A DNA stretch of 64,000 nucleotides from Roseobacter denitrificans OCh 114 (GTDB taxonomy: Bacteria; Pseudomonadota; Alphaproteobacteria; Rhodobacterales; Rhodobacteraceae), in contig NC_008209.1 of NCBI RefSeq assembly GCF_000014045.1, positions 3,867,001 through 3,931,000 of the forward strand, in the 5' to 3' direction. The position numbers and the translations under genes were made by a program. Position 1 is the first letter of the stretch. Each line of letters starts with the position of its first letter. The notes beneath the pieces are model-generated. The model saw only the letters and a list, made by a program, of their open reading frames with translations. It had not been told where the DNA came from and made no database searches. This document shows, piece after piece, positions 1 through 64,000 of the stretch.

Positions 1-345
1 GATGTGCTCGCGCGTCTGGGGCATCGGGCCGTCAGCCGCGTTCACAACCAGGATCGCGCCGTCCATCTGCGCCGCACCGGTGATCATGTTCTTGACGTAG
101 TCCGCGTGACCGGGGCAATCCACATGCGCGTAGTGACGGTTTTCCGTCTCGTATTCCACATGCGCGGTCGAAATCGTGATCCCGCGCGCTTTCTCCTCAG
201 GCGCGCCGTCAATCTGGTCATACGCCTGAAAATCACCGAAATACTTCGTAATCGCAGCCGTCAGCGTCGTCTTGCCGTGGTCAACGTGACCAATCGTGCC
301 AATGTTAACATGCGGTTTATTACGTTCAAACTTTGCCTTTGCCAT
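1..345 (-). CDS. tuf: Elongation factor Tu, N-terminal part (runs off the window)
   Basis: This is the first 115 codons of EF-Tu, the GTPase that delivers aminoacyl-tRNA to the ribosome. The G1 loop GHVDHGKT lies at residues 19-26, the switch I element ARGITIS near 53-59, and the G3 motif DCPGH at 76-80. The start is the ATG at 345, giving [10 protein letters not shown], the standard EF-Tu N-terminus. A GGAGG-like ribosome site (complement of cctcctt) lies just upstream. It follows fusA by 77 bp and closes the str cluster rpsL-rpsG-fusA-tuf. The C-terminal two domains lie beyond position 1. Identification is certain; whether this is one of two tuf copies cannot be told here. Confidence 0.98.
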
Positions 346-422
346 GATGGCCTCCTTAGATATTCATTTGGGTATCTATGCACCCGGTGTTGGGGATCGC
401 CGCCCCATATGGGGCGACTGAA

Positions 423-2540
423 TTAAGCGAATTTGGCCTGGATCTCGTCGGAGATATTTTGTGGCACGGGATCGTAGTGATCGAATTGCATCGTGAACTG
501 CGCACGTCCCGACGACATGGAGCGCAGCGTGTTGATGTAACCGAACATATTGGCAAGCGGCACAAAGCAATCAATCGCAATCGCATTGCCCCGTGGTTCC
601 TGCCCGGATACCTGCCCCCGGCGGGAGGTCAGGTCACCAATGATGCCACCAGTGTATTCTTCCGGCGTGATCACTTCTACCTTCATGATCGGCTCGAGCA
701 GTTTCGCACCGGCTTTCTTCATGCCTTCACGCATACCCATACGAGCAGCGATCTCGAACGCCAGAACGGAGGAGTCCACGTCGTGGAACTTACCGTCGAT
801 GAGCGCGACCTTGAAATCGATCACGGGGAAACCCGCCAGCGGGCCGGAGTCCATCACCGATTTGATGCCCTTTTCGACACCGGGGATGTATTCCTTTGGA
901 ACAGAACCACCAACGATCCGGCTCTCGAAGGAATACCCTTCGCCAGGCTCGGTCGGCGTCAGGATCATCTTGACCTCGGCGAATTGACCCGAGCCACCAG
1001 ACTGCTTCTTGTGCGTGTAGGTGACTTCGGCCTCTTTCGAGATGGTCTCGCGATAGGCAACCTGTGGCGCACCGATGTTCGCCTCGACCTTGAATTCGCG
1101 CTTCAGACGGTCGACGAGAATGTCGAGGTGAAGTTCGCCCATGCCTTTCATGATGGTCTGACCGGATTCAAGATCCGTTTCCACCCGGAACGATGGATCT
1201 TCTGCTGCCAGACGCGCGAGGCCCTGAGACATCTTTTCCTGGTCGTTCTTCGTTTTTGGCTCAACCGCAATCTCGATCACCGGATCGGGGAAAGTCATGG
1301 TTTCCAGAACCACCGGATCGTTTTGCGCACAAAGCGTGTCACCGGTTGTTGTGTCCTTGAGACCCGCCAATGCGATGATGTCGCCCGCAAACGCCTCGTC
1401 GATCTCTTCACGGTTGTTCGAGTGCATCATCATCATCCGACCGACGCGCTCTTTCTTGCCTTTGGTCGCGTTGAGGATGGTGTCACCCTTGTTCATTGTA
1501 CCCGAATAGATACGTGTGAACGTCAGCGAGCCAACAAAGGGGTCGTTCATGATTTTGAACGCAAGACCGGCAAAGGCCATGTCGTCATCCGCGCGGCGCG
1601 CGATGTTACGGGTTTCTTCTTCGTCACCCGGCTTGAAGCCCATGTAGTCAACCACGTCGAGCGGGCTCGGCAGGTAGTCGATCACAGCATTGAGCAGCGG
1701 CTGAACGCCTTTATTCTTGAAGGCAGAGCCGCCCAGAACCGGCACGAAGTGCAGCGCCAGCGTGCCCTTGCGCAGCAGAGCGCGCAGGGTTGGCACGTCG
1801 GGTTCGTTGCCTTCCAGATACTCCATCATCGCATCGTCGTCTTCTTCGACGGCTGCTTCGATCATCTTGCCGCGCCATTCTTCGGCCATGTCCTTGAGAC
1901 TGTCACGGATTGGTGCCTTCACCCAGGACGCGCCAAGGTCTTCGCCCTGCCAGAGCCATTCTTCCATGGTCACGAGGTCAATCAGACCTTCCAACTCGGT
2001 TTCCGCACCGATTGGAATGCCGACAGGTACAGCACGCGCACCGGTGCGGTCTTCGATCATTCTGACGCAGTTGAAAAAGTCGGCGCCGATTTTGTCCATC
2101 TTGTTGACGAAAACCATGCGCGGAACCTTGTAACGGTCGGCCTGACGCCAAACCGTTTCTGTCTGTGGCTCAACACCGGCGTTTGCGTCCAGAACACAAA
2201 CCGCACCGTCGAGCACCGCCAGAGACCGCTCGACCTCGATGGTGAAGTCAACGTGGCCGGGCGTGTCGATGATGTTCAGTCGGTGCTTTGGCGAGTCCGC
2301 AGTCGTACCATCTTCGGTGCGCTCCCAGAAGGTGGTGGTCGCAGCGGATGTAATGGTGATCCCGCGTTCCTGCTCCTGCTCCATCCAGTCCATCGTGGCC
2401 GCACCATCGTGCACCTCACCGATGTTGTGGGATTTGCCCGTATAGAACAAGATGCGTTCGGAACAGGTCGTTTTGCCGGCATCAATATGGGCCATGATGC
2501 CAAAGTTGCGGTAGCGGTCGAGCGGATAGTCGCGTGCCAT
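423..2540 (-). CDS. fusA: Elongation factor G
   Basis: A 705-residue translational GTPase that drives ribosome translocation and, with RRF, ribosome recycling. The G1 motif AHIDAGKT is at residues 17-24; the G3 motif DTPGHVDF and the G4 motif NKMDK follow; the C-terminal EF-G domains are complete and length is normal for the family. It lies between rpsG (65 bp upstream) and tuf (77 bp downstream) in the canonical str operon order, so it is probably transcribed with them. The long opposite-strand reading frame across it is an artefact of high GC content. Nothing in the sequence looks degenerate. Confidence 0.98.
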
Positions 2541-2605
2541 TGGGCTGCTTCCTCAGGATATCTAAAAACGGTTGAATGCGCCCCCAGACGGGGCGCGAAA
2601 TGTGC

Positions 2606-3079
<474 letters not shown>

Positions 3080-3088
3080 TTATTCCTC

Positions 3089-3460
3089 TTACTTCGGACG
3101 CTTCGCGCCGTATTTCGAACGACGTTGCTTACGGTCTTTGACGCCTTGGGTATCCAGAACACCACGCAGAATGTGGTAACGGACACCGGGAAGGTCCTTG
3201 ACACGGCCGCCACGGATCAGAACCACAGAGTGTTCCTGAAGGTTGTGGCTTTCGCCCGGAATGTAGCTGATGACCTCAAAACCGTTGGTCAGGCGAACCT
3301 TTGCAACTTTCCGCATCGCGGAGTTCGGCTTTTTCGGTGTGGTTGTGTAGACGCGCGTGCAAACGCCGCGCTTTTGCGGACACTCTTGCAAGTGCATCGA
3401 TTTGGATCGTTTGATTTTAGGCTGCCGCGGCTTGCGGATCAGCTGTTGGATGGTTGGCAT
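3089..3460 (-). CDS. rpsL: 30S ribosomal protein S12
   Basis: A 123-residue S12, the decoding-centre protein. It starts [15 protein letters not shown] and contains [18 protein letters not shown], which includes the lysine whose substitution gives streptomycin resistance in other bacteria; here it is the wild-type lysine. It is the first gene of the str cluster, followed by rpsG after 12 bp. Its upstream region carries a CACGGG/CCCGTG inverted repeat that could form in the leader RNA. Confidence 0.98.
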
Positions 3461-3821
3461 TCCGGCTTTATCCCCGTGTTGCTCACATATGTGTACACGG
3501 GACGGCCCCGTGCGGTTTCAAATTTACACAGCTCACGCGTCCATGAGCCGCCCCTTGCGCAAAAAGCGCGTTTATTTCTTGCCGCACGACTGCGACAACA
3601 AAAAAACCGCCTCCGCTTCCGTACCGAGGAAACGACGCGGTGGGTTAACAGAGGATCGGGCCGATAGGGGGCCGGATCGTGACCACTTCAGTATGATGTC
3701 AGCGCAGATAGGTGTAATACCTGCCCCGAGATAGCGCGCGTATAAAAGGAGTCGCAAAGGGTGTCAACAGCTTGCCTGAAGCCGTGAACAGGTTCTGACG
3801 GGTCGCCGAAGGATGGCTGAC
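3461..3821. other. Intergenic region: str operon leader and terminator of the upstream transporter gene
   Basis: This 361-bp gap lies between the DMT-family gene and rpsL, both on the minus strand. It must hold the str promoter. A weak match, TTGTCG with a 17-bp gap to ATAAAC on the minus strand near 3570-3600, is the best I can see but is not convincing. Nearer rpsL a CACGGG/CCCGTG inverted repeat (about 3497-3520) could fold in the leader. A terminator-like hairpin is listed separately. No open reading frame here looks real. Confidence 0.5.
3600..3641 (-). terminator. Rho-independent terminator after the DMT transporter
   Basis: On the minus strand ACCGC pairs with GCGGT and TTCC with GGAA around a short loop, with some internal mismatches, and the stem is followed directly by a run of seven T. 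It lies about 180 bp beyond the DMT gene and upstream of the str operon, so it would separate the two. Confidence 0.6.
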
Positions 3822-4691
3822 TTAGCTGGCCGCCATCAACTGGCGCTCACGGTAAAACGTAAACAATCCCGTTGCAACAATCAGACCTGCCCCAAGGAAG
3901 GTCAGCGGCGACGGCCAGTCCCCGAAAAACAACCATCCCAGAACCAGCGCCCAGATCAAACCGGTGTAGCGGAATGGCGCGATGAAAGACACATCCCCCG
4001 CCCGCATCACATGCACCGAGAAGAAGTAACCGCCAATAATAAAGACCGCAGCGGCCAAAACCATGCCGCCCAATTGGGGGGTCACAGGTGCCCATTCGGT
4101 GAAGAGGCACGCAAGACCGGAGGTCACCAGCACGGAAAAGGACGCGGCGAAAGTGACCAGCAAGGACGGGACACGCGCCGACATACGCCTTGTCGAGAGG
4201 TCGCGCACCGTAACACATACCACTGCGAGCAGGGCAAAAATCGACCAGATCGAAAACCCATCCGCACCCGGGCGCACGATCAGCAACATGCCAATGAATC
4301 CGACACCGATGGCAGCGAAGCGGCGCCAACCCACGGCCTCCCGCAAGAACACCGCAGAGCCAAGCGTCAGCATCAGCGGCAGCATCTGCAGGATCGCCGT
4401 TGCATTCGCCAGCGGCATGTTCAACAGGGCGGTCACGAAGAAGAAGGCCGCCGCCACCTCGGCCATTGAACGGATACCGATCAGCATCCAATCGCGACGC
4501 GGGATGTCAAATTGCCAGGCGTTGTTCCCATGCGCGAGAAATCCGATGAACACCGTGGCCAGTATCCCGCGCAGAAACAACAGCTGGAATAGCGGTAGAT
4601 CGCCGTTGGTGGCCTTCAGGAACGCATCATTCAGTGTAAAGCAGGCCATTGACGCGATCATGAGTAACGCGCCATTCATGTTCGCCATCAT
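3822..4691 (-). CDS. DMT superfamily (EamA-type) inner-membrane transporter
   Basis: A 289-residue integral membrane protein with about ten hydrophobic helices in two EamA-like halves, typical of drug/metabolite transporters that export small metabolites. The first half contains FLRGILATVF and the second FIAPFRYTGLIWALVLGW, matching the usual EamA pattern. Of three consecutive start codons (TTG, ATG, ATG) I chose the ATG at 4691 because AGGAAG sits seven bases upstream. It stands alone between rpoC and the str operon, with terminators on both sides, so it is likely its own transcription unit. The substrate cannot be inferred. Confidence 0.88.
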   Translation of the reverse strand: MMANMNGALLMIASMACFTLNDAFLKATNGDLPLFQLLFLRGILATVFIGFLAHGNNAWQFDIPRRDWMLIGIRSMAEVAAAFFFVTALLNMPLANATAILQMLPLMLTLGSAVFLREAVGWRRFAAIGVGFIGMLLIVRPGADGFSIWSIFALLAVVCVTVRDLSTRRMSARVPSLLVTFAASFSVLVTSGLACLFTEWAPVTPQLGGMVLAAAVFIIGGYFFSVHVMRAGDVSFIAPFRYTGLIWALVLGWLFFGDWPSPLTFLGAGLIVATGLFTFYRERQLMAAS

Positions 4692-4792
4692 CAATTTACT
4701 TCCTGCACTCTCGCACGAAACACCTTTTGCAGTGCCAAATCACGCCTGATTGACCGGCGCTGCGTCACAGAACACCCATCTGCACGAAATGA

Positions 4793-4826
4793 AAAGCCCC
4801 CACCGGTCGGATCCGGTGAGGGCTTT
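4793..4826 (-). terminator. Terminator downstream of rpoC
   Basis: A 14-bp inverted repeat with one mismatch (AAAGCCC..CCGG against CCGG..GGGCTTT) and a six-base loop, followed on the minus strand by CTTTTCATTTC. It lies about 125 bp past the rpoC stop and before the DMT gene, as expected for the end of the rif operon. Confidence 0.75.
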
Positions 4827-4882
4827 CCCTGTTCATGAAGCGCCAATTGGCGCGTCTGACGAAGTACCTGAAACATCAAGTG

Positions 4883-4927
4883 TCACGTAACGCGTTGAAA
4901 TCTTTGATTTCAGACAGCGTTACGTGA
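4883..4927 (-). terminator. Long hairpin immediately after rpoC
   Basis: TCACGTAACGC pairs perfectly with GCGTTACGTGA (11 bp), and the enclosed sequence contains a second GAAATC/GATTTC pairing, so the whole element can form one extended stem. It starts 22 bp beyond the rpoC stop codon. It has no T-run, so it may be a 3'-end stabiliser or processing site working together with the terminator 60 bp further on. Confidence 0.55.
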
Positions 4928-4949
4928 TCGAGGTTTTTCGCATGACGCT

Positions 4950-7900
4950 TTAATCGCGGCTTTCTTCCTCGTGATGTACGGGCTGGTCAAACACATCGCC
5001 GCCGACCATATCGTCCGCGACAGGTGCCGCGAGGGCGGCTGCGGCTTCTGCTTCTTCGCGGCGGGCTTCGATCACAACGTTGTCGCGATCCTGCGCCACA
5101 CGGCGCACCTTCATGGTGGCACCACCCGTGCCCGCCGGAATCAGACGCCCGACGATGACGTTTTCCTTCAGGCCGACCAGCTTGTCCTTCTTACCCTGCA
5201 CTGAGGCCTCGGTCAGAACACGCGTGGTTTCCTGGAACGACGCCGCTGAGATGAAGCTGCGGGTTTGCAAGCTGGCCTTGGTGATCCCCAGAAGGATCGG
5301 TTCGCCCTTGGCAGGACGGCCGTTTTTGCTCAGCGCCTTCGCGTTGGCCTGATCAAACTCCTGCTTGTCCACATGCTCGCCCTTGAGCAGCGTGGTATCA
5401 CCGGATTCCTGGATCTCCCACTTTTGCAGCATCTGGCGCACGATGACTTCGATGTGCTTGTCGTTGATCTTCACACCTTGCAGGCGGTAAACGTCCTGCA
5501 CCTCGTCGATCATGTAATCCGCCAGCGCTTCGACACCCATGATGGCAAGGATGTCATGCGGGGCCGGATTACCGTCCATGATGTAGTCGCCCTTCTGGAC
5601 AAAATCACCTTCCGCAACCGGGATGTGCTTGCCCTTGGGCACCATGTATTCGACCTTGTGATCCGGATCTTCGGAGGACTCAATCGCGATACGGCGTTTG
5701 TTCTTATAGTCCTTGCCATAGCGCACATAGCCGTCGATTTCGGCGATGATGGCGTGATCCTTGGGGCGACGCGCCTCGAAGAGTTCCGCCACCCGTGGCA
5801 GACCACCGGTGATGTCCTTGGTCTTGGCACCTTCACGTGGAATGCGCGCGACCACATCACCCGCCTTGACCTCGGCCTGATCCTCGATGGACAGAACCGC
5901 ATCCACCGACATCGGATAGGTCACCGGGTTGCCCGCATCATTGCGCACAGGCTCGCCATCGGCGTCCACCAGAATGATTTCAGGCTTCAGCTCATTGCCC
6001 TTGGTGGCAGAGCGCCAGTCGATCACGATCTTCTGTGTCATGCCGGTTGCATCATCGGTCTCATCCTTGATGGCGATCCCGGATACAAGATCCACGAATT
6101 TCGCCGTACCGGATTTCTCCGCAATGATGGGCAGCGTGTAGGGGTCCCACTCAAAGAGCTTGTCGCCACGTGCCACTTTCTGGCCTTCGGTGACGAAAAG
6201 CTTTGTACCGTAGCCCACTTTGTGGCTCGCACGCTCCTCACCATTGTCGTCCTGAATGATGAGTTTCATGTTCCGACCCATGACCATGATCTCACCCGCA
6301 TCGTTTTCGAGCGTCTGAGCATTGTCAAAGACAACCTTACCGGAATGGCTTGCCTCAAGGAAGGACTGCTGGCCACCCTGTGCAACACCGCCGATGTGGA
6401 AGGTCCGCATCGTCAGCTGCGTGCCGGGCTCACCGATGGACTGCGCGGCGATGATGCCGACCGCTTCGCCAGTGTTGACCATCGTACCGCGCGCCAGGTC
6501 ACGACCATAGCACATGGCACAGACGCCCTCTTCAGCTTCGCAGGTCAGCGGGCTGCGGATACGCGCCGAGGCAACACCTGCCTCCTCGATCGTGTCCGAC
6601 ATCCGTTCGTCGATCAGCGTACCCGCAGCGGCGAGCACCTCATCGGTTCCCGGACGCACCACATCCTCAGCCAGCACGCGGCCCAGAATACGTTCGCTCA
6701 GCGACGACACGACTTCACCGTCATTCACCGCAGCCACGGCTGTGATGGACGATTCGGTGCCACAATCGCGCATACGCACGATGCAATCCTGCGCCACATC
6801 GACAAGACGCCGCGTCAGGTAACCTGAGTTCGCCGTCTTCAAAGCGGTATCCGACAGACCCTTCCGCGCGCCGTGGGTCGAGTTGAAGTACTCCAGAACG
6901 GTCAGCCCTTCCTTGAAGTTCGAAATGATCGGTGTCTCGATGATATCGCCATTCGGCTTGGCCATCAGGCCGCGCATACCGCCGAGCTGTTTCATCTGCG
7001 TCACCGATCCCCGCGCACCGGAGTGGGCCATCATATAGACCGAATTCGGTTCCATTTCGGAACCGTCAGCGTCTTTCCGACTGGCCGAGATCGAACCCAT
7101 CATCGCGTCCGTGACCTTGTCGTTACACTTCGACCAGGCATCGACCACCTTGTTGTACTTCTCGCCCTGGGTGATCAGGCCGTCCATATATTGCTGTTCG
7201 AAATCCTTCACCAACTCCCGTGTCTCACCAACGATGGGCCATTTGGTGTCGGGGATCAGCATGTCGTCCTTGCCAAAGGAAATCCCGGCCTTGAAAGCTT
7301 CGCGGAAACCCATGGTCATGATCTGGTCGCAGAAAATGACGGATTCCTTCTGACCGCAATAGCGATAGACGGTGTCGATGATCTGCTGCACTTCTTTCTT
7401 GCGCAACAAACGGTTCACCAAATCAAACGGCGCCTTGGCGTTCAGCGGCAGCAGCGCACCAAGACGGATACGTCCCGGTGTCGTGTCAAAACGCTTCATC
7501 ACTTCCAGACCGTTCTCGTCGATCTGGGTGATCCGTGCCGTGATCTTGGAGTGCAGGTGCACCATTCCGGCATCGAGCGCGTGTTGCACTTCTTCGACGG
7601 AGCCAAAGACCATGCCTTCGCCCTTCATCCCTTCACGCTCCAGTGTCGTGTAGTAGAGACCGAGGATCATGTCCTGCGACGGTACGATGATCGGTGCACC
7701 GTTTGCAGGCGACAGAACGTTGTTCGTCGACATCATCAAAACGCGCGCTTCAAGCTGCGCCTCAAGGCTCAGCGGCACGTGGACAGCCATCTGGTCGCCG
7801 TCAAAGTCCGCGTTAAAGGCCGAACAGACCAGCGGGTGAAGCTGAATGGCTTTCCCTTCGATCAACACGGGTTCAAACGCCTGAATACCGAGACGGTGCA

Positions 7901-9194
7901 ACGTGGGCGCACGGTTCAGCATGACAGGGTGTTCGCGGATGACCTCATCAAGGATATCCCACACTTCGGGACGCTCTTTTTCGACCAGCTTTTTCGCCTG
8001 CTTCACGGTGGACGAAAGCCCCTTGGCCTCAAGCCGCGAATAGATGAACGGTTTGAACAGCTCCAGCGCCATCTTTTTCGGCAAGCCACATTGATGCAGC
8101 TTCAGTTCCGGGCCGGTCACGATGACGGAACGACCGGAGAAGTCGACGCGTTTACCCAAAAGGTTCTGGCGGAAGCGGCCCTGCTTGCCTTTCAGCATGT
8201 CCGACAGCGATTTCAGCGGACGCTTGTTGGCACCCGTGATCACGCGACCCCGACGACCGTTGTCAAACAAAGCATCGACGGATTCCTGCAGCATCCGCTT
8301 TTCGTTACGCACGATGATATCAGGTGCGCGCAATTCAATCAGCCGCTTGAGGCGGTTGTTCCGGTTGATCACACGACGGTAAAGGTCGTTGAGGTCGGAG
8401 GTTGCAAAACGGCCCCCATCCAGCGGCACCAGCGGGCGCAGTTCCGGCGGGATCACGGGGATCACGGTCAGAACCATCCACTCCGGACGGTTGCCGGATT
8501 CGAGGAAGGATTCCACAACCTTCAGACGCTTGATGATCTTCTTGGGCTTCAGCTCACCGGTGGCTTCCTTAAGGTCAGCGCGCAGTTGATCGGCTTCCGC
8601 TTCGAGATCAATGGCGGCCAGCATCTCACGGATCGCTTCGGCACCGATGTTCGCGGTGAAGGCATCCATGCCATAGATGTCTTGCGCATCCATGTACTCT
8701 TCTTCGGTCATCATCTGACCGTAGGTGAGTTCTGTCAGGCCCGGCTCGATCACGACATAGTTCTCGAAATAAAGCACACGTTCCAGATCACGCAGCGTCA
8801 TGTCCAGCATCAGACCAATACGGGACGGCAGCGATTTCAGGAACCAGATATGCGCGACCGGCGAGGCCAGTTCGATGTGGCCCATCCGCTCACGGCGCAC
8901 TTTTTGCAGCGTGACTTCCACACCGCATTTCTCGCAGACAACGCCGCGATACTTCATGCGCTTGTACTTGCCGCAAAGGCACTCGTAATCCTTGATCGGG
9001 CCGAAGATACGCGCGCAGAACAGACCGTCCCGCTCAGGCTTGAACGTCCGGTAGTTGATGGTTTCGGGTTTCTTGATCTCACCGAAGGACCACGACAGAA
9101 TCCGCTCTGGCGATGCCAGAGAGACCTTGATCTCGTCGAATGTCTTAAGGGGGGCAACCGGATTGAACGGGTTGTTTGTCAGTTCTTGGTTCAT
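4950..9194 (-). CDS. rpoC: DNA-directed RNA polymerase subunit beta'
   Basis: A 1414-residue RNA polymerase beta' subunit. The N-terminal zinc ribbon has Cys72, Cys74, Cys87 and Cys90 ([12 protein letters not shown]). The absolutely conserved Mg2+-binding loop [12 protein letters not shown] lies near residue 460, and the bridge-helix and trigger-loop regions follow. Length is normal for an alphaproteobacterium. It is separated from rpoB by a small membrane-protein gene, which is unusual, but all are codirectional. The long opposite-strand frames here are shadows. Confidence 0.98.
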
Positions 9195-9221
9195 TTCTTT
9201 AGACCTCTTTCAGCGAGGATG

Positions 9222-9470
9222 TCAGACAATAAAAATGTCGACGAGGATTACCACTGCGATCAGAATGCAATGCACTGCAAAAGCGCCAAAAATATGCGGA
9301 GTTAAAAGCGCAATCTGACGTTCCATCATATGACGGTCTCGCAAGAAGCTCGACTTCTGGTCCCACGTTGTTCCGGGAATTGTGTCCCAAAACCAGTTGA
9401 TACAGCGCGCCATTGAAGCAACGAGAGAAATGGCGATTGCCCCTACTGCGATTATGGAAAGCGTTGTCAT
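9222..9470 (-). CDS. Small membrane protein between rpoB and rpoC
   Basis: An 82-residue protein with two predicted membrane helices: an N-terminal one from about residue 4 to 23 and a C-terminal one from about 62 to 82 (the last rich in V and I). The middle, about 38 residues, is polar and carries WDTIPGTTWD. I do not recognise the family. It fills most of the gap between rpoB (24 bp upstream) and rpoC (27 bp downstream) on the same strand, so it would be carried on the rpoBC transcript. The ribosome-binding site is weak. Hydrophobic pattern and placement support a real gene; function unknown. Confidence 0.55.
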   Translation of the reverse strand: MTTLSIIAVGAIAISLVASMARCINWFWDTIPGTTWDQKSSFLRDRHMMERQIALLTPHIFGAFAVHCILIAVVILVDIFIV

Positions 9471-9494
9471 TACAAGTAGCTCTGTTTCTCAGCT

Positions 9495-13643
<4,149 letters not shown>

Positions 13644-13810
13644 CTTTCAGAGTTCTCACCGGTCGAGGACACCGTCGGGCCACGGCACCTCGCCCATACG
13701 AGACGATACGTTTCGGTCTATTCGTGAGCACCGTCCCACCGGTGCCCTCCCGACCATTGAACCGCATCTTGGAAAGCGCCCTCGTCAAAAGGCCCTTACC
13801 AAGACAGGTT

Positions 13811-13840
13811 GAGCCGGACCTGAAATCTCAGGTCCAGCTC
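13811..13840. terminator. Hairpin in the rplL-rpoB gap (attenuator or processing site)
   Basis: GAGC-GGACCTGA pairs with TCAGGTCC-GCTC around a four-base loop, a 12-bp stem with one interior mismatch. Its T-run faces the plus strand, where no gene needs it. On the minus strand it would act as the attenuator or RNase III site usually found between rplL and rpoB. Confidence 0.5.
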
Positions 13841-13851
13841 GGTTTTTGCAT

Positions 13852-13876
13852 CGAAAGCCATATAGTCCGGCTTTCG
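13852..13876. terminator. Second hairpin just after rplL
   Basis: CGAAAGCC pairs with GGCTTTCG (8 bp) around a short loop directly after the rplL stop codon. Together with the stem at 13811-13840 it makes a tandem hairpin arrangement between rplL and rpoB, consistent with partial termination that lowers rpoBC relative to ribosomal protein expression. Confidence 0.45.
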
Positions 13877-13887
13877 GGCGTGGCAAC

Positions 13888-14259
13888 TTAGGCCAGCTCG
13901 ACTTCGGCGCCAGCTGCTTCCAGCTTGCCTTTGATCTCTTCGGCTTCTGCCTTGTCGCAGCCTTCTTTGATCTTGCCGCCAGCTTCGACGAGGTCCTTGG
14001 CTTCTTTCAGGCCCAGACCGGTGATGCCGCGTACTTCCTTGATGACGTTGATTTTCGAAGCGCCTGGGCTTTTCAATACAACGTCAAACTCTGTCTTTTC
14101 TTCCTCGGCAGCGCCCGCATCGGCAGGACCGGCCATCATGACAGCGCCACCGGCTGCTGGCTCGATGCCGTATTCGTCTTTGAGGATTGTCTTCAGTTCT
14201 TGTGCTTCCAGCAGAGTGAGACCAACGATCTCTTCCGCCAATTTTTTCAGATCAGCCAT
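13888..14259 (-). CDS. rplL: 50S ribosomal protein L7/L12
   Basis: A 123-residue acidic stalk protein. The N-terminal dimerisation domain [19 protein letters not shown] is followed by an Ala/Gly-rich hinge (about residues 35-52) and the factor-binding C-terminal domain containing [20 protein letters not shown]. It follows rplJ after a 74-bp gap in the standard L10-L12 order. L12 dimers bind the C-terminus of L10 and recruit translational GTPases such as EF-Tu and EF-G. Confidence 0.98.
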
Positions 14260-14333
14260 GTTTTAGCTCTTTCCGTTAACGATATGTGTTTTCCAACGCC
14301 GAGTGTTCAACCCAACGCCAATATGACGATTGC

Positions 14334-14849
14334 TTAAGCGGCCGCCTTGTCCTCAACAGTGGACAAGATGGATGCGATATTGCTCGCAGGTGCGCCAATG
14401 GCCCCGGCGATGTTCGAAGCAGGTGCGCCCAGCATGCCCGCGATAGTAGCAATAAGCTCCTCGCGCGAAGGCATTTTGGACACGGCTTCCACACCGGCGG
14501 CGTCCAACGCGTTCTCACCCATTGCGCCGCCGAGAATCACAAACTTTTGATTCTCCTTGGCATAGTCCTGAGCAACCTTGGCCGCAGCCACGGGATCCTC
14601 AGAAAAGGTCAGAACGGTCATACCCGTCAGAAGGTCAGCGATGCTTGCGCATGGCTTGCCCTCAAGGGCGATCTTGGCGAGCCTGTTTTTGGCAACACGC
14701 ACAGACCCACCCGCGTCGCGTGCGCGCGCGCGAAGGTCCTGCATTTCAGCAACTGTCAGACCGGCGTAGTGGCTTACCACAACGACACCAGAGCTTTCAA
14801 AGATCTGGCCGAGTTCGTCGACCAACTGTTCTTTTTGTGCTCTATCCAC
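14334..14849 (-). CDS. rplJ: 50S ribosomal protein L10
   Basis: L10 of 171 residues, the base of the L12 stalk. I chose the GTG at 14849 ([17 protein letters not shown]) because a GGAG ribosome site lies about seven bases upstream and family members begin at exactly this point. The upstream ATG at 14948 would add 33 unlikely residues. It precedes rplL. The 239 bp between rplA and this start are the expected place for the L10-L12 autoregulatory leader, and a hairpin is present there. Confidence 0.96.
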
Positions 14850-15036
14850 AGTTTCACTCCAATTGTGGTCGGGTTCCCCCGACCGGCTCAGTTTAGAGAA
14901 GCGATCTTCTGCCCCTCGTTTCGGGTCCAATTCAGGGTCCCGAGCCATGACCGCCCGAAGGCTTGAATGATCTCGTTTCCCATCTCAGGAAGGAATTATG
15001 CGAGGTGACCCCCGAACCCTCCGTCTCGGACAGAAA

Positions 15037-15060
15037 GCAAGGCCAACGTGTCGGCCTTGC
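15037..15060 (-). terminator. Hairpin in the rplA-rplJ leader
   Basis: GCAAGGCC pairs perfectly with GGCCTTGC around an eight-base loop, followed on the minus strand by TTTCTG. It lies 29 bp past rplA, within the rplJ leader. It could be a partial terminator after rplK-rplA or part of the L10-binding leader. I see no full kink-turn motif by eye. Confidence 0.5.
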
Positions 15061-15088
15061 CTACTTGACGGGTTGCCCCGCCAAATTC

Positions 15089-15787
15089 TTATTCGACGTT
15101 CGCGTCCTCGATCGCGACCGACACGCCCGGGCCCATGGTCGAACTCAGCGCGATCTTTTTCATATAGGCGCCTTTGGCGCCGGTCGGCTTGGCCTTGGAC
15201 ACCGCTCCAACGAAGGCGCGGATGTTCTCCACCAGCTTGGCCTCGTCAAAGCTCAGTTTGCCAACGCCGGCATGCACGACGCCGCCTTTCTCGGCCTTGA
15301 ACTGAACTTCGCCGCCTTTCGCCGCTTTCACTGCGGCTTCGACGTCCATCGTCACGGTGCCAACCTTGGGGTTCGGCATCAGGTTACGCGGGCCAAGCAC
15401 CTTACCCAGACGACCAACGATTGGCATCATGTCAGGCGTTGCAATACAACGATCAAATTCGATCTTGCCGCTTTGCACAGTTTCCATCAGGTCCTCAGCA
15501 CCAACGATGTCCGCCCCAGCCGCCGTTGCTTCATCCGCTTTCGCACCACGGGCAAACACAGCGACGCGCACGGTTTTACCAGTGCCGTTCGGCAGACCGA
15601 CAACACCGCGCACCATCTGATCCGCGTGACGCGGGTCAACGCCCAGGTTCATCGCGATCTCAACGGTTTCGTCAAATTTGACCGACGAATTCGCTTTAAT
15701 CAGCGCGACAGCTTCTTCGACCGTAACGTTTTCCTTGCCTGCGAAGGCTTCACGTGCAGCGCGGGCTCTTTTTCCAAGTTTTGCCAT
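15089..15787 (-). CDS. rplA: 50S ribosomal protein L1
   Basis: A 232-residue L1, the 23S rRNA-binding protein of the mobile E-site stalk. It starts [15 protein letters not shown] and contains the conserved [20 protein letters not shown] and [12 protein letters not shown]. It begins one base after the rplK stop codon, so the two are translationally linked. In other bacteria L1 represses this operon; no L1 mimic site was identified. Confidence 0.98.
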
Positions 15788-15788
15788 C

Positions 15789-16214
15789 TTACTTTACCTC
15801 GATGCCCATGGAGCGGGCAGAACCCAGAATGATCTTCATCGCCGCTTCGATCGACGTGGCGTTCAGGTCTTTCATCTTCGCTTCGGCAATCTCACGGACC
15901 TGCTTGCTGCTCACGTAACCCACGACTTCGCGCGACGGCGTCTTTGCGCCGGACGACAGCTTGGCGGCCTTCTTGAGGTAATAAGACGCTGGCGGCGTCT
16001 TGATATCCATGGTGAAGGACTTGTCCTGATAATAGGTGATCACGGTCGGGCAAGGGGCGCCTTGCTCCATATCTGCGGTCTTGGCGTTGAACGCCTTGCA
16101 GAATTCCATGATGTTGATGCCGCGCTGACCCAGCGCCGGACCAACCGGCGGAGATGGGTTTGCTTGCCCGGCGGGCACCTGCAGCTTCATGCTGCCAACG
16201 AGTTTCTTGGCCAT
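15789..16214 (-). CDS. rplK: 50S ribosomal protein L11
   Basis: A 141-residue L11 of the GTPase-associated centre. It starts [20 protein letters not shown] and carries the proline-rich [19 protein letters not shown] block and the C-terminal rRNA-binding domain with SMGIEVK at the end. It is preceded by nusG and abuts rplA, giving the common secE-nusG-rplK-rplA order. Confidence 0.98.
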
Positions 16215-16317
16215 TGGCCTTCTCCTTTTCCAACCCCGGTGCAGCGCGCTGCCTCAGGTCTTGTTGTCGTGGTCCGGTCCGGATGCCGCGGCACCCTCGC
16301 CTCCCACGCTTTGCACG

Positions 16318-16851
16318 TCAGGACTGCTTATTGACCTGCGTGAATTCCAGTTCGACCGGCGTCTCCCGGCCAAAGATAGACACCGACACCTTCAGGCGCT
16401 GGTTCTCGTCGTCCACTTCTTCGATCATGCCGTCGAAGTCCTCGAACGGGCCATCGGCAACCTTGACCTTTTCGCCCACCTCAAAATGGATCAAAGTGCG
16501 CGGCGCTTCTTCACCTTCCTGCACACGGTTGAGAATCGCGTTCACTTCCGCATCCCGCATCGGCATCGGTCGGCCCTGTGGCCCAAGGAACCCGGTGACG
16601 CGGTTGATGGAGTTCACAAGGTGATACCCCTTGTCCGACATCTCCATATGCACCAACACATAACCCGGCATGAAACGGCGCTCAGTGGTCACCTTCTTGC
16701 CGCGCCGCACCTCGATCACCTCTTCGGTCGGAACCAGAACTTCGTCGATCTGGTCTTCCAACTCCTGCTCAGCCACGGAAGTACGGATTTGCTCTGCGAT
16801 CTTCTTTTCAAAGTTCGACAGGACACTGACCGAATACCACCGCTTTGCCAT
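16318..16851 (-). CDS. nusG: Transcription antitermination factor NusG
   Basis: A 177-residue NusG. The N-terminal NGN domain starts [20 protein letters not shown] and includes [12 protein letters not shown]; the C-terminal KOW domain contains [19 protein letters not shown] chose the ATG at 16851; the ATG at 16893 would add 14 non-conserved residues. NusG binds RNA polymerase, Rho and S10 to couple transcription with translation. It lies 205 bp after secE. Confidence 0.97.
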
Positions 16852-17056
16852 TTGAACCCTATTCCCTGTCTGCGATCGACACGTGAGCGCCAATTTTCTT
16901 TTACCATCAAGCCCTTGAGCCGCTGATCCAGAACAGAAAATCGGCGCGCAACTCGAATCGCCGCACGCCCTCGTTCAGGTCAGGGTTGCGGGATACTCCG
17001 CAAATCCGAATCTTTCAAGAGCAGTAATCGGTTTTTTGCACGGCCCTGCGGCGGTG

Positions 17057-17254
17057 CTACCCGAACATCGTCAAGACGGACTGCAAGCCCCAGCGGATCA
17101 GAATATCAACAAGAGCAAAAAACACAGCCGTCAGAGCTGCGAGAATGAAAACCATCACGGTGGTCAACATCACTTCACGCCGCGTGGGCCACACGACTTT
17201 GGACACTTCAGCACGAACCTGCTGGATGAACTGGAGTGGATTGGTCGTGGCCAT
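17057..17254 (-). CDS. secE: Preprotein translocase subunit SecE
   Basis: A 65-residue single-span SecE. The amphipathic stretch NPLQFIQQVRAEVSKVVWPT and the membrane helix at about residues 35-57 are characteristic. It stabilises SecY in the Sec translocon. It heads the secE-nusG-rplK-rplA run; no tRNA-Trp gene was seen upstream although one is common there in other bacteria. Confidence 0.95.
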   Translation of the reverse strand: MATTNPLQFIQQVRAEVSKVVWPTRREVMLTTVMVFILAALTAVFFALVDILIRWGLQSVLTMFG

Positions 17255-17478
17255 GGGGCACCTTCTTTATGATGTGACCTTGGCGATGTAACGGGCAAAG
17301 CCTCGGAATTCAAGAGACCATTGCGATCAGTCTGTCCGGCACCTACGCGGTGAGGACGCCCTTTCAAGGCGACCCAGCCCGCACCACCTAGGCGAATCGA
17401 AAGACATATAGGCGATAAAACTAAAGAAGCCCCGCGGGCCCACGGAGCATAACCTAAGCGTTCACCAATAAATGTGGT

Positions 17479-17592
17479 TCAGCGACAGGAAGGGTTTGTG
17501 ACAGGACAAGCGTGCGAAACACTGGGCGATGACAGCCAAGCACTGCCAACGAGCGTGGCCAAAACAAACGCATAAGTCCAAGATTTTTTCAT
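17479..17592 (-). CDS. Possible very short secreted peptide with two cysteines
   Basis: From the ATG at 17592 this gives a 37-residue product: a typical signal peptide beginning MKKSWTYAFVLATLVG, a signal-peptidase-like site SHA, and a mature tail of only nine residues, CPVTNPSCR, which could close a disulfide loop. A longer frame from the ATG at 17697 overlaps the preceding gene's stop as ATGA, which argues for translational coupling, but would put 35 non-hydrophobic residues before the signal sequence. No clear ribosome site precedes 17592. I do not recognise it; it could be non-coding. Confidence 0.35.
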   Translation of the reverse strand: MKKSWTYAFVLATLVGSAWLSSPSVSHACPVTNPSCR

Positions 17593-17693
17593 AAACACAG
17601 TATTAATCCCGCATCCTACAACCCAAGAATACCACAAAGGCAAAGAGCTTGCAATATTTTTGCATTCGTTTCGTTCATGGCCTGTTGGCACTG

Positions 17694-17930
17694 TCATCTA
17701 CACTTGGTTGTACATTGACGCTTCATGCGCTCGCATTTTACCCTTGGCTTGTTCTTGAGGCAACTGTTGAAGTTACCGGTGCATTTTGACTTGCAGACGT
17801 TCGAAACATTTACCAGCTGCAGGAGCGGGCTTTGCGCAGGTCGCAGGTCATATGGCCTCTGCTCTGCAGCATGCGCCACAGACAAACACATCGCAAAAAG
17901 TACGGCTGCCCCGGGGCTGGAGACTTTCAC
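17694..17930 (-). CDS. Small secreted six-cysteine protein
   Basis: A 78-residue protein with a signal peptide (hydrophobic AVLFAMCLSV, cleavage after AHA near residue 21) and a basic mature part. Six mature cysteines have the spacing C-x3-C-x6-C-x8-C-x6-C-x3-C, which is palindromic and suggests a disulfide-clamped helical hairpin. Its ATG overlaps the stop of the upstream 785-residue gene (ATGA), and its own stop overlaps another ATG, so it is part of a coupled operon. I do not recognise the family; a periplasmic partner of the membrane protein is the natural guess. Confidence 0.7.
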   Translation of the reverse strand: MKVSSPGAAVLFAMCLSVAHAAEQRPYDLRPAQSPLLQLVNVSNVCKSKCTGNFNSCLKNKPRVKCERMKRQCTTKCR

Positions 17931-20284
17931 TGCTTGGCTCCTCCATTCAGCATCTTCGTCAGATCAGCGACAGACGATTTCGCTTCTCCGATGTCGATGC
18001 TATCCGGGGACATCGACAACACCAGTTCTGACAGTGGCGTATTGCTATAGATGTGAAGCTTTAAAATGTCCGCGCGCGCGCGGAAGAAATGTGCCAGTTT
18101 GATGTTGTAATTAAAGATCGCAATCGTCCATCGCAGCAGCAGCAACGCGATGACCAGCACCACGAAGCGCCCTCCGTTCAACCAGATCAGGCTGTCTTTG
18201 CGGTCGAGCTGTGATTGGAGACTGCGTTCACCCTTCTGGCGTTCCAGCTCTCTGATATGGGTACGCAATTCCGATTCGGTTGCGATCTTTGATTGATTAT
18301 CCGCGATTTCCCTGGCCATGGTCTGAAGCTCGGGATCCACGCCGGTCTTGAGCCGCAACTTCTGTGTCGTGTTCTGTTGGATGTAATTGGCGACGCTTTC
18401 CGGCACATTGGTCTGCGCATACAGAAGGATATCCGGGTCAGAAACATTCGCAAAAATCCGTCCCTGCGCGCCCACGATCAAATCGGGCCGCTGCCCCTCC
18501 TCAACGAGCCCGATGCCGAGCAGGTCTTCACGCCCAAGAGACTGTGGGGCGCCGGAGGCTATCAGGTTTTTGTTCGCATCAAGGCGAACAGACGCCACCA
18601 CACCTTCGGAGCCGACCGCAATGGCGTTGTCTCCCAAACCTGCGGAATCGTAGAATTTGACGTTTTTTGGATCGCCCATTTTGCCTACGACGGTCTTCGG
18701 CAAAGCTTCGTTCGAACGCCATTCGAGCGTCGCGATCTCTGCGCTGACGATTTCGGCCTGATCACCAAAGGCCACGAAGTGGCTTTTCGAAAGTGTTGAG
18801 ATCGTGCGCATGCGGCAGGCATCAGCCATCGCAACCCCATCGCCGCCCCAGCCGCCGAACGTGGTATGAGGTGTGCCGGATGTCTGCGTCGTCAGTGATG
18901 GACTGGCAGGCTGCTGCGCGGCACTGGACGGTGCGTTTTCATCCTGCTCCACGGGGTCAGGTGCAGATGTCCCACAAGGGAAATACCCCCAGCGCGGGGC
19001 CCGCAGCTTTTCGAGCATACCGTCGCCTTCAACCCCGATCTCTACAAAAAACCCGCCCGAGGAAAGCGCCAAGTAGCGATCCTTCTTTTGGTTGGGATAG
19101 GCATGCAACACGTCGAAATAACCTAGCTTTGCACCGCGTTGCGAGCCGCTGGCGGGGGCCGGCAGAAAGTTTCCGGCGTCCTTGGCGAGCTTCACCTCGC
19201 CTTCAATCATCAGATATATGGTTTCAAGGTTGGTCCCGTTGATTTTGAACACAAACAAAAGGCCCGGCGCGCCCACCACGACCCAGTGCTGATCGCCCAA
19301 AGGCGCCCCCACATAAATGCCTGCAATGCGTGACAGTTGCTGCTCTGTTTCTTCATCAACCTTCAATTCGGCCCAGTCGTCACCGCGATTGTCCGTCACA
19401 AAGAGGCGACTGCCTTCACCATAGACGATGCCGCGCCCGGCTCGAAAGCTGGCACCGTAAAGGAAGGGAGCTGCGGCATCGTCTTCGACGACGCGCGTCA
19501 TTTTCCAGTATCCGCTGTCATCTTCGTTTGTGCGGCGGATGAAAGTATTGGTGCCGGCCCCAAAGAAACCTATGCGCTTGCTGTGACCAATATGCCAAAT
19601 GTCAGGGGGGGTGTCAGGGCAAGCATCGTCGTCCGTCGCACCGCTCGGAACTCTGGTGCAGATTCGCGCCGGTTTCCATGCTGGTGCGTCAGCAGTGGGT
19701 ACGTCGATTGGCAATTGGGCCTCGAGCAGGCCTTGACCAAGCACAACGGCCATCTGGTTGCTTACCCGCACCGCGAACAATGTGTCCGCGTTTGGTTCGC
19801 TGTACCCCCCGGCGAGATGGTTATTGCTCCAAAAGAAATTGTCTTTTGCAAGGTAGGATTGGATTTCCCCGAGTTTCTCCGCGTTTTCGCCCCGCAGGTC
19901 TTCCAGCGCGCTCAGGTCGTCCTCAGCTTTGCTGATCTGTTCGTCGAACTCACCGATATTGGCCGTGTGACGGACAAAGAGGTCAAGCTGAGTGTCGAAG
20001 ATGCGACCGCTGTTGGCAATGAACACCGCCGTGAGCGCGACCAGAATGAACGAGGCGCCAAGTGCGGCCCAGGCAATGTTATTGGCATCCTTCGCGCGCT
20101 GGGTGAATTTGTCGCGCACTCGGTTAAGCTTATCGTTCTGAGCCGCGAGCCTATCGACAGAGTCGGACGGTCCAGCACGTTCATTCGGCTCAGTTTTATC
20201 GTCGCTCAACAGCGCGTCGCCATCAATGGCTTGGGATGTGCCAGCAACCTTAAACAGTCTTGAGAAAATTCCTTTGGACATCAA
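17927..20284 (-). CDS. Large bitopic membrane protein with periplasmic beta-propeller-like domain
   Basis: A 785-residue protein not recognised by name. About 68 charged cytoplasmic residues precede a first membrane helix at roughly 69-91. A large central domain of some 600 residues follows, a likely coiled coil near 650-695 (SELRTHIRELERQKGE), a second helix at about 704-726 and a 59-residue cytoplasmic tail. The central domain has many short hydrophobic strands and a degenerate Asp-box-like TDNRGDDW, suggesting a propeller fold of the BNR/YCF48 kind. Two start ATGs are adjacent. It has its own promoter and is followed by the cysteine-rich microprotein through an ATGA overlap. The upstream neighbour is a PP2C-like phosphatase, hinting at a signalling or envelope-stress role. 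Confidence 0.75.
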   Translation of the reverse strand: MMSKGIFSRLFKVAGTSQAIDGDALLSDDKTEPNERAGPSDSVDRLAAQNDKLNRVRDKFTQRAKDANNIAWAALGASFILVALTAVFIANSGRIFDTQLDLFVRHTANIGEFDEQISKAEDDLSALEDLRGENAEKLGEIQSYLAKDNFFWSNNHLAGGYSEPNADTLFAVRVSNQMAVVLGQGLLEAQLPIDVPTADAPAWKPARICTRVPSGATDDDACPDTPPDIWHIGHSKRIGFFGAGTNTFIRRTNEDDSGYWKMTRVVEDDAAAPFLYGASFRAGRGIVYGEGSRLFVTDNRGDDWAELKVDEETEQQLSRIAGIYVGAPLGDQHWVVVGAPGLLFVFKINGTNLETIYLMIEGEVKLAKDAGNFLPAPASGSQRGAKLGYFDVLHAYPNQKKDRYLALSSGGFFVEIGVEGDGMLEKLRAPRWGYFPCGTSAPDPVEQDENAPSSAAQQPASPSLTTQTSGTPHTTFGGWGGDGVAMADACRMRTISTLSKSHFVAFGDQAEIVSAEIATLEWRSNEALPKTVVGKMGDPKNVKFYDSAGLGDNAIAVGSEGVVASVRLDANKNLIASGAPQSLGREDLLGIGLVEEGQRPDLIVGAQGRIFANVSDPDILLYAQTNVPESVANYIQQNTTQKLRLKTGVDPELQTMAREIADNQSKIATESELRTHIRELERQKGERSLQSQLDRKDSLIWLNGGRFVVLVIALLLLRWTIAIFNYNIKLAHFFRARADILKLHIYSNTPLSELVLSMSPDSIDIGEAKSSVADLTKMLNGGAKQ

Positions 20285-20585
20285 TCGCTCAACTTCAAAT
20301 AGTTAATGTTAACAAATGAGACCGCGATTTTCAACTACCAGAAGGCGAGCTTAGTTGGCTGTACAGGTTCGGCGTCTTGTTTCGATCAGGTCTGTGAAAC
20401 GGCAACAGACAAAGTGTCGGGCGACACGTCTGCAACACTTTCAGACCAAGACAGCGGTTCTACCTGTTGGAATTCGTGTTTTTACAGAATGAGGATGTCG
20501 AAAATGGGCTTGCCTAGAGGTCAACGGGGAATACACCCGAATGGTGTGGCCATTGTTTCACGCGGTGCGCAGGACCAAACACAGT
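20285..20585. other. Intergenic region upstream of the 785-residue membrane protein gene
   Basis: This 301-bp gap separates the phosphatase gene from the membrane-protein gene, both on the minus strand. It holds a good promoter close to the downstream gene (listed separately). The rest shows no convincing gene; a plus-strand frame beginning at 20306 runs into the antisense of the phosphatase and has no ribosome site. Confidence 0.5.
20306..20334 (-). promoter_or_regulatory. Putative sigma-70 promoter of the 785-residue gene
   Basis: On the minus strand TTGAAA (20329-20334) is followed after exactly 17 bases by TAACAT (20306-20311), a close match to the housekeeping consensus. The -10 box lies 21 bp before the ATG at 20284, leaving a very short leader. 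It means the membrane protein and its two small followers can be expressed independently of the ABC transporter-phosphatase operon. Confidence 0.55.
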
Positions 20586-21536
20586 TCAGGTCAAAACGAC
20601 GACAGCGCGATCATCATAGAATTCGGTACTGGTTGACCCTTTTACCGTGGCAAATTGCCGGATCTTGTGGAAGTCCGTAGCTTCTGCGGCATGGAACGCG
20701 GCTTCCCACCCGGCCACTGAGATCTCGGGGGGCGGGGCAGGATAACCGTCTGTGTAAACTTCGATACTTGTGATATCCGCCTTTGCGCGCGTGAAATCCT
20801 GCAGGTCGCCGCGCTGAGGCAAGGCGCCATTCAGAGTGTCAAAGCACAACGGGTTACCAAGCGCATTTCCGTAAGCAAACTGTCTCTGGATACCGTCCAT
20901 CAAGAAGGCCCTCACGATATCCGCCACGGCCTCAAGCCCCGTTGCCGCGATGGCGTCCGCGACGATACCGTCAGCGCATTCGGACGTGATAGCCCCTTCG
21001 CAGATGGCTTTTTCGAGGCCGAGGAAAATGCCACGCCGGGTCATGTTCTCTACCCTGTCGCGGTCGCTGGTTTGGTCAGCGAACGTGTTGAAAAGCGCCA
21101 CGCGTGCCACTGTCGACACGTGGTCTATGATCTTTTCATGATGGTGGACCTCGGTGCCGTTTAGGCGAACGGCGCTGTCTCCGAGGAGTAAAAAGCGCCA
21201 CATGTGGCCGCAATCCAATGCGGCGGCGATTGTCGTTGAGGGTGGAATTTTCAGATCGAGCGGGTCAGTCCGGGCCTTCAGCACCGACGAAAGGCGAGCG
21301 ATGATCTGATCGCCGGGGGCATTTCGCGCGGCCGGGTCAAGCGCAATCGCGGTCATTTCTGCGGCGACGGTGAGAGCGGCCAACCGGCCAGCGGCCACAC
21401 CGTCAATGACTGTGCCGAGCGGATCGGTGGCGCCGTCAAACACCCCGAAAACCACGCCCGGCACCGCGAGTGGAACGTCATCGCCCGGTGCAGAACCGTC
21501 GCGGTATTTCGATCTGTTGAAAACCTCCAGTTTCAT
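20586..21536 (-). CDS. PP2C-like serine/threonine phosphatase
   Basis: A 316-residue protein with the scattered signature of metal-dependent PP2C phosphatases: VFDGATD near residue 32 (metal-binding DG), LLLGDSAVRL in the middle and EFYDDRAVVVL at the C-terminus (final metal-binding Asp pair). The start at 21536 (MKLEVFNRSKYRD) is preferred because AAGGGC lies close upstream; an ATG at 21611 would lie inside the permease gene. It starts 8 bp after the permease stop, so it is probably cotranscribed with the ABC importer. It lacks any membrane or kinase domain. Substrate unknown. Confidence 0.75.
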   Translation of the reverse strand: MKLEVFNRSKYRDGSAPGDDVPLAVPGVVFGVFDGATDPLGTVIDGVAAGRLAALTVAAEMTAIALDPAARNAPGDQIIARLSSVLKARTDPLDLKIPPSTTIAAALDCGHMWRFLLLGDSAVRLNGTEVHHHEKIIDHVSTVARVALFNTFADQTSDRDRVENMTRRGIFLGLEKAICEGAITSECADGIVADAIAATGLEAVADIVRAFLMDGIQRQFAYGNALGNPLCFDTLNGALPQRGDLQDFTRAKADITSIEVYTDGYPAPPPEISVAGWEAAFHAAEATDFHKIRQFATVKGSTSTEFYDDRAVVVLT

Positions 21537-21544
21537 GATGCCCT

Positions 21545-23200
21545 TCAGAGAAATGCGTTGTCGCGGTCTTCGGTGAAGCGGAAAACCAGATAGACGCAAA
21601 CACCCGTACACAGCAGCAACACCGTCGAAAGCGCGGCTGCGAGGCCGAATTCACCGTCGAGAACGGCAAGGTATATAGAGACGGGCATCGTGATTGTACC
21701 CGCGTCATAGAGGATCAACGTACCGGACAACTCGTTGATGGCCGTGATGAAACCCATAAGGGAGCCCACAATAAGCCCCGGCAGGATCAAGGGGATTGTG
21801 ATCTTCAAGAAAGCACTCAGTGGTGGCGCACCGAGGTTGATGGCCGCTTCTTCCATGGAGGGTTTGATTTGCCGCAGGCTCGATGTCGTTGATCGCACGC
21901 CGTAGGGCAATCGCCGGATGAAATAAAGCAGGATCAAAAACCACGCCGCGCTCATCCCACCCATGAAACCAGAGCGGAAGGTGGTGACGAAGCCAATGGC
22001 CATGACCACGCCGGGGATCAGGTAGGGGACCATCATCAGAAAGTCGATTGTGCCGGATGCTGTGGTTTCGCGCCGGACGATCACGTAGCTGATCAGGGCC
22101 GAGAACATGGTGATCAGGATCACGGCTGCGATGGCAAACACGAAGCTGTTGGTGATCGCATCGGGAGCTGTGCGCAGGATACGTTCGTAGCTTTCAAAAC
22201 CATAGCCGCCGACAAAGACCGGGCCGTTGGTTTTCAGGAAGGACGTATAAACGACCACGAGCGTTGGCAGCATCGCGATGAGGACAACACCGTGGCAAAA
22301 GCTGTGCACCGCGATGTTGCGCCACCCGGTGAGTCTGGCTTTCACAGGCAGGTTGGTGAGGCTGCTGGCATAACGCCGTTTTGCCAGAATGCGTCTTTGT
22401 GCCAAAAGCGCCAGCATCGAGATGATGATCATGATCATGGAGACGGTGACCGCCATGGTCGGCAGACCGCCGAGTTCCGAGCGGTACGCCGCAAATGCGA
22501 TGGTAGAAAGCGTGCGAAAGCCGCGCCCCAAGATCGCAGGGGTACCAAAATCCGCAATGGACAGCACGAAACAGATGATCGCTCCGGTGCTGATCGCCGG
22601 AAAAACCAAGGGCAGTGTGATTTTGGTAAAGCGTTGCCATGGTGTGCATCCAAGACTTTCTGCGGCGTCCTCGAAGGACTTGTTGACCGCCATCAGCGCT
22701 GTTTGCGTCATGAGAAAGACGAAGGGAAAAAACTTGAGGGTAAAGACAAGGATGATGCCATGTGCGCCGTAGATCGTCGGTGTCTCGATCCCGATGGCTT
22801 CGAAAAAATTGGTGATAAACCCATTTGCCCCCAGCATCATGATCCACGCATAGGCCCCGATGAAGGGAGGCGCGACAAGGACAAGGATGGCCAGCGTTGA
22901 GATCCACGCCCGCCCCCTGAGGTGAAACCGCGCCGTGAAAAAAGCAAGCGGGATGCCGATGAGGCATGCGCCCAAAGTGCCGAGGACGCCGACAAACAGG
23001 GTATTTTTCAACCCGTTGAGATAGTAATTTCGCGTAAATACCTCAACGTAGTTGCCAAACGTCCATTCAAGCGTGTCCGCATCCACAAAGGACAGCATCA
23101 GCACGCGCACAATGGGTAAAAGCAATAACACGACCAGAACGGCGAGTATCACGCCGGTAACGACCGTCCAGAAATCGCAACGCCGGATAAACCCCGTCAT
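21545..23200 (-). CDS. ABC importer permease, two fused permease domains
   Basis: A 551-residue membrane protein with about twelve helices in two BPD-transport-type halves. Each half has an EAA loop, EDAAESLGCTPWQRFTKITL in the first and EAAINLGAPPLSAFLKITI in the second, where the ATPase docks. The start is the ATG at 23200, which overlaps the ATPase stop as ATGA; the alternative at 23218 lies further inside the ATPase gene. Such fused permeases occur in Fe(III) (FbpB/SfuB), 2-aminoethylphosphonate and sugar-phosphate importers. Order binding protein-ATPase-permease-phosphatase. Confidence 0.9.
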   Translation of the reverse strand: MTGFIRRCDFWTVVTGVILAVLVVLLLLPIVRVLMLSFVDADTLEWTFGNYVEVFTRNYYLNGLKNTLFVGVLGTLGACLIGIPLAFFTARFHLRGRAWISTLAILVLVAPPFIGAYAWIMMLGANGFITNFFEAIGIETPTIYGAHGIILVFTLKFFPFVFLMTQTALMAVNKSFEDAAESLGCTPWQRFTKITLPLVFPAISTGAIICFVLSIADFGTPAILGRGFRTLSTIAFAAYRSELGGLPTMAVTVSMIMIIISMLALLAQRRILAKRRYASSLTNLPVKARLTGWRNIAVHSFCHGVVLIAMLPTLVVVYTSFLKTNGPVFVGGYGFESYERILRTAPDAITNSFVFAIAAVILITMFSALISYVIVRRETTASGTIDFLMMVPYLIPGVVMAIGFVTTFRSGFMGGMSAAWFLILLYFIRRLPYGVRSTTSSLRQIKPSMEEAAINLGAPPLSAFLKITIPLILPGLIVGSLMGFITAINELSGTLILYDAGTITMPVSIYLAVLDGEFGLAAALSTVLLLCTGVCVYLVFRFTEDRDNAFL

Positions 23201-24279
23201 GTAATGCGCCCGCCGCATTCGGGGGCCTCGAAAAAGGCGAGGTCACTGCGTTTTGCGCAGATGGTGACCGGGCTGCCCGGCGCAAGCGCGATAATGGCCG
23301 GGTCGGGGCGCGCAAGGGACTTCACGGTTTCGCCTTGCTCGGTGGTAGCGATGACTTCCATCTCTCGCCCGACAAAGCTGACATCGGACAGTCTTGCAGG
23401 CACGGCGATTTCCGTCTCGGTGGCGGCGACGGTGCCGGGTGTGACGCGCAGGGTTTCGGGGCGGATGGCGCACACGATTTCCTGTATGGCCTGCTGCGCC
23501 CCCAGGACGGTGGCCCCTCCAGATGTCAGCGCATATTGGCTGTCCGATTTTGTGAGCGTCAGAAAATTGTTGCCCCCCACAAACGTGGCCACGAACTTGT
23601 TGGCCGGCCGCAGATAGATGTCGAGCGGGCTTGCCGCCTGTTGGATCACACCTTGGTACATCACGCAGACGGTGTCGGACATTGCGAGCGCTTCTTCCTG
23701 GTCATGGGTGACATAGACCGTCGTGATGCCCAGATCGCGCTGGATCCGGCGCAGTTCAGCGCGCAGATCCACCCGCAGGCGCGCATCAAGGTTGGAGAGC
23801 GGTTCGTCCATCAGCAGAACCTTGGGCCGGATCACAATGGCCCGCGCGAGGCCCACGCGCTGTTGTTGTCCGCCTGAAAGCTCGTGCGGCATGCGATCGG
23901 CGAATGCCCCGAGTTGCACAACCTCAAGCACCTCATTGACGCGCTTGGTGATCTCGGATGCAGCGACCTTGCGTTGTTTCAGGCCGAATGCCACGTTTTC
24001 GCGCACACTTATGTGTGGAAAGATCGCATAATCCTGAAAGACCATGCCAACGTCGCGGCGGTGCGCGGGCAAGCCCTCTATGGACTTCCCGTCGATGACT
24101 ATCTGGCCCGCGTTCTGATCATGAAAGCCGGCAATTGTCCGCAAAAGCGTAGTTTTTCCGCAACCCGACGGGCCGAGCAGGGTAAAGAAAGACCCCGACG
24201 GAATTGATATATTGATGTCGGATAGCGCAACCACGTCGCCATACAGCTTGCGCAGGCCGGTAATTTCAACAGAGGCCAT
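23197..24279 (-). CDS. ABC importer ATP-binding subunit (Fe(III)/phosphonate/polyamine type)
   Basis: A 360-residue ATPase. Walker A is GPSGCGKTT near residue 38, the ABC signature LSGGQQQR near 136, Walker B VLLMDEPLSNLDARL just after, and the H-loop in VYVTHDQEEALAMSD. The C-terminal 120 residues form a TOBE-like regulatory domain. It follows the binding-protein gene after a 59-bp gap and overlaps the permease start. It powers uptake through the fused permease. Confidence 0.93.
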   Translation of the reverse strand: MASVEITGLRKLYGDVVALSDINISIPSGSFFTLLGPSGCGKTTLLRTIAGFHDQNAGQIVIDGKSIEGLPAHRRDVGMVFQDYAIFPHISVRENVAFGLKQRKVAASEITKRVNEVLEVVQLGAFADRMPHELSGGQQQRVGLARAIVIRPKVLLMDEPLSNLDARLRVDLRAELRRIQRDLGITTVYVTHDQEEALAMSDTVCVMYQGVIQQAASPLDIYLRPANKFVATFVGGNNFLTLTKSDSQYALTSGGATVLGAQQAIQEIVCAIRPETLRVTPGTVAATETEIAVPARLSDVSFVGREMEVIATTEQGETVKSLARPDPAIIALAPGSPVTICAKRSDLAFFEAPECGGRIT

Positions 24280-24338
24280 TCAGTGTACCTATCCTGTAGG
24301 AGATGCCGGGCGCACATCAGGACGCCCGGCGCTGTAAA

Positions 24339-25322
24339 TCACTGAACGTCAAGCACCATGTCTTGCCATTCTTCCACCAGCCGCGCGCGGTTTTCCGCAG
24401 CCCATGCGCTGTCATAGCCCACCGAGTTCACTTCGGCCAAAGGCAGCAATGCCGGGTTGGAATCGACATCGGAGCGGACGGGGCGACGGCCCTGTTCCGC
24501 CACAACGACCTGCGCTTCCTTCGACATCATGAAGTCGAGGAACGCTTTGGCGTTGTCCGCGTTCGGTGCACCGGCGACAAGCGCCATGGCGTCGGGCGCA
24601 ATGGCCGTGCCTTCGGATGGATAGACGATTTCAACGGGTCCGCCGCCCTCGACATAGCGCAGGGCAGCGTCTTCGAGGGTAACGCCCACGGCCAATTCAC
24701 CGTCATTCACAAAACGTGGCACGGCACCGGAACTGTCGGACAAAACAAAATTCGACAGCATGCCCTCATAGATGCTCCAGCCGGCGACTTCGTCTTCAAA
24801 CGCCTGCAGGACTGTGGCCAACTGGATATAGGCGGACCCAGAGGCTTCAGCACGCGCAGATGAAACCATGTCATCATACATCGGATCGGCGAGGGCTGCC
24901 CAACTGTCGGGGACCGGCTTGCCGTCAAGTTCGCCCTCGTTGACGATAAGAACCATCACAACGGCGGTGAATGGCGACCACATGTCGCTTTGCTTCATAC
25001 CTTCTGCGAGCATGTCGGAACCTGCGGCATCATATGCTTCAAACAGGGTCGGATTGAAGTCGATGACAGTACCGTCAACACTCCATAGAACATCCGCCAC
25101 AGGCGCGCCTGCCTCGGCGGTCAGGCGGTTGAGCAGCTCTCCGGAGCCTGCCTTGATGATTTCGACAGATGTGCCGGTCTGTTCCTCGAACATGGGCACA
25201 AGCGCGTCTATGAAGTTCTGCGGCACGGCGGTGTAGACTGTCACGCTGCCTTCCGCTGTTGCCATTGATGCACCCATGCCAAGTGCTGCTGCGATGGACA
25301 ATGCCCGAATAGTTCTTTTCAT
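24339..25322 (-). CDS. Periplasmic substrate-binding protein of an ABC importer
   Basis: A 327-residue binding protein with a signal peptide (MKRTIRALSIAAALGMGASM, cleavage after ATA near residue 23) and a mature start GSVTVYTAVPQN typical of the FbpA/AfuA/PhnS cluster. The start at 25322 is set by GGGAGGTC four bases upstream. The tyrosine pair that binds iron in FbpA proteins is not evident at the expected place (the stretch reads ASGSAYIQLATVL), so iron is doubtful; phosphonate or phosphosugar are alternatives. First gene of the importer-phosphatase operon. Confidence 0.88.
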   Translation of the reverse strand: MKRTIRALSIAAALGMGASMATAEGSVTVYTAVPQNFIDALVPMFEEQTGTSVEIIKAGSGELLNRLTAEAGAPVADVLWSVDGTVIDFNPTLFEAYDAAGSDMLAEGMKQSDMWSPFTAVVMVLIVNEGELDGKPVPDSWAALADPMYDDMVSSARAEASGSAYIQLATVLQAFEDEVAGWSIYEGMLSNFVLSDSSGAVPRFVNDGELAVGVTLEDAALRYVEGGGPVEIVYPSEGTAIAPDAMALVAGAPNADNAKAFLDFMMSKEAQVVVAEQGRRPVRSDVDSNPALLPLAEVNSVGYDSAWAAENRARLVEEWQDMVLDVQ

Positions 25323-25915
25323 ATGACCTCCCACAAGTCTTTGATTTTGGCGTCGCACTCTGGAGAATAAAGCCCGGGACCGTGAATATCGCAATCAAAA
25401 TTCTTGAATACGTCAATGGATCACATCGCGCGTCAGGCATGACGTGCGCGGTGTTCAAGTGAAAGAGGGGCTTTGATCTCGGCACATGTTCGCAATGACG
25501 GCCTTTTTTATGACGGTTTTCGCCTGCGGCGCGTGACCCGGTCGACGCGCGTTTGGTGAGGATTCGCCCAAAGGCGGGCGGCGCATCGTGTCATGGCGCC
25601 AGTTCCCAAACATCCGGTGCAGAGGGTCTGCCCGTCGCGCAGAGTGACCTGCAGTTTTGTTGCGGGACCACCCCCTCTCCCCCGGCAATTCACGCCGCTG
25701 ACGCAGGTCGAGGGTTTGAGCCCGGGGCGCGTTTGCTCTAATGGCGGTGATGTTGAAAAGGCCCAACGTACAGCGTTCCACTGGGTGGCGGCGCTGGTTT
25801 TGCGATGCACTGCAACTGGGGATGGACTGCCCGATTTGGGAGGCCCAAAAGGCGATGACCCCGACGTTTAGTGCGAGATTTTGCACGAAACATGTCGGGT
25901 CCATCTGTGGCAGGT
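25323..25915. other. Intergenic region between importer operon and RTX gene
   Basis: This 593-bp stretch has frames on both strands but none with a convincing ribosome site or family signature. The minus-strand frame near 25508-25810 is rich in Arg, Thr and Gly and has the look of a shadow. The promoter of the importer operon presumably lies near 25330-25420; no clear -35/-10 pair was found. Confidence 0.4.
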
Positions 25916-26842
25916 TCAAACGAAGATGAAGTCTTCTGCGGTCAGGTTCTCGACAGCATCAAGCGTGATGTTCAGACGATCGCCACCGCCGAAATCGAAC
26001 GTTGCGTTCTCGGCTTGTCCGGCATCCTGTGTCGATGTCAGCGCACCAAGGAAATCATCGAGGCTGTCAATGCCGTCAACACCGATCTGCAGAACATCGT
26101 CGCCCAGCAAATCGAAGTTGCGAATCTGGTCAAAGCCGTCGCCTTCGTTAAAGATGAAGACATCGTCGCCCTGCCCTCCATCAAGGACATCGCTGCCTTT
26201 ACCACCTGCCAGTACATCATCACCATCACCGCCAGTCAGACGGTCGCGACCATCATTTCCGTTGATCACATCATCGCCCGTGCCACCACGCAAGAAGTCA
26301 CGACCCTCAGAACCTTCGATGGTTTGCGCAGGCTCGGGCGCGGGGCTGCGGTCGATTTGCTCTGTTCCTCCTGTTATGACGACACTGGATTCCGTGGGCC
26401 TCCCGACATCGCCCGCACCTTGTCCAACAACCAGTTCGGCATTTTCCGGCACGTCGCCTTGGACAACGGGCCCATTCTCGCCCTGCGTGAGGCGGATGAT
26501 ATTGCTCGAGACTGTCGAGGCTGTCATTTCGGCGGCTTGCTCGACAACGGGGGCTGGCGCGGTGACGTCTTCGGCAACCGGCGCAAGGGCGCCTTGGCCC
26601 TGACCGACCTGAAGAACTGCATTGTCGGGGAGATCGCCTTCGATCAAAGGACCGTTCTCGCCCTGCGTGACGCGAATGATACCCTCGTCATCCGCGCGCT
26701 CAGAAACGTCGTCGCCCCGACGTATTGTCAACGTCTGCTCACTGTTGTTTGTGACAATCTGTGCTGCGCGCGCGTCTTGCTCGCCCTGCAGCCGCTCAAT
26801 GAGGGCACGGAAATCTGCAAAGGAATTCGAGAAACTAAACAT
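25916..26842 (-). CDS. RTX calcium-binding secreted protein
   Basis: A 308-residue protein with a block of hemolysin-type nonapeptide repeats (GGTGDDVIN, GGDGDDVLA, GGKGSDVLD, GGQGDDVFI) at about residues 170-235, which form a Ca2+-binding beta roll. The C-terminus ENLTAEDFIFV is typical of type I secretion substrates. The N-terminal half contains two related copies of a unit built around LTQGENGP and VTQGENGP, about 57 residues apart. Start at 26842 (MFSFSNSF) is set by GGAG upstream; an earlier in-frame start at 26920 lacks one. No type I secretion genes are next to it. Confidence 0.85.
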   Translation of the reverse strand: MFSFSNSFADFRALIERLQGEQDARAAQIVTNNSEQTLTIRRGDDVSERADDEGIIRVTQGENGPLIEGDLPDNAVLQVGQGQGALAPVAEDVTAPAPVVEQAAEMTASTVSSNIIRLTQGENGPVVQGDVPENAELVVGQGAGDVGRPTESSVVITGGTEQIDRSPAPEPAQTIEGSEGRDFLRGGTGDDVINGNDGRDRLTGGDGDDVLAGGKGSDVLDGGQGDDVFIFNEGDGFDQIRNFDLLGDDVLQIGVDGIDSLDDFLGALTSTQDAGQAENATFDFGGGDRLNITLDAVENLTAEDFIFV

Positions 26843-27062
26843 CGGGGTCTCCAGTATGTTTTTCTTTGGATTAAAGTGAAATGTCTTGAGGACGACTTTG
26901 TTAAATCCGCGAACGCTCAATGAGTAAAATCACGTATGATCGTGAAGAGGTGATCAGGCAAAATGAATAATTTCGGCGCGTAGGTGTGCGCTGGGATTTG
27001 CGGTGATTGAATTTGAAATCAATATGTTGTCTTCCCATCCATGCGACCCGAAGCCCAAACGC

Positions 27063-27095
27063 AAAACACCGACGGCTTTCGACCGTCGGTGTTTT
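27063..27095. terminator. Terminator downstream of the YceI-family gene
   Basis: AAAACACCGACGG pairs perfectly with CCGTCGGTGTTTT (13 bp) around a seven-base loop. A and T runs at the stem base make it work in both directions. It lies 22 bp past the YceI stop codon and separates it from the RTX gene promoter region. Confidence 0.85.
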
Positions 27096-27116
27096 CCAAC
27101 CCGTATTTTGGGCGCG

Positions 27117-27725
27117 CTACCCCTTGGCGTTAAAGATCAGTCGCAACGATACAGGGCTGACCCGCGTAATCCCGTCGAGGTCGGCGAGTTGCTGCAAAGT
27201 GTCGATGCCCGCATCTATCTCTGCGTCCTCCGTAGAAAGCATCACCATACCATTGGTATCGACCAGCACCTGGGTTTCGCTGATGCGCATGACAAAGAAA
27301 TTAGCCTCCAGCTCGTTCTCAATGCCCAGCAGGCTGAGCGTGCCATAGGTATTGATATTGGTGCTGCCGCCGATGGGCAGAGCCTTCAATTCCGCCATGT
27401 CGATCTGGGCCGTTATGGTGGCGTCAGGCGCATTGTTGAACACGAATTCGATCATGCGTTCGTTGCGGATGTCTATATTGGTCTCAACCGAGCCCAATCC
27501 CAGTTTGATTGTGACAGTGCCGTCTTCGGAAACAGTCCCGCTGGTTTTGCCAAAGGAATGGGACTCGCCCGCATAGTCGTTCTTGATTGAACCGAACGAC
27601 ACATTCGACAATGCTGGGTCCAGCACCCAGCTTCTTGGCATGTCTGTGGCCAAAGCCTGTGTTCCCATCGGGCCAAGTGTTGCCGCCATGGCCACTGCTG
27701 CGATCAGTGATTTGAAATTGTGCAT
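27117..27725 (-). CDS. YceI-family periplasmic lipid-binding protein
   Basis: A 202-residue secreted protein. A signal peptide of about 27 residues ends ALA. The mature part begins TDMPRSWVLDPALSNVSFGSIKND, the usual YceI opening, and contains alternating beta strands expected for the lipocalin-like YceI barrel that binds isoprenoid quinone-like lipids. It is divergent from the ECF sigma gene (about 130 bp apart), so the sigma factor may control it; YceI genes are often in such regulons. Confidence 0.85.
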   Translation of the reverse strand: MHNFKSLIAAVAMAATLGPMGTQALATDMPRSWVLDPALSNVSFGSIKNDYAGESHSFGKTSGTVSEDGTVTIKLGLGSVETNIDIRNERMIEFVFNNAPDATITAQIDMAELKALPIGGSTNINTYGTLSLLGIENELEANFFVMRISETQVLVDTNGMVMLSTEDAEIDAGIDTLQQLADLDGITRVSPVSLRLIFNAKG

Positions 27726-27855
27726 TTGGGGTTCCTCCCGTAGTTTTTTTAAAAAGGCCGGTCATCATCGCGGCTGTGAGGCAAACACACGGGGAGCGGA
27801 ATTTATTCACTCTGCAGGAAACAGAAAACGCGGCGTTGAGGCGGTCAGTGCCGGT

Positions 27856-28332
27856 TTGCCCGATCTGTTCCCGCGTCTGTGGCGGTTCTGCATGGTGCTG
27901 ACCAAAGCCACCGACCGCGCCGATGATCTGGCACAAAAAACGTGCGAACGTGCGTTGGCGAATGCTGAAAAGTTTAATGTAGGAACGGATCTGGACCGTT
28001 GGCTTTTTACAATTGCGCGGCGGATTTGGCTCAATGATATCCGTGCGGACAAGGTGTGTTTGGGCGCGGGCGTCGTTCCCGTGGAAGAAATCGACGTTCC
28101 GAATAACAACCCTCACGTTGACGTGAATATTCTTGCAGGTGAAGTGTTAAACATTGTGCAGGCCTTGCCCGAGGGCCAGCGCGTGACCATTTTTCTGGTC
28201 TATGTTGAGGGGTACTCCTACCGCGAGGCGGCGGAGATGCTCGACATTCCGATTGGTACGGTCATGAGCCGACTTGCCGGTGCACGAAAGACAATTGTAG
28301 CCAGAACAGCCGCTCAGGAGCCTATAGGATGA
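27856..28332 (+). CDS. ECF-family RNA polymerase sigma factor
   Basis: An approximately 158-residue ECF sigma factor. Region 2 covers LWRFCMVLTKATDRADDLAQ to RWLFTIARRIWLNDIRA; region 4 covers LPEGQRVTIFLVYVEGYSYREAAEMLDIPIGTVMSRL. The start is uncertain: homologous sequence begins near LPDLFPRLWRF, and the only usual start codon there is the TTG at 27856, with GAGG 14 bases upstream. An ATT at 27805 behind a GGGGAGCGGA is another possibility; ATG codons further up lie antisense to the YceI gene. The stop overlaps the anti-sigma ATG (ATGA). Confidence 0.85.
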   Translation: MPDLFPRLWRFCMVLTKATDRADDLAQKTCERALANAEKFNVGTDLDRWLFTIARRIWLNDIRADKVCLGAGVVPVEEIDVPNNNPHVDVNILAGEVLNIVQALPEGQRVTIFLVYVEGYSYREAAEMLDIPIGTVMSRLAGARKTIVARTAAQEPIG

Positions 28333-29093
28333 GTAATGTGAACGCCTCTGTCACCGATGAAGAGCTGACCGCATATCTCGATGGTGAATTGCCACCTGAA
28401 AAACATGCTGCCGTTGAAGCCGCTTTGCGAGACAACCCATCGGTACAAGAGCGGCTTGAGGGGCTGAGGCTCCCCGACGGGTTGCTTGGGCAGGCTTTTG
28501 ATCTGGACGCACTTGGTGGACCGGCGATGCCGGCGGCATTGCACGAAAAGATTAAGTCCACCGCCGCGCCCTCATCGGCAAACACCAACAAGGCCCCACG
28601 CATTATCTGGCCCGCAACACTGGCCGCATCTTTCGCGCTGGGGATGCTGGTGATGAGCACGCTGCGCCCTGGCCCCGATGCGAACTGGGTGGATATAGTG
28701 GCCTCTTATCAGGCGCTTTACGTGACCGAGACTTTGGCGGGTGCGCCTCAATCGCGCGAGATGACGTACAGCGTTCTGAAGCGGGCGCAGGACGAGTTCG
28801 GCGTTGATCTTGAGGGCGTGTTGGAGATTGAGGGTCTGACCTTCAAGCGCGCACAAATGCTCTCGCTTGACGGCGCACCGTTGATCCAGATGGCCTATCT
28901 GGATGCGCAGGGTCAGCCTTTTGCTTTTTGCCTGACCCCTCAGAAGGCGGATGACCGCGGTAATCAAACCCGCATGTCTTTCGATCTGGCCACGTCCAGC
29001 TGGGTGGAAGACGGCATCGGCTATGTTCTTGTGGGGGGACAGGATGATGCCCTGACCCGTGCGATAGCCACCCGGTTTCGTCGTGCAATCTGA
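28329..29093 (+). CDS. Membrane-bound anti-sigma factor
   Basis: A 254-residue protein whose N-terminal 60 residues (VTDEELTAYLDGELPPEKHAA) form the anti-sigma fold found with ECF factors. A single membrane helix lies at about 91-111 and a 140-residue periplasmic domain follows. No zinc-binding HxxxCxxC is present, so it is a zinc-free anti-sigma domain. It overlaps the sigma gene by four bases, which fixes stoichiometry. It would hold the sigma factor at the membrane until an envelope signal releases it. Confidence 0.85.
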   Translation: MSNVNASVTDEELTAYLDGELPPEKHAAVEAALRDNPSVQERLEGLRLPDGLLGQAFDLDALGGPAMPAALHEKIKSTAAPSSANTNKAPRIIWPATLAASFALGMLVMSTLRPGPDANWVDIVASYQALYVTETLAGAPQSREMTYSVLKRAQDEFGVDLEGVLEIEGLTFKRAQMLSLDGAPLIQMAYLDAQGQPFAFCLTPQKADDRGNQTRMSFDLATSSWVEDGIGYVLVGGQDDALTRAIATRFRRAI

Positions 29094-29451
29094 TCGCGGC
29101 CTTTTGCCTTGAGGACCGGGCGCCAGTCACATTTTGCTGTTTTTTCAAAACAGGTTCGCAGCCTGACTGAATTGCATCAGATGTGCTGTCATGCCGCTTC
29201 GCTTATTCGCCCACCAGCACGTGTCCGGAGAAACTCCCTTTTGAGCCGCACGTGACATCCCGGTCAGCGCGGGAAGGAAGCGGCAGCGCCTGTCCGCGAT
29301 GACGATCTTCCAGACGAAAAACCACCAAGTGAGTTAGGAAACCCCGAAGTGCGTTTTGGACAGATGTGTTCGGGGCCTATTTCCGAAGAGTCGAACCCGT
29401 ACCACCGCCGTTTTTTCGGCCCCAGAAGCGATCACTGGCCGTTATATGCCC

Positions 29452-29504
29452 GCAAAATGGTCGATTTAGCTCGAAAATGGCCGGGAATTGCTTGCCGCCA
29501 TAAT
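29452..29504 (+). repeat. Transposon-end-like repeat, copy 1
   Basis: A 53-bp sequence identical at 50 positions to 37970-38022. It starts GCAAAATGGTCGA and contains a second AAAATGGCCGGG 20 bp later, so it looks like two tandem TnsB-binding boxes. More AATGGCC or inverted GACCATT motifs follow at 29521-29534, 29592-29602 and 29614-29622. Position just outside the 3' end of tniQ fits an element end. Confidence 0.7.
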
Positions 29505-29711
29505 AATTGTGGACCCAAGCAATAAATGGCCATCATCAGCGCCTAAATCATTGAAATTTCGTAGTCCAAGCTGAGCATCGGCGGAAGACTTGACCATTTC
29601 GCAAGGTTAACTTGACCATTCACATCGTCAAAAAGCCAAAGGGCCAAATGCATAGGGCCCATTATGTTAAGTTTCGGGACCGCCCCGCTCAGGCCGTCAA
29701 GAACGCAAAAG

Positions 29712-29732
29712 GGCCGCCCGAAAAGGGCGGCC
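29712..29732 (-). terminator. Terminator after tniQ of module 1
   Basis: GGCCGCCC pairs with GGGCGGCC around five bases, followed on the minus strand by CTTTTGCG. It lies 27 bp past the tniQ stop and closes the tnsA-tnsB-tnsC-tniQ operon. Confidence 0.75.
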
Positions 29733-29758
29733 TCCTACATGAGATCTTGTTGCTTTGA

Positions 29759-31600
29759 TCAGCCGGGCTCAATCCCGCGAAGATCGCTGATGCGATAAAT
29801 GTCGGTCCCAAAATTCGCCCAGTCAAAAACAGGTTTGATACCCTTGGCCTTTAAGATGCGTCTCAACTCAAAACGCCGTATCTCAAGCCGTTCAAGGATC
29901 GGTGCCAAGCTGTTGTAGATCGACCCGAACCTTTCAACATCACGCAGCGGCACCCGCGCAAACTGATGGTCCGTTGAACTGGTGATCGTCTTCATTTTCA
30001 ACGGCGCACTGGGGTCTTTGCACAGCTTCAAAACAGCTTCGAGCGGCAAGCGCAGTTTGCCAGCAACTTCCAGCGGCTCGAGCCCAACAGTGTCAACTTT
30101 GAGCACCCATGTCTTGATCTGCGCAGGATCGAAACGTAGTGCGGCAATGCCGGCTTCGCCTTCGATCCGAACCGTGTCCGTCAAAGCCCCCGCGAGCAAA
30201 AGGTGCATAAAGCTGCCTGTCGGGGTTTTGGCCTTCTCGGCCGCTTTGATCAGCGGCACATGCCCCGCCGGCGTGGCGACAACCGTCGGGACAAGTTGCT
30301 CAATTTGGGCCAAGAGTTTCTTCACATCTGCCCGATCAACGGCTTTGGACGTGTGCCCTTTTGACTGCGCTGAACGTCCCGCGATCGGCTGGAGGATGCG
30401 GTCAGAGACCACTTGGTAGGCGACATTGCGCGTTGTGTTCAATGCGGTGGGCAGCTCTTTGAGGTAAATGACGCGCTGGATTTTCTCGGCAATGCGGCGC
30501 CCGGTTTCGGCGTCAACCGTCATGTGCTGTGCGTTTTTCGCATTGGGCAAAAGACCCGCAGTTACCAGCGCATTCTGGACCAATCGTGTGTCGAGGCCCG
30601 CCTTACTCGCCAAAGATGCCGCAGTGTGACGGCGACGCTCGGCAAGCGGCTCGCCCAGCACCTTTGTGCCTGCGGACAGTGCGAAGTTTTCGAAAATGAA
30701 CTCCCTCATGATGTCTGTGATCGGACCGCGATCCTTGACGGCGCGCTTTGCGGACAGCGACGTGTACAGCGGGCCGAAGATTTTCTGGGGGCCCGGACGC
30801 GCCGCCGTGTACTCAAACGACGCAAAGATCTGCTCGAGCGCTTGCTGCACAACCGCCTCCCCTTTGGAGGTGTAGGCATAACCGGCGCGCCCCGCCTCGT
30901 GCCAATCGTCCTCGTTGAGCGTGTCGAGAGAGACGCCCGTGCCAAACGCCACCACCGCGCCCAGCATTTCCGTTGCCCACTGAGCCTGTTCAATGCTCTG
31001 GCTGTCCAGCCAAGCCGGCCCGACGGCGCCATCTAAACGGTTAATAACGTAGTCCTGCAATTCAGAGACGGGGCGAGTGGTTTGCCCGTCGATCAATTGA
31101 GCGAGCGCTGCGCCTTGTTCTTTGACCCGCAGCCCCAATTGGACAAGCTCATCCTCATGGTGCTCCTTTGAAAGCCTCACGATAGGCAGCCCGTGCTGAG
31201 GACAGGTTTTCACGACGTCCAGCGCCCAGAACCACCGATGGCGCCGTGCAACTGCGGGATCTGGGTGACTGGCGTCATCATCGTGTAAGCAAAGCGGGCA
31301 GAAAGCCACCCGAGGGCGCACGAAGAACTCCGCAGACAACGCCTCGCCGCGTAGCCTATAGGCTCGTTTCCCCGTCCGAACTGCTGCATTCGCTGACACC
31401 TGGTCGAAGTCGGACCCAGTTGTCGTGCAAAGCTTATCAATCGCTTCTGGCTCTCCTGCGACCAAACTCATTGGCGCAATGCCAATATCGGGCAAAAAAG
31501 GGGTAACTGTCCCGCCTGTATGAAAAGCTGCCGCACGTGCCGTGCAGGAAAGTGCGCTCTCTTTTGGGCCAAAGGACAGAATTGGACGAAGAACTTCCAT
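29759..31600 (-). CDS. tniQ: TniQ/TnsD-family target-site selector, module 1
   Basis: A 613-residue protein related to TnsD/TniQ, which chooses the insertion site for Tn7-like transposons. A zinc-binding segment FCPLCLHDDD..HRWFWALDVVKTCPQHGLP gives the CxxC...CxxH pattern near residues 95-140. The N-terminus SALSCTARAAAFHTGGTVTPFL resembles that of the second copy. Start at 31600 (MEVLRPILSFG) is set by GAGAGGA upstream. The large size is more like TnsD, which recognises a fixed attachment site, than short TniQ. It is the last gene of module 1 and is intact, unlike its tnsB and tnsC partners. Confidence 0.82.
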   Translation of the reverse strand: MEVLRPILSFGPKESALSCTARAAAFHTGGTVTPFLPDIGIAPMSLVAGEPEAIDKLCTTTGSDFDQVSANAAVRTGKRAYRLRGEALSAEFFVRPRVAFCPLCLHDDDASHPDPAVARRHRWFWALDVVKTCPQHGLPIVRLSKEHHEDELVQLGLRVKEQGAALAQLIDGQTTRPVSELQDYVINRLDGAVGPAWLDSQSIEQAQWATEMLGAVVAFGTGVSLDTLNEDDWHEAGRAGYAYTSKGEAVVQQALEQIFASFEYTAARPGPQKIFGPLYTSLSAKRAVKDRGPITDIMREFIFENFALSAGTKVLGEPLAERRRHTAASLASKAGLDTRLVQNALVTAGLLPNAKNAQHMTVDAETGRRIAEKIQRVIYLKELPTALNTTRNVAYQVVSDRILQPIAGRSAQSKGHTSKAVDRADVKKLLAQIEQLVPTVVATPAGHVPLIKAAEKAKTPTGSFMHLLLAGALTDTVRIEGEAGIAALRFDPAQIKTWVLKVDTVGLEPLEVAGKLRLPLEAVLKLCKDPSAPLKMKTITSSTDHQFARVPLRDVERFGSIYNSLAPILERLEIRRFELRRILKAKGIKPVFDWANFGTDIYRISDLRGIEPG

Positions 31601-31625
31601 TTTACTTTTCCTCTCTTCAACGCAG

Positions 31626-32576
31626 TTATCCAAATGCCAAGCGTTCCATGTCGACATGCGACCAACGGTTCGTCAGAAATACATTCTGGGACAGATCGCA
31701 CGCTGTCTGAGCCCCGAAAACCTCCACAAAGTGCTCGCTTGTCAGCGACGTGGCGCCCGTATCCAGCGCAACCTCAATGGCATCAATCACCGTCTCGATG
31801 ATCAGACCAAAACGGCCTCGGCAGGCGTGTAGCAATCGACCGACCAGATCATTTCGCGGTGGCACCTCCAGCCCAGCGCGCTGGTAGAAACGTTCGAGAA
31901 TTGTCCAGATCTGGTCGCCGTCAGGCGCTTCAGAAAGATCAGTCAGAAGCATTTTGCGCATCCGGCGAGTGATTTGGCGATCGGTATGGGTGATCTGTTC
32001 GAGCTCCTCTACACCACTGAGGACAACGACGACTGACGCATCTCCCTACATTAAGTTCTTGATAGTATTGAGAATATGCCTCGTCGTGGCCGGCCCTTTT
32101 GTGCGGAACAAGTCTTGAGCTTCGTCGATCCACAGCAAAACTGTCCCCTTCAGACGGAAGCGGTGCCGCACGATGCGCCAAATTTCATGTTCGCTGATGC
32201 TGCGCTGATTTTCGATGCGGTAACCCAGCTTGTCCAAAACCTCGATCCCCAACGATTTCATTGTGACATTGCTGGGAACCTCAACAGAGATCCAAGGCTG
32301 GATATCTGGGCTGACCGTTTGCAAAATGTCGAGATTGGACAACACATGCCGGATCAAAGTTGTCTTGCCGCTGCCTGTTTTGGCCACGACCATCAGCCCG
32401 CGCGTCTCACACGTTGCAGTAAAGTGCTTTGGCTGCGCGATAAGCTCTCCGTCCGGACCGCGCTGCAAAAGATCCTTGAGGGCAGTCTCAAAGGCAGCAT
32501 CACGACCTGATGGCACATAGAGGCGACGCAGATCGAACCACGGTGTTGCGGCGGTATGATCGACAAGATTTTCCAT
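31626..32576 (-). pseudogene. tnsC: TnsC/TniB-family AAA+ ATPase, module 1, interrupted by an in-frame amber stop
   Basis: The transposition regulator ATPase that links target selector to transposase. Walker A is VAKTGSGKTT near residue 65 and Walker B VLLWIDEAQDLF near 150. A TAG at 32046-32048 falls after IKNLM; the same frame then continues GDASVVVVLSGVEELEQI to the normal end at 31626. The intact second copy has a CAG glutamine at the matching place (LMQGDDAVAV). So one base change split a 316-codon gene into 176 and about 139 residues. Adjacent to tnsB without a gap. Suppression of the stop cannot be excluded. Confidence 0.85.
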
Positions 32577-34762
32577 TTATTTCTCCCCAAAGGTCCAATC
32601 ATCACTACTCGCCGAGCGGCGATGTGAAGGACGTGGGGTCGGTTCTGGTGTGACAGAAACATCATTTTTGTGACGTGATACGCTCTTGTCGTCCAAGAGA
32701 CTTACATCAGCCGGTTGTTCAAGTGCAGGTGCAGTTGGTAGATCGAGGCCAAAGCCGTCTGTTGATGGTTGTTCGTCTGCAGGGTCCTGATTCACCGAGA
32801 GTCCAATGGAAAGTTCCGCCTCAATCTGCTCGACCTTTTGCTTGGTCCATTTCTGAACCTGCAGCCCAGCACGCTCCATCGCGTCCTTGTTCACTCTTTC
32901 AATCTCGGCAAGAGCCTTGCGAACAACGTCAAAGTGGACGGTTTCTCGTTCCTTGTACTGCGTGCGCAGAGCTCTACGGGTCAGATCCCAGTGCAAGGCC
33001 GAAACACCGTTGAAAGCGCCTCCGACATTTGGAACCTCGTGCCACTCAATGCCAATCTGCACGAAGATCGAACCAAGGTCGGCGGGATGCCAGCGCAGCT
33101 TCACAACAGCCTTTTCGTCGCGCAGTAGCAGCGACGCCAACACATTGTTATGGTAGCGAATACCCATTACGGTGATGCCTGTGGGCTTAAGCCGCCGCTC
33201 TGTTTCTTGACCGAAAGCAAGAGCGCGGGTTTTCCGATCCGGCGCCGGACGAACACCGAACTGATTGACAAGTCGGTTCCAGACATCGATTGGTGCTTCG
33301 CCACCTAATCCTTGATGCGGTTTGCGATGGTAGATGTCGACAATCCATCGTGTCAGTACATCGCAGAACTCGTTTACACTGAGGGCGGCCTCTTTAGTGG
33401 GGTCTCTGTCGCCCCTGGTCACAACGTCATGGAAAGTTCGGCCGCTCAATCGCGGCAAGAGGTTTATCGAAACGGTGCGGAACAATCGTTCGATTACGCC
33501 CTTCATCTGCGGTTTGCCGGCAGGGCAATGTTCGATACGGCAACCGACACTGTCCATCGCAAAGTGCGAAGCAGCACTGATATTGTAATTTGCGCAATCG
33601 GTTATGATCAGTTCAGGCGTACCATACATATGCCAAGGCGAAAGGGCACCCACAGCATCTGAATACACCCCCTTATCTTGCATAATCATTTCGATGGTTT
33701 GCAAGGCGCTGTCCGTGCTACCAACTGGGGAAATACATAGCCCCACGATACATTTCGTTGCTGTGCAGATAGCGACTGTGATCAGCACCCGCAGAGATTT
33801 ACGGTCCAAACCAAGAGCAGCACGCTCTTCAGGCGTTATCGCACTGAAGAAGTCGCTCTCCTCTAAAAGAGTGATCAAATCAGCGGTCCACTCGTCCTTT
33901 TCTATTCTTTGAAGCGGTCTTGTCGCGCCGACACCGACAGAAACGGACGCGAATTTGCGACGAGCTGTCTCTAAGCCTTCGCGCGCCAGACAAACTTCGA
34001 AATCGTCAAGTTCGCCGATTGCAAGCCGGACCGCTTCTCTGCAGGGTGGATTCAGTTTAGACAAGCCAGACTTGATGCGATCTTCTTTTAACTCATCAAT
34101 TGCACAACGGACATTTTGATAGATTGTCTCCTTTGTCGGCCTATTGGGGTCCAGATAACCCTGGACGCACCGATTTAGGGCGGCCAAGACCTCTGCTGCA
34201 AGGCGGCGTCGAGTATTGCCCCTGCGGTGAGATGCGCCGCAAAGGCCGGAAATGCCAAACCGATCATAGGCTTCTTTCCAGCGAAAAAGAGACTTTGAAC
34301 TGAACTCGGGACAAACGAGCGTCTTATCTCCTTGCTCTTGTAAAATCTTACCCGCCGCCACTTGAATTTTTCTTTGTTCTCGTCGATCGAAGGGTGGGTT
34401 TTCTTAACCTGCTTTGCTTCGAATGCCGCGTTGAAGGCCAGGACTACGGCGCGACATTCTTCCACCCTCTTGCGCTTCTTCGGCGGCAATGAAGCCAGAA
34501 ACTCAACCGCCGCCTCCCCTGTCACTGGGACGTGAGGCTGCGGCGAAGCTGCTGGCTGATGTGTCAGCAAATTTTGCCGCTCGAAATGCGCCAACTGGGT
34601 GTCTGAAAATTCTTGCGCCATACCCCGCCGATCTTTCGGCAGAACCACAACGCGGTCCCCCCGGCCCTCGAGGACAGTCCAATCGAACCCTTCGATGGTC
34701 AGGGTGTCGTTGGGCTGCAAAGCGAAGCGTTGCACGAAATCACTTGGCGAGATGTGAAGCAT
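32577..34762 (-). pseudogene. tnsB: TnsB/TniA-family DDE transposase, module 1, frameshifted
   Basis: A Mu/Tn7-type integrase of about 728 residues when joined. The first 130 residues read in the frame starting at 34762 (MLHISPSDFVQRFALQPND); near 34365 the coding frame shifts by one at an A-run (GAAAAATT), after which the catalytic part is open to 32577. The DDE residues are visible as EKDEWTADLI, LIITDCANYN and GVIERLFRT. A missing A in the run would restore one frame. No standard slippery heptamer is present, so a simple deletion, or a homopolymer sequencing error, is likelier than programmed shifting. Start overlaps the tnsA stop as TAATG. Confidence 0.85.
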
Positions 34763-35439
34763 TAGGCTTTGCCCCGCACGACAAGAGCATCATGGGTAAT
34801 TTTCTCGCGCTTGACCAATCGCAGTTCGCCCGACCTCAAAAGGCGAACGACGGCCCAAAACCCCTGTCCGGAATGACCTATCTCTTCAATAAGAGCGCCA
34901 ATTCGAACGGTGGTTTTCAATTCTTGGATGGTTTTGCGAGCTACTGAGTCAACTTCAGGCTCAGCCAGTCGAGCAGCATAAAGAAGTTCAGCATTGTGCG
35001 AAGTAATCGGATCGTTGTCTTTTTCGGTCATGACAACAACCCGATCCGCAAAGTCAGGGGTGACTTGGGCTGCAATCGTGGCGAATTCGGCCATCAGCCG
35101 ACGGCTCTCCAAACGAAAGGCTGCTTTCACGAAAATTGCGATTCTGGTTCCATCTGTCCGCAAGACCCGAAAATCGAAGTGGTGGATATGCGGCTTTCCG
35201 GTGGCGTCACGCCAGCGGAAAGGAACCTGATTCTCCACATGGATCACATCCGGTCGCGTCATTAGGTTCAGCGCGATTGCCATTTCCGTGTGACTTTCGA
35301 CATCCGACAAACACGGGTTTTCATCAGAGCCAAGAGTGAGCTGACCAGTGAAGTGCTTCTGCGTTCCTTTGGCCACCTTGCGGGAATACTGGGCTTTCGG
35401 GGGCAACAAATACCCACCCGACGGTGTTTGCATGATCAT
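34762..35439 (-). CDS. tnsA: TnsA-like transposon endonuclease, module 1
   Basis: A 225-residue protein with the TnsA layout: N-terminal PD-(D/E)XK-like nuclease domain and C-terminal helical domain. Candidate catalytic residues are the Glu of VESHTEMAIAL, the Asp of HFDFRVLRTDG and the Lys of IAIFVKAAF; the Gln/Glu two residues before the Lys is Phe here. TnsA cuts the non-transferred strands so that Tn7-like elements move by cut and paste. Start at 35439 (MIMQTPSGG) follows a GGAGG ten bases upstream. First gene of the module operon. Confidence 0.78.
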   Translation of the reverse strand: MIMQTPSGGYLLPPKAQYSRKVAKGTQKHFTGQLTLGSDENPCLSDVESHTEMAIALNLMTRPDVIHVENQVPFRWRDATGKPHIHHFDFRVLRTDGTRIAIFVKAAFRLESRRLMAEFATIAAQVTPDFADRVVVMTEKDNDPITSHNAELLYAARLAEPEVDSVARKTIQELKTTVRIGALIEEIGHSGQGFWAVVRLLRSGELRLVKREKITHDALVVRGKA

Positions 35440-35840
35440 TTCCAAACTACCTCCATCGCAACCGCCTCGAATGATTGCGCAACGAAAACAGGCACAGGAA
35501 AACACGCGTTTGTTGGTGTTCGGACAAATGACACTGCGGCTCTCCCAAGCATGATCTTCGTTGCTCGTGAAGAAAGTTGGCTCGTTTGCATTTTGACGAA
35601 AAAGAAAAACAAAATTTTTTTTATGCTATTGTTAAAAAATACTTTTTCCGAGTTGTGGCGATAGATTTCAGCAACTCAGGGATCTTGCGCCTTGCAGCGG
35701 CGCGAACAAGTTGCGAGGCGGCTCAGCAACGCCAGGTCAGAGCGGAGTGAAATTTCCAACAGCAACTGGGTTTTGTTTGTCGTTGAACCTACCTCATCCT
35801 CCGCTCCGAACGGCGTAACCGTCAGCGTCGGGACGCGCAG
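35440..35840. other. Intergenic region upstream of tnsA of module 1
   Basis: This 401-bp gap contains a strongly AT-rich stretch at about 35590-35650 that should hold the divergent promoters of the tns operon and the small cargo genes. A single inverted CATTTTGAC near 35588 resembles the AAAATG boxes at the left end, too weak to call a right end. No gene is credible here. Confidence 0.4.
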
Positions 35841-36158
35841 ATGGCGAAGCTGCCGTCGGACCGGACGGAGCTTGCTGAAAAGACTGTGGCCGGTGCGTTG
35901 CACCCGTTGAGCGCCTACCGGATCGGGCGCGGGAAAAGTGTGTCCGCGCTTGCACGTACGGCAGCACTTTCCCCCGATACGATCCGGTCCATCGAGTTGT
36001 CGGAAATGCCGGAAACAAGCGATGCAATCAAAGCTGTCACCGCGGTCGTCGCGGCAGAGATCGCTTCAGACACGAATGGATCCTCTGGAACCGGCTTCGT
36101 CGCGGGCGACGGCTTTTCTAACGGTGGCGGTGTCGATGCCGGCGGCGGCGCAATGTGA
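35841..36158 (+). CDS. Small helix-turn-helix protein
   Basis: A 105-residue protein whose middle (LSAYRIGRGKSVSALARTAALSPDTIRSIELSE, positions about 23-55) has the spacing of an XRE/Cro-type helix-turn-helix, followed by a glycine-rich tail. No good ribosome site precedes the ATG at 35841, so the start may be elsewhere. It is the first plus-strand cargo gene after module 1 and could be a regulator of the neighbouring small genes. Confidence 0.5.
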   Translation: MAKLPSDRTELAEKTVAGALHPLSAYRIGRGKSVSALARTAALSPDTIRSIELSEMPETSDAIKAVTAVVAAEIASDTNGSSGTGFVAGDGFSNGGGVDAGGGAM

Positions 36159-36284
36159 CGGCATTTGCCACAGATCAGCTTTGCGCGGCGGCCCAGGCTG
36201 CCGCGCCCCCTCAAGAAAAGCGCCTCTTCAAAATCGGCAAAGCCGAAGGTCGGTTGCTGGCGCTCCGGAATTTGGATGGATGAC

Positions 36285-36616
36285 ATGAACGACAAAGAAA
36301 AGAGGCCCGAAATTTTGGGCATGATCGAAACGGTTTTGCGCGCGGAGAACCCAGATTTGCCAAATCTTTGGTTTTTTGGGCAGGCGCGGAAGACCGGATG
36401 GCATTTATCGAAGTGTACGGATGCGATGAAAATCTCCACCGTCGCCGTTCGATCCGTACGCGAGCAAGTGACATACTGGCGCTGCTGGGCATTACGGTAG
36501 AGTTGGAGTCGGGATGTGATGCTTTCGAGATTTCGCCGATCCGGCCAAGAAGCGCCCATGAAGTCTTAAAGACCATCGACGCGTACAACCGACTAGTCTC
36601 GGATCGGTCCGAGTAA
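36285..36616 (+). pseudogene. Unknown small gene split by a frameshift
   Basis: Two frames join into one plausible protein of about 110 residues: MNDKEKRPEILGMIETVLRA from 36285 to a T-run near 36370 (LWFF), then AGAEDRMAFIEVYGCDEN onward in the next frame to 36616. Losing one T from the homopolymer would explain the break. No family recognised. As with tnsB of module 1, an assembly error at the homopolymer is possible. Confidence 0.5.
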
Positions 36617-36861
36617 TCCCTGTCGGCATCGCAAAGCGGCGAGGCGGTTCTGCCGCCTTCCGCGTCCTCGTTGTTTGGCGCGCGCAGTTCGACGAAGGCC
36701 ACAGCGGAATCTACGAAAAAAATTCAATTTTTTTCTTCGCCCAAATCAAAACGAGCCAACATTCCCATCAGAAAGGAGGACACTACCCGCACTGATCGTC
36801 AGCCCAACAGCCCTTTGACTCCCGTCCCGATGGACAAAACCTGCAAGAAAAGGAGCTGACT

Positions 36862-37254
36862 ATGTACTTGCAAACCTCCCTCGATCCCCGAACCGCAACC
36901 CCAGCTGAGGAAGCTGACCTTCGCGATCGCATGCGAAATCAGGCTTCGGCGTTCCTGCATTCCTGCGAGCTGCTCGCGGGCAAGCCGGGCGCAAAGCTGG
37001 TGCAGGATGTGTTGGATGGGTTGATGCGGACACCGAAACTGACCTGGCGCCTTTAGGCCCAACTGGTGCAACTGCTGGAGATTTTGTCGCTGGAGCACGT
37101 CCATGACACAAGCCGTCCAGATGCCAGCTATTTCGCCGCGATCGATCCGGCCGATCCCACCGTTGAAGAGATTTGTCTGGTCACCGATCGCTTGCGGTGC
37201 GCGCTGCAAAGGGCGGGGGTGAGCCTGCCCAGCGATTGCTTCGCATATGCCTGA
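36862..37254 (+). pseudogene. Unknown small gene with an in-frame amber stop
   Basis: An excellent ribosome site (AAGGAG, six bases before the ATG) starts a frame of 64 residues ending TPKLTWRL, then TAG at 37054-37056. The same frame continues immediately as AQLVQLLEILSLEHVHD to a TGA at 37252-37254, for 130 residues in all if the stop were sense. A GC-rich terminator follows. A CAG-to-TAG change is the simplest explanation. Family not recognised; mostly helical. Confidence 0.6.
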
Positions 37255-37262
37255 CGCTTTCT

Positions 37263-37283
37263 GACCGCCCGCCGCGGGCGGTC
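37263..37283 (+). terminator. Terminator after the amber-interrupted gene
   Basis: GACCGCCC pairs perfectly with GGGCGGTC around five bases, followed by GCTTTAAG. It lies nine bases after the TGA at 37252-37254, which supports the view that the frame up to that point was once one gene. Confidence 0.65.
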
Positions 37284-37342
37284 GCTTTAAGCCGAATTTG
37301 AAACACTGCCGTCGCGGTCCGGCGTATGAAGGAGATGTTGAA

Positions 37343-37714
37343 ATGTATGACACCAAACCTGACGCACGAGAGCACTTGGGGGATGCCATCTTTGATCTGG
37401 GCCAGTTTTTGCAGCGGCACGAGCGGGGCCTTTTCGAGTTGATCGGCCCGGACGACGAGACGACGTTTGAAGCGTGCTGCGATCTTCACAACGAAGCCAA
37501 ACGCGTGGTTGCCCCCGATCCGCAGAAAATCAATCGGCTTCTCAGCACGGTTGTCGCGGCCCTGGCTGCGCAGCGCCCGTCTTTTCTGGAAGAGAGATCG
37601 CGACAGCACAAACGGTGCATGTTGGCCGAAAACGCTTGGTATGGCGCGCGGCTGACGGATCGGCTGCACCTTATCCAACTCCGCCACGCCGCGGCGGGTC
37701 GAATAGCCGCGTAG
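37343..37714 (+). CDS. Unknown 123-residue cargo protein
   Basis: A mainly helical, charged protein beginning MYDTKPDAREHLGDAIFDLG, without signal peptide or membrane segment. I chose the ATG at 37343 because GGAG lies nine bases upstream; the frame is open from 37298. A terminator-like hairpin with TTTTTT follows at 37737-37768. No family recognised. Its neighbours between the two transposition modules are all small unknown genes. Confidence 0.6.
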   Translation: MYDTKPDAREHLGDAIFDLGQFLQRHERGLFELIGPDDETTFEACCDLHNEAKRVVAPDPQKINRLLSTVVAALAAQRPSFLEERSRQHKRCMLAENAWYGARLTDRLHLIQLRHAAAGRIAA

Positions 37715-37736
37715 CACCCTTCGAACTCCAGCCCAC

Positions 37737-37768
37737 TGGCCCGGCGTTTCCCGACGCCAGGCTTTTTT
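37737..37768 (+). terminator. Terminator after the 123-residue cargo gene
   Basis: CTGGC/GCCAG and GGCGT/ACGCC pairings are both possible in this stem, followed by a run of six T. It lies 22 bp past the stop codon. Confidence 0.65.
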
Positions 37769-37969
37769 GCGCGGGTTTGTCTTGGCCGATCCCGCAACAA
37801 AGCGCTCTCGCCTCGGATGCCAAAGTAAACGCAAACGGCTCTGAACAAGAAAAATCGCCTCTCGGTTTTGCGAGCGCTTGCTTTGGACCTATCTCAGGAG
37901 AGTCGAACCATTGAACCTGTTCAATCGCAGGCAATTCGCCGAGTTTTTGGCGAAGGCCTTTTTATGACT

Positions 37970-38022
37970 GCAAAATGGTCGAATTAGCTCAAAAATGGCC
38001 GGGAATTGCTTTCCGCCATAAT
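37970..38022 (+). repeat. Transposon-end-like repeat, copy 2
   Basis: Matches 29452-29504 at 50 of 53 positions and in the same orientation, again just outside the 3' end of a tniQ gene. Contains GCAAAATGGTCGA and AAAAATGGCCGGG boxes 20 bp apart; further CAAAATGACC (38101-38110) and CAAATGGCC motifs lie inside. It probably marks the left end of module 2. Confidence 0.7.
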
Positions 38023-38143
38023 GTAGAGACATAGCAAAACGTGTCCATTACACGATCTGCAGGTCCTTATTTTATTGGTTCATTTCGGCCCGTCGGCGGC
38101 CAAAATGACCTTTTGCACAGATCAAATGGCCATCGAAAGTTCA

Positions 38144-38166
38144 AAAAAGTGCCGCCCGAAGGCGGC
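38144..38166 (-). terminator. Terminator after tniQ of module 2
   Basis: GCCGCC pairs with GGCGGC around a four-base TTCG loop, followed on the minus strand by ACTTTTTTG. It lies about 40 bp beyond the tniQ stop, as in module 1. Confidence 0.75.
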
Positions 38167-38207
38167 AATTTGGCAAATCGTTGGGCCTTCAAGCCGCTTA
38201 AGCCCCT

Positions 38208-39758
38208 TCACCCCATCCAGAACCGAATCTCGTCAGACGCATCGGGCGGCGGATCTGCGATGCATGCCATGATCTCATCCGGTGAAACCAAGACCGCTTG
38301 GAACCCGTGGCAACCCTTAAGCCGGTAGACTGTTGGAAGAAACTGGCGAAACAGCATTTCGAGAATGGCCCGTAATGTGACCCGGGTTTTCTCCGCAGCT
38401 TTGGCAAGGTGGACGTGAGTTTCGGGAGGCTCCTCCAGAAGCGGGCCGACACCTTCGATGAACTTGAGCGTGCGTTGAACCGACCGTCCGTCGATCGACT
38501 TCCCCAGCTTGCTTTGCAGCTGACCGTGGTCCTGTATTCTTGTCAGCTGTCCTAGTGAAATCAGCTCAGCCACGATTGGACGTGATGCAGAGAGCATATC
38601 CGGGACCTGCGTCACCGGTACCGCGCGCTTTGCCCTGTCGATCAAGACCTTCGCCTTGGCATAGTCGGCAACCACATTCCGAGCGCTCTTTTGCTCCTCT
38701 CCATCCTCAATCACCCCGGCGACACGTAGGACATTGGCCAGTGTCTTCGAATGCAATCCTTCAGCCTTCGCGATCGACGTGATGCTAGACAACCGCGGAT
38801 GTTCCACTGCTTTGCCGAGCAGCATCTGGCCCGGGACCAGAGGAACATGTTCGATAATGACGTCTCGAACGAGGTCGCGAATTGGCCCTGGATCTTTGGT
38901 CAATCGGCTGGCGAACAGCCACCCGTAGAGCATGCCAAATGCGCTGCGCGGGCTCGGATGACCATTTTGACGGAGACAGCATGTGAGGGTCTCCGCCAGA
39001 ACTGTCCTGATTGCATCAGGACCCTCCTCCAGCAATGACCAACCTTTGCGGCTCGCAGCATCCCACATGTCTTCCGTCATGTCGGCTGCTTTTTTGCCGG
39101 GTCCGTAATACAGAAGGCCGCCTAGCATTTCACCGGTACGGCAGACTTGATCAATGCCCTGATCGTCCAGCCAGGCGGGGCCTGCCTCACCCGCCAACCG
39201 GCGTTCCACATATGTCTGCAAGCGAGACGGCTCTCTCCGGGAACGTGTCTTCGCAACCTCCAGCTGCTCCGCGATTGCTTCCGGCATGGCTTGAAGCTCG
39301 TGAAGCATGTCGCTCCACGTTCCCATGCGGATGTCGCTCATTGGCAGATTGTGTTTCGGACAGGTCCGATATGGCGCAAGCCGCCACTGAACCCGATGGC
39401 GCATTGCCTCATCAGGATGTTCACAGCTGCCGATGTCCTCAGCAATGCAGAGCGGGCAAAGCCGAGTGACCGGCCCCGTGGTGAACTCTGCTGAGAATTC
39501 CTCGCCACAAAGTTTGAAGCGACGATGTTCGACAGGGACGATGCTGTTGCGGATCACCTCTGCAGGATCTTCGCCAGCCTTCACACAGAGCCTCTCAACT
39601 GCGTCACGCTTGCCACGAGCTAGATCGGCAATCGGGATCCCCAGGTCGTTCAGGAACGGGACGACGCGGCCTCCCGTATGGAAGGCCGCCTGCCGCGATG
39701 CCCATGACATCGGCGTTTCGCCGGTATGGAACGCGATTTTCGGAAACAGCGCATTCAT
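38208..39758 (-). CDS. tniQ: TniQ/TnsD-family target-site selector, module 2
   Basis: A 516-residue target selector. The N-terminus WASRQAAFHTGGRVVPFLNDLGIP parallels module 1. The zinc-binding segment LCPLCIAEDIGSCEHPDEAMRHR..YRTCPKHNLP has the CxxC...CxxH pattern. The ATG at 39758 overlaps the tnsC stop (TGATGA); a GTG one codon earlier is the alternative. It is about 100 residues shorter than the module 1 copy and clearly diverged, so the two may recognise different sites. Confidence 0.82.
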   Translation of the reverse strand: MNALFPKIAFHTGETPMSWASRQAAFHTGGRVVPFLNDLGIPIADLARGKRDAVERLCVKAGEDPAEVIRNSIVPVEHRRFKLCGEEFSAEFTTGPVTRLCPLCIAEDIGSCEHPDEAMRHRVQWRLAPYRTCPKHNLPMSDIRMGTWSDMLHELQAMPEAIAEQLEVAKTRSRREPSRLQTYVERRLAGEAGPAWLDDQGIDQVCRTGEMLGGLLYYGPGKKAADMTEDMWDAASRKGWSLLEEGPDAIRTVLAETLTCCLRQNGHPSPRSAFGMLYGWLFASRLTKDPGPIRDLVRDVIIEHVPLVPGQMLLGKAVEHPRLSSITSIAKAEGLHSKTLANVLRVAGVIEDGEEQKSARNVVADYAKAKVLIDRAKRAVPVTQVPDMLSASRPIVAELISLGQLTRIQDHGQLQSKLGKSIDGRSVQRTLKFIEGVGPLLEEPPETHVHLAKAAEKTRVTLRAILEMLFRQFLPTVYRLKGCHGFQAVLVSPDEIMACIADPPPDASDEIRFWMG

Positions 39759-40726
39759 CACGTGCGCACCTTGCCGGAACAGCGTTTTGAAGAGGCGGCG
39801 TGGTCCTCATCCGCATCAGGTTTGAGAAGCAGGTAGTTTTCCGCATAGAAGACATTCTGCGATGCAAGACATGCCTCGTTCATCGCATAGGCAGAGGCAA
39901 AGTCGTCGATCGCCAGATGCTGCGCATTGCGGGCAAGCGCGAACTCCATAGCAACCAGCAAGAGCTCGACAGCGCGGCCAAAGCGATACCGTGCGCCATG
40001 GAAAACGCGCGCAACAAGGTCGGCTTCCACCGGTGGCTCAAGGTCGACCCGCGCACAGTAGTCCGACATCACCGTGCAGAACATGTCTCCATGAGCCGCC
40101 TCGGTGAGCTCCGGCAATACCATCGCAGTGAATCGACGTTTCACCTGGGGGTCGGTCCGAATAACCTGTGCAAGATCGTCGGTGCCAGACAGGATAACGG
40201 CGACAGCATCATCGCCCTGCATCAGCGACTTGAGGGCCCGCAGGATGGCCTTGCGATCGGCACAGAACAAATCCTGCGCCTCATCAATCCAAAGCACGGC
40301 GACCCCCAACTTGCTCAGTCGATGGCGAAAGAGTTGCCAGAGAGACCAAGCCTCCTGCCGCGGGTTTGCATCGGAATATCCGGAACGCTCCAGCAACGCG
40401 AGGGTCATGCTTTTGAAGGTTGCAGGACTGGGAACGGGACAGGCGATGACCCGCGGCACCCCATCACCGGCCGGAGCCAGTTCGGGAATCTTGGTCAGCG
40501 TCCGGTCCATCAGGTGCGACTTCCCGCTGCCGGGATCCCCGACGAGCATCATCCCACGGGTCTCCCCTGTCTTGGTGAAGTAGCGGGCCTTGGGGATGAG
40601 ATTGCCCTCCCGATCCCGCGCGAGGAGCCGCTTGACATGCAAGGCAGCCTCAGCATCCCAATCCAGCCCGATATGCAGTTTGCGGACCGCGTCCAGAGCG
40701 GCTTCCTTGTTGACGAAATCCTTCAT
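39758..40726 (-). CDS. tnsC: TnsC/TniB-family AAA+ ATPase, module 2
   Basis: A 322-residue intact ATPase. Walker A GDPGSGKSHL is near residue 63 and Walker B VAVLWIDEAQDLF near 146; the region LMQGDDAVAVILSGTDDLAQV contains the sensor and matches the place where module 1 has its amber stop. It would polymerise on DNA and bridge TniQ to TnsA/TnsB. It starts two bases after the tnsB stop and overlaps tniQ. Confidence 0.88.
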   Translation of the reverse strand: MKDFVNKEAALDAVRKLHIGLDWDAEAALHVKRLLARDREGNLIPKARYFTKTGETRGMMLVGDPGSGKSHLMDRTLTKIPELAPAGDGVPRVIACPVPSPATFKSMTLALLERSGYSDANPRQEAWSLWQLFRHRLSKLGVAVLWIDEAQDLFCADRKAILRALKSLMQGDDAVAVILSGTDDLAQVIRTDPQVKRRFTAMVLPELTEAAHGDMFCTVMSDYCARVDLEPPVEADLVARVFHGARYRFGRAVELLLVAMEFALARNAQHLAIDDFASAYAMNEACLASQNVFYAENYLLLKPDADEDHAASSKRCSGKVRT

Positions 40727-40728
40727 GA

Positions 40729-42936
40729 TCAGTCCTCCTCGATCGTGATATTGGTTGGCTTCGCAGGCAGATCCGAGGGTGCGGTCGCATCGCCAGACGG
40801 CTTTTTCGGCGCGTTGTGATGCATGGGAACACCGGTCAATTCTTCCGTCGACGGAATATGATGGCCCAGTTCACCCTTCTGCTGAGCAGGCGCCTTGCGC
40901 TCGAAGAATTCGACCCCGGCCAACAGGTCCCGCTCGGCGCGCTCCATGCGCTCCTCCGACCAGTCTTCAAGGTTCAGGCTGGACGCCTGCTTCGCTTGCT
41001 CGTTGCGATCATTGATGGCTTTGATGGCTTTGCGCACCGCTACATTGTCCAAGCGGTTCGAGGTCGGGTTGGCCGAACGGGTGTGCCGAATGGCCGTCAG
41101 CCAGGTTTGTGCAGCTACCCCCTTCAGGGAAGTGTCCAGGGCCGGAACCTCGAACCATTCCTTACCCAACCGGACGGAAATCGCGCCCATATCCTTGGGG
41201 TGCCACCGCACATCAACAATGTGCGGATCCTTGCGGCGCATGTAGGTTTGCAGGTGTTCAGCCTGGTAACGCACCCCGAGGATCGTGATCCCGGTCTTGT
41301 CGAGGCGATACTGGCGCTGCTGCCCGAAGCACAGGCGCATCATCTCCATGTCCGGCGGAGGAAGAACCCCGTACTCCTTGCTCAGGCGACGCCATGCCTT
41401 GACGGGTGTCTCGCCATTCAGCCCACCGTGAGGCGTATTGTGGTAGATGTCCGTCACCCAACGGATCAGGGCAAAGGTGAAGTCATCCAAGGTCAGGACG
41501 GCCCGCTTCTCCGGATCGGCATCACCTTTCTTGATGATGCTGCTGAAAGTGTGACCGGTCAGTCGTGGTGCAAAATCGCTTGCGAAAGTACCAAACACCC
41601 GCTCGATGGTTCCGCGGTTCTCAGGCACACCGTTCATTGCCATTTCCCATGCGACGCCAAGATCGCTGGCCGCCATGCGGAACCGTTGCGATTTAAAGGC
41701 TGCGCCGCCGTCAAAAACGATCAGCTCAGGGGTGCCATGCATGTCCCAAGGCGTCATGCCTCCCACAGCATCTGACCACGCGCCTTTGTTGGTCGTGATC
41801 ATCTGCAGAAGCTGAACAGCCGCTTCCTCTCCAGGATTGCGGCTCAACACCATCCCAACGATGCAGCGCGTGGCACAACAGATTGCGGCGGTCAGTGTCC
41901 AGCGACCACATTTTTTACGCTTCGTCTTGCCCGACCCATCTTCATCACCTTCGACATAGAGACCCAGCGAACGCTTCGCGTCATCCTCTAAGAGGTCATA
42001 AATCCCGCTGCTCTGCATCAGCGTCATGACGTCGACCGTCCACTCGTCAATCTCGACGCGCTCCAAGGGCCGCGTCACTGAGACACCGTTCAGAACCGGC
42101 CGGAACTTCTTGCGTGCGGCGGCTTCCCCGTTGCGGGCCAATTCAACCTGATAGGGGTCCAGCGCACGGATGGCGCGGCGCACGGTTTCCCGGCTCGGGA
42201 TCGTGAGCGGCGATTGTCCATTTGCGACGCGCTGCTCGTTGCGATCGTGGAAGCTGATTTGCACCTGCTCATGGATATGCTTGATCGACGGCTTTTCAGG
42301 GGAGAGATACGTGCGCACCTCTTTCATCATCAGACCAATCGCTTCCGGGCCCATCCGGTTCGATCGGTTGCCACGACAATCGATCCGGTCGACAAGACCG
42401 CTCCGGCCGAAGTTATCCATGGCACTCAGCCAACGACGTAGGGTGCGCGGCGACGGACGAACGCTGAAGTCTTCACCTTTTGGCAGCTTTTCCTTCCCAG
42501 ACGGGTTGAGATTATCAGAAAGCTCCATGGCACGACCCATCAATGCCGGCATGTTCGCCTTGATGGACTCGTCCGTGAATTTCAAAAGACCCTCGCCGTG
42601 CATGTCGAGAGCAGCCTGACAATACGCTTCCTTCTTGCTTGACCGAACCTTGACGCCACCGACGAGACCACCGTGGGCTGTGCTCATCTGCAATTGACGC
42701 TTTGCCGCGAAGTTTGGATCGAAATATCCACACTCGACCCGGATTGCGTGCGTATTCCCAAGCCACTGCAACTTCTGATGAGTGAAATGCTCAGCAAGTT
42801 GCGTTTCGTCATCGCGGACGAACACAAGGCCAACTTCAGTTTCCTGATGGAGCCGATATCCGACCCCTTCAATGGTGACGCGGTCAAATTTGCCAAAGGC
42901 GTAATGGGAGTTTTCGTTGGTGAACGAGAGATCCAT
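40729..42936 (-). CDS. tnsB: TnsB/TniA-family DDE transposase, module 2
   Basis: A 735-residue intact transposase. N-terminal DNA-binding helices (PSPRTLRRWLSAMDNFG) precede the RNase H-like core with VEIDEWTVDVMTL (first Asp), ELIVFDGGAAFKSQRF (second Asp) and NRGTIERVFGTF (Glu), then a Mu-type C-terminal barrel and a tail that in Tn7 contacts TnsC. It catalyses strand transfer at the element ends. Length matches the reconstructed module 1 copy (about 728). Confidence 0.9.
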   Translation of the reverse strand: MDLSFTNENSHYAFGKFDRVTIEGVGYRLHQETEVGLVFVRDDETQLAEHFTHQKLQWLGNTHAIRVECGYFDPNFAAKRQLQMSTAHGGLVGGVKVRSSKKEAYCQAALDMHGEGLLKFTDESIKANMPALMGRAMELSDNLNPSGKEKLPKGEDFSVRPSPRTLRRWLSAMDNFGRSGLVDRIDCRGNRSNRMGPEAIGLMMKEVRTYLSPEKPSIKHIHEQVQISFHDRNEQRVANGQSPLTIPSRETVRRAIRALDPYQVELARNGEAAARKKFRPVLNGVSVTRPLERVEIDEWTVDVMTLMQSSGIYDLLEDDAKRSLGLYVEGDEDGSGKTKRKKCGRWTLTAAICCATRCIVGMVLSRNPGEEAAVQLLQMITTNKGAWSDAVGGMTPWDMHGTPELIVFDGGAAFKSQRFRMAASDLGVAWEMAMNGVPENRGTIERVFGTFASDFAPRLTGHTFSSIIKKGDADPEKRAVLTLDDFTFALIRWVTDIYHNTPHGGLNGETPVKAWRRLSKEYGVLPPPDMEMMRLCFGQQRQYRLDKTGITILGVRYQAEHLQTYMRRKDPHIVDVRWHPKDMGAISVRLGKEWFEVPALDTSLKGVAAQTWLTAIRHTRSANPTSNRLDNVAVRKAIKAINDRNEQAKQASSLNLEDWSEERMERAERDLLAGVEFFERKAPAQQKGELGHHIPSTEELTGVPMHHNAPKKPSGDATAPSDLPAKPTNITIEED

Positions 42937-43029
42937 GGGAATTTCCTTTCAAGGGATCAGGCGGCATGAGGCCGCTGGACAGCCTGCCTAGGTCGGCAGG
43001 CGATTGAACTGAGTGAGAGACTGGAGAGG

Positions 43030-43191
43030 TCAGAGCGTTGTCGGCAGAGTCTCTGTCAGGTCGTTGAACCATGCGTCGAACTCGATGCGCTCCAGCGGGT
43101 GGCGTGCGCGGAAAAATCCAACAGCAAAATCAGGAGTCTGGTCGCCAATCGGCTCAATGGCGCAGGGCGCATCATACAAAATGCAGGTCAT
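43030..43191 (-). CDS. Small 53-residue gene between tnsB and tnsA of module 2
   Basis: Starts MTCILYDAPCAIEPIGDQ, ends NDLTETLPTTL, with AAGGA seven bases before the ATG. Acidic and without cysteine-rich or membrane features. It lies in the 380-bp gap that separates tnsA from tnsB in module 2; module 1 has no such gap. Could be a small transposition accessory protein or an unrelated cargo gene. Not recognised. Confidence 0.45.
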   Translation of the reverse strand: MTCILYDAPCAIEPIGDQTPDFAVGFFRARHPLERIEFDAWFNDLTETLPTTL

Positions 43192-43317
43192 TCAGTGTCC
43201 TTTCATCAGGCATAGAGAGGTCCAACCCAGGCGAAGGTCGCCTCGGCAGATTCAAAACACGGGGGGAGACCGGCCGCGCTGGATGGTTCACAGCGGGCCG
43301 ATCTCGGGAGAGGATGA

Positions 43318-43995
43318 TCAGCTCATGCGAGCCCGCAGTACTTCGGTACTGCGTTCCATGCGCTCGTGGCGCAACATCTGAAGGTGGCCGGAACGGATCA
43401 GGCGTACGACGGCCCGAAAACCCATCCCTTCGAGGCGGGTTCGATCCACCAGATCACCGATGGTAGTGACGATGGGCGCATCGGCCAAAACATCCAGAGC
43501 AACCGGATCGGCAAAGGCATCAGGGCGACGTACTGAGTGGAACAGTTTCGCATTGTGCAGCGCGACCGGGCAGACGTCCTCTTCAGTGAACAAGCGGAAA
43601 TCGTCCAGGAAACACTGGGCAATGGCCTGCTCTTTGATCCGTGCGAGCTTGCACTGGTAAGCTTGGCTGACCCGGCTCGCCGGACGAACGGCGTAACCGC
43701 AGATAGTGCCATCGATCCGTGTGACTACGAGGTCGATGAAATGGTCGAAGAACTCGCCGTGCTCATCATACCATGCGAATTGAACCTGTTCGACGAGGTC
43801 CAAGGTTGTCGCGCGGTAGCCCAACAACAGGGCAGCGTTGGTCTCGAGATGGCTTTCAGTGCCAAGGCGCACGCCTTCCTGATCACCCAGGACGAGGCCG
43901 CCGGTAAAGTGCTTGGTCGAGCCAACCTGGGTCTTGCGGTTGCTACGGCTGGATGCGGGAAGGCGGATACCGCCAGATTGGAAGTGATAGGACAT
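43318..43995 (-). CDS. tnsA: TnsA-like transposon endonuclease, module 2, altered active site
   Basis: A 225-residue TnsA-like protein starting MSYHFQSGGIRLP. The candidate catalytic Glu (GTESHLETNAALL) and Asp (HFIDLVVTRIDG) are in place, but the stretch that should carry Gln/Glu-x-Lys reads GYAVRPASR, so Ala replaces Gln and Arg replaces the Lys. By comparison with Tn7 TnsA (Q130, K132) this probably weakens or abolishes cleavage. The longer frame from 44124 is less likely because conserved sequence begins at 43995. It is separated from tnsB by 381 bp. Confidence 0.75.
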   Translation of the reverse strand: MSYHFQSGGIRLPASSRSNRKTQVGSTKHFTGGLVLGDQEGVRLGTESHLETNAALLLGYRATTLDLVEQVQFAWYDEHGEFFDHFIDLVVTRIDGTICGYAVRPASRVSQAYQCKLARIKEQAIAQCFLDDFRLFTEEDVCPVALHNAKLFHSVRRPDAFADPVALDVLADAPIVTTIGDLVDRTRLEGMGFRAVVRLIRSGHLQMLRHERMERSTEVLRARMS

Positions 43996-45463
43996 GATCG
44001 TCTCATTCTTTCGAACATAAGGAGGGGATCGCTGCCCGAGAGTTCGGAAAGCGGTTGACCCCAGAAGCCGTCCAACCGATTTCGCCAAGGCGCTGAGCCC
44101 CCGTCGTGAAACTGCTGAAGACAAGCCTCTCCTGTCCCCATCCGGAGATGGGTTGGGCGGGATCTGTCATGTGTGAAAAGACCGATGTCCTTGAAGCGAT
44201 CGCCTAAAGGTGATAACTTCACGTTGAAAGCAGGAAGACCTCGGTCTTTCGAGATAAGTCGCGGTCTGTTGGCGCAGATCGCGATTTTCATTTTTAGGGT
44301 TCAGGCATCTTCGTTCCTTTACTTGTTTTTTCTCGGCGTTCGGCTGTCGGTACGCTACCAACAAACTCACCTCGGGAAAACTTTTTTCCTTTTTAATTCA
44401 GCGTCTTACGAAACGGGAAGAGACTAGTTTTTCGCATATGCGCAGCCAGTTGAAGTTGTGGTCGCCTACAGCGGCTCTGCGAAACCCGGTATTGGCCCTG
44501 TCGTTACGCGCCTCCGAAAGAAACGCGAAAAACAAACCGACTCTTTTAGTCGGAAATTATTCTTCATCGCGTTCTCAGCAAATGAACAAGGAATCTGACC
44601 GGCTACACATGGAGATTCGCAGAGTGGCGATAAGAATCCGGCGAGGTCAAAGTTACCGAATCCAAAAGGCACATATCCGGGTAAAAACACTGTCTTCGCT
44701 TGCTCATGCTTCCTGCGGAACCGGCGCAAGGGTTTGCACCGTGGCGGCCTGGGTCAGGCTATCCGTATGAGACGGCAAGAGTTATGAAGCGTTGGCTGTG
44801 TCATGGGGCAAGAGATGAACAATACGCTCATCGAAAACAAGGAATGCATAAGCGCTTCGATCCCGCGACACGATAAGTTGTGGCGAGGTCGCAACAAAAT
44901 CTGACTGCGTGAAGAATGGATATTGTTGAGGATTGCATCGATGGTCTATCCGCTCCCTATCAGATGCCAGACGCTCTACCGATTGCTGATAGGGAATTCC
45001 TAAGTGACCGGGCATCGAACCCTAGATCTCACGTTTTCGCCGGAAATTTTATTTCGCAGTGGCTCTTGAACGGTGACCGACTACTCACCAATGACTGCCT
45101 TGTCTTCCGCACATGATGAGATCATGAACCTTTGCGCAGTGTCGCAAATCGACACAAGACCCTGAAAGTATCCGCGCAAGGATCGCGCATTCATCCTGAA
45201 CTTTGCTTGTCCAAATCCCCTGAACCAAAGCAAAGGGGAGGCCCAGGGTCAGCAGGGTCTAAAGTTCTTCTATAGCTGGTTAGCGGGTGTTTCCTGGTCG
45301 CGAACTTACCCCAAGACACGGGACAAGTATGCGTGGGGCCAATGAAGAAGACCTCGCAACCGTCATCATGGTTCAGAATATCCACATATTTTCGGTGCTA
45401 TCCCGCAGCCTTTCTTTGCAGGATGGAAGAAAGCACACTAGTCTGCGGCAAAGGATACGAGAA
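43996..45463. other. Long gene-free region between module 2 and the restriction operon
   Basis: About 1.47 kb with no credible gene; frames are short, broken and without ribosome sites. It contains the promoter region of module 2, a perfect 10-bp inverted repeat (44954-44963 with 44986-44995) around a GGTAGAGC D-arm-like sequence, and a T-arm-like GGGTTCGATGCCC (complement, near 45012-45026). Relics of tRNA-like sequence and decayed DNA are the most that can be said. Confidence 0.5.
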
Positions 45464-45628
45464 ATGCCTGAGAAGCAATCGAAACCGGCCAACCTGAACC
45501 TAAAGATCACCGAGGACGAACGGTGGGACTTCAAAGAGTTCTGCGTCAGCCATCGGATGAGCCAGGTGGATGGCTTCCGCCTCGCATTCAAGCTGATGAA
45601 AGAGCATTTCGAGGCAGAAGGCAAATAA
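45464..45628 (+). CDS. Small ORF heading the restriction-modification operon
   Basis: A 54-residue protein starting MPEKQSKPANLNLKITEDER, preceded by AAAGGA. The pattern LNLKITEDERWDFKEFCVSHRMSQVDGFRLAFKLM, a strand then two helices, fits a ribbon-helix-helix DNA-binding protein. It ends 29 bp before hsdM on the same strand, so it is probably cotranscribed and may regulate the restriction genes. Confidence in function is moderate; the gene itself looks real. Confidence 0.65.
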   Translation: MPEKQSKPANLNLKITEDERWDFKEFCVSHRMSQVDGFRLAFKLMKEHFEAEGK

Positions 45629-45657
45629 GCCCCTCACGGGCCAAAAGGACCAAGACA

Positions 45658-47691
45658 TTGAGCGACGCGCAGACCAAGAACACCTCACTTGCAGACTTTA
45701 TTTGGAAGAACGCAGACGACCTCTGGGGCGATTTCCGGCACACCGAATTCGGCAAGATCATTCTGCCTTTCACCCTGCTACGCCGCCTCGAGTGCGTTCT
45801 CGCACCCACTCGGGAAGAGGTCCGTGAAACCGTCAAGAACCTGGGCGACAGCGGCATCGATATGGACGTAATCCTGCGCCAGCAAACCGGCTTTCCCTTC
45901 TACAACACCTCGAACTACGACCTGCGCAGCCTCGGCGCGACCCGCACACGTGCAAACCTCGAAGACTACATCTCGCAGTTCTCCGACAACGCCCGCGTCA
46001 TCTTTGAGCAGTTCGACTTCGCCAACACAATCGCCCGGATGGACCGCGCCGGGGTCCTCTACAAAATCTGTCAGAACTTCGCCGCCATCGACCTGCATCC
46101 CGACACCGTGCCCGAGCGCACCATGTCCAACGTCTATGAGCACCTCATCCGCCGCTTCGGCGCCGAGGTGAACGAGGCGGCAGAGGACTTCATGACGCCG
46201 CGCGATGTCGTCCACCTCGCTATCGAGCTTTTGCTGGACCCCGATGACCAGCTCTTCATCGAAAACCCCGGCCTCATCCGCACGCTCTATGACCCGACCT
46301 GCGGCACTGGTGGCTTTTTGTCCGACGGGATGGAGCATGTCCGCAACCTGCAGGACCGTTACTCCATCGCCCCCGTCATCATCCCCTACGGCCAGGAGCT
46401 GGAGCCAGAGACTCACGCCGTCTGTCTCGCCGGCATGCTGCTCAAGACGCTCGAAACCGATCCCGGCCGCGATCTGTCCAAAAACATTGCCCTGGGAAGC
46501 ACCCTCTCGGCAGACAAACACCGGCCCGAGAAATTCCACTACTGCGTCTCCAACCCGCCCTTCGGCAAGAAGTGGGAGAAGGACCAGGCCGACGTCACCC
46601 GCGAACATAAAGAACAGGGGTTCGAAGGTCGCTTCGGCCCCAAGTTGCCCCGCGTCTCGGACGGCTCCATGCTCTTCCTGCTGCACCTGCTGTCCAAGCT
46701 CGAAAGCCCTGAGAACGGCGGCGGGCGCGCGGCGATCATCCTGTCGGGCTCGCCACTGTTCAATGGCAACGCAGGTCAGGGCGAAAGCGAGATCCGGCGC
46801 CACCTGCTGGAACAGGACGTGGTCGAGGCCATCATCGCCCTGCCCACCGAGATCTTCTTTCGCACCGGCATCGGCACCTACATCTGGATCCTGTCCAACG
46901 ACAAACCCGCCCATCGCAAGGGCAAGGTCCAGCTGATCAACGCGACCGAGATGTATGAGCCCATGCGCAAATCCGAGGGCAACAAGCGCCGCCGCGTGGG
47001 CGAACAACAGACACGCGATATCGTCCAGATGTACGCGGATTTCGAGGCGACCAAGCAAAGCCTTATCCTGAGCGCGCCTGACTTCGGCTACCGCCGCATC
47101 AAGGTTTTGCGCCCCCTGCGCAAGAAGATCGTCATCTCGGCCGAGGGTCTGGCGACGCTAGCCGACGAGAAAGCATGGGAGAAACGCACAGAGGCGCAAC
47201 GCGCAGGTTGGACCGCACTCTTCAACGATCACATGGGCGCGGAAGAAGGCTGGCATTGGATCGAGGCCTTCGCCAAGAACGCCGTCAAGCGCGATGCGGA
47301 TCTGGGCAAGGCGGATGTCGCGCTGATCAAGGCCTTTCGCAAGGCGCTCGGCGTGCATGATCCCGAGCTTGATCCCGTGACGGACAAAAAGGGCCAGATC
47401 ATCCCCGACGACGACCTGACCGATTTCGAAAACGTGCCACTGGCCGCGGACGGCACAGCCGACATCCACGGCTATCTGGCGGCGGAGGTCACGCCCCACG
47501 CCCATGACGCCTATATCGACGAAACCTATCGCGACGAGTCAGACGGCCAGATCGGCATCAAGGGCTATGAGATCAATTTCAACCGCTACTTCTACGAATA
47601 CTTGCCGCCCCGCGATCTGGACGAGATCGACGCGGAGTTGAAAGCGGTCGAGGCCGAGATTGCAGCCGTGCTGGCGGAGGTAGCGGGGTGA
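45658..47691 (+). CDS. hsdM: Type I restriction-modification methyltransferase subunit
   Basis: A 677-residue N6-adenine methyltransferase. The SAM-binding motif DPTCGTGGFL and catalytic NPPFGKKW are clear, and the N-terminal HsdM bundle (LADFIWKNADDLWGDFRHTE) is intact. I chose the TTG at 45658, behind AAGGA, because upstream residues are not HsdM-like. The C-terminal 200 residues are an extension found in this HsdM subfamily. Its stop overlaps the GTG of hsdS (GTGA). With HsdS it methylates host DNA; with HsdR it restricts unmodified DNA. Confidence 0.94.
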   Translation: MSDAQTKNTSLADFIWKNADDLWGDFRHTEFGKIILPFTLLRRLECVLAPTREEVRETVKNLGDSGIDMDVILRQQTGFPFYNTSNYDLRSLGATRTRANLEDYISQFSDNARVIFEQFDFANTIARMDRAGVLYKICQNFAAIDLHPDTVPERTMSNVYEHLIRRFGAEVNEAAEDFMTPRDVVHLAIELLLDPDDQLFIENPGLIRTLYDPTCGTGGFLSDGMEHVRNLQDRYSIAPVIIPYGQELEPETHAVCLAGMLLKTLETDPGRDLSKNIALGSTLSADKHRPEKFHYCVSNPPFGKKWEKDQADVTREHKEQGFEGRFGPKLPRVSDGSMLFLLHLLSKLESPENGGGRAAIILSGSPLFNGNAGQGESEIRRHLLEQDVVEAIIALPTEIFFRTGIGTYIWILSNDKPAHRKGKVQLINATEMYEPMRKSEGNKRRRVGEQQTRDIVQMYADFEATKQSLILSAPDFGYRRIKVLRPLRKKIVISAEGLATLADEKAWEKRTEAQRAGWTALFNDHMGAEEGWHWIEAFAKNAVKRDADLGKADVALIKAFRKALGVHDPELDPVTDKKGQIIPDDDLTDFENVPLAADGTADIHGYLAAEVTPHAHDAYIDETYRDESDGQIGIKGYEINFNRYFYEYLPPRDLDEIDAELKAVEAEIAAVLAEVAG

Positions 47692-48932
47692 GTGAGGACG
47701 CCGCTGTATCACAATGGAAAGAGTACCCTTTCTGGGCTGTCGCCAAGCCAAAATCGGTTTCCAACGCTTCGGCGGAAAGCTTGCTCTCGGTATATTTGGA
47801 CCGGGGGGTCATACCCTATTCCGAGGGCGGAGGGCTTGTCCACAAACCGGCGGAAAGCCTAGAAAAATACCAGTTGGTAGAACCCGGCGATTTGGTCTTG
47901 AACAACCAACAGGCTTGGAGAGGTTCATTAGGGGTCTCCACGTACCGTGGCATTGTGAGCCCCGCATATCGCATATTTGAATTAAATGGAGAGGTAGTGG
48001 ACACTCGCTTTTCTCACTATCTTTTCAGATCCCGACCTTACGTTGAAAAAATCATGCTCGCTTCGTTGAGCGTTGGAGATATCCAAAGACAAGTGAAATG
48101 GCCGCTTCTGAGGGTTTTGTTACTACGTGTGCCGAATATCTCTACACAATCAAAAATCGCGGAGTATCTCGACTGCGAGACCGCGCGGATTGATGGGTTG
48201 ATTGAGAAAAAGACCCGCTTCATCGCGCTTCTCAAGGAAAAACGCATCGCCGTCATCACGCACGCTGTCACCAAGGGCATTGATGCGGCGGTGGTAATGA
48301 AACCTTCTGGGGAAGACTGGCTAAGCGACATTCCCGCACATTGGACAGTGGTGCCACCGACGGCGCTTTTCACCGAAAGCAAGGAGCGCGCCCGAGAAGG
48401 GACCCAGATGCTCTCGGCGACCCAGAAATACGGGGTGATACCCTTGGCCGAGTTTGAACGGCTTGAACAACGGCAGGTCACCATGGCCCTCGTTCATCTG
48501 GATAAGCGCAAACATGTGGAAGTGGGTGATTTCGTGATTTCCATGCGCAGCATGGATGGCGGGCTTGAGCGGGCGCGCGCAGTTGGCAATGTGCGGTCGT
48601 CCTATTCTGTTTTGAAGTGCGGTCCGCATGTGGAAGGGCGCTTCTACGGCTACCTACTGAAATCGGGCCTCTACATTCAGGCCCTGCGCCTGACGTCTAG
48701 TTTCATCAGGGATGGGCAGGACATGAATTTCAGTCATTTCCGTAAGGTGAAGCTGCCCAAACTGCCTGTGGCCGAACAAGCGGCCATCGCGGATCACATC
48801 GACACCCAAACCGCCCGTATCGACAGCCTCATCACCAAAACCGACCGCTCCATCGCCCTCCTGCGCGAAAAGCGGGCGGCGCTGATCACCGCGGCCGTCA
48901 CCGGCAAAATCGACATGAGGCATATGGCATGA
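47688..48932 (+). CDS. hsdS: Type I restriction-modification specificity subunit
   Basis: A 414-residue HsdS with two target-recognition domains, each followed by a conserved helical spacer: ETARIDGLIEKKTRFIALLKEKR near residue 165-190 and QTARIDSLITKTDRSIALLREKR near the C-terminus. The spacers are near-repeats of each other, as expected. The first target domain is lower in GC than the second, suggesting recombination that changed specificity. GTG start overlaps hsdM; the stop overlaps the hsdR ATG. Confidence 0.93.
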   Translation: MSEDAAVSQWKEYPFWAVAKPKSVSNASAESLLSVYLDRGVIPYSEGGGLVHKPAESLEKYQLVEPGDLVLNNQQAWRGSLGVSTYRGIVSPAYRIFELNGEVVDTRFSHYLFRSRPYVEKIMLASLSVGDIQRQVKWPLLRVLLLRVPNISTQSKIAEYLDCETARIDGLIEKKTRFIALLKEKRIAVITHAVTKGIDAAVVMKPSGEDWLSDIPAHWTVVPPTALFTESKERAREGTQMLSATQKYGVIPLAEFERLEQRQVTMALVHLDKRKHVEVGDFVISMRSMDGGLERARAVGNVRSSYSVLKCGPHVEGRFYGYLLKSGLYIQALRLTSSFIRDGQDMNFSHFRKVKLPKLPVAEQAAIADHIDTQTARIDSLITKTDRSIALLREKRAALITAAVTGKIDMRHMA

Positions 48933-51900
48933 GCGATCTGCACCATGAAAAGCATCTTGAGGCCTATATCGTCGAGCGTCTGCGCGCGCAGGGTTGGCTC
49001 GTCGGCACCACCGACGATTACGACGCCGACCGCGCGCTCTACCCCGAAGACCTCGCCGATTGGCTGAAGGCCACCCAAGCCCCTAAGTGGGACCGGCTGG
49101 AGGCGATGAATGGCGCCAAGACCCTCGACAAGGTCGCTAGCCGCCTTGAGGCCGCGCTGGAAAAACACGGCACGCTCCACGTCCTGCGCCGCGGCTTCGA
49201 CATCGCAGGCGCAGGCCATCTCGACATGTCCGAGGCCGCCCCCGAGGATCAGCGCAACGCCACCACCCTGCACAACTATGCCGCCAACCGCCTGCGCGTC
49301 GTCCCGCAGCTGAAATACCACCCGGGCCGCGCGCTGGCGATTGATCTGGTGTTGTTCCTGAATGGTCTGCCGCTGGCCACGGTCGAGCTCAAGACCGACT
49401 TCACTCAATCCGTCGAGCACGCCAAGGCCCAATACCGCCGCGACCGCGCGCCGGTGGACGGTGGCCGCAAGCACCCGCTGCTCACCTTCAAGCGCGGTGC
49501 CATCGTGCATTTCGCCATGTCGGATTCCGAGATCTGGATGGCCACAAAACTGGCGGGCGAGGACACATTTTTCCTGCCCTTCAATCGCGGTCATGACGGC
49601 CACGGCGGCAACCCACCCCGCAATGATGGCGAATACCCCGTCGCCTATTTCTGGGAGGACATCTGCCGCCCCGACGCCTTCCTCCGGATCTTCCACAGCT
49701 TCGTCTATGTCGAGAAAAAGGAGGTCGTGGACCTGCGCGGCAACTGGACGACCAAAGAAACCCTGATCTTCCCGCGCTACCACCAGTTCGACGCGGTCAA
49801 CAAGATGATCGCGGACGCCAAGGCCAATGGCCCCGGTCAGTCCTACCTGTGCGAACACAGCGCGGGCTCTGGCAAGACCTCCACCATCGCGTGGACGGCC
49901 CATGACCTGATCAAGCTGCGCCATGACGATGGTCGCCCCGTGTTCGACGCAGCCATCATCGTGACTGACCGCAACGTGCTGGACGGTCAATTGCAAGACG
50001 CTGTGCAGCAGATCGACCATCAGTCCGGCCTGATCGCCGCCATCGACAGGGACACTTCGTCCAAGTCAAAAAGCGAACAACTGACCGAGGCGATGACCAA
50101 GGGCACGCCGATCATCGTCGTGACAATCCAGACGTTCCCCTTCGCCATGGAAGCGATCCTGACCGAGCGGTCCTTAAGCGACAAAAATTTCGCCGTGATC
50201 ATCGATGAGGCGCATACCTCCCAGACCGGCAATACCGCCTCCAAGCTGCAAGCCACGCTGGCCCTGTCGTCCAAGACCGACATGTCGGACATGACCATCG
50301 AGGACATTCTGAGCGAGATCCAAACGTCCCGCAAACGCCCCGCCAATGTCTCCCACTTCGCATTTACCGCAACGCCGAAGCACTCCACAATGATGCTGTT
50401 CGGACGCCCCGCAGATCCCACGCGGCGCGCCGCCGACGACAACCTTCCGCAGTCGTTCCACAAATATGAGATGCGGCAGGCGATCGACGAGGGGTTCATC
50501 CTCGATGTGCTGCGTGGCTACGTGCCCTATAAGACGGCGTTCAACCTCGGTCAGGAGCTCGTGGACGAAAAGCGCGTCGACGGAAAGGCCGCGAAACGCG
50601 CCCTCGCCGCATGGATGACACTTCACCCGACGAACGTCACCCAGAAGGTCCGCTTCATCATGGAGCACTTCACAGCTAACGTGGCCCATCTTCTGGACGG
50701 CAAGGCCAAGGCGATGGTTGTCACCAGTTCCCGCGCCGCCGCTGTGCGTTACAAGCGGGCCTTCGACGCCTTCATTGCTGACAATCCCGCCTATGCCGAC
50801 ATACGTGCTCTGGTGGCTTTCTCAGGCAAGCTAAGCGGGCAAGAGGTCGCGCATGCTAATGATGACCAGCTGGGCGGCGATACCTTCGTTGTCGAGGACG
50901 ACGCCGAGTTCACAGAAGCCAGCATGAACCCGGACGTGAAGGGCCAGGATCTGCGCCACGCTTTCGACCGCCCCGAATACCGGGTGATGCTGGTTGCGAA
51001 CAAATTCCAGACAGGATTCGACCAGCCCAAACTTGTGGCAATGTATGTCGACAAGAAGATCGCCAACGCGGTTGAGATTGTTCAGACCTTCTCGCGCCTC
51101 AACCGGACATTCCCTGGCAAAGACCAAACCTTCATCGTCGATTTCGTGAACGAGCCCGACAGCGTGCAAGCCGCCTTCGCGCAATATGACAGCGGCGCAA
51201 AGATCGAAGAGGTTCAGGACCTTGATGTAATCTACGACATGAAGGATCAGCTGGACGCGCAGGGCATCTATGATGACAGTCATGTGAACCGCTTTCGCAT
51301 CGCGCGATACCAGACCGCGGCTGCCTTCAATGCCGACAGTGAAACCGAGCACAAGGCAATGTACGCGGCAACCCAAGAGCCGACCGACTCATACAATATA
51401 CGTTTGAAAAGCCTTCGCGAAGCGGCACAGAATGCTGAAGATGCCTTTGAGGTTGCGCGGGTGTCGGACAATTCCGACGGCATGAAACGGGCCGATCACG
51501 ATCGGGAACAGGTCGCCGAAGCCATCGGCCAAATGACGGAGTTCAAGGCAGGGCTGGCACGCTTCGCGCGAACCTACTCTTACATTGCGCAACTGATCGA
51601 CCTCGGAGACCCTGACCTCGAAAACTTCGCTGCCTTTGCAAAGCTCTTGGCGAACCGTCTGGACGGCGTGCCACCGGAGAACGTCGACCTTCGCGGGATC
51701 ACACTCACTGGATACGAGATAAAGGATCGAGAGGCGCCTGACGAACCGGTGGAGCCCGACGTCTTGAAGCCGGTGGGTGCAGGTGGTTCACCTGCTCCGG
51801 GTGCCGTGCCAGTCTATATTCAAGAGATCATCGAACGCTTGAATACTATTTTTGGCAAGGCCACACCTATCGAGGACCAGATCAGCTTTGTGAACCAGAT

Positions 51901-52132
51901 CGCGGCAATCGCCTCGGAAAACGAGTTGGTCATGGCGCAGGTGGAGAAGAACTCCAAGGAGCAAGCGCTGAAGGGTAACTTGCCAGGCACAGTGGAAGCG
52001 GCTGTGGCCCGTGCGATGAAGTCGCATGCCTCTCTAGCTACGCTCCTGCTCAAGTCAGACAAGCAGAGCCTCGGACTGCTATATCCGGTAATTTATGACA
52101 TGCTGAAACGCGGTGAAAACATCGAGCTTTAG
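48929..52132 (+). CDS. hsdR: Type I restriction enzyme endonuclease/translocase subunit
   Basis: A 1067-residue HsdR. The N-terminal nuclease domain contains AIDLVLFLNGLPLATVELKTD, the D...ExK active site. The SF2 translocase motifs follow: Walker A EHSAGSGKTSTIAW, DEAH-type VIIDEAHTSQ and FAFTATPKHS, then helicase domain 2 with ANKFQTGFDQPKL and a helical C-terminus that binds HsdM. Starts by ATGA overlap with hsdS. Complete length and motifs suggest an active enzyme. Confidence 0.94.
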   Translation: MSDLHHEKHLEAYIVERLRAQGWLVGTTDDYDADRALYPEDLADWLKATQAPKWDRLEAMNGAKTLDKVASRLEAALEKHGTLHVLRRGFDIAGAGHLDMSEAAPEDQRNATTLHNYAANRLRVVPQLKYHPGRALAIDLVLFLNGLPLATVELKTDFTQSVEHAKAQYRRDRAPVDGGRKHPLLTFKRGAIVHFAMSDSEIWMATKLAGEDTFFLPFNRGHDGHGGNPPRNDGEYPVAYFWEDICRPDAFLRIFHSFVYVEKKEVVDLRGNWTTKETLIFPRYHQFDAVNKMIADAKANGPGQSYLCEHSAGSGKTSTIAWTAHDLIKLRHDDGRPVFDAAIIVTDRNVLDGQLQDAVQQIDHQSGLIAAIDRDTSSKSKSEQLTEAMTKGTPIIVVTIQTFPFAMEAILTERSLSDKNFAVIIDEAHTSQTGNTASKLQATLALSSKTDMSDMTIEDILSEIQTSRKRPANVSHFAFTATPKHSTMMLFGRPADPTRRAADDNLPQSFHKYEMRQAIDEGFILDVLRGYVPYKTAFNLGQELVDEKRVDGKAAKRALAAWMTLHPTNVTQKVRFIMEHFTANVAHLLDGKAKAMVVTSSRAAAVRYKRAFDAFIADNPAYADIRALVAFSGKLSGQEVAHANDDQLGGDTFVVEDDAEFTEASMNPDVKGQDLRHAFDRPEYRVMLVANKFQTGFDQPKLVAMYVDKKIANAVEIVQTFSRLNRTFPGKDQTFIVDFVNEPDSVQAAFAQYDSGAKIEEVQDLDVIYDMKDQLDAQGIYDDSHVNRFRIARYQTAAAFNADSETEHKAMYAATQEPTDSYNIRLKSLREAAQNAEDAFEVARVSDNSDGMKRADHDREQVAEAIGQMTEFKAGLARFARTYSYIAQLIDLGDPDLENFAAFAKLLANRLDGVPPENVDLRGITLTGYEIKDREAPDEPVEPDVLKPVGAGGSPAPGAVPVYIQEIIERLNTIFGKATPIEDQISFVNQIAAIASENELVMAQVEKNSKEQALKGNLPGTVEAAVARAMKSHASLATLLLKSDKQSLGLLYPVIYDMLKRGENIEL

Positions 52133-52309
52133 ATTTGGGCGAGGACAAGCTGTTTAGCTCGAACAACCCGTTGCGGTCACAAGAGCAAAGGGCATTTTTT
52201 TTGCAGTCGCAGCACGCTTTGCAGGCTTTCGTCGCATATGGCTTTAAGCTGTTCCGCGGACGGAAAACGATGCCACAGGTGCGTCCAAGATCACTAATTG
52301 AATAGAAGC

Positions 52310-52942
52310 TCACGCGGCTTTTTTCTTGTCTGCCGGTTCGTGGTGCAGCGTTACAACTTTGTGTCGAACACGATAATCTAACCCCGTTTTTTCATGCTTG
52401 TGGATGGACCAAAATACGAGTGGATTTCCGCTTTCATCGTCTGCAGTTTCAACTGCGGTATTTCGATCAGTCAGTTCATCGCGCCACTTGCTTAGCATGG
52501 CGTGTGCATCTCGATTTCTGCAGTAGATGATGACTTCGCCTTGATCCTGGCCGGGTACGCCCGTGGAATAACGCGTTGCGAGTTGTTGGAATCCTTGATC
52601 AAGCCACGAATAACTCGTGTGCCACTTGGCCTCAGCGACCCACATGAACATGTCTTTGCCGCGAATGAGAATGTCGCAGTGTCCGCCAGCTTGCTCATCG
52701 TGCCGAGGTTCGAAACCCAATCCGCGCATGTATTGGCAAATTTCGATCGTCAACTGGTCTTCCGATAGGTCTTGTTTGAGATGGCTATTCACTTCCAGCT
52801 CATTGCAGGCGTGGTCAAGTACTGTCCTAACGGCTTCAAGTCGGGCATCATGCGTTTGTGCGAGGGTATAGCGTAGAGCAGCCGCTAGGGCCGTGCCATC
52901 GTGTAGAGCTAGAACGGTACTGAGTGTCATGTCAGAGGCCAT
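52310..52942 (-). CDS. PD-(D/E)XK nuclease-like protein of an unknown three-gene operon
   Basis: A 210-residue protein with a restriction-endonuclease-like core: GGHCDILIRGKDMFMWVAEAKW gives Asp...Glu-Ala-Lys, preceded by a helix carrying a candidate Glu. Starts MASDMTLSTVL at 52942, sharing one base with the stop of the preceding gene (TGATG). The family is not recognised; the same fold occurs in restriction enzymes and in anti-phage nucleases. It lies opposite and next to hsdR, in an area of defence cargo. Confidence 0.6.
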   Translation of the reverse strand: MASDMTLSTVLALHDGTALAAALRYTLAQTHDARLEAVRTVLDHACNELEVNSHLKQDLSEDQLTIEICQYMRGLGFEPRHDEQAGGHCDILIRGKDMFMWVAEAKWHTSYSWLDQGFQQLATRYSTGVPGQDQGEVIIYCRNRDAHAMLSKWRDELTDRNTAVETADDESGNPLVFWSIHKHEKTGLDYRVRHKVVTLHHEPADKKKAA

Positions 52943-53343
52943 CAGGAACGGGCCTCCGCGTTCTTGAGCGAAAAAAACGGACACACCTTGTTTGCAGCAT
53001 CCTCAACTGGGTAGCCGGTGTCTGGGTGTACCAAAAAGTTGCGAGTAAGGACGTTCTGAAACTCCTCGGCGGTCAACTCATGACTGTTGTCATCCTCGTC
53101 GATAAAGAATCCACCGGCGTCCAAAATCGCAAACTCGGCCGTGGTGAGCAGATTTAACGCTGCGACTAGTTCGGGTGTTACGGTGTCTTCCCCGACCAAA
53201 TCGAGGATGTTCTGGTAGGTAAGCGCAGCCGAAGCTTGGGGCTGCAAACCCAAGATGCGGTCAACAAGAACAAGGCACACCGTACCGACAGGGGTTTGTC
53301 CCCAGCCTTTTTCGATCGCGCTCTTTATCTCTGCAACTTCCAC
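52942..53343 (-). CDS. Unknown 133-residue protein of the three-gene operon
   Basis: An acidic, largely helical protein starting at a GTG (53343) with EVAEIKSAIEKGWG and containing ELTAEEFQNVLTRNFLVHPDTGYPV. No signal peptide, membrane helix or known motif. It follows the 359-residue gene by 11 bp and overlaps the nuclease-like gene by one base, so the three are a unit. Possible adaptor or regulatory subunit by analogy with other three-component defence operons; inference only. Confidence 0.55.
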   Translation of the reverse strand: MEVAEIKSAIEKGWGQTPVGTVCLVLVDRILGLQPQASAALTYQNILDLVGEDTVTPELVAALNLLTTAEFAILDAGGFFIDEDDNSHELTAEEFQNVLTRNFLVHPDTGYPVEDAANKVCPFFSLKNAEARS

Positions 53344-53354
53344 GTCAATCCAAG

Positions 53355-54434
53355 CTAGCTCGCAGCTTCTCCTTCGTCGCTGGGCATGTGAGCCACCATT
53401 TTGGCTTTCACATGCTCATAGTCCACCATACCGATACAGTTCTTAATGACCGCTCCCGAAACGAGCTGGCCTTTTTCGGGTCCACCTGCGGTTTGCTGAC
53501 CGCGAGACGTCCCTGCTAGTGTCAGTTCAGGTTGGTAGGCTTGGCCCTCGTGCTGGAACTCCCAGCGGATGCTCACCTTGAAAGGCTCAATCCTAGTTCC
53601 GAGCGCATCCTTCCCGCCCTTGTGATACAGCTCATCACGCAGGCAGAGTCTAGTTCGGCGCATCTTTTCGTTCTTGATAGATGCGGTAGAGGTCTTGAAA
53701 CTCAGTTCCACCACCGTACCCTCACCCACCGTCTCGTAGATTGACGAAATCAGTGGAAACAAGTCAATCGGCTGCTCCAAAGGGGACCCTTCTACCAAGC
53801 TGTTCGCTATTGCCTTGAATTGCGATTGAATTTCGTGTGCCAGCTCCTGCCGCATGCCCCTGGGAAAGTCGGTTCGAACCTCGACCAAACCGTCATGGTG
53901 CGGCACCCAAATGATGTTGAACATCTGTACCGCCTCAAACTTGAGGCCAATCACCTCGTCGTAGCGTTCCCTGACAGTGTCCGGGTCATTGAAGACCTCT
54001 CCGATGGGTATTTGCTCGCGCGAAGTCAGCTTTATGGTTTGAGCGAAGACTGCCCCGACTCCATCGTCGGTCCGTTCCACAGAGACTAGAACCGGTTCAG
54101 AAGTCTGCTCAGTAAGTTCCGCTTCGCTCATCACCAAGGGATATCTTTCGGCAAACGCATGATCCGCGGGGGACAGTCCGTTTATTGCCTCCAAAAGCTC
54201 CGCTTTGACTGCATCCCCAACCGCATAAAACTTGGTCATTTTTTCGCCGCAGAGAGCATGTTGCCGCAGTAGACCAATCAAGAACGTTTCGGCCTCTGGA
54301 TGGTCTGTCGATGAATATTTTGCGCGCGCACCGTCCCAACCTTGGGACCCGTCCAAACCGGCTCGCTTCATCGCTCGGTTGGCAAGAGTCCAAGGCATCC
54401 TTGCTTCAAGAGAACTTAGAATTCTCAAATCCAT
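53355..54434 (-). CDS. Unknown 359-residue protein, first gene of the three-gene operon
   Basis: Starts MDLRILSSLEARMPWTLANRAMKR at the ATG 54434; AGG lies ten bases before it. An earlier TTG at 54455 would add seven residues. Cytoplasmic, mixed alpha/beta, with no recognised motif. Sequence such as FNIIWVPHHDGLVEVRTDFP suggests a folded enzyme or DNA-binding scaffold but no catalytic pattern can be named. Its codon use and GC content are lower than the flanking his and nrd genes, in keeping with transfer. Confidence 0.6.
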   Translation of the reverse strand: MDLRILSSLEARMPWTLANRAMKRAGLDGSQGWDGARAKYSSTDHPEAETFLIGLLRQHALCGEKMTKFYAVGDAVKAELLEAINGLSPADHAFAERYPLVMSEAELTEQTSEPVLVSVERTDDGVGAVFAQTIKLTSREQIPIGEVFNDPDTVRERYDEVIGLKFEAVQMFNIIWVPHHDGLVEVRTDFPRGMRQELAHEIQSQFKAIANSLVEGSPLEQPIDLFPLISSIYETVGEGTVVELSFKTSTASIKNEKMRRTRLCLRDELYHKGGKDALGTRIEPFKVSIRWEFQHEGQAYQPELTLAGTSRGQQTAGGPEKGQLVSGAVIKNCIGMVDYEHVKAKMVAHMPSDEGEAAS

Positions 54435-54455
54435 GTACAAAAAACCTATGTTCAA

Positions 54456-54792
54456 ATTCGCGGTGATCCATGCAAATCGTCCATGATTTCACCGTCCGCT
54501 CAACCTATAGGTAGACTGCCAAGGAGCTATTGTAAAACCAGGCACCGGGGGCCTGATCGGACTGCTTCAACACTTTGCAAAAGTGATGCAGGTCATTGCT
54601 TAAAGCTTGCCAATAGCCATCGGTCACCAAACAACCGAGCACGCCCACCTTTTTTGATAAAAAAGCCAGTTCTGAGTGACTGCTCTACCAACTGAACGCC
54701 ATGCACTCCGCATAAGCAGAGCATGACCGCTTCCCGCCCGTTTTAAAAATACTGAAATCACACAATTGCTCCCATCAAGCAATTTGATGCGT
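54456..54792. other. Intergenic region with a tRNA-like remnant
   Basis: This 337-bp gap lies between the three-gene operon and the AAA+ operon. It holds no gene. On the minus strand near 54670-54710 it contains a D-arm-like sequence (GTTCAGTTGGTAGAGCAG) followed by something like half an anticodon arm, but no T-arm or acceptor, so it is a broken tRNA-like piece. A CTTTTTT/AAAAAAG stem follows at about 54650-54666. Confidence 0.5.
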
Positions 54793-55647
54793 TCACTCAA
54801 GCCTAAGCGCGCCGGGTGTCCCGATGTTTATGTTGACCAAATCGTTCCAGGTGATTTGGTGCCACAGAAGCCCTGCCCGTTTAACCTGATCCTTAACAAA
54901 CTGGTAATCTGGTCCCTCATCCAAATGGCGAGATACGGCAATCACCGATTTCGCACCTCCTGCCGAGAGCCGACGTAAATTCGTGCGCAGCTCTTCAGCC
55001 CCGTCAAGGAAATCATCATCCAAGCTGGTAACGATTGGCGCGAAGTCCGCTACAAGTTTTTCAAGGGTCTTCACTGCGAAGCCGGCCGCTGGAACCCGAC
55101 CTTCGAGCAGCAAAACAATGTCAAAGATGAAACGCCCATGGGTCAAAAGCCTGTGGGGATCCTCCATGGAGCCAAGATCGAGGTCCAGCGGCATCAGGAT
55201 TGTATGCGCCATCTCGGGTTCAGCTGGTATATTTCCCCGGAGCGGGGCGTGGCGATGGCTATTTGATAGGTTTTGGAGACGGGGAAGCGCTTCTTCTAAC
55301 GGAGTTCTGGAAACGCCTTTCAATGTGGCACCGTTTTCCATCACACCCGTGACCCACAATGCATCAGACAGCTCGCAAAACGCCATTTTCGTTATAATGT
55401 TCACTGCCTGCTGGCTGTCTTGAGCGACGGTAATCCGTGGGGCTTCTATGTCCTTAAGGGGGGCTGGTATGCTGCCTACAGATGAAGCGATCACGATGAT
55501 GGGCAACCCAGTCGCAAGTGCGGCCTCACTGATGCCATCAAGGACGCCACACATAGGTTCAGCACCATTTTTGACCGACCCGGGGTGCAATACGATCACC
55601 TTTGGACGGCTTTTTGCGGGTTGAAAAATTTCATCCAAATCAGTCAC
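54793..55647 (-). CDS. Unknown 284-residue protein cotranscribed with an AAA+ ATPase
   Basis: Starts at a GTG (55647) behind AAAGGG, four bases after the AAA+ gene stop. The N-terminal third, with VIVLHPGSVKNGAEPMCGVLDGIS and LPIIVIASSVGSIP, has the strand-loop-helix rhythm of a Rossmann-like domain; the C-terminal part is helical. No membrane segment or known catalytic motif. Linked expression suggests it is a partner or effector of the ATPase. Not recognised. Confidence 0.65.
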   Translation of the reverse strand: MTDLDEIFQPAKSRPKVIVLHPGSVKNGAEPMCGVLDGISEAALATGLPIIVIASSVGSIPAPLKDIEAPRITVAQDSQQAVNIITKMAFCELSDALWVTGVMENGATLKGVSRTPLEEALPRLQNLSNSHRHAPLRGNIPAEPEMAHTILMPLDLDLGSMEDPHRLLTHGRFIFDIVLLLEGRVPAAGFAVKTLEKLVADFAPIVTSLDDDFLDGAEELRTNLRRLSAGGAKSVIAVSRHLDEGPDYQFVKDQVKRAGLLWHQITWNDLVNINIGTPGALRLE

Positions 55648-55651
55648 CCTT

Positions 55652-56752
55652 TCAGTTCAGCATCGGTCGATGGGCCAAGGTCTCCGCCCTGTCCAACATC
55701 CGGCTGACCGTGCGTAGGCTTAATCGCGCATTCGAGATGGCGCCGCAATCGAAGACATCGACCAGAGCTGCCAGCGCCGGTCCAGGGAGGCCGCGTCGCG
55801 TGCCCTCGGCGATCGCGAAGTGCCGAAGGTGCTCCGGCGTCAGGTCGGGCAGGTCCAGAACGACGCTGCGGCTTTGAAAGGGTTCAGGCAAGCCCTTGCG
55901 GCTGTTGGCGGTCAGGACGAAGTTCACCCAGGACATGTCCATTTGTATCTGAAAGAACGGGCATTGCCATTCGCGAGCTGTCATCCGTTCCAACAGGGGC
56001 AGCAAGGCATCGGTGAGCGTATGGCGTGAGCCTTTGTTTGAACGCACCTCGTCAGCCTTCTCGACCTCGTCCACGATCACCAACGGCCCGGCGTGACGGT
56101 CCCGCAGCACGGTTTGCACCAGCTTACCTGGCGATGCGCTGCCCCAGCCCTTTTGCAGACCCACGATAGAGAACGCGGCGGGTTCTCCCGTGGCTTCGAT
56201 CTTCGTCGTTGGGACATTCAGATGATGCGCCAGTCGTCGGGCCCAGAAGCTCTTGCCGACCCCGGGTGAACCAACCAGCACCAAGGGATTGAAACGAACA
56301 CCTGGTAGCCCCTCACGCGCTGATGCGCGCAAGCCGTGCCATACCTCTTCCGTCGCGGGGGCCATCCATGGCATCTCGGCGTGAAGGGCTGCTGCGATCT
56401 CGTCGGCTTCGTGCTCAGTGGTAATTTTGGCGACCGGCAAGCCGCCGCGCAGGGGCGTCAGGCGGGCGCGGTGTTTTTCACTAAGGTGATACATACCCGT
56501 CTTGGAATGCGCGCGTTCGAGCAGACGCACGGAGCGGCGTTTGATGCGGCGGCGGTCAATCTCGTCGAGCAGGTTGTAGGACGGAACCAGATCTTCGTCC
56601 GTAATTTTCCCCGCCGCCAGATCGGCCTGCTGCGCTTCTCGGCGAACGTGTTTGAGGAACTTCTGCCAGCGCTCCTCGATATCGCGGAGATTGGTGATGT
56701 CGTCCATGAAGATCAGGTTGTGAAACGGAATGGTCGTTGTACAGCGGGTCAT
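55652..56752 (-). CDS. AAA+ ATPase with Lon-like module
   Basis: A 366-residue ATPase. Walker A is VLVGSPGVGKSFWARRLA, Walker B PLVIVDEVEKADEV, and NFVLTANSRKGLPEPFQSRS carries the sensor 1 Asn and arginine-finger region in the order seen in Lon-type AAA+ modules, but there is no protease domain. An N-terminal helical extension of about 110 residues precedes the core. The start at 56752 has AAGGA eight bases upstream. Cotranscribed with the 284-residue gene. Could be a chaperone-like remodeller; island or backbone location is unclear. Confidence 0.75.
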   Translation of the reverse strand: MTRCTTTIPFHNLIFMDDITNLRDIEERWQKFLKHVRREAQQADLAAGKITDEDLVPSYNLLDEIDRRRIKRRSVRLLERAHSKTGMYHLSEKHRARLTPLRGGLPVAKITTEHEADEIAAALHAEMPWMAPATEEVWHGLRASAREGLPGVRFNPLVLVGSPGVGKSFWARRLAHHLNVPTTKIEATGEPAAFSIVGLQKGWGSASPGKLVQTVLRDRHAGPLVIVDEVEKADEVRSNKGSRHTLTDALLPLLERMTAREWQCPFFQIQMDMSWVNFVLTANSRKGLPEPFQSRSVVLDLPDLTPEHLRHFAIAEGTRRGLPGPALAALVDVFDCGAISNARLSLRTVSRMLDRAETLAHRPMLN

Positions 56753-57081
56753 GGCGGCGTCCTTTCAAGGCGCGAATACGTCTTCACGCAAGTCGCCCAA
56801 GCTGAAAGCGGTTGGGCGGTGATATGTGAAAGGTTCCGGAACCCTGCGGAACTTTTAGGGAATATCTGTGACGCAGAGCAAGCCCTTGGCACAATGCTCA
56901 CACGGTACAGTCCGCTTAAAGACAGCTCATGCGCCGAAATCCGGCAACGCATTGAATACAAAAGAAAACCACCGAAAGCCGTGCTCTCGGTGGCCATTTG
57001 ATGTGTGTCGAGAGGTCAAAAAACCTCGGGAATGGACACGTTATGCTATGTCAAACACATAATAATCACACTTTCTTGGTG
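56753..57081. other. Intergenic region between nrdJ and the AAA+ operon
   Basis: This 329-bp gap contains a CCACCGA/TCGGTGG stem (about 56968-56992), which may terminate transcription in either direction, then GGTCAAAAAACCTC and a GGCCATTT at 56990-56997. The last resembles an inverted copy of the AAATGGCC box at the island's left end and is the only such hint of a right boundary, too weak to rely on. No gene seen. Confidence 0.4.
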
Positions 57082-59580
57082 TCAACCACACTTGGAATAG
57101 CCACAAGATCCGCAGGTCATGCAGCCCTCGATCATACGCAAGTCAAATTGGCCGCAGCTGCTGCATGCCTGCCCGCGGGACGTTTCCAGTCCGACAACGG
57201 CGGCTTTGGGGTCGGTCTTCAGGCCCAGCCCCTCGCCAGCGATGAACCCCGTCGCGATCATGTGCTGTTCGATCACGCCACCGATGGCCGCAAGAATCGA
57301 CGGGATGTATTTGCCCTGCATCCACGCGCCGCCGCGCGGATCGAACACCGCCTTGAGTTCCTCGACCACAAAGGACACATCCCCCCCGCGCCGGAATACC
57401 GCCGAAATCATCCGCGTCAGCGCGACGGTCCAGGCGAAATGCTCCATGTTCTTGGAGTTGATGAAAACCTCAAACGGCCTCCGGTGCCCGTTCAGCACGA
57501 TGTCGTTGATGGTAATGTAAAGCGCATGCTCGCTGTCGGGCCATTTCACTTTATAGGTATTGCCTTCCAACTCGCTTGGGCGGTCCAGCGGTTCGGACAT
57601 GTAGATCACATCGCCATGGGGTTGCTGCGGTTCGGCGTCCGAGGTTGTGATGACTTCTGGGGCCTTAGTCGTATCACCTGCGATGTCTGTGAAACTTACA
57701 CCAAGTACGTCCGCAATTTTCCTCAGTCTATCGACGGATGGCTCTTTGCCCTCTTTGATCACCCCATGAAGATACCCATGGCTCAGTTCTGCTTCCAGAG
57801 ACACTTGTCGCATCGTTTTTCCAGACTTTTCAATCAACCTAATGAGCGACGCTCTGTAGTCCGCATCTTGCTTACTCGGCTTCTCCTCCGACACACTCAA
57901 AACAGACCCGGTCACCGCATTGGGCCGATACGTCGTGCAGCCCTTACAGCCACTATCCCACGCCTCCATGTAAACGTCCTTGAACGCGTCGAACCCGATA
58001 TCCTCAGGACAGTTGATCGTCTTGGAAATCGACGAATCCACCCACTTCTGCGCCGCTGCCTGCATTTTGACATGCTCAAGCGGGGCCAGCGTCTGGGCGT
58101 TTACGAAATAGTCGGGCAATTCCTTGTCGCCGAATTTTTCGCGCCACAGCTGAACGGCGTAGTCAACAACCTCCTCTTCGGTCCGCGACCCATCTTTCTG
58201 GAGAACTTTCCGCGTATAGGCATAGGCAAAGACCGGCTCGATCCCGGAACTCACATTGCCCGCATAAAGCGAAATCGTACCCGTCGGTGCGATCGACGTG
58301 AGCAGAGCATTGCGAATGCCATGTTCACGCACCGCGTCGCGCACGTCTTCATCCATCGCCTGCATCGTGCCGGAGGCCAGATATTTATCCGCATCGAATA
58401 GAGGAAAAGCGCCCTTCTCCCGTGCCAAATCCACCGACGCCAGATACGCGGCGCGGGCGATACTGTGCAACCAGCGGTCGGTCTGACGCGCCGCCTCGTC
58501 TGACCCATAACGCAAGCCCATCATCAACAGTGCATCCGCCAGCCCGGTGACACCCAGCCCGATGCGGCGTTTGGCCTGCGCCTCGCGCGCCTGCGCCTCG
58601 AGTGGGAATTTCGACGCATCCACCACGTTATCCATCATGCGCACAGCGGTGGCCACCAGATCATCCAGCGCGGCCTCGTCCAGGGCGGCTGTGTCCTCGA
58701 ACGGATTGCTGACGAGCCGCGCGAGGTTGATTGAGCCAAGCAAACAGGCGCCATAGGGCGGCAAAGGCTGTTCACCGCACGGGTTGGTTGCCGCAATCGT
58801 CTCGCAGTAACTCAGATTGTTTGCCTGATTGATCCGGTCGATGAAGATCACGCCGGGTTCGGCATAGTCATAGGTCGCCTGCATGATCCGGTTCCACAGA
58901 TCGCGCGCCTGCACCGTGCGATAGACCTTGCCGTCAAAGACGAGATCCCACGGTCCGTCCGCCTTGACCGCCTCCATGAATGGATCTGTGATCAGCACCG
59001 ACATATTGAACATGCGCAACCGCGCGGGGTCTGATTTGGCGGCGATGAAATCCTCAACGTCCGGGTGGTCACAGCGCATGGTGGCCATCATCGCCCCCCG
59101 GCGCGACCCTGCCGACATGATCGTGCGGCACATCGCGTCCCAGACATCCATGAACGACAAGGGGCCAGAGGCATCCGCCGCAACGCCCTTCACGTCTGCA
59201 CCCTTGGGCCGAATGGTCGAGAAATCATAGCCGATCCCACCGCCCTGCTGCATTGTCAGCGCGGCCTCTTTCAGCATGTCGAAAATGCCGCCCATACTGT
59301 CGGGCACCGTGCCCATGACAAAACAGTTAAATAGCGTCACCGATCGCGCGGTGCCTGCCCCGGCCGTGATGCGCCCCGCGGGCAGATATTTGAAATCTTC
59401 CAAGGCGGCATAGAATTTCTCTTCCCAGACCTCGGGCGTCTTTTCCACCCGCGCAAGGTCGCGCGCGATGCGCCGCCATGTGTCCTCGACCGTGACATCA
59501 AGGGGTGCGCCATCTGCCGCCTTGAAGCGATACTTCATGTCCCAGATCTGTTCGGCGATGGGGGCGGCAAATCGGGTCAT
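57082..59580 (-). CDS. nrdJ: Vitamin B12-dependent (class II) ribonucleotide reductase with inserted helix-turn-helix domain
   Basis: An 832-residue class II reductase that makes deoxyribonucleotides using adenosylcobalamin. The N-terminal half carries FNCFVMGTVPDSMGG and the catalytic ATNPCGEQPLPPYGACLLGS (Cys and Glu of the thiyl site). The C-terminal CSSCGQFDLRM..CMTCGSCGYSKCG is the cysteine-rich tail. Between them, at about residues 571-632, lies an extra segment (YRASLIRLIEKSGKTMRQVS, then EPSVDRLRKIADVLGVSF) with clear XRE-type helix-turn-helix pattern, which explains a length about 75 residues above usual relatives. It lies downstream of DUF1489 in divergent orientation. Confidence 0.93.
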   Translation of the reverse strand: MTRFAAPIAEQIWDMKYRFKAADGAPLDVTVEDTWRRIARDLARVEKTPEVWEEKFYAALEDFKYLPAGRITAGAGTARSVTLFNCFVMGTVPDSMGGIFDMLKEAALTMQQGGGIGYDFSTIRPKGADVKGVAADASGPLSFMDVWDAMCRTIMSAGSRRGAMMATMRCDHPDVEDFIAAKSDPARLRMFNMSVLITDPFMEAVKADGPWDLVFDGKVYRTVQARDLWNRIMQATYDYAEPGVIFIDRINQANNLSYCETIAATNPCGEQPLPPYGACLLGSINLARLVSNPFEDTAALDEAALDDLVATAVRMMDNVVDASKFPLEAQAREAQAKRRIGLGVTGLADALLMMGLRYGSDEAARQTDRWLHSIARAAYLASVDLAREKGAFPLFDADKYLASGTMQAMDEDVRDAVREHGIRNALLTSIAPTGTISLYAGNVSSGIEPVFAYAYTRKVLQKDGSRTEEEVVDYAVQLWREKFGDKELPDYFVNAQTLAPLEHVKMQAAAQKWVDSSISKTINCPEDIGFDAFKDVYMEAWDSGCKGCTTYRPNAVTGSVLSVSEEKPSKQDADYRASLIRLIEKSGKTMRQVSLEAELSHGYLHGVIKEGKEPSVDRLRKIADVLGVSFTDIAGDTTKAPEVITTSDAEPQQPHGDVIYMSEPLDRPSELEGNTYKVKWPDSEHALYITINDIVLNGHRRPFEVFINSKNMEHFAWTVALTRMISAVFRRGGDVSFVVEELKAVFDPRGGAWMQGKYIPSILAAIGGVIEQHMIATGFIAGEGLGLKTDPKAAVVGLETSRGQACSSCGQFDLRMIEGCMTCGSCGYSKCG

Positions 59581-59862
59581 GGCGGACTCCTCGAAAAGAT
59601 AGCTGGCATGGCATTGGCATTTGCAGCCCTGTCCCTCTCGCCGTAACCTGAGATCGTGTTACAAGCCACTGGAAAAGGAGGGCTTTTGCGTAACGCAACG
59701 CCTCGTTTATGTCGTGACACCCCAAATAGGAGTGCAGGGCAACACATTACACTGAAACGCAAAGCAACCACAACACTTTGATCTTTGCCGTTAACACTCT
59801 ACCCTATATCGCGTGAGGCTGGGGATTCTGGGGGCAAACCCGTGGGTAAATCTGTGGATAAG

Positions 59863-60285
59863 ATGGTGAACCTGATCAAACTGTCCGTCGGGACGGAAAA
59901 CATTGAGGATCTGGCCGCGTGGCAAGCGACAAAACGCGCCCAGACGCCGGAGGGTCTGCCGCGTCACGTCACCCGCATGTGGCCCAAACGCGAGGCTGAA
60001 ATCGTGAATGGCGGCTCGATCTATTGGGTGATCAAAGGTGTGATTCAGTGCCGCCAGACCGTGCTGCGCCTTGATGAATACATGGGTCAGGACGGAATAA
60101 GACGTTGCGCCATCGTCCTTGATCCCACGATTATCCGCACCCAGACCAGCCTGAAACGCCCCTTTCAGGGCTGGCGCTATCTACCGGTTTGCGACGCGCC
60201 ACCGGACCTGCCCAAGGGGCGTGCCGCTGAGGAGCCTCTGCCTGTCGAGTTGAACCGCGCCTTAGCTGAAATCGGGGTTTTGTAA
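59863..60285 (+). CDS. DUF1489-family protein
   Basis: A 140-residue protein starting MVNLIKLSVGTENIEDLAAW, the characteristic N-terminus of this alphaproteobacterial family. The start at 59863 is chosen because family members begin here; the frame is open further upstream, without a better ribosome site. Contains YLPVCDAPPDLP near the C-terminus. Function unknown; frequently near nrdJ in related genomes, as here, where it is divergent. Confidence 0.85.
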   Translation: MVNLIKLSVGTENIEDLAAWQATKRAQTPEGLPRHVTRMWPKREAEIVNGGSIYWVIKGVIQCRQTVLRLDEYMGQDGIRRCAIVLDPTIIRTQTSLKRPFQGWRYLPVCDAPPDLPKGRAAEEPLPVELNRALAEIGVL

Positions 60286-60291
60286 CCGGCT

Positions 60292-60984
60292 CTATCCGCC
60301 GATCCTTTCGATCAATTGATCGGCGATCTGACGATCCTTTTTGTCAAATACGGCAGTTCTGCTGCGCCACAGCGTCGCCTGCGAGCGCAACACAGGACCA
60401 TCAGACAGAATCTTGAGGTGGTTGGCGCGCAGGGTCTCTCCGCTCGAAGTGATATCCGCGATTGCTTCGGCCGTTTCATTGGCCACCGTGCCCTCGGTCG
60501 CGCCCTGACTGTCAACCAGCGCATAATCCGCGACGCCGCCCTGCCGCAGATATTCGCGCACCAGTCGGTGATACTTCGTGGCGATGCGCAGTCGCATGCC
60601 GTGGGTGTGGCGAAACGCCGTGGCCACCGCATCCAGATCATCCAGCGTATCCACATCCACCCAGGCCTGCGGCACCGCAAGCACAAGGTCCGCAAACCCA
60701 AAGCCGAGTTCGCGCACCGGTTCGACCATCTGATCCCAGAGCGGCAGTTTCTCCTGCACCAGATCGGTGCCCGTAACGCCGAAATGTATCCGCCCGGCGG
60801 CCAGTTCACGCGGCATCTCCCCTGCGGACAGCAGGATCAACGCCACGCCCTCGATACCATCCACTGCCCCGGCGTATTCGCGATCCGACCCCGCCCGCGA
60901 CAGGGTGACACCATGCTGGCCGAACCAGTCAAAGGTCTTTTCCATCAACCGCCCTTTGGACGGGACACCCAGTTTCACGGTCAT
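60292..60984 (-). CDS. hisG: ATP phosphoribosyltransferase catalytic subunit, short form
   Basis: A 230-residue HisG of the short type that requires HisZ for activity and feedback control. It starts [20 protein letters not shown] and includes GVTGTDLVQEKLP. It catalyses the first step of histidine synthesis, joining PRPP and ATP. Its ATG overlaps the hisZ stop (ATGA) and it is last in hisS-hisZ-hisG. Confidence 0.95.
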   Translation of the reverse strand: MTVKLGVPSKGRLMEKTFDWFGQHGVTLSRAGSDREYAGAVDGIEGVALILLSAGEMPRELAAGRIHFGVTGTDLVQEKLPLWDQMVEPVRELGFGFADLVLAVPQAWVDVDTLDDLDAVATAFRHTHGMRLRIATKYHRLVREYLRQGGVADYALVDSQGATEGTVANETAEAIADITSSGETLRANHLKILSDGPVLRSQATLWRSRTAVFDKKDRQIADQLIERIGG

Positions 60985-62063
60985 GCGCCGCCCTCCAGCA
61001 TCAGCATCAGGTCGGGCCGGATGACCCCTCCGACGGCGGGGATTTCCGCGCCCTCGCCCAAACGACGGGTCAGCGCATCATAGCGCCCGCCTGTGGCCAC
61101 TGCGGGCAAATCGTGACGTTTCGGGTGGTAATAGCCAAAGACAAAACCGTCGTAGTATTCCATCGACGTACGCCCATAGCTCGCCTCGAACGGCAGCGCG
61201 TCGACGTCCACGCCACGTTTGGCCAGCGCCTCGGCGCGGTCGGACAACCGTGCAACCGCCTGTTCGATACTTGGCATATCCACAGCCAGATCGCGCAGCT
61301 GCTGCACGGCAAAGGGCATGGTTTCGCGCACATTGACCAGCGCATCCAGCAAGTCCACTTCGGTCTCGCTCAGGGGGGCGGTCGCGGCATCGGCATGCAG
61401 CAGGGCGATCCGCGCGTCGATCTCGCTCTGGCTGCGTTTGCCGATCAGGGGTGCATCCGGGGCAGCGGCGCGCCCTGCCAACAATTCCAACCGCTGTTTT
61501 GACGGCTTGATCCGACCGGCGTAGCGATCCAGCAGGCTGCGGAACCGGCGCGGGCGCCAGATGTGCCGCAAAAGCGCGGATTTCCGGGCGTCCGTCGTGC
61601 GCAGGCCCCGCACGGCAGCGGTCAGGATGCCGATATCCCCCGTCGCTGCGCGCAGGCGCAACGGAGAGAGCACAGTTTCAAACAGGCAAAACACCTCTGC
61701 ATCCGCAGCCGCCGGGTTTTCGCGGTCAAAGACCTCATAGCCGACCTGAAAATATTCATTCGCGCGCGACGGGTCGTGCTCCTGCCGGCGGAACACTTCG
61801 CCGGCATAGGTATAGCGCGCAGGTTCTGCCCCATGCGCCATGTGCATCTGGACCACGGGCACGGTAAAATCCGGGCGCAGCATCTGCTCGCCCCGCAGCG
61901 CATCGGATGTTACATAGGCCCGGGCGCGGATTTCCTCGCCGTAGAGATCAAGGAGCGCCTCGGCAGGTTGCAAAACAGGCGTCTCGATCCGCTGCGCCCC
62001 AGCCGCCTCAAAAGACGCACACAGGTCCGCCGCACGCGCCAGCGTCGCTGCACGCGTTGTCAT
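60981..62063 (-). CDS. hisZ: ATP phosphoribosyltransferase regulatory subunit
   Basis: A 360-residue paralogue of histidyl-tRNA synthetase without tRNA-charging function, acting with HisG. It has the class II synthetase core with [32 protein letters not shown] and the C-terminal [17 protein letters not shown]. The ATG overlaps the hisS stop (ATGA). Its presence explains the short HisG. Confidence 0.93.
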
Positions 62064-63619
62064 TTTTCCAACCCGTGCTGCGCCAGAATTTCACGCACCT
62101 TTGCAACAAGCTCTGCGCGCGGCACCTCGAACTGGCTGGGGCGGTCCTTCCATTCCTCAAGCGTGGCGCTTTTGGCGATTTCGGCACCAAGGATCAGGTC
62201 CTTGATCTGCACCACGCCCTTTTCGTGCTCGTCGCCGCCCTCGATCACGGCGACGGGGCTGTTGCGCGTATCGGCATATTTGAGTTGATTGCCAAAGTTC
62301 TTGGGATTGCCCAGATAGACCTCCGCACGGATGCCCGCCTGCCGCAGTTCAGCGACCATCGCCTGATAATCCGCCATACGGTCGCGATCCATGACGGTGA
62401 CGACCACGGGACCTACGTCTGTGGTGTCCAAACGCCCCTTGGCGTGCAGAGCGGCCAGCAGCCGATCCACCCCGATGGACACGCCCGTCGCAGGCACTTC
62501 CTGCCCGGTAAAGCGTTTCACCAGATCATCATACCGCCCGCCCCCTGCGACGGACCCAAAGTTGCGCGTGCGGCCCTTGTCGTCTTGAATTTCGAAGGTG
62601 AGTTCCGCCTCATAGACCGGACCCGTGTAGTAGCCAAGGCCGCGCACGACAGAAGGGTCGATGACGATGCGGTCGGGGCCATAGGATCCTGCGGAAAGCA
62701 GCTCGGATATCTTTTCGAGTTCATCAACACCTTCCTTGCCAATTCTAGAACGCCCTACAATTTCTCTGAGGTTAATCAGAGTTTCTGAGTTTGTTCCGCC
62801 TTTTGCTTCCAGAAAGCTCATAACGACGTCGATCTGAGCCTTTGACAAATCGGCTCCAAATGTAAGGTCACCCGACTCATCTTTGCGTCCTGGCCCCAGC
62901 AAGGAACGAACACCCTCTTTCCCCAAGCGATCCAATTTATCGATAGTGCGTAAGACAATTCCAACCTTTGCCGCTGTCATCTTTTTACCAAGGTTTTCTG
63001 CCATTTCTTGAAAATGTTGTGACAGGCGCGGCTCGTCACCTAGCGCGCCGATTACCTCAAGCACCCCATTCAACACCTTTCGGTTGTTGATCCGCACCAC
63101 GTAGTCGCCGCGCTCGATCCCCACCGCCTCAAGGCAATCGCAGAGCATCGCGCAGATCTCGGCATCCGCTGCAACAGAAGACGCGCCGACCGTATCCGCA
63201 TCGCACTGATAAAACTGGCGGAACCGCCCCGGACCGGGCTTTTCGTTGCGCCAGACGGGGCCCATCGCATAGCGGCGGTAAGGTTTGGGCAGGTCGTTCT
63301 GGTGCTGGGCATAGACCCGCGCCAAGGGGGCCGTCAGATCATAGCGCAGGGCGAGCCAGTCGCCGGGCTTGTCCGCGTCCGCGTCTTCCTGCCAGGCGAA
63401 CACGCCCTCGTTGGGGCGGTCCACATCGGGCAGGAACTTGCCCAGAGCCTCAACCGTTTCCACGCCTGAACTTTCCAGCGCATCAAACCCATAACGATGA
63501 TAGACCCCGGCAATCCTTTGCAGCATCTCTGCGCGCTGGCTGACTTCGGCACCGAAATAGTCGCGAAAGCCCTTGGGCGTCTGCGCCTTGGGGCGGGGTG
63601 TCTTTTTGGGCTTGGCCAT
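62060..63619 (-). CDS. hisS: Histidyl-tRNA synthetase
   Basis: A 519-residue class II synthetase. Motif 2 is [22 protein letters not shown], motif 3 includes [17 protein letters not shown] [17 protein letters not shown], and the histidine A motif [11 protein letters not shown] is present. I chose the start at 63619 ([10 protein letters not shown]); an ATG at 63667 would add 16 unlikely residues. It is of the longer alphaproteobacterial type with an insertion at about residues 200-305, which is also lower in GC than the rest of the gene. First gene of hisS-hisZ-hisG. Confidence 0.95.
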
Positions 63620-63733
63620 GAGGGGTCCCTTTGGCTGGTCTGGTCGCGCGCGGTCTAGCGGATGCAACGGCTACAAACAAGATGGGCGCGCAGGCTCTTT
63701 ATCGCGCCGGGTGTGCATGCTAGGGGCTGGGGC

Positions 63734-63928
63734 ATGGAAAAGCTCGAAGAACAGATCGCCCATCTGACCCGCACCGTCGAAGACCTGTCCGACGTGGTTG
63801 CCCGGCAGGAAAGTGAAATCGCGGTGCTGACCCGTCGTGTTTTCATGCTGATGCAGCGGGAAGGCGAACGCGAGGCGCAAGGTTCCGGCAGCGTGGTTCT
63901 GGGTGATGAACGCCCGCCGCACTACTGA
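63734..63928 (+). CDS. slyX: SlyX-family protein
   Basis: A 64-residue coiled-coil protein starting MEKLEEQIAHLTRTVEDLSD and ending ERPPHY, a typical SlyX. The frame is open upstream to 63662 but the family begins at 63734. Divergent from hisS. Function unknown. Confidence 0.82.
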   Translation: MEKLEEQIAHLTRTVEDLSDVVARQESEIAVLTRRVFMLMQREGEREAQGSGSVVLGDERPPHY

Positions 63929-63969
63929 TCAGGACGCCTTGCGTCAGGCGATGCAAAGGCCAAACGCCG

Positions 63970-64000
63970 TCAGATTTCCTCGACCTCCAGCACGCCGGAG
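63970..64000 (-). CDS. C-terminal end of a gene entering from the right
   Basis: On the minus strand the frame ends SGVLEVEEI with TGA at 63970-63972 and runs off the window. Only nine or ten codons are visible, so it cannot be identified and may not be real. Confidence 0.35.
   Translation of the reverse strand, partial: SGVLEVEEI

Follow-up and report, generated by a model that had tools for sequence, protein, structure and literature searches.

Tn7 inserts behind glmS, at the attachment site attTn7, with a 5-bp target-site duplication, and the right end of this transposon alone confers target immunity. Parks and Peters (2007/2009) reportedly described Tn7-like genomic islands and their repeated insertion at one site. 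In passages of PMC11406308, Tn7-like elements are characterized by tnsABC-tniQ genes, several TnsB-type sites per end and a right end oriented towards the recognised gene; the TnsD site is described there as persisting after insertion, while a second insertion is strongly inhibited by target immunity.

The window (the whole 64-kb stretch of DNA analysed) contains two tnsABC-tniQ modules and two nearly identical short direct repeats on the same side of the nrdJ gene. We consider it very probable that three Tn7-like transposons are stacked in this region, having inserted successively approximately 20-24 bp behind the nrdJ stop codon to give the order nrdJ / El2 / El1 / El0. The distinguished features are summarized in Table 1.

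Table 1. Predicted features of the stacked elements and of the adjacent nrdJ gene (window coordinates).
Feature	Position	Strand	Basis of assignment
El0 right end, first repeat copy (terminus 29502, pointing left)	29437..29502	-	best window match (29498-29436, minus strand; E 3.1e-6) of an nhmmer profile built on 6 right ends of other genomes
El0 right end, inner conserved block GGTTCGACTCT..., ~107 bp from terminus	29373..29397	-	self-comparison and right-end comparison
El1, whole element	29508..38020	.	left and right ends, tnsABC-tniQ, 5-bp duplication
ATAAT, El1 target-site duplication, left copy	29503..29507	.	
ATAAT, El1 target-site duplication, right copy	57062..57066	.	
El1 left end (TGTGGACCC...)	29508..29645	+	best window match (envelope 29507-29645; E 2.8e-13) of a profile built on 8 clade-1 left ends of other genomes
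tniQ of El1 (632-aa ORF)	29759..31657	-	Pfam TniQ, E 4.7e-19
tnsC of El1 (in-frame TAG)	31626..32576	-	Pfam TniB/AAA_22 on the 32046-32576 piece; translation
tnsB of El1 (split over two reading frames)	32577..34762	-	Pfam Mu-transpos_C on the 32577-34361 piece; ORFs
tnsA of El1	34762..35505	-	NCBIfam TnsA-like, E 0.004, below cut-off; 35% identical to El2 TnsA
El1 right end, second repeat copy (terminus 38020, pointing left)	37955..38020	-	same profile as for El0: 38011-37951 (-), E 9.9e-5, second best in window
El2, whole element (19,036 bp)	38022..57057	.	own left and right ends, CATAA duplication
CATAA, El2 target-site duplication, left copy, overlapping the El1 terminus	38017..38021	.	
CATAA, El2 target-site duplication, right copy	57058..57062	.	
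El2 left end (TGTAGAGACATAGC...)	38022..38150	+	best window match (envelope 38022-38150; E 2.9e-18) of a profile built on 6 clade-2 left ends
tniQ, tnsC, tnsB, tnsA of El2	38208..44124	-	above-threshold Pfam matches (TniQ, TniB, Mu-transpos_C) for the first three
El2 cargo: type I restriction-modification genes hsdM, hsdS, hsdR	45523..52132	+	hsdS by PADLOC only
El2 right end	56950..57057	-	best window match (envelope 57057-56950; E 1.7e-20) of a profile built on 3 clade-2 right ends
nrdJ (class II ribonucleotide reductase), with the putative attachment site at its 3′ end	57082..59580	-	Pfam Ribonuc_red_lgC, E 4.3e-129

The ends of El2 (module 2) first became apparent as an inverted sequence pair (38028-38049 with 57031-57052) in a comparison of the window with itself. 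The earlier note had suggested looking for inverted copies of the repeat at 50-60 kb; the inverted sequence seen there pairs with the other end of El2. The right end of El2 lies 24 bp from the nrdJ stop. El2 carries TnsB, TnsC and TniQ, as is expected of a Tn7-like transposon, and its TnsB matches the solved TnsB of Tn6677 (E 2.2e-32). The candidate El2 TnsA has an NCBIfam TnsA-like match below the cut-off (E 8.8e-5); no solved relative of this protein was found at E 1, and neither the El1 nor the El2 candidate has a Pfam match, so that gene position and their 35% identity to each other are the further indications.

The proteins of El1 (module 1) are alignable with those of El2, yet as diverged as had been judged by eye, with identities of 32-37% (TniQ 32.5%, TnsC 36-37% in two pieces, TnsB 37%, TnsA 35%); for the N-terminal piece of module-1 tnsB, no match was obtained at E 1e-3. 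The transposition genes of El1 are not intact: tnsC contains the in-frame stop codon, and tnsB is divided into two pieces (34762-34175 and 34361-32577). Relatives such as L088 give an unbroken alignment to the El2 TnsB. El1 thus looks like an inactivated member of its group, judging from its reading frames. The sequence AAGCAATnnnnGGCCAT is common to its right and left ends. A point against the stack reading is that its right terminus is TAT, not TGT; termini picked by eye in G386, G273, G274 and G390 have TAT as well. Both El1 and El2 have paired ends bordered by a 5-bp duplication (ATAAT and CATAA, respectively). Since ATAAT lies within a repetitive ATAATAAT stretch, it is the weaker evidence of duplication, and the El1 terminus is uncertain by 1-3 bp. 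Before the arrival of El2, this terminus would have lain 20 bp behind the nrdJ stop.

The direct repeat noticed earlier (29452-29504 and 37970-38022) was reproduced in the self-comparison, with 50/53 identical positions in equal orientation. It extends to 61/68 positions (29437-29504 versus 37955-38022; E = 1.2e-18), the top match of this comparison, and a second shared block of 25 bp (29373-29397 versus 37885-37909, 84%) lies to its left. The distance to the tniQ stops, estimated at about 190-260 bp, was measured as 255 and 186 bp (stops at 29759 and 38208). A whole-genome search (E ≤ 0.001) located the repeat at these two places only.

Both copies point left, carry 20-bp-spaced TnsB-like sites and match the right ends of module-1-type elements. 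For this comparison 14 right ends were aligned, of which six formed the first (clade-1) profile; the two window ends, L112, L119, L127, L133, L144 and the L097 neighbour were left out. The remaining profiles comprised 8 of the 13 loci L087-L099 (clade-1 left end), all six of L100-L103, L105 and L106 (clade-2 left end), and three chosen loci (clade-2 right end); the choice of ends was made by eye. The two repeat copies were the two best matches of the clade-1 right-end profile in the window and the only ones below E 0.1, the next being located at the El1 left end (E 0.14). The left-end profiles and the clade-2 right-end profile set the other boundaries to about one base.

On the strength of these matches, the repeat is a predicted Tn7-like right end, of a type not common to both modules, and each copy is the putative right end of the element on its left. 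The earlier interpretation of the repeat as transposon ends therefore stands in part: they are Tn7-like ends, but not those of the modules beside which they sit, since they match a right-end profile and point leftwards. The candidate right end of El0, which is of the El1 type, abuts the El1 left end. This stacking, in which an older right end adjoins the left end of the next element, places a repeat copy near each tniQ. The resemblance of the copies reflects a single kind of right end used by both El0 and El1, and their identity drops further inside because the remainder of these elements has diverged (59/68 positions counted from the terminus, 78/106 alignment columns across the first 100 bp).

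The earlier note had proposed that a single end type serves both modules, or that one of them, here El2, mobilises DNA bounded by the repeat. The location of both copies just outside a tniQ-proximal boundary would fit this proposal, as would the match of the El1 left end to the clade-2 left-end profile (E 1.5e-6), which indicates that the two end types are related. However, El2 has its own pair of ends and its own duplication, so the repeat lies outside it; its ends (38022 and 57057) are absent from the clade-1 right-end profile matches up to E 10, and the clade-2 right-end profile fits the repeat copies only at E 0.29 and 4.8. A common end was therefore rejected, and we regard either version of the proposal as highly improbable. 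As module 2 has ends of its own, no mismatch between transposase and end is left once the stack is recognised, and neither cross-mobilisation nor gene conversion is needed to explain one.

The position of the repeat directly outside the El2 duplication could also suggest that it is merely chromosomal DNA from beside the nrdJ site, of which a rearrangement made a second copy. Against this, the segment has the TnsB-like sites described above, and a DNA search of 18 same-genus genomes (up to 10 candidates scored in each) gave no match. This explanation, to which we assign almost no probability, was dropped, as right ends from other genomes match the repeat; nor is the segment an unrelated repeat, the other outcome that the earlier note had named as refuting its reading. 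Matches were found in at least 2 of 394 genomes of the family (two candidates scored per genome) and none in the plasmid collection searched. One match of 85%, in G407 (L038), had nothing transposon-like in the 451 bases inspected there and was taken as chance. An exact 20-mer core of the repeat was present at one locus in the searched genome contigs, in Paracoccus, 31 bp behind the nrdJ stop.

According to the stack reading, TniQ would recognise the 3′ end of nrdJ and direct insertion so that the right end faces the gene at an almost constant spacing. The site would be left intact, so later elements would land between nrdJ and the previous element, in the presumed order El0, El1, El2. El2 would have inserted at the right boundary of El1, with CATAA overlapping that junction. 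The El0 end shows the same CCATA followed by ATAAT as that of El1, and El1 therefore probably inserted at a previously used position. A search for the left end of El0, which included the left-end profiles, found nothing convincing; El0 may thus consist of a solitary right end, which counts against the stack reading. The DNA to the left of this end (17335-29436), which may be El0 cargo, contains an ABC-transporter operon; in one genome of the genus, G017, this operon has a match of 74% at the DNA level, and nrdJ is on a different contig there.

In the same-genus genome G012, a tniQ-like ORF separates nrdJ from secE, nusG (both named by eye) and the rpoB-rpoC cluster, which follow within ~3 kb. 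Homology of the window with G012 breaks at 17334 and 57079, so 39.7 kb was inserted in the window. Within the fetched stretches, some of which end at contig ends, rpoC was seen behind nrdJ in one of 17 same-genus loci, that of G012, on which the ancestral order therefore rests. Close TniQ relatives were counted in 27 genomes. In all 12 of these that have both genes on one contig, TniQ lies downstream of nrdJ, on the same strand and 14-40 kb away; the genes are on different contigs in 13, and two (G334, G136) have no nrdJ match. G024 was left out of this count, though its TniQ match ranks among them; there, nrdJ and the TniQ matches are on separate contigs. In the five genomes measured, 14-22 bp separate the nrdJ stop from the terminus. 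Position and orientation relative to nrdJ are thus fixed among close TniQ relatives that share a contig with nrdJ. Exceptions occur among more distant ones, which, where they share a contig with nrdJ, lie a long way from it (G148, G025) or are oppositely oriented (G139, G081, G084); G357 has a second TniQ >1.2 Mb from nrdJ.

Spaced CCATT-type sites resembling Tn7 ends follow nrdJ in many genomes of the genus and family, and the repeat is built in this way too when read leftwards. With motif and thresholds set after inspection, at least three such sites occur in the first 140 bases at 9 of 53 loci behind nrdJ (17 genus, 36 family), versus 1.9% of 11,378 background windows, and at least two at 21 of 53, versus 10.5%. 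These counts omit L143-L146 (taken for known TniQ), L091 and L102.

Stacks were also identified in G386, G113, G264, G136 and G390. Of the 20 TniQ loci L087-L106, four (L094, L097, L099 and L105) have a right end directly outside a left end by profile. L094 and L099 belong to the profile: the second right-end profile contains the window ends and the neighbours of these two loci, first spotted by eye, and matches there by construction. The clade-2 right-end profile fits L105 better (E 1.8e-10). At L093 a right end of a third type, recognized by eye, occupies this position. In G390 (L173) a right end lies ~240 bp beyond the second TniQ, with no left-end profile match at that place.

Over the first 68 bp, the inner (nrdJ-proximal) and outer right ends are alike (87-90%) in three of five stacks compared, namely the window (59/68), G264 (64/71) and G386 (59/68, on two contigs), and unlike in G113 (40/75) and G390 (45/76, innermost versus outermost, with another TniQ gene between); G136 was outside this comparison. 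Such likeness could be attributed to gene conversion or recent tandem duplication. In the window, however, identity is concentrated near the terminus with one short block further in, which points to functional constraint and not to the copying of a tract, and long contiguous identity inside El0 and El1 is absent. Gene conversion was rejected on this pattern, and we consider this origin of the likeness very unlikely.

Target immunity predicts that El1 would not land beside El0, which speaks against the stack reading. Conversely, the presence of El1 beside El0 and the pairs in G264 and G386 (the inner end of the latter being on another contig) speak against immunity, although the older element was possibly already defective. 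Right ends that are 87-90% identical within a stack point to an immunity that is weak, has been lost or does not operate across this divergence. A tentative and rather doubtful extension is that nrdJ-directed Tn7-like elements lack or quickly escape immunity, so that a lineage re-inserts beside its own right end and, in this bacterial family, nrdJ serves as a landing pad where more and more cargo islands accumulate. For two CRISPR-associated types, section 2.8 of PMC11406308 states that the comparison of immunity with Tn7 was unexamined. Stacks with near-identical neighbouring right ends are natural test cases for the strictness of immunity in Tn7-like elements beyond Tn7.

The kind of element described here is known, and related bacteria reuse the same nrdJ spot repeatedly. 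The apparent mismatch of transposase and end was resolved as a stack, and nrdJ is indicated as the attachment site. In the literature searched, which covers Tn7 islands only partly, no recognisable paper places a Tn7-like site at nrdJ or another ribonucleotide reductase gene, and the term 'nrd' is absent from the searched portions of PMC10293859 and PMC8649781. El2 has a TnsB homologous to that of CRISPR-associated transposons (Tn6677); no cas family was found among the Pfam matches of the subset of window ORFs tested. Like Tn7 and other elements targeted by TniQ/TnsD, El1 and El2 have tnsB, tnsC, tniQ and a putative tnsA, multiple TnsB-type end sites and a right end towards the inferred target gene; the 5-bp duplication and insertion behind a gene are also features of Tn7. 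In contrast to Tn7 at attTn7, the inferred site is nrdJ and not glmS, tniQ adjoins the left end, and related elements are stacked. Repeated insertion at one site is shared with the Tn7-like genomic islands; in the present stacks, some of the neighbours have right ends that are 87-90% identical.

A conserved block, TTCGACTCT, was found in nine of the 16 listed right ends of the type carried by El1 and its relatives (clade 1), lying 107-125 bp inward, past the TnsB-like sites; the match is weak in two of the remaining ends and absent from five. Within the window, GTTCGACTC is confined to the two repeat copies, which form the right ends of the Tn7-like transposons El0 and El1. El1 also contains an AT-rich, imperfect inverted repeat, placed between tnsA and its right end.

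Features of the El0-El2 region (window coordinates)
Feature	Position	Details
TTCGACTCT block	29373-29397 and 37885-37909	also in loci L133, L144, L166, L167, L170, L173 and L094 of other genomes
Inverted repeat of El1	35572-35621 and 36716-36764	80% over 50 bp
Segment from secE to El0 right end	17335-29436	12 kb
Type I restriction-modification system	45523-52132	aboard El2
nrdJ	57082-59580	HTH_3 domain, residues 581-632 of NrdJ

The segment running from secE to the El0 right end is perhaps cargo of El0. It carries an operon for an ABC transporter, together with genes for a zinc-finger protein (zf-HC2) and for a member of the sigma-70 factor family.

The HTH_3 domain of NrdJ looks like an insertion within the protein. 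The NrdJ alignment is unbroken in 5 of 19 same-genus genomes, and in two pieces or partial in the others.

A type I restriction-modification system was identified within El2. Relatives of its hsdM (42%) and hsdR (38%) occur in the El2-type (clade 2) element of locus L102.
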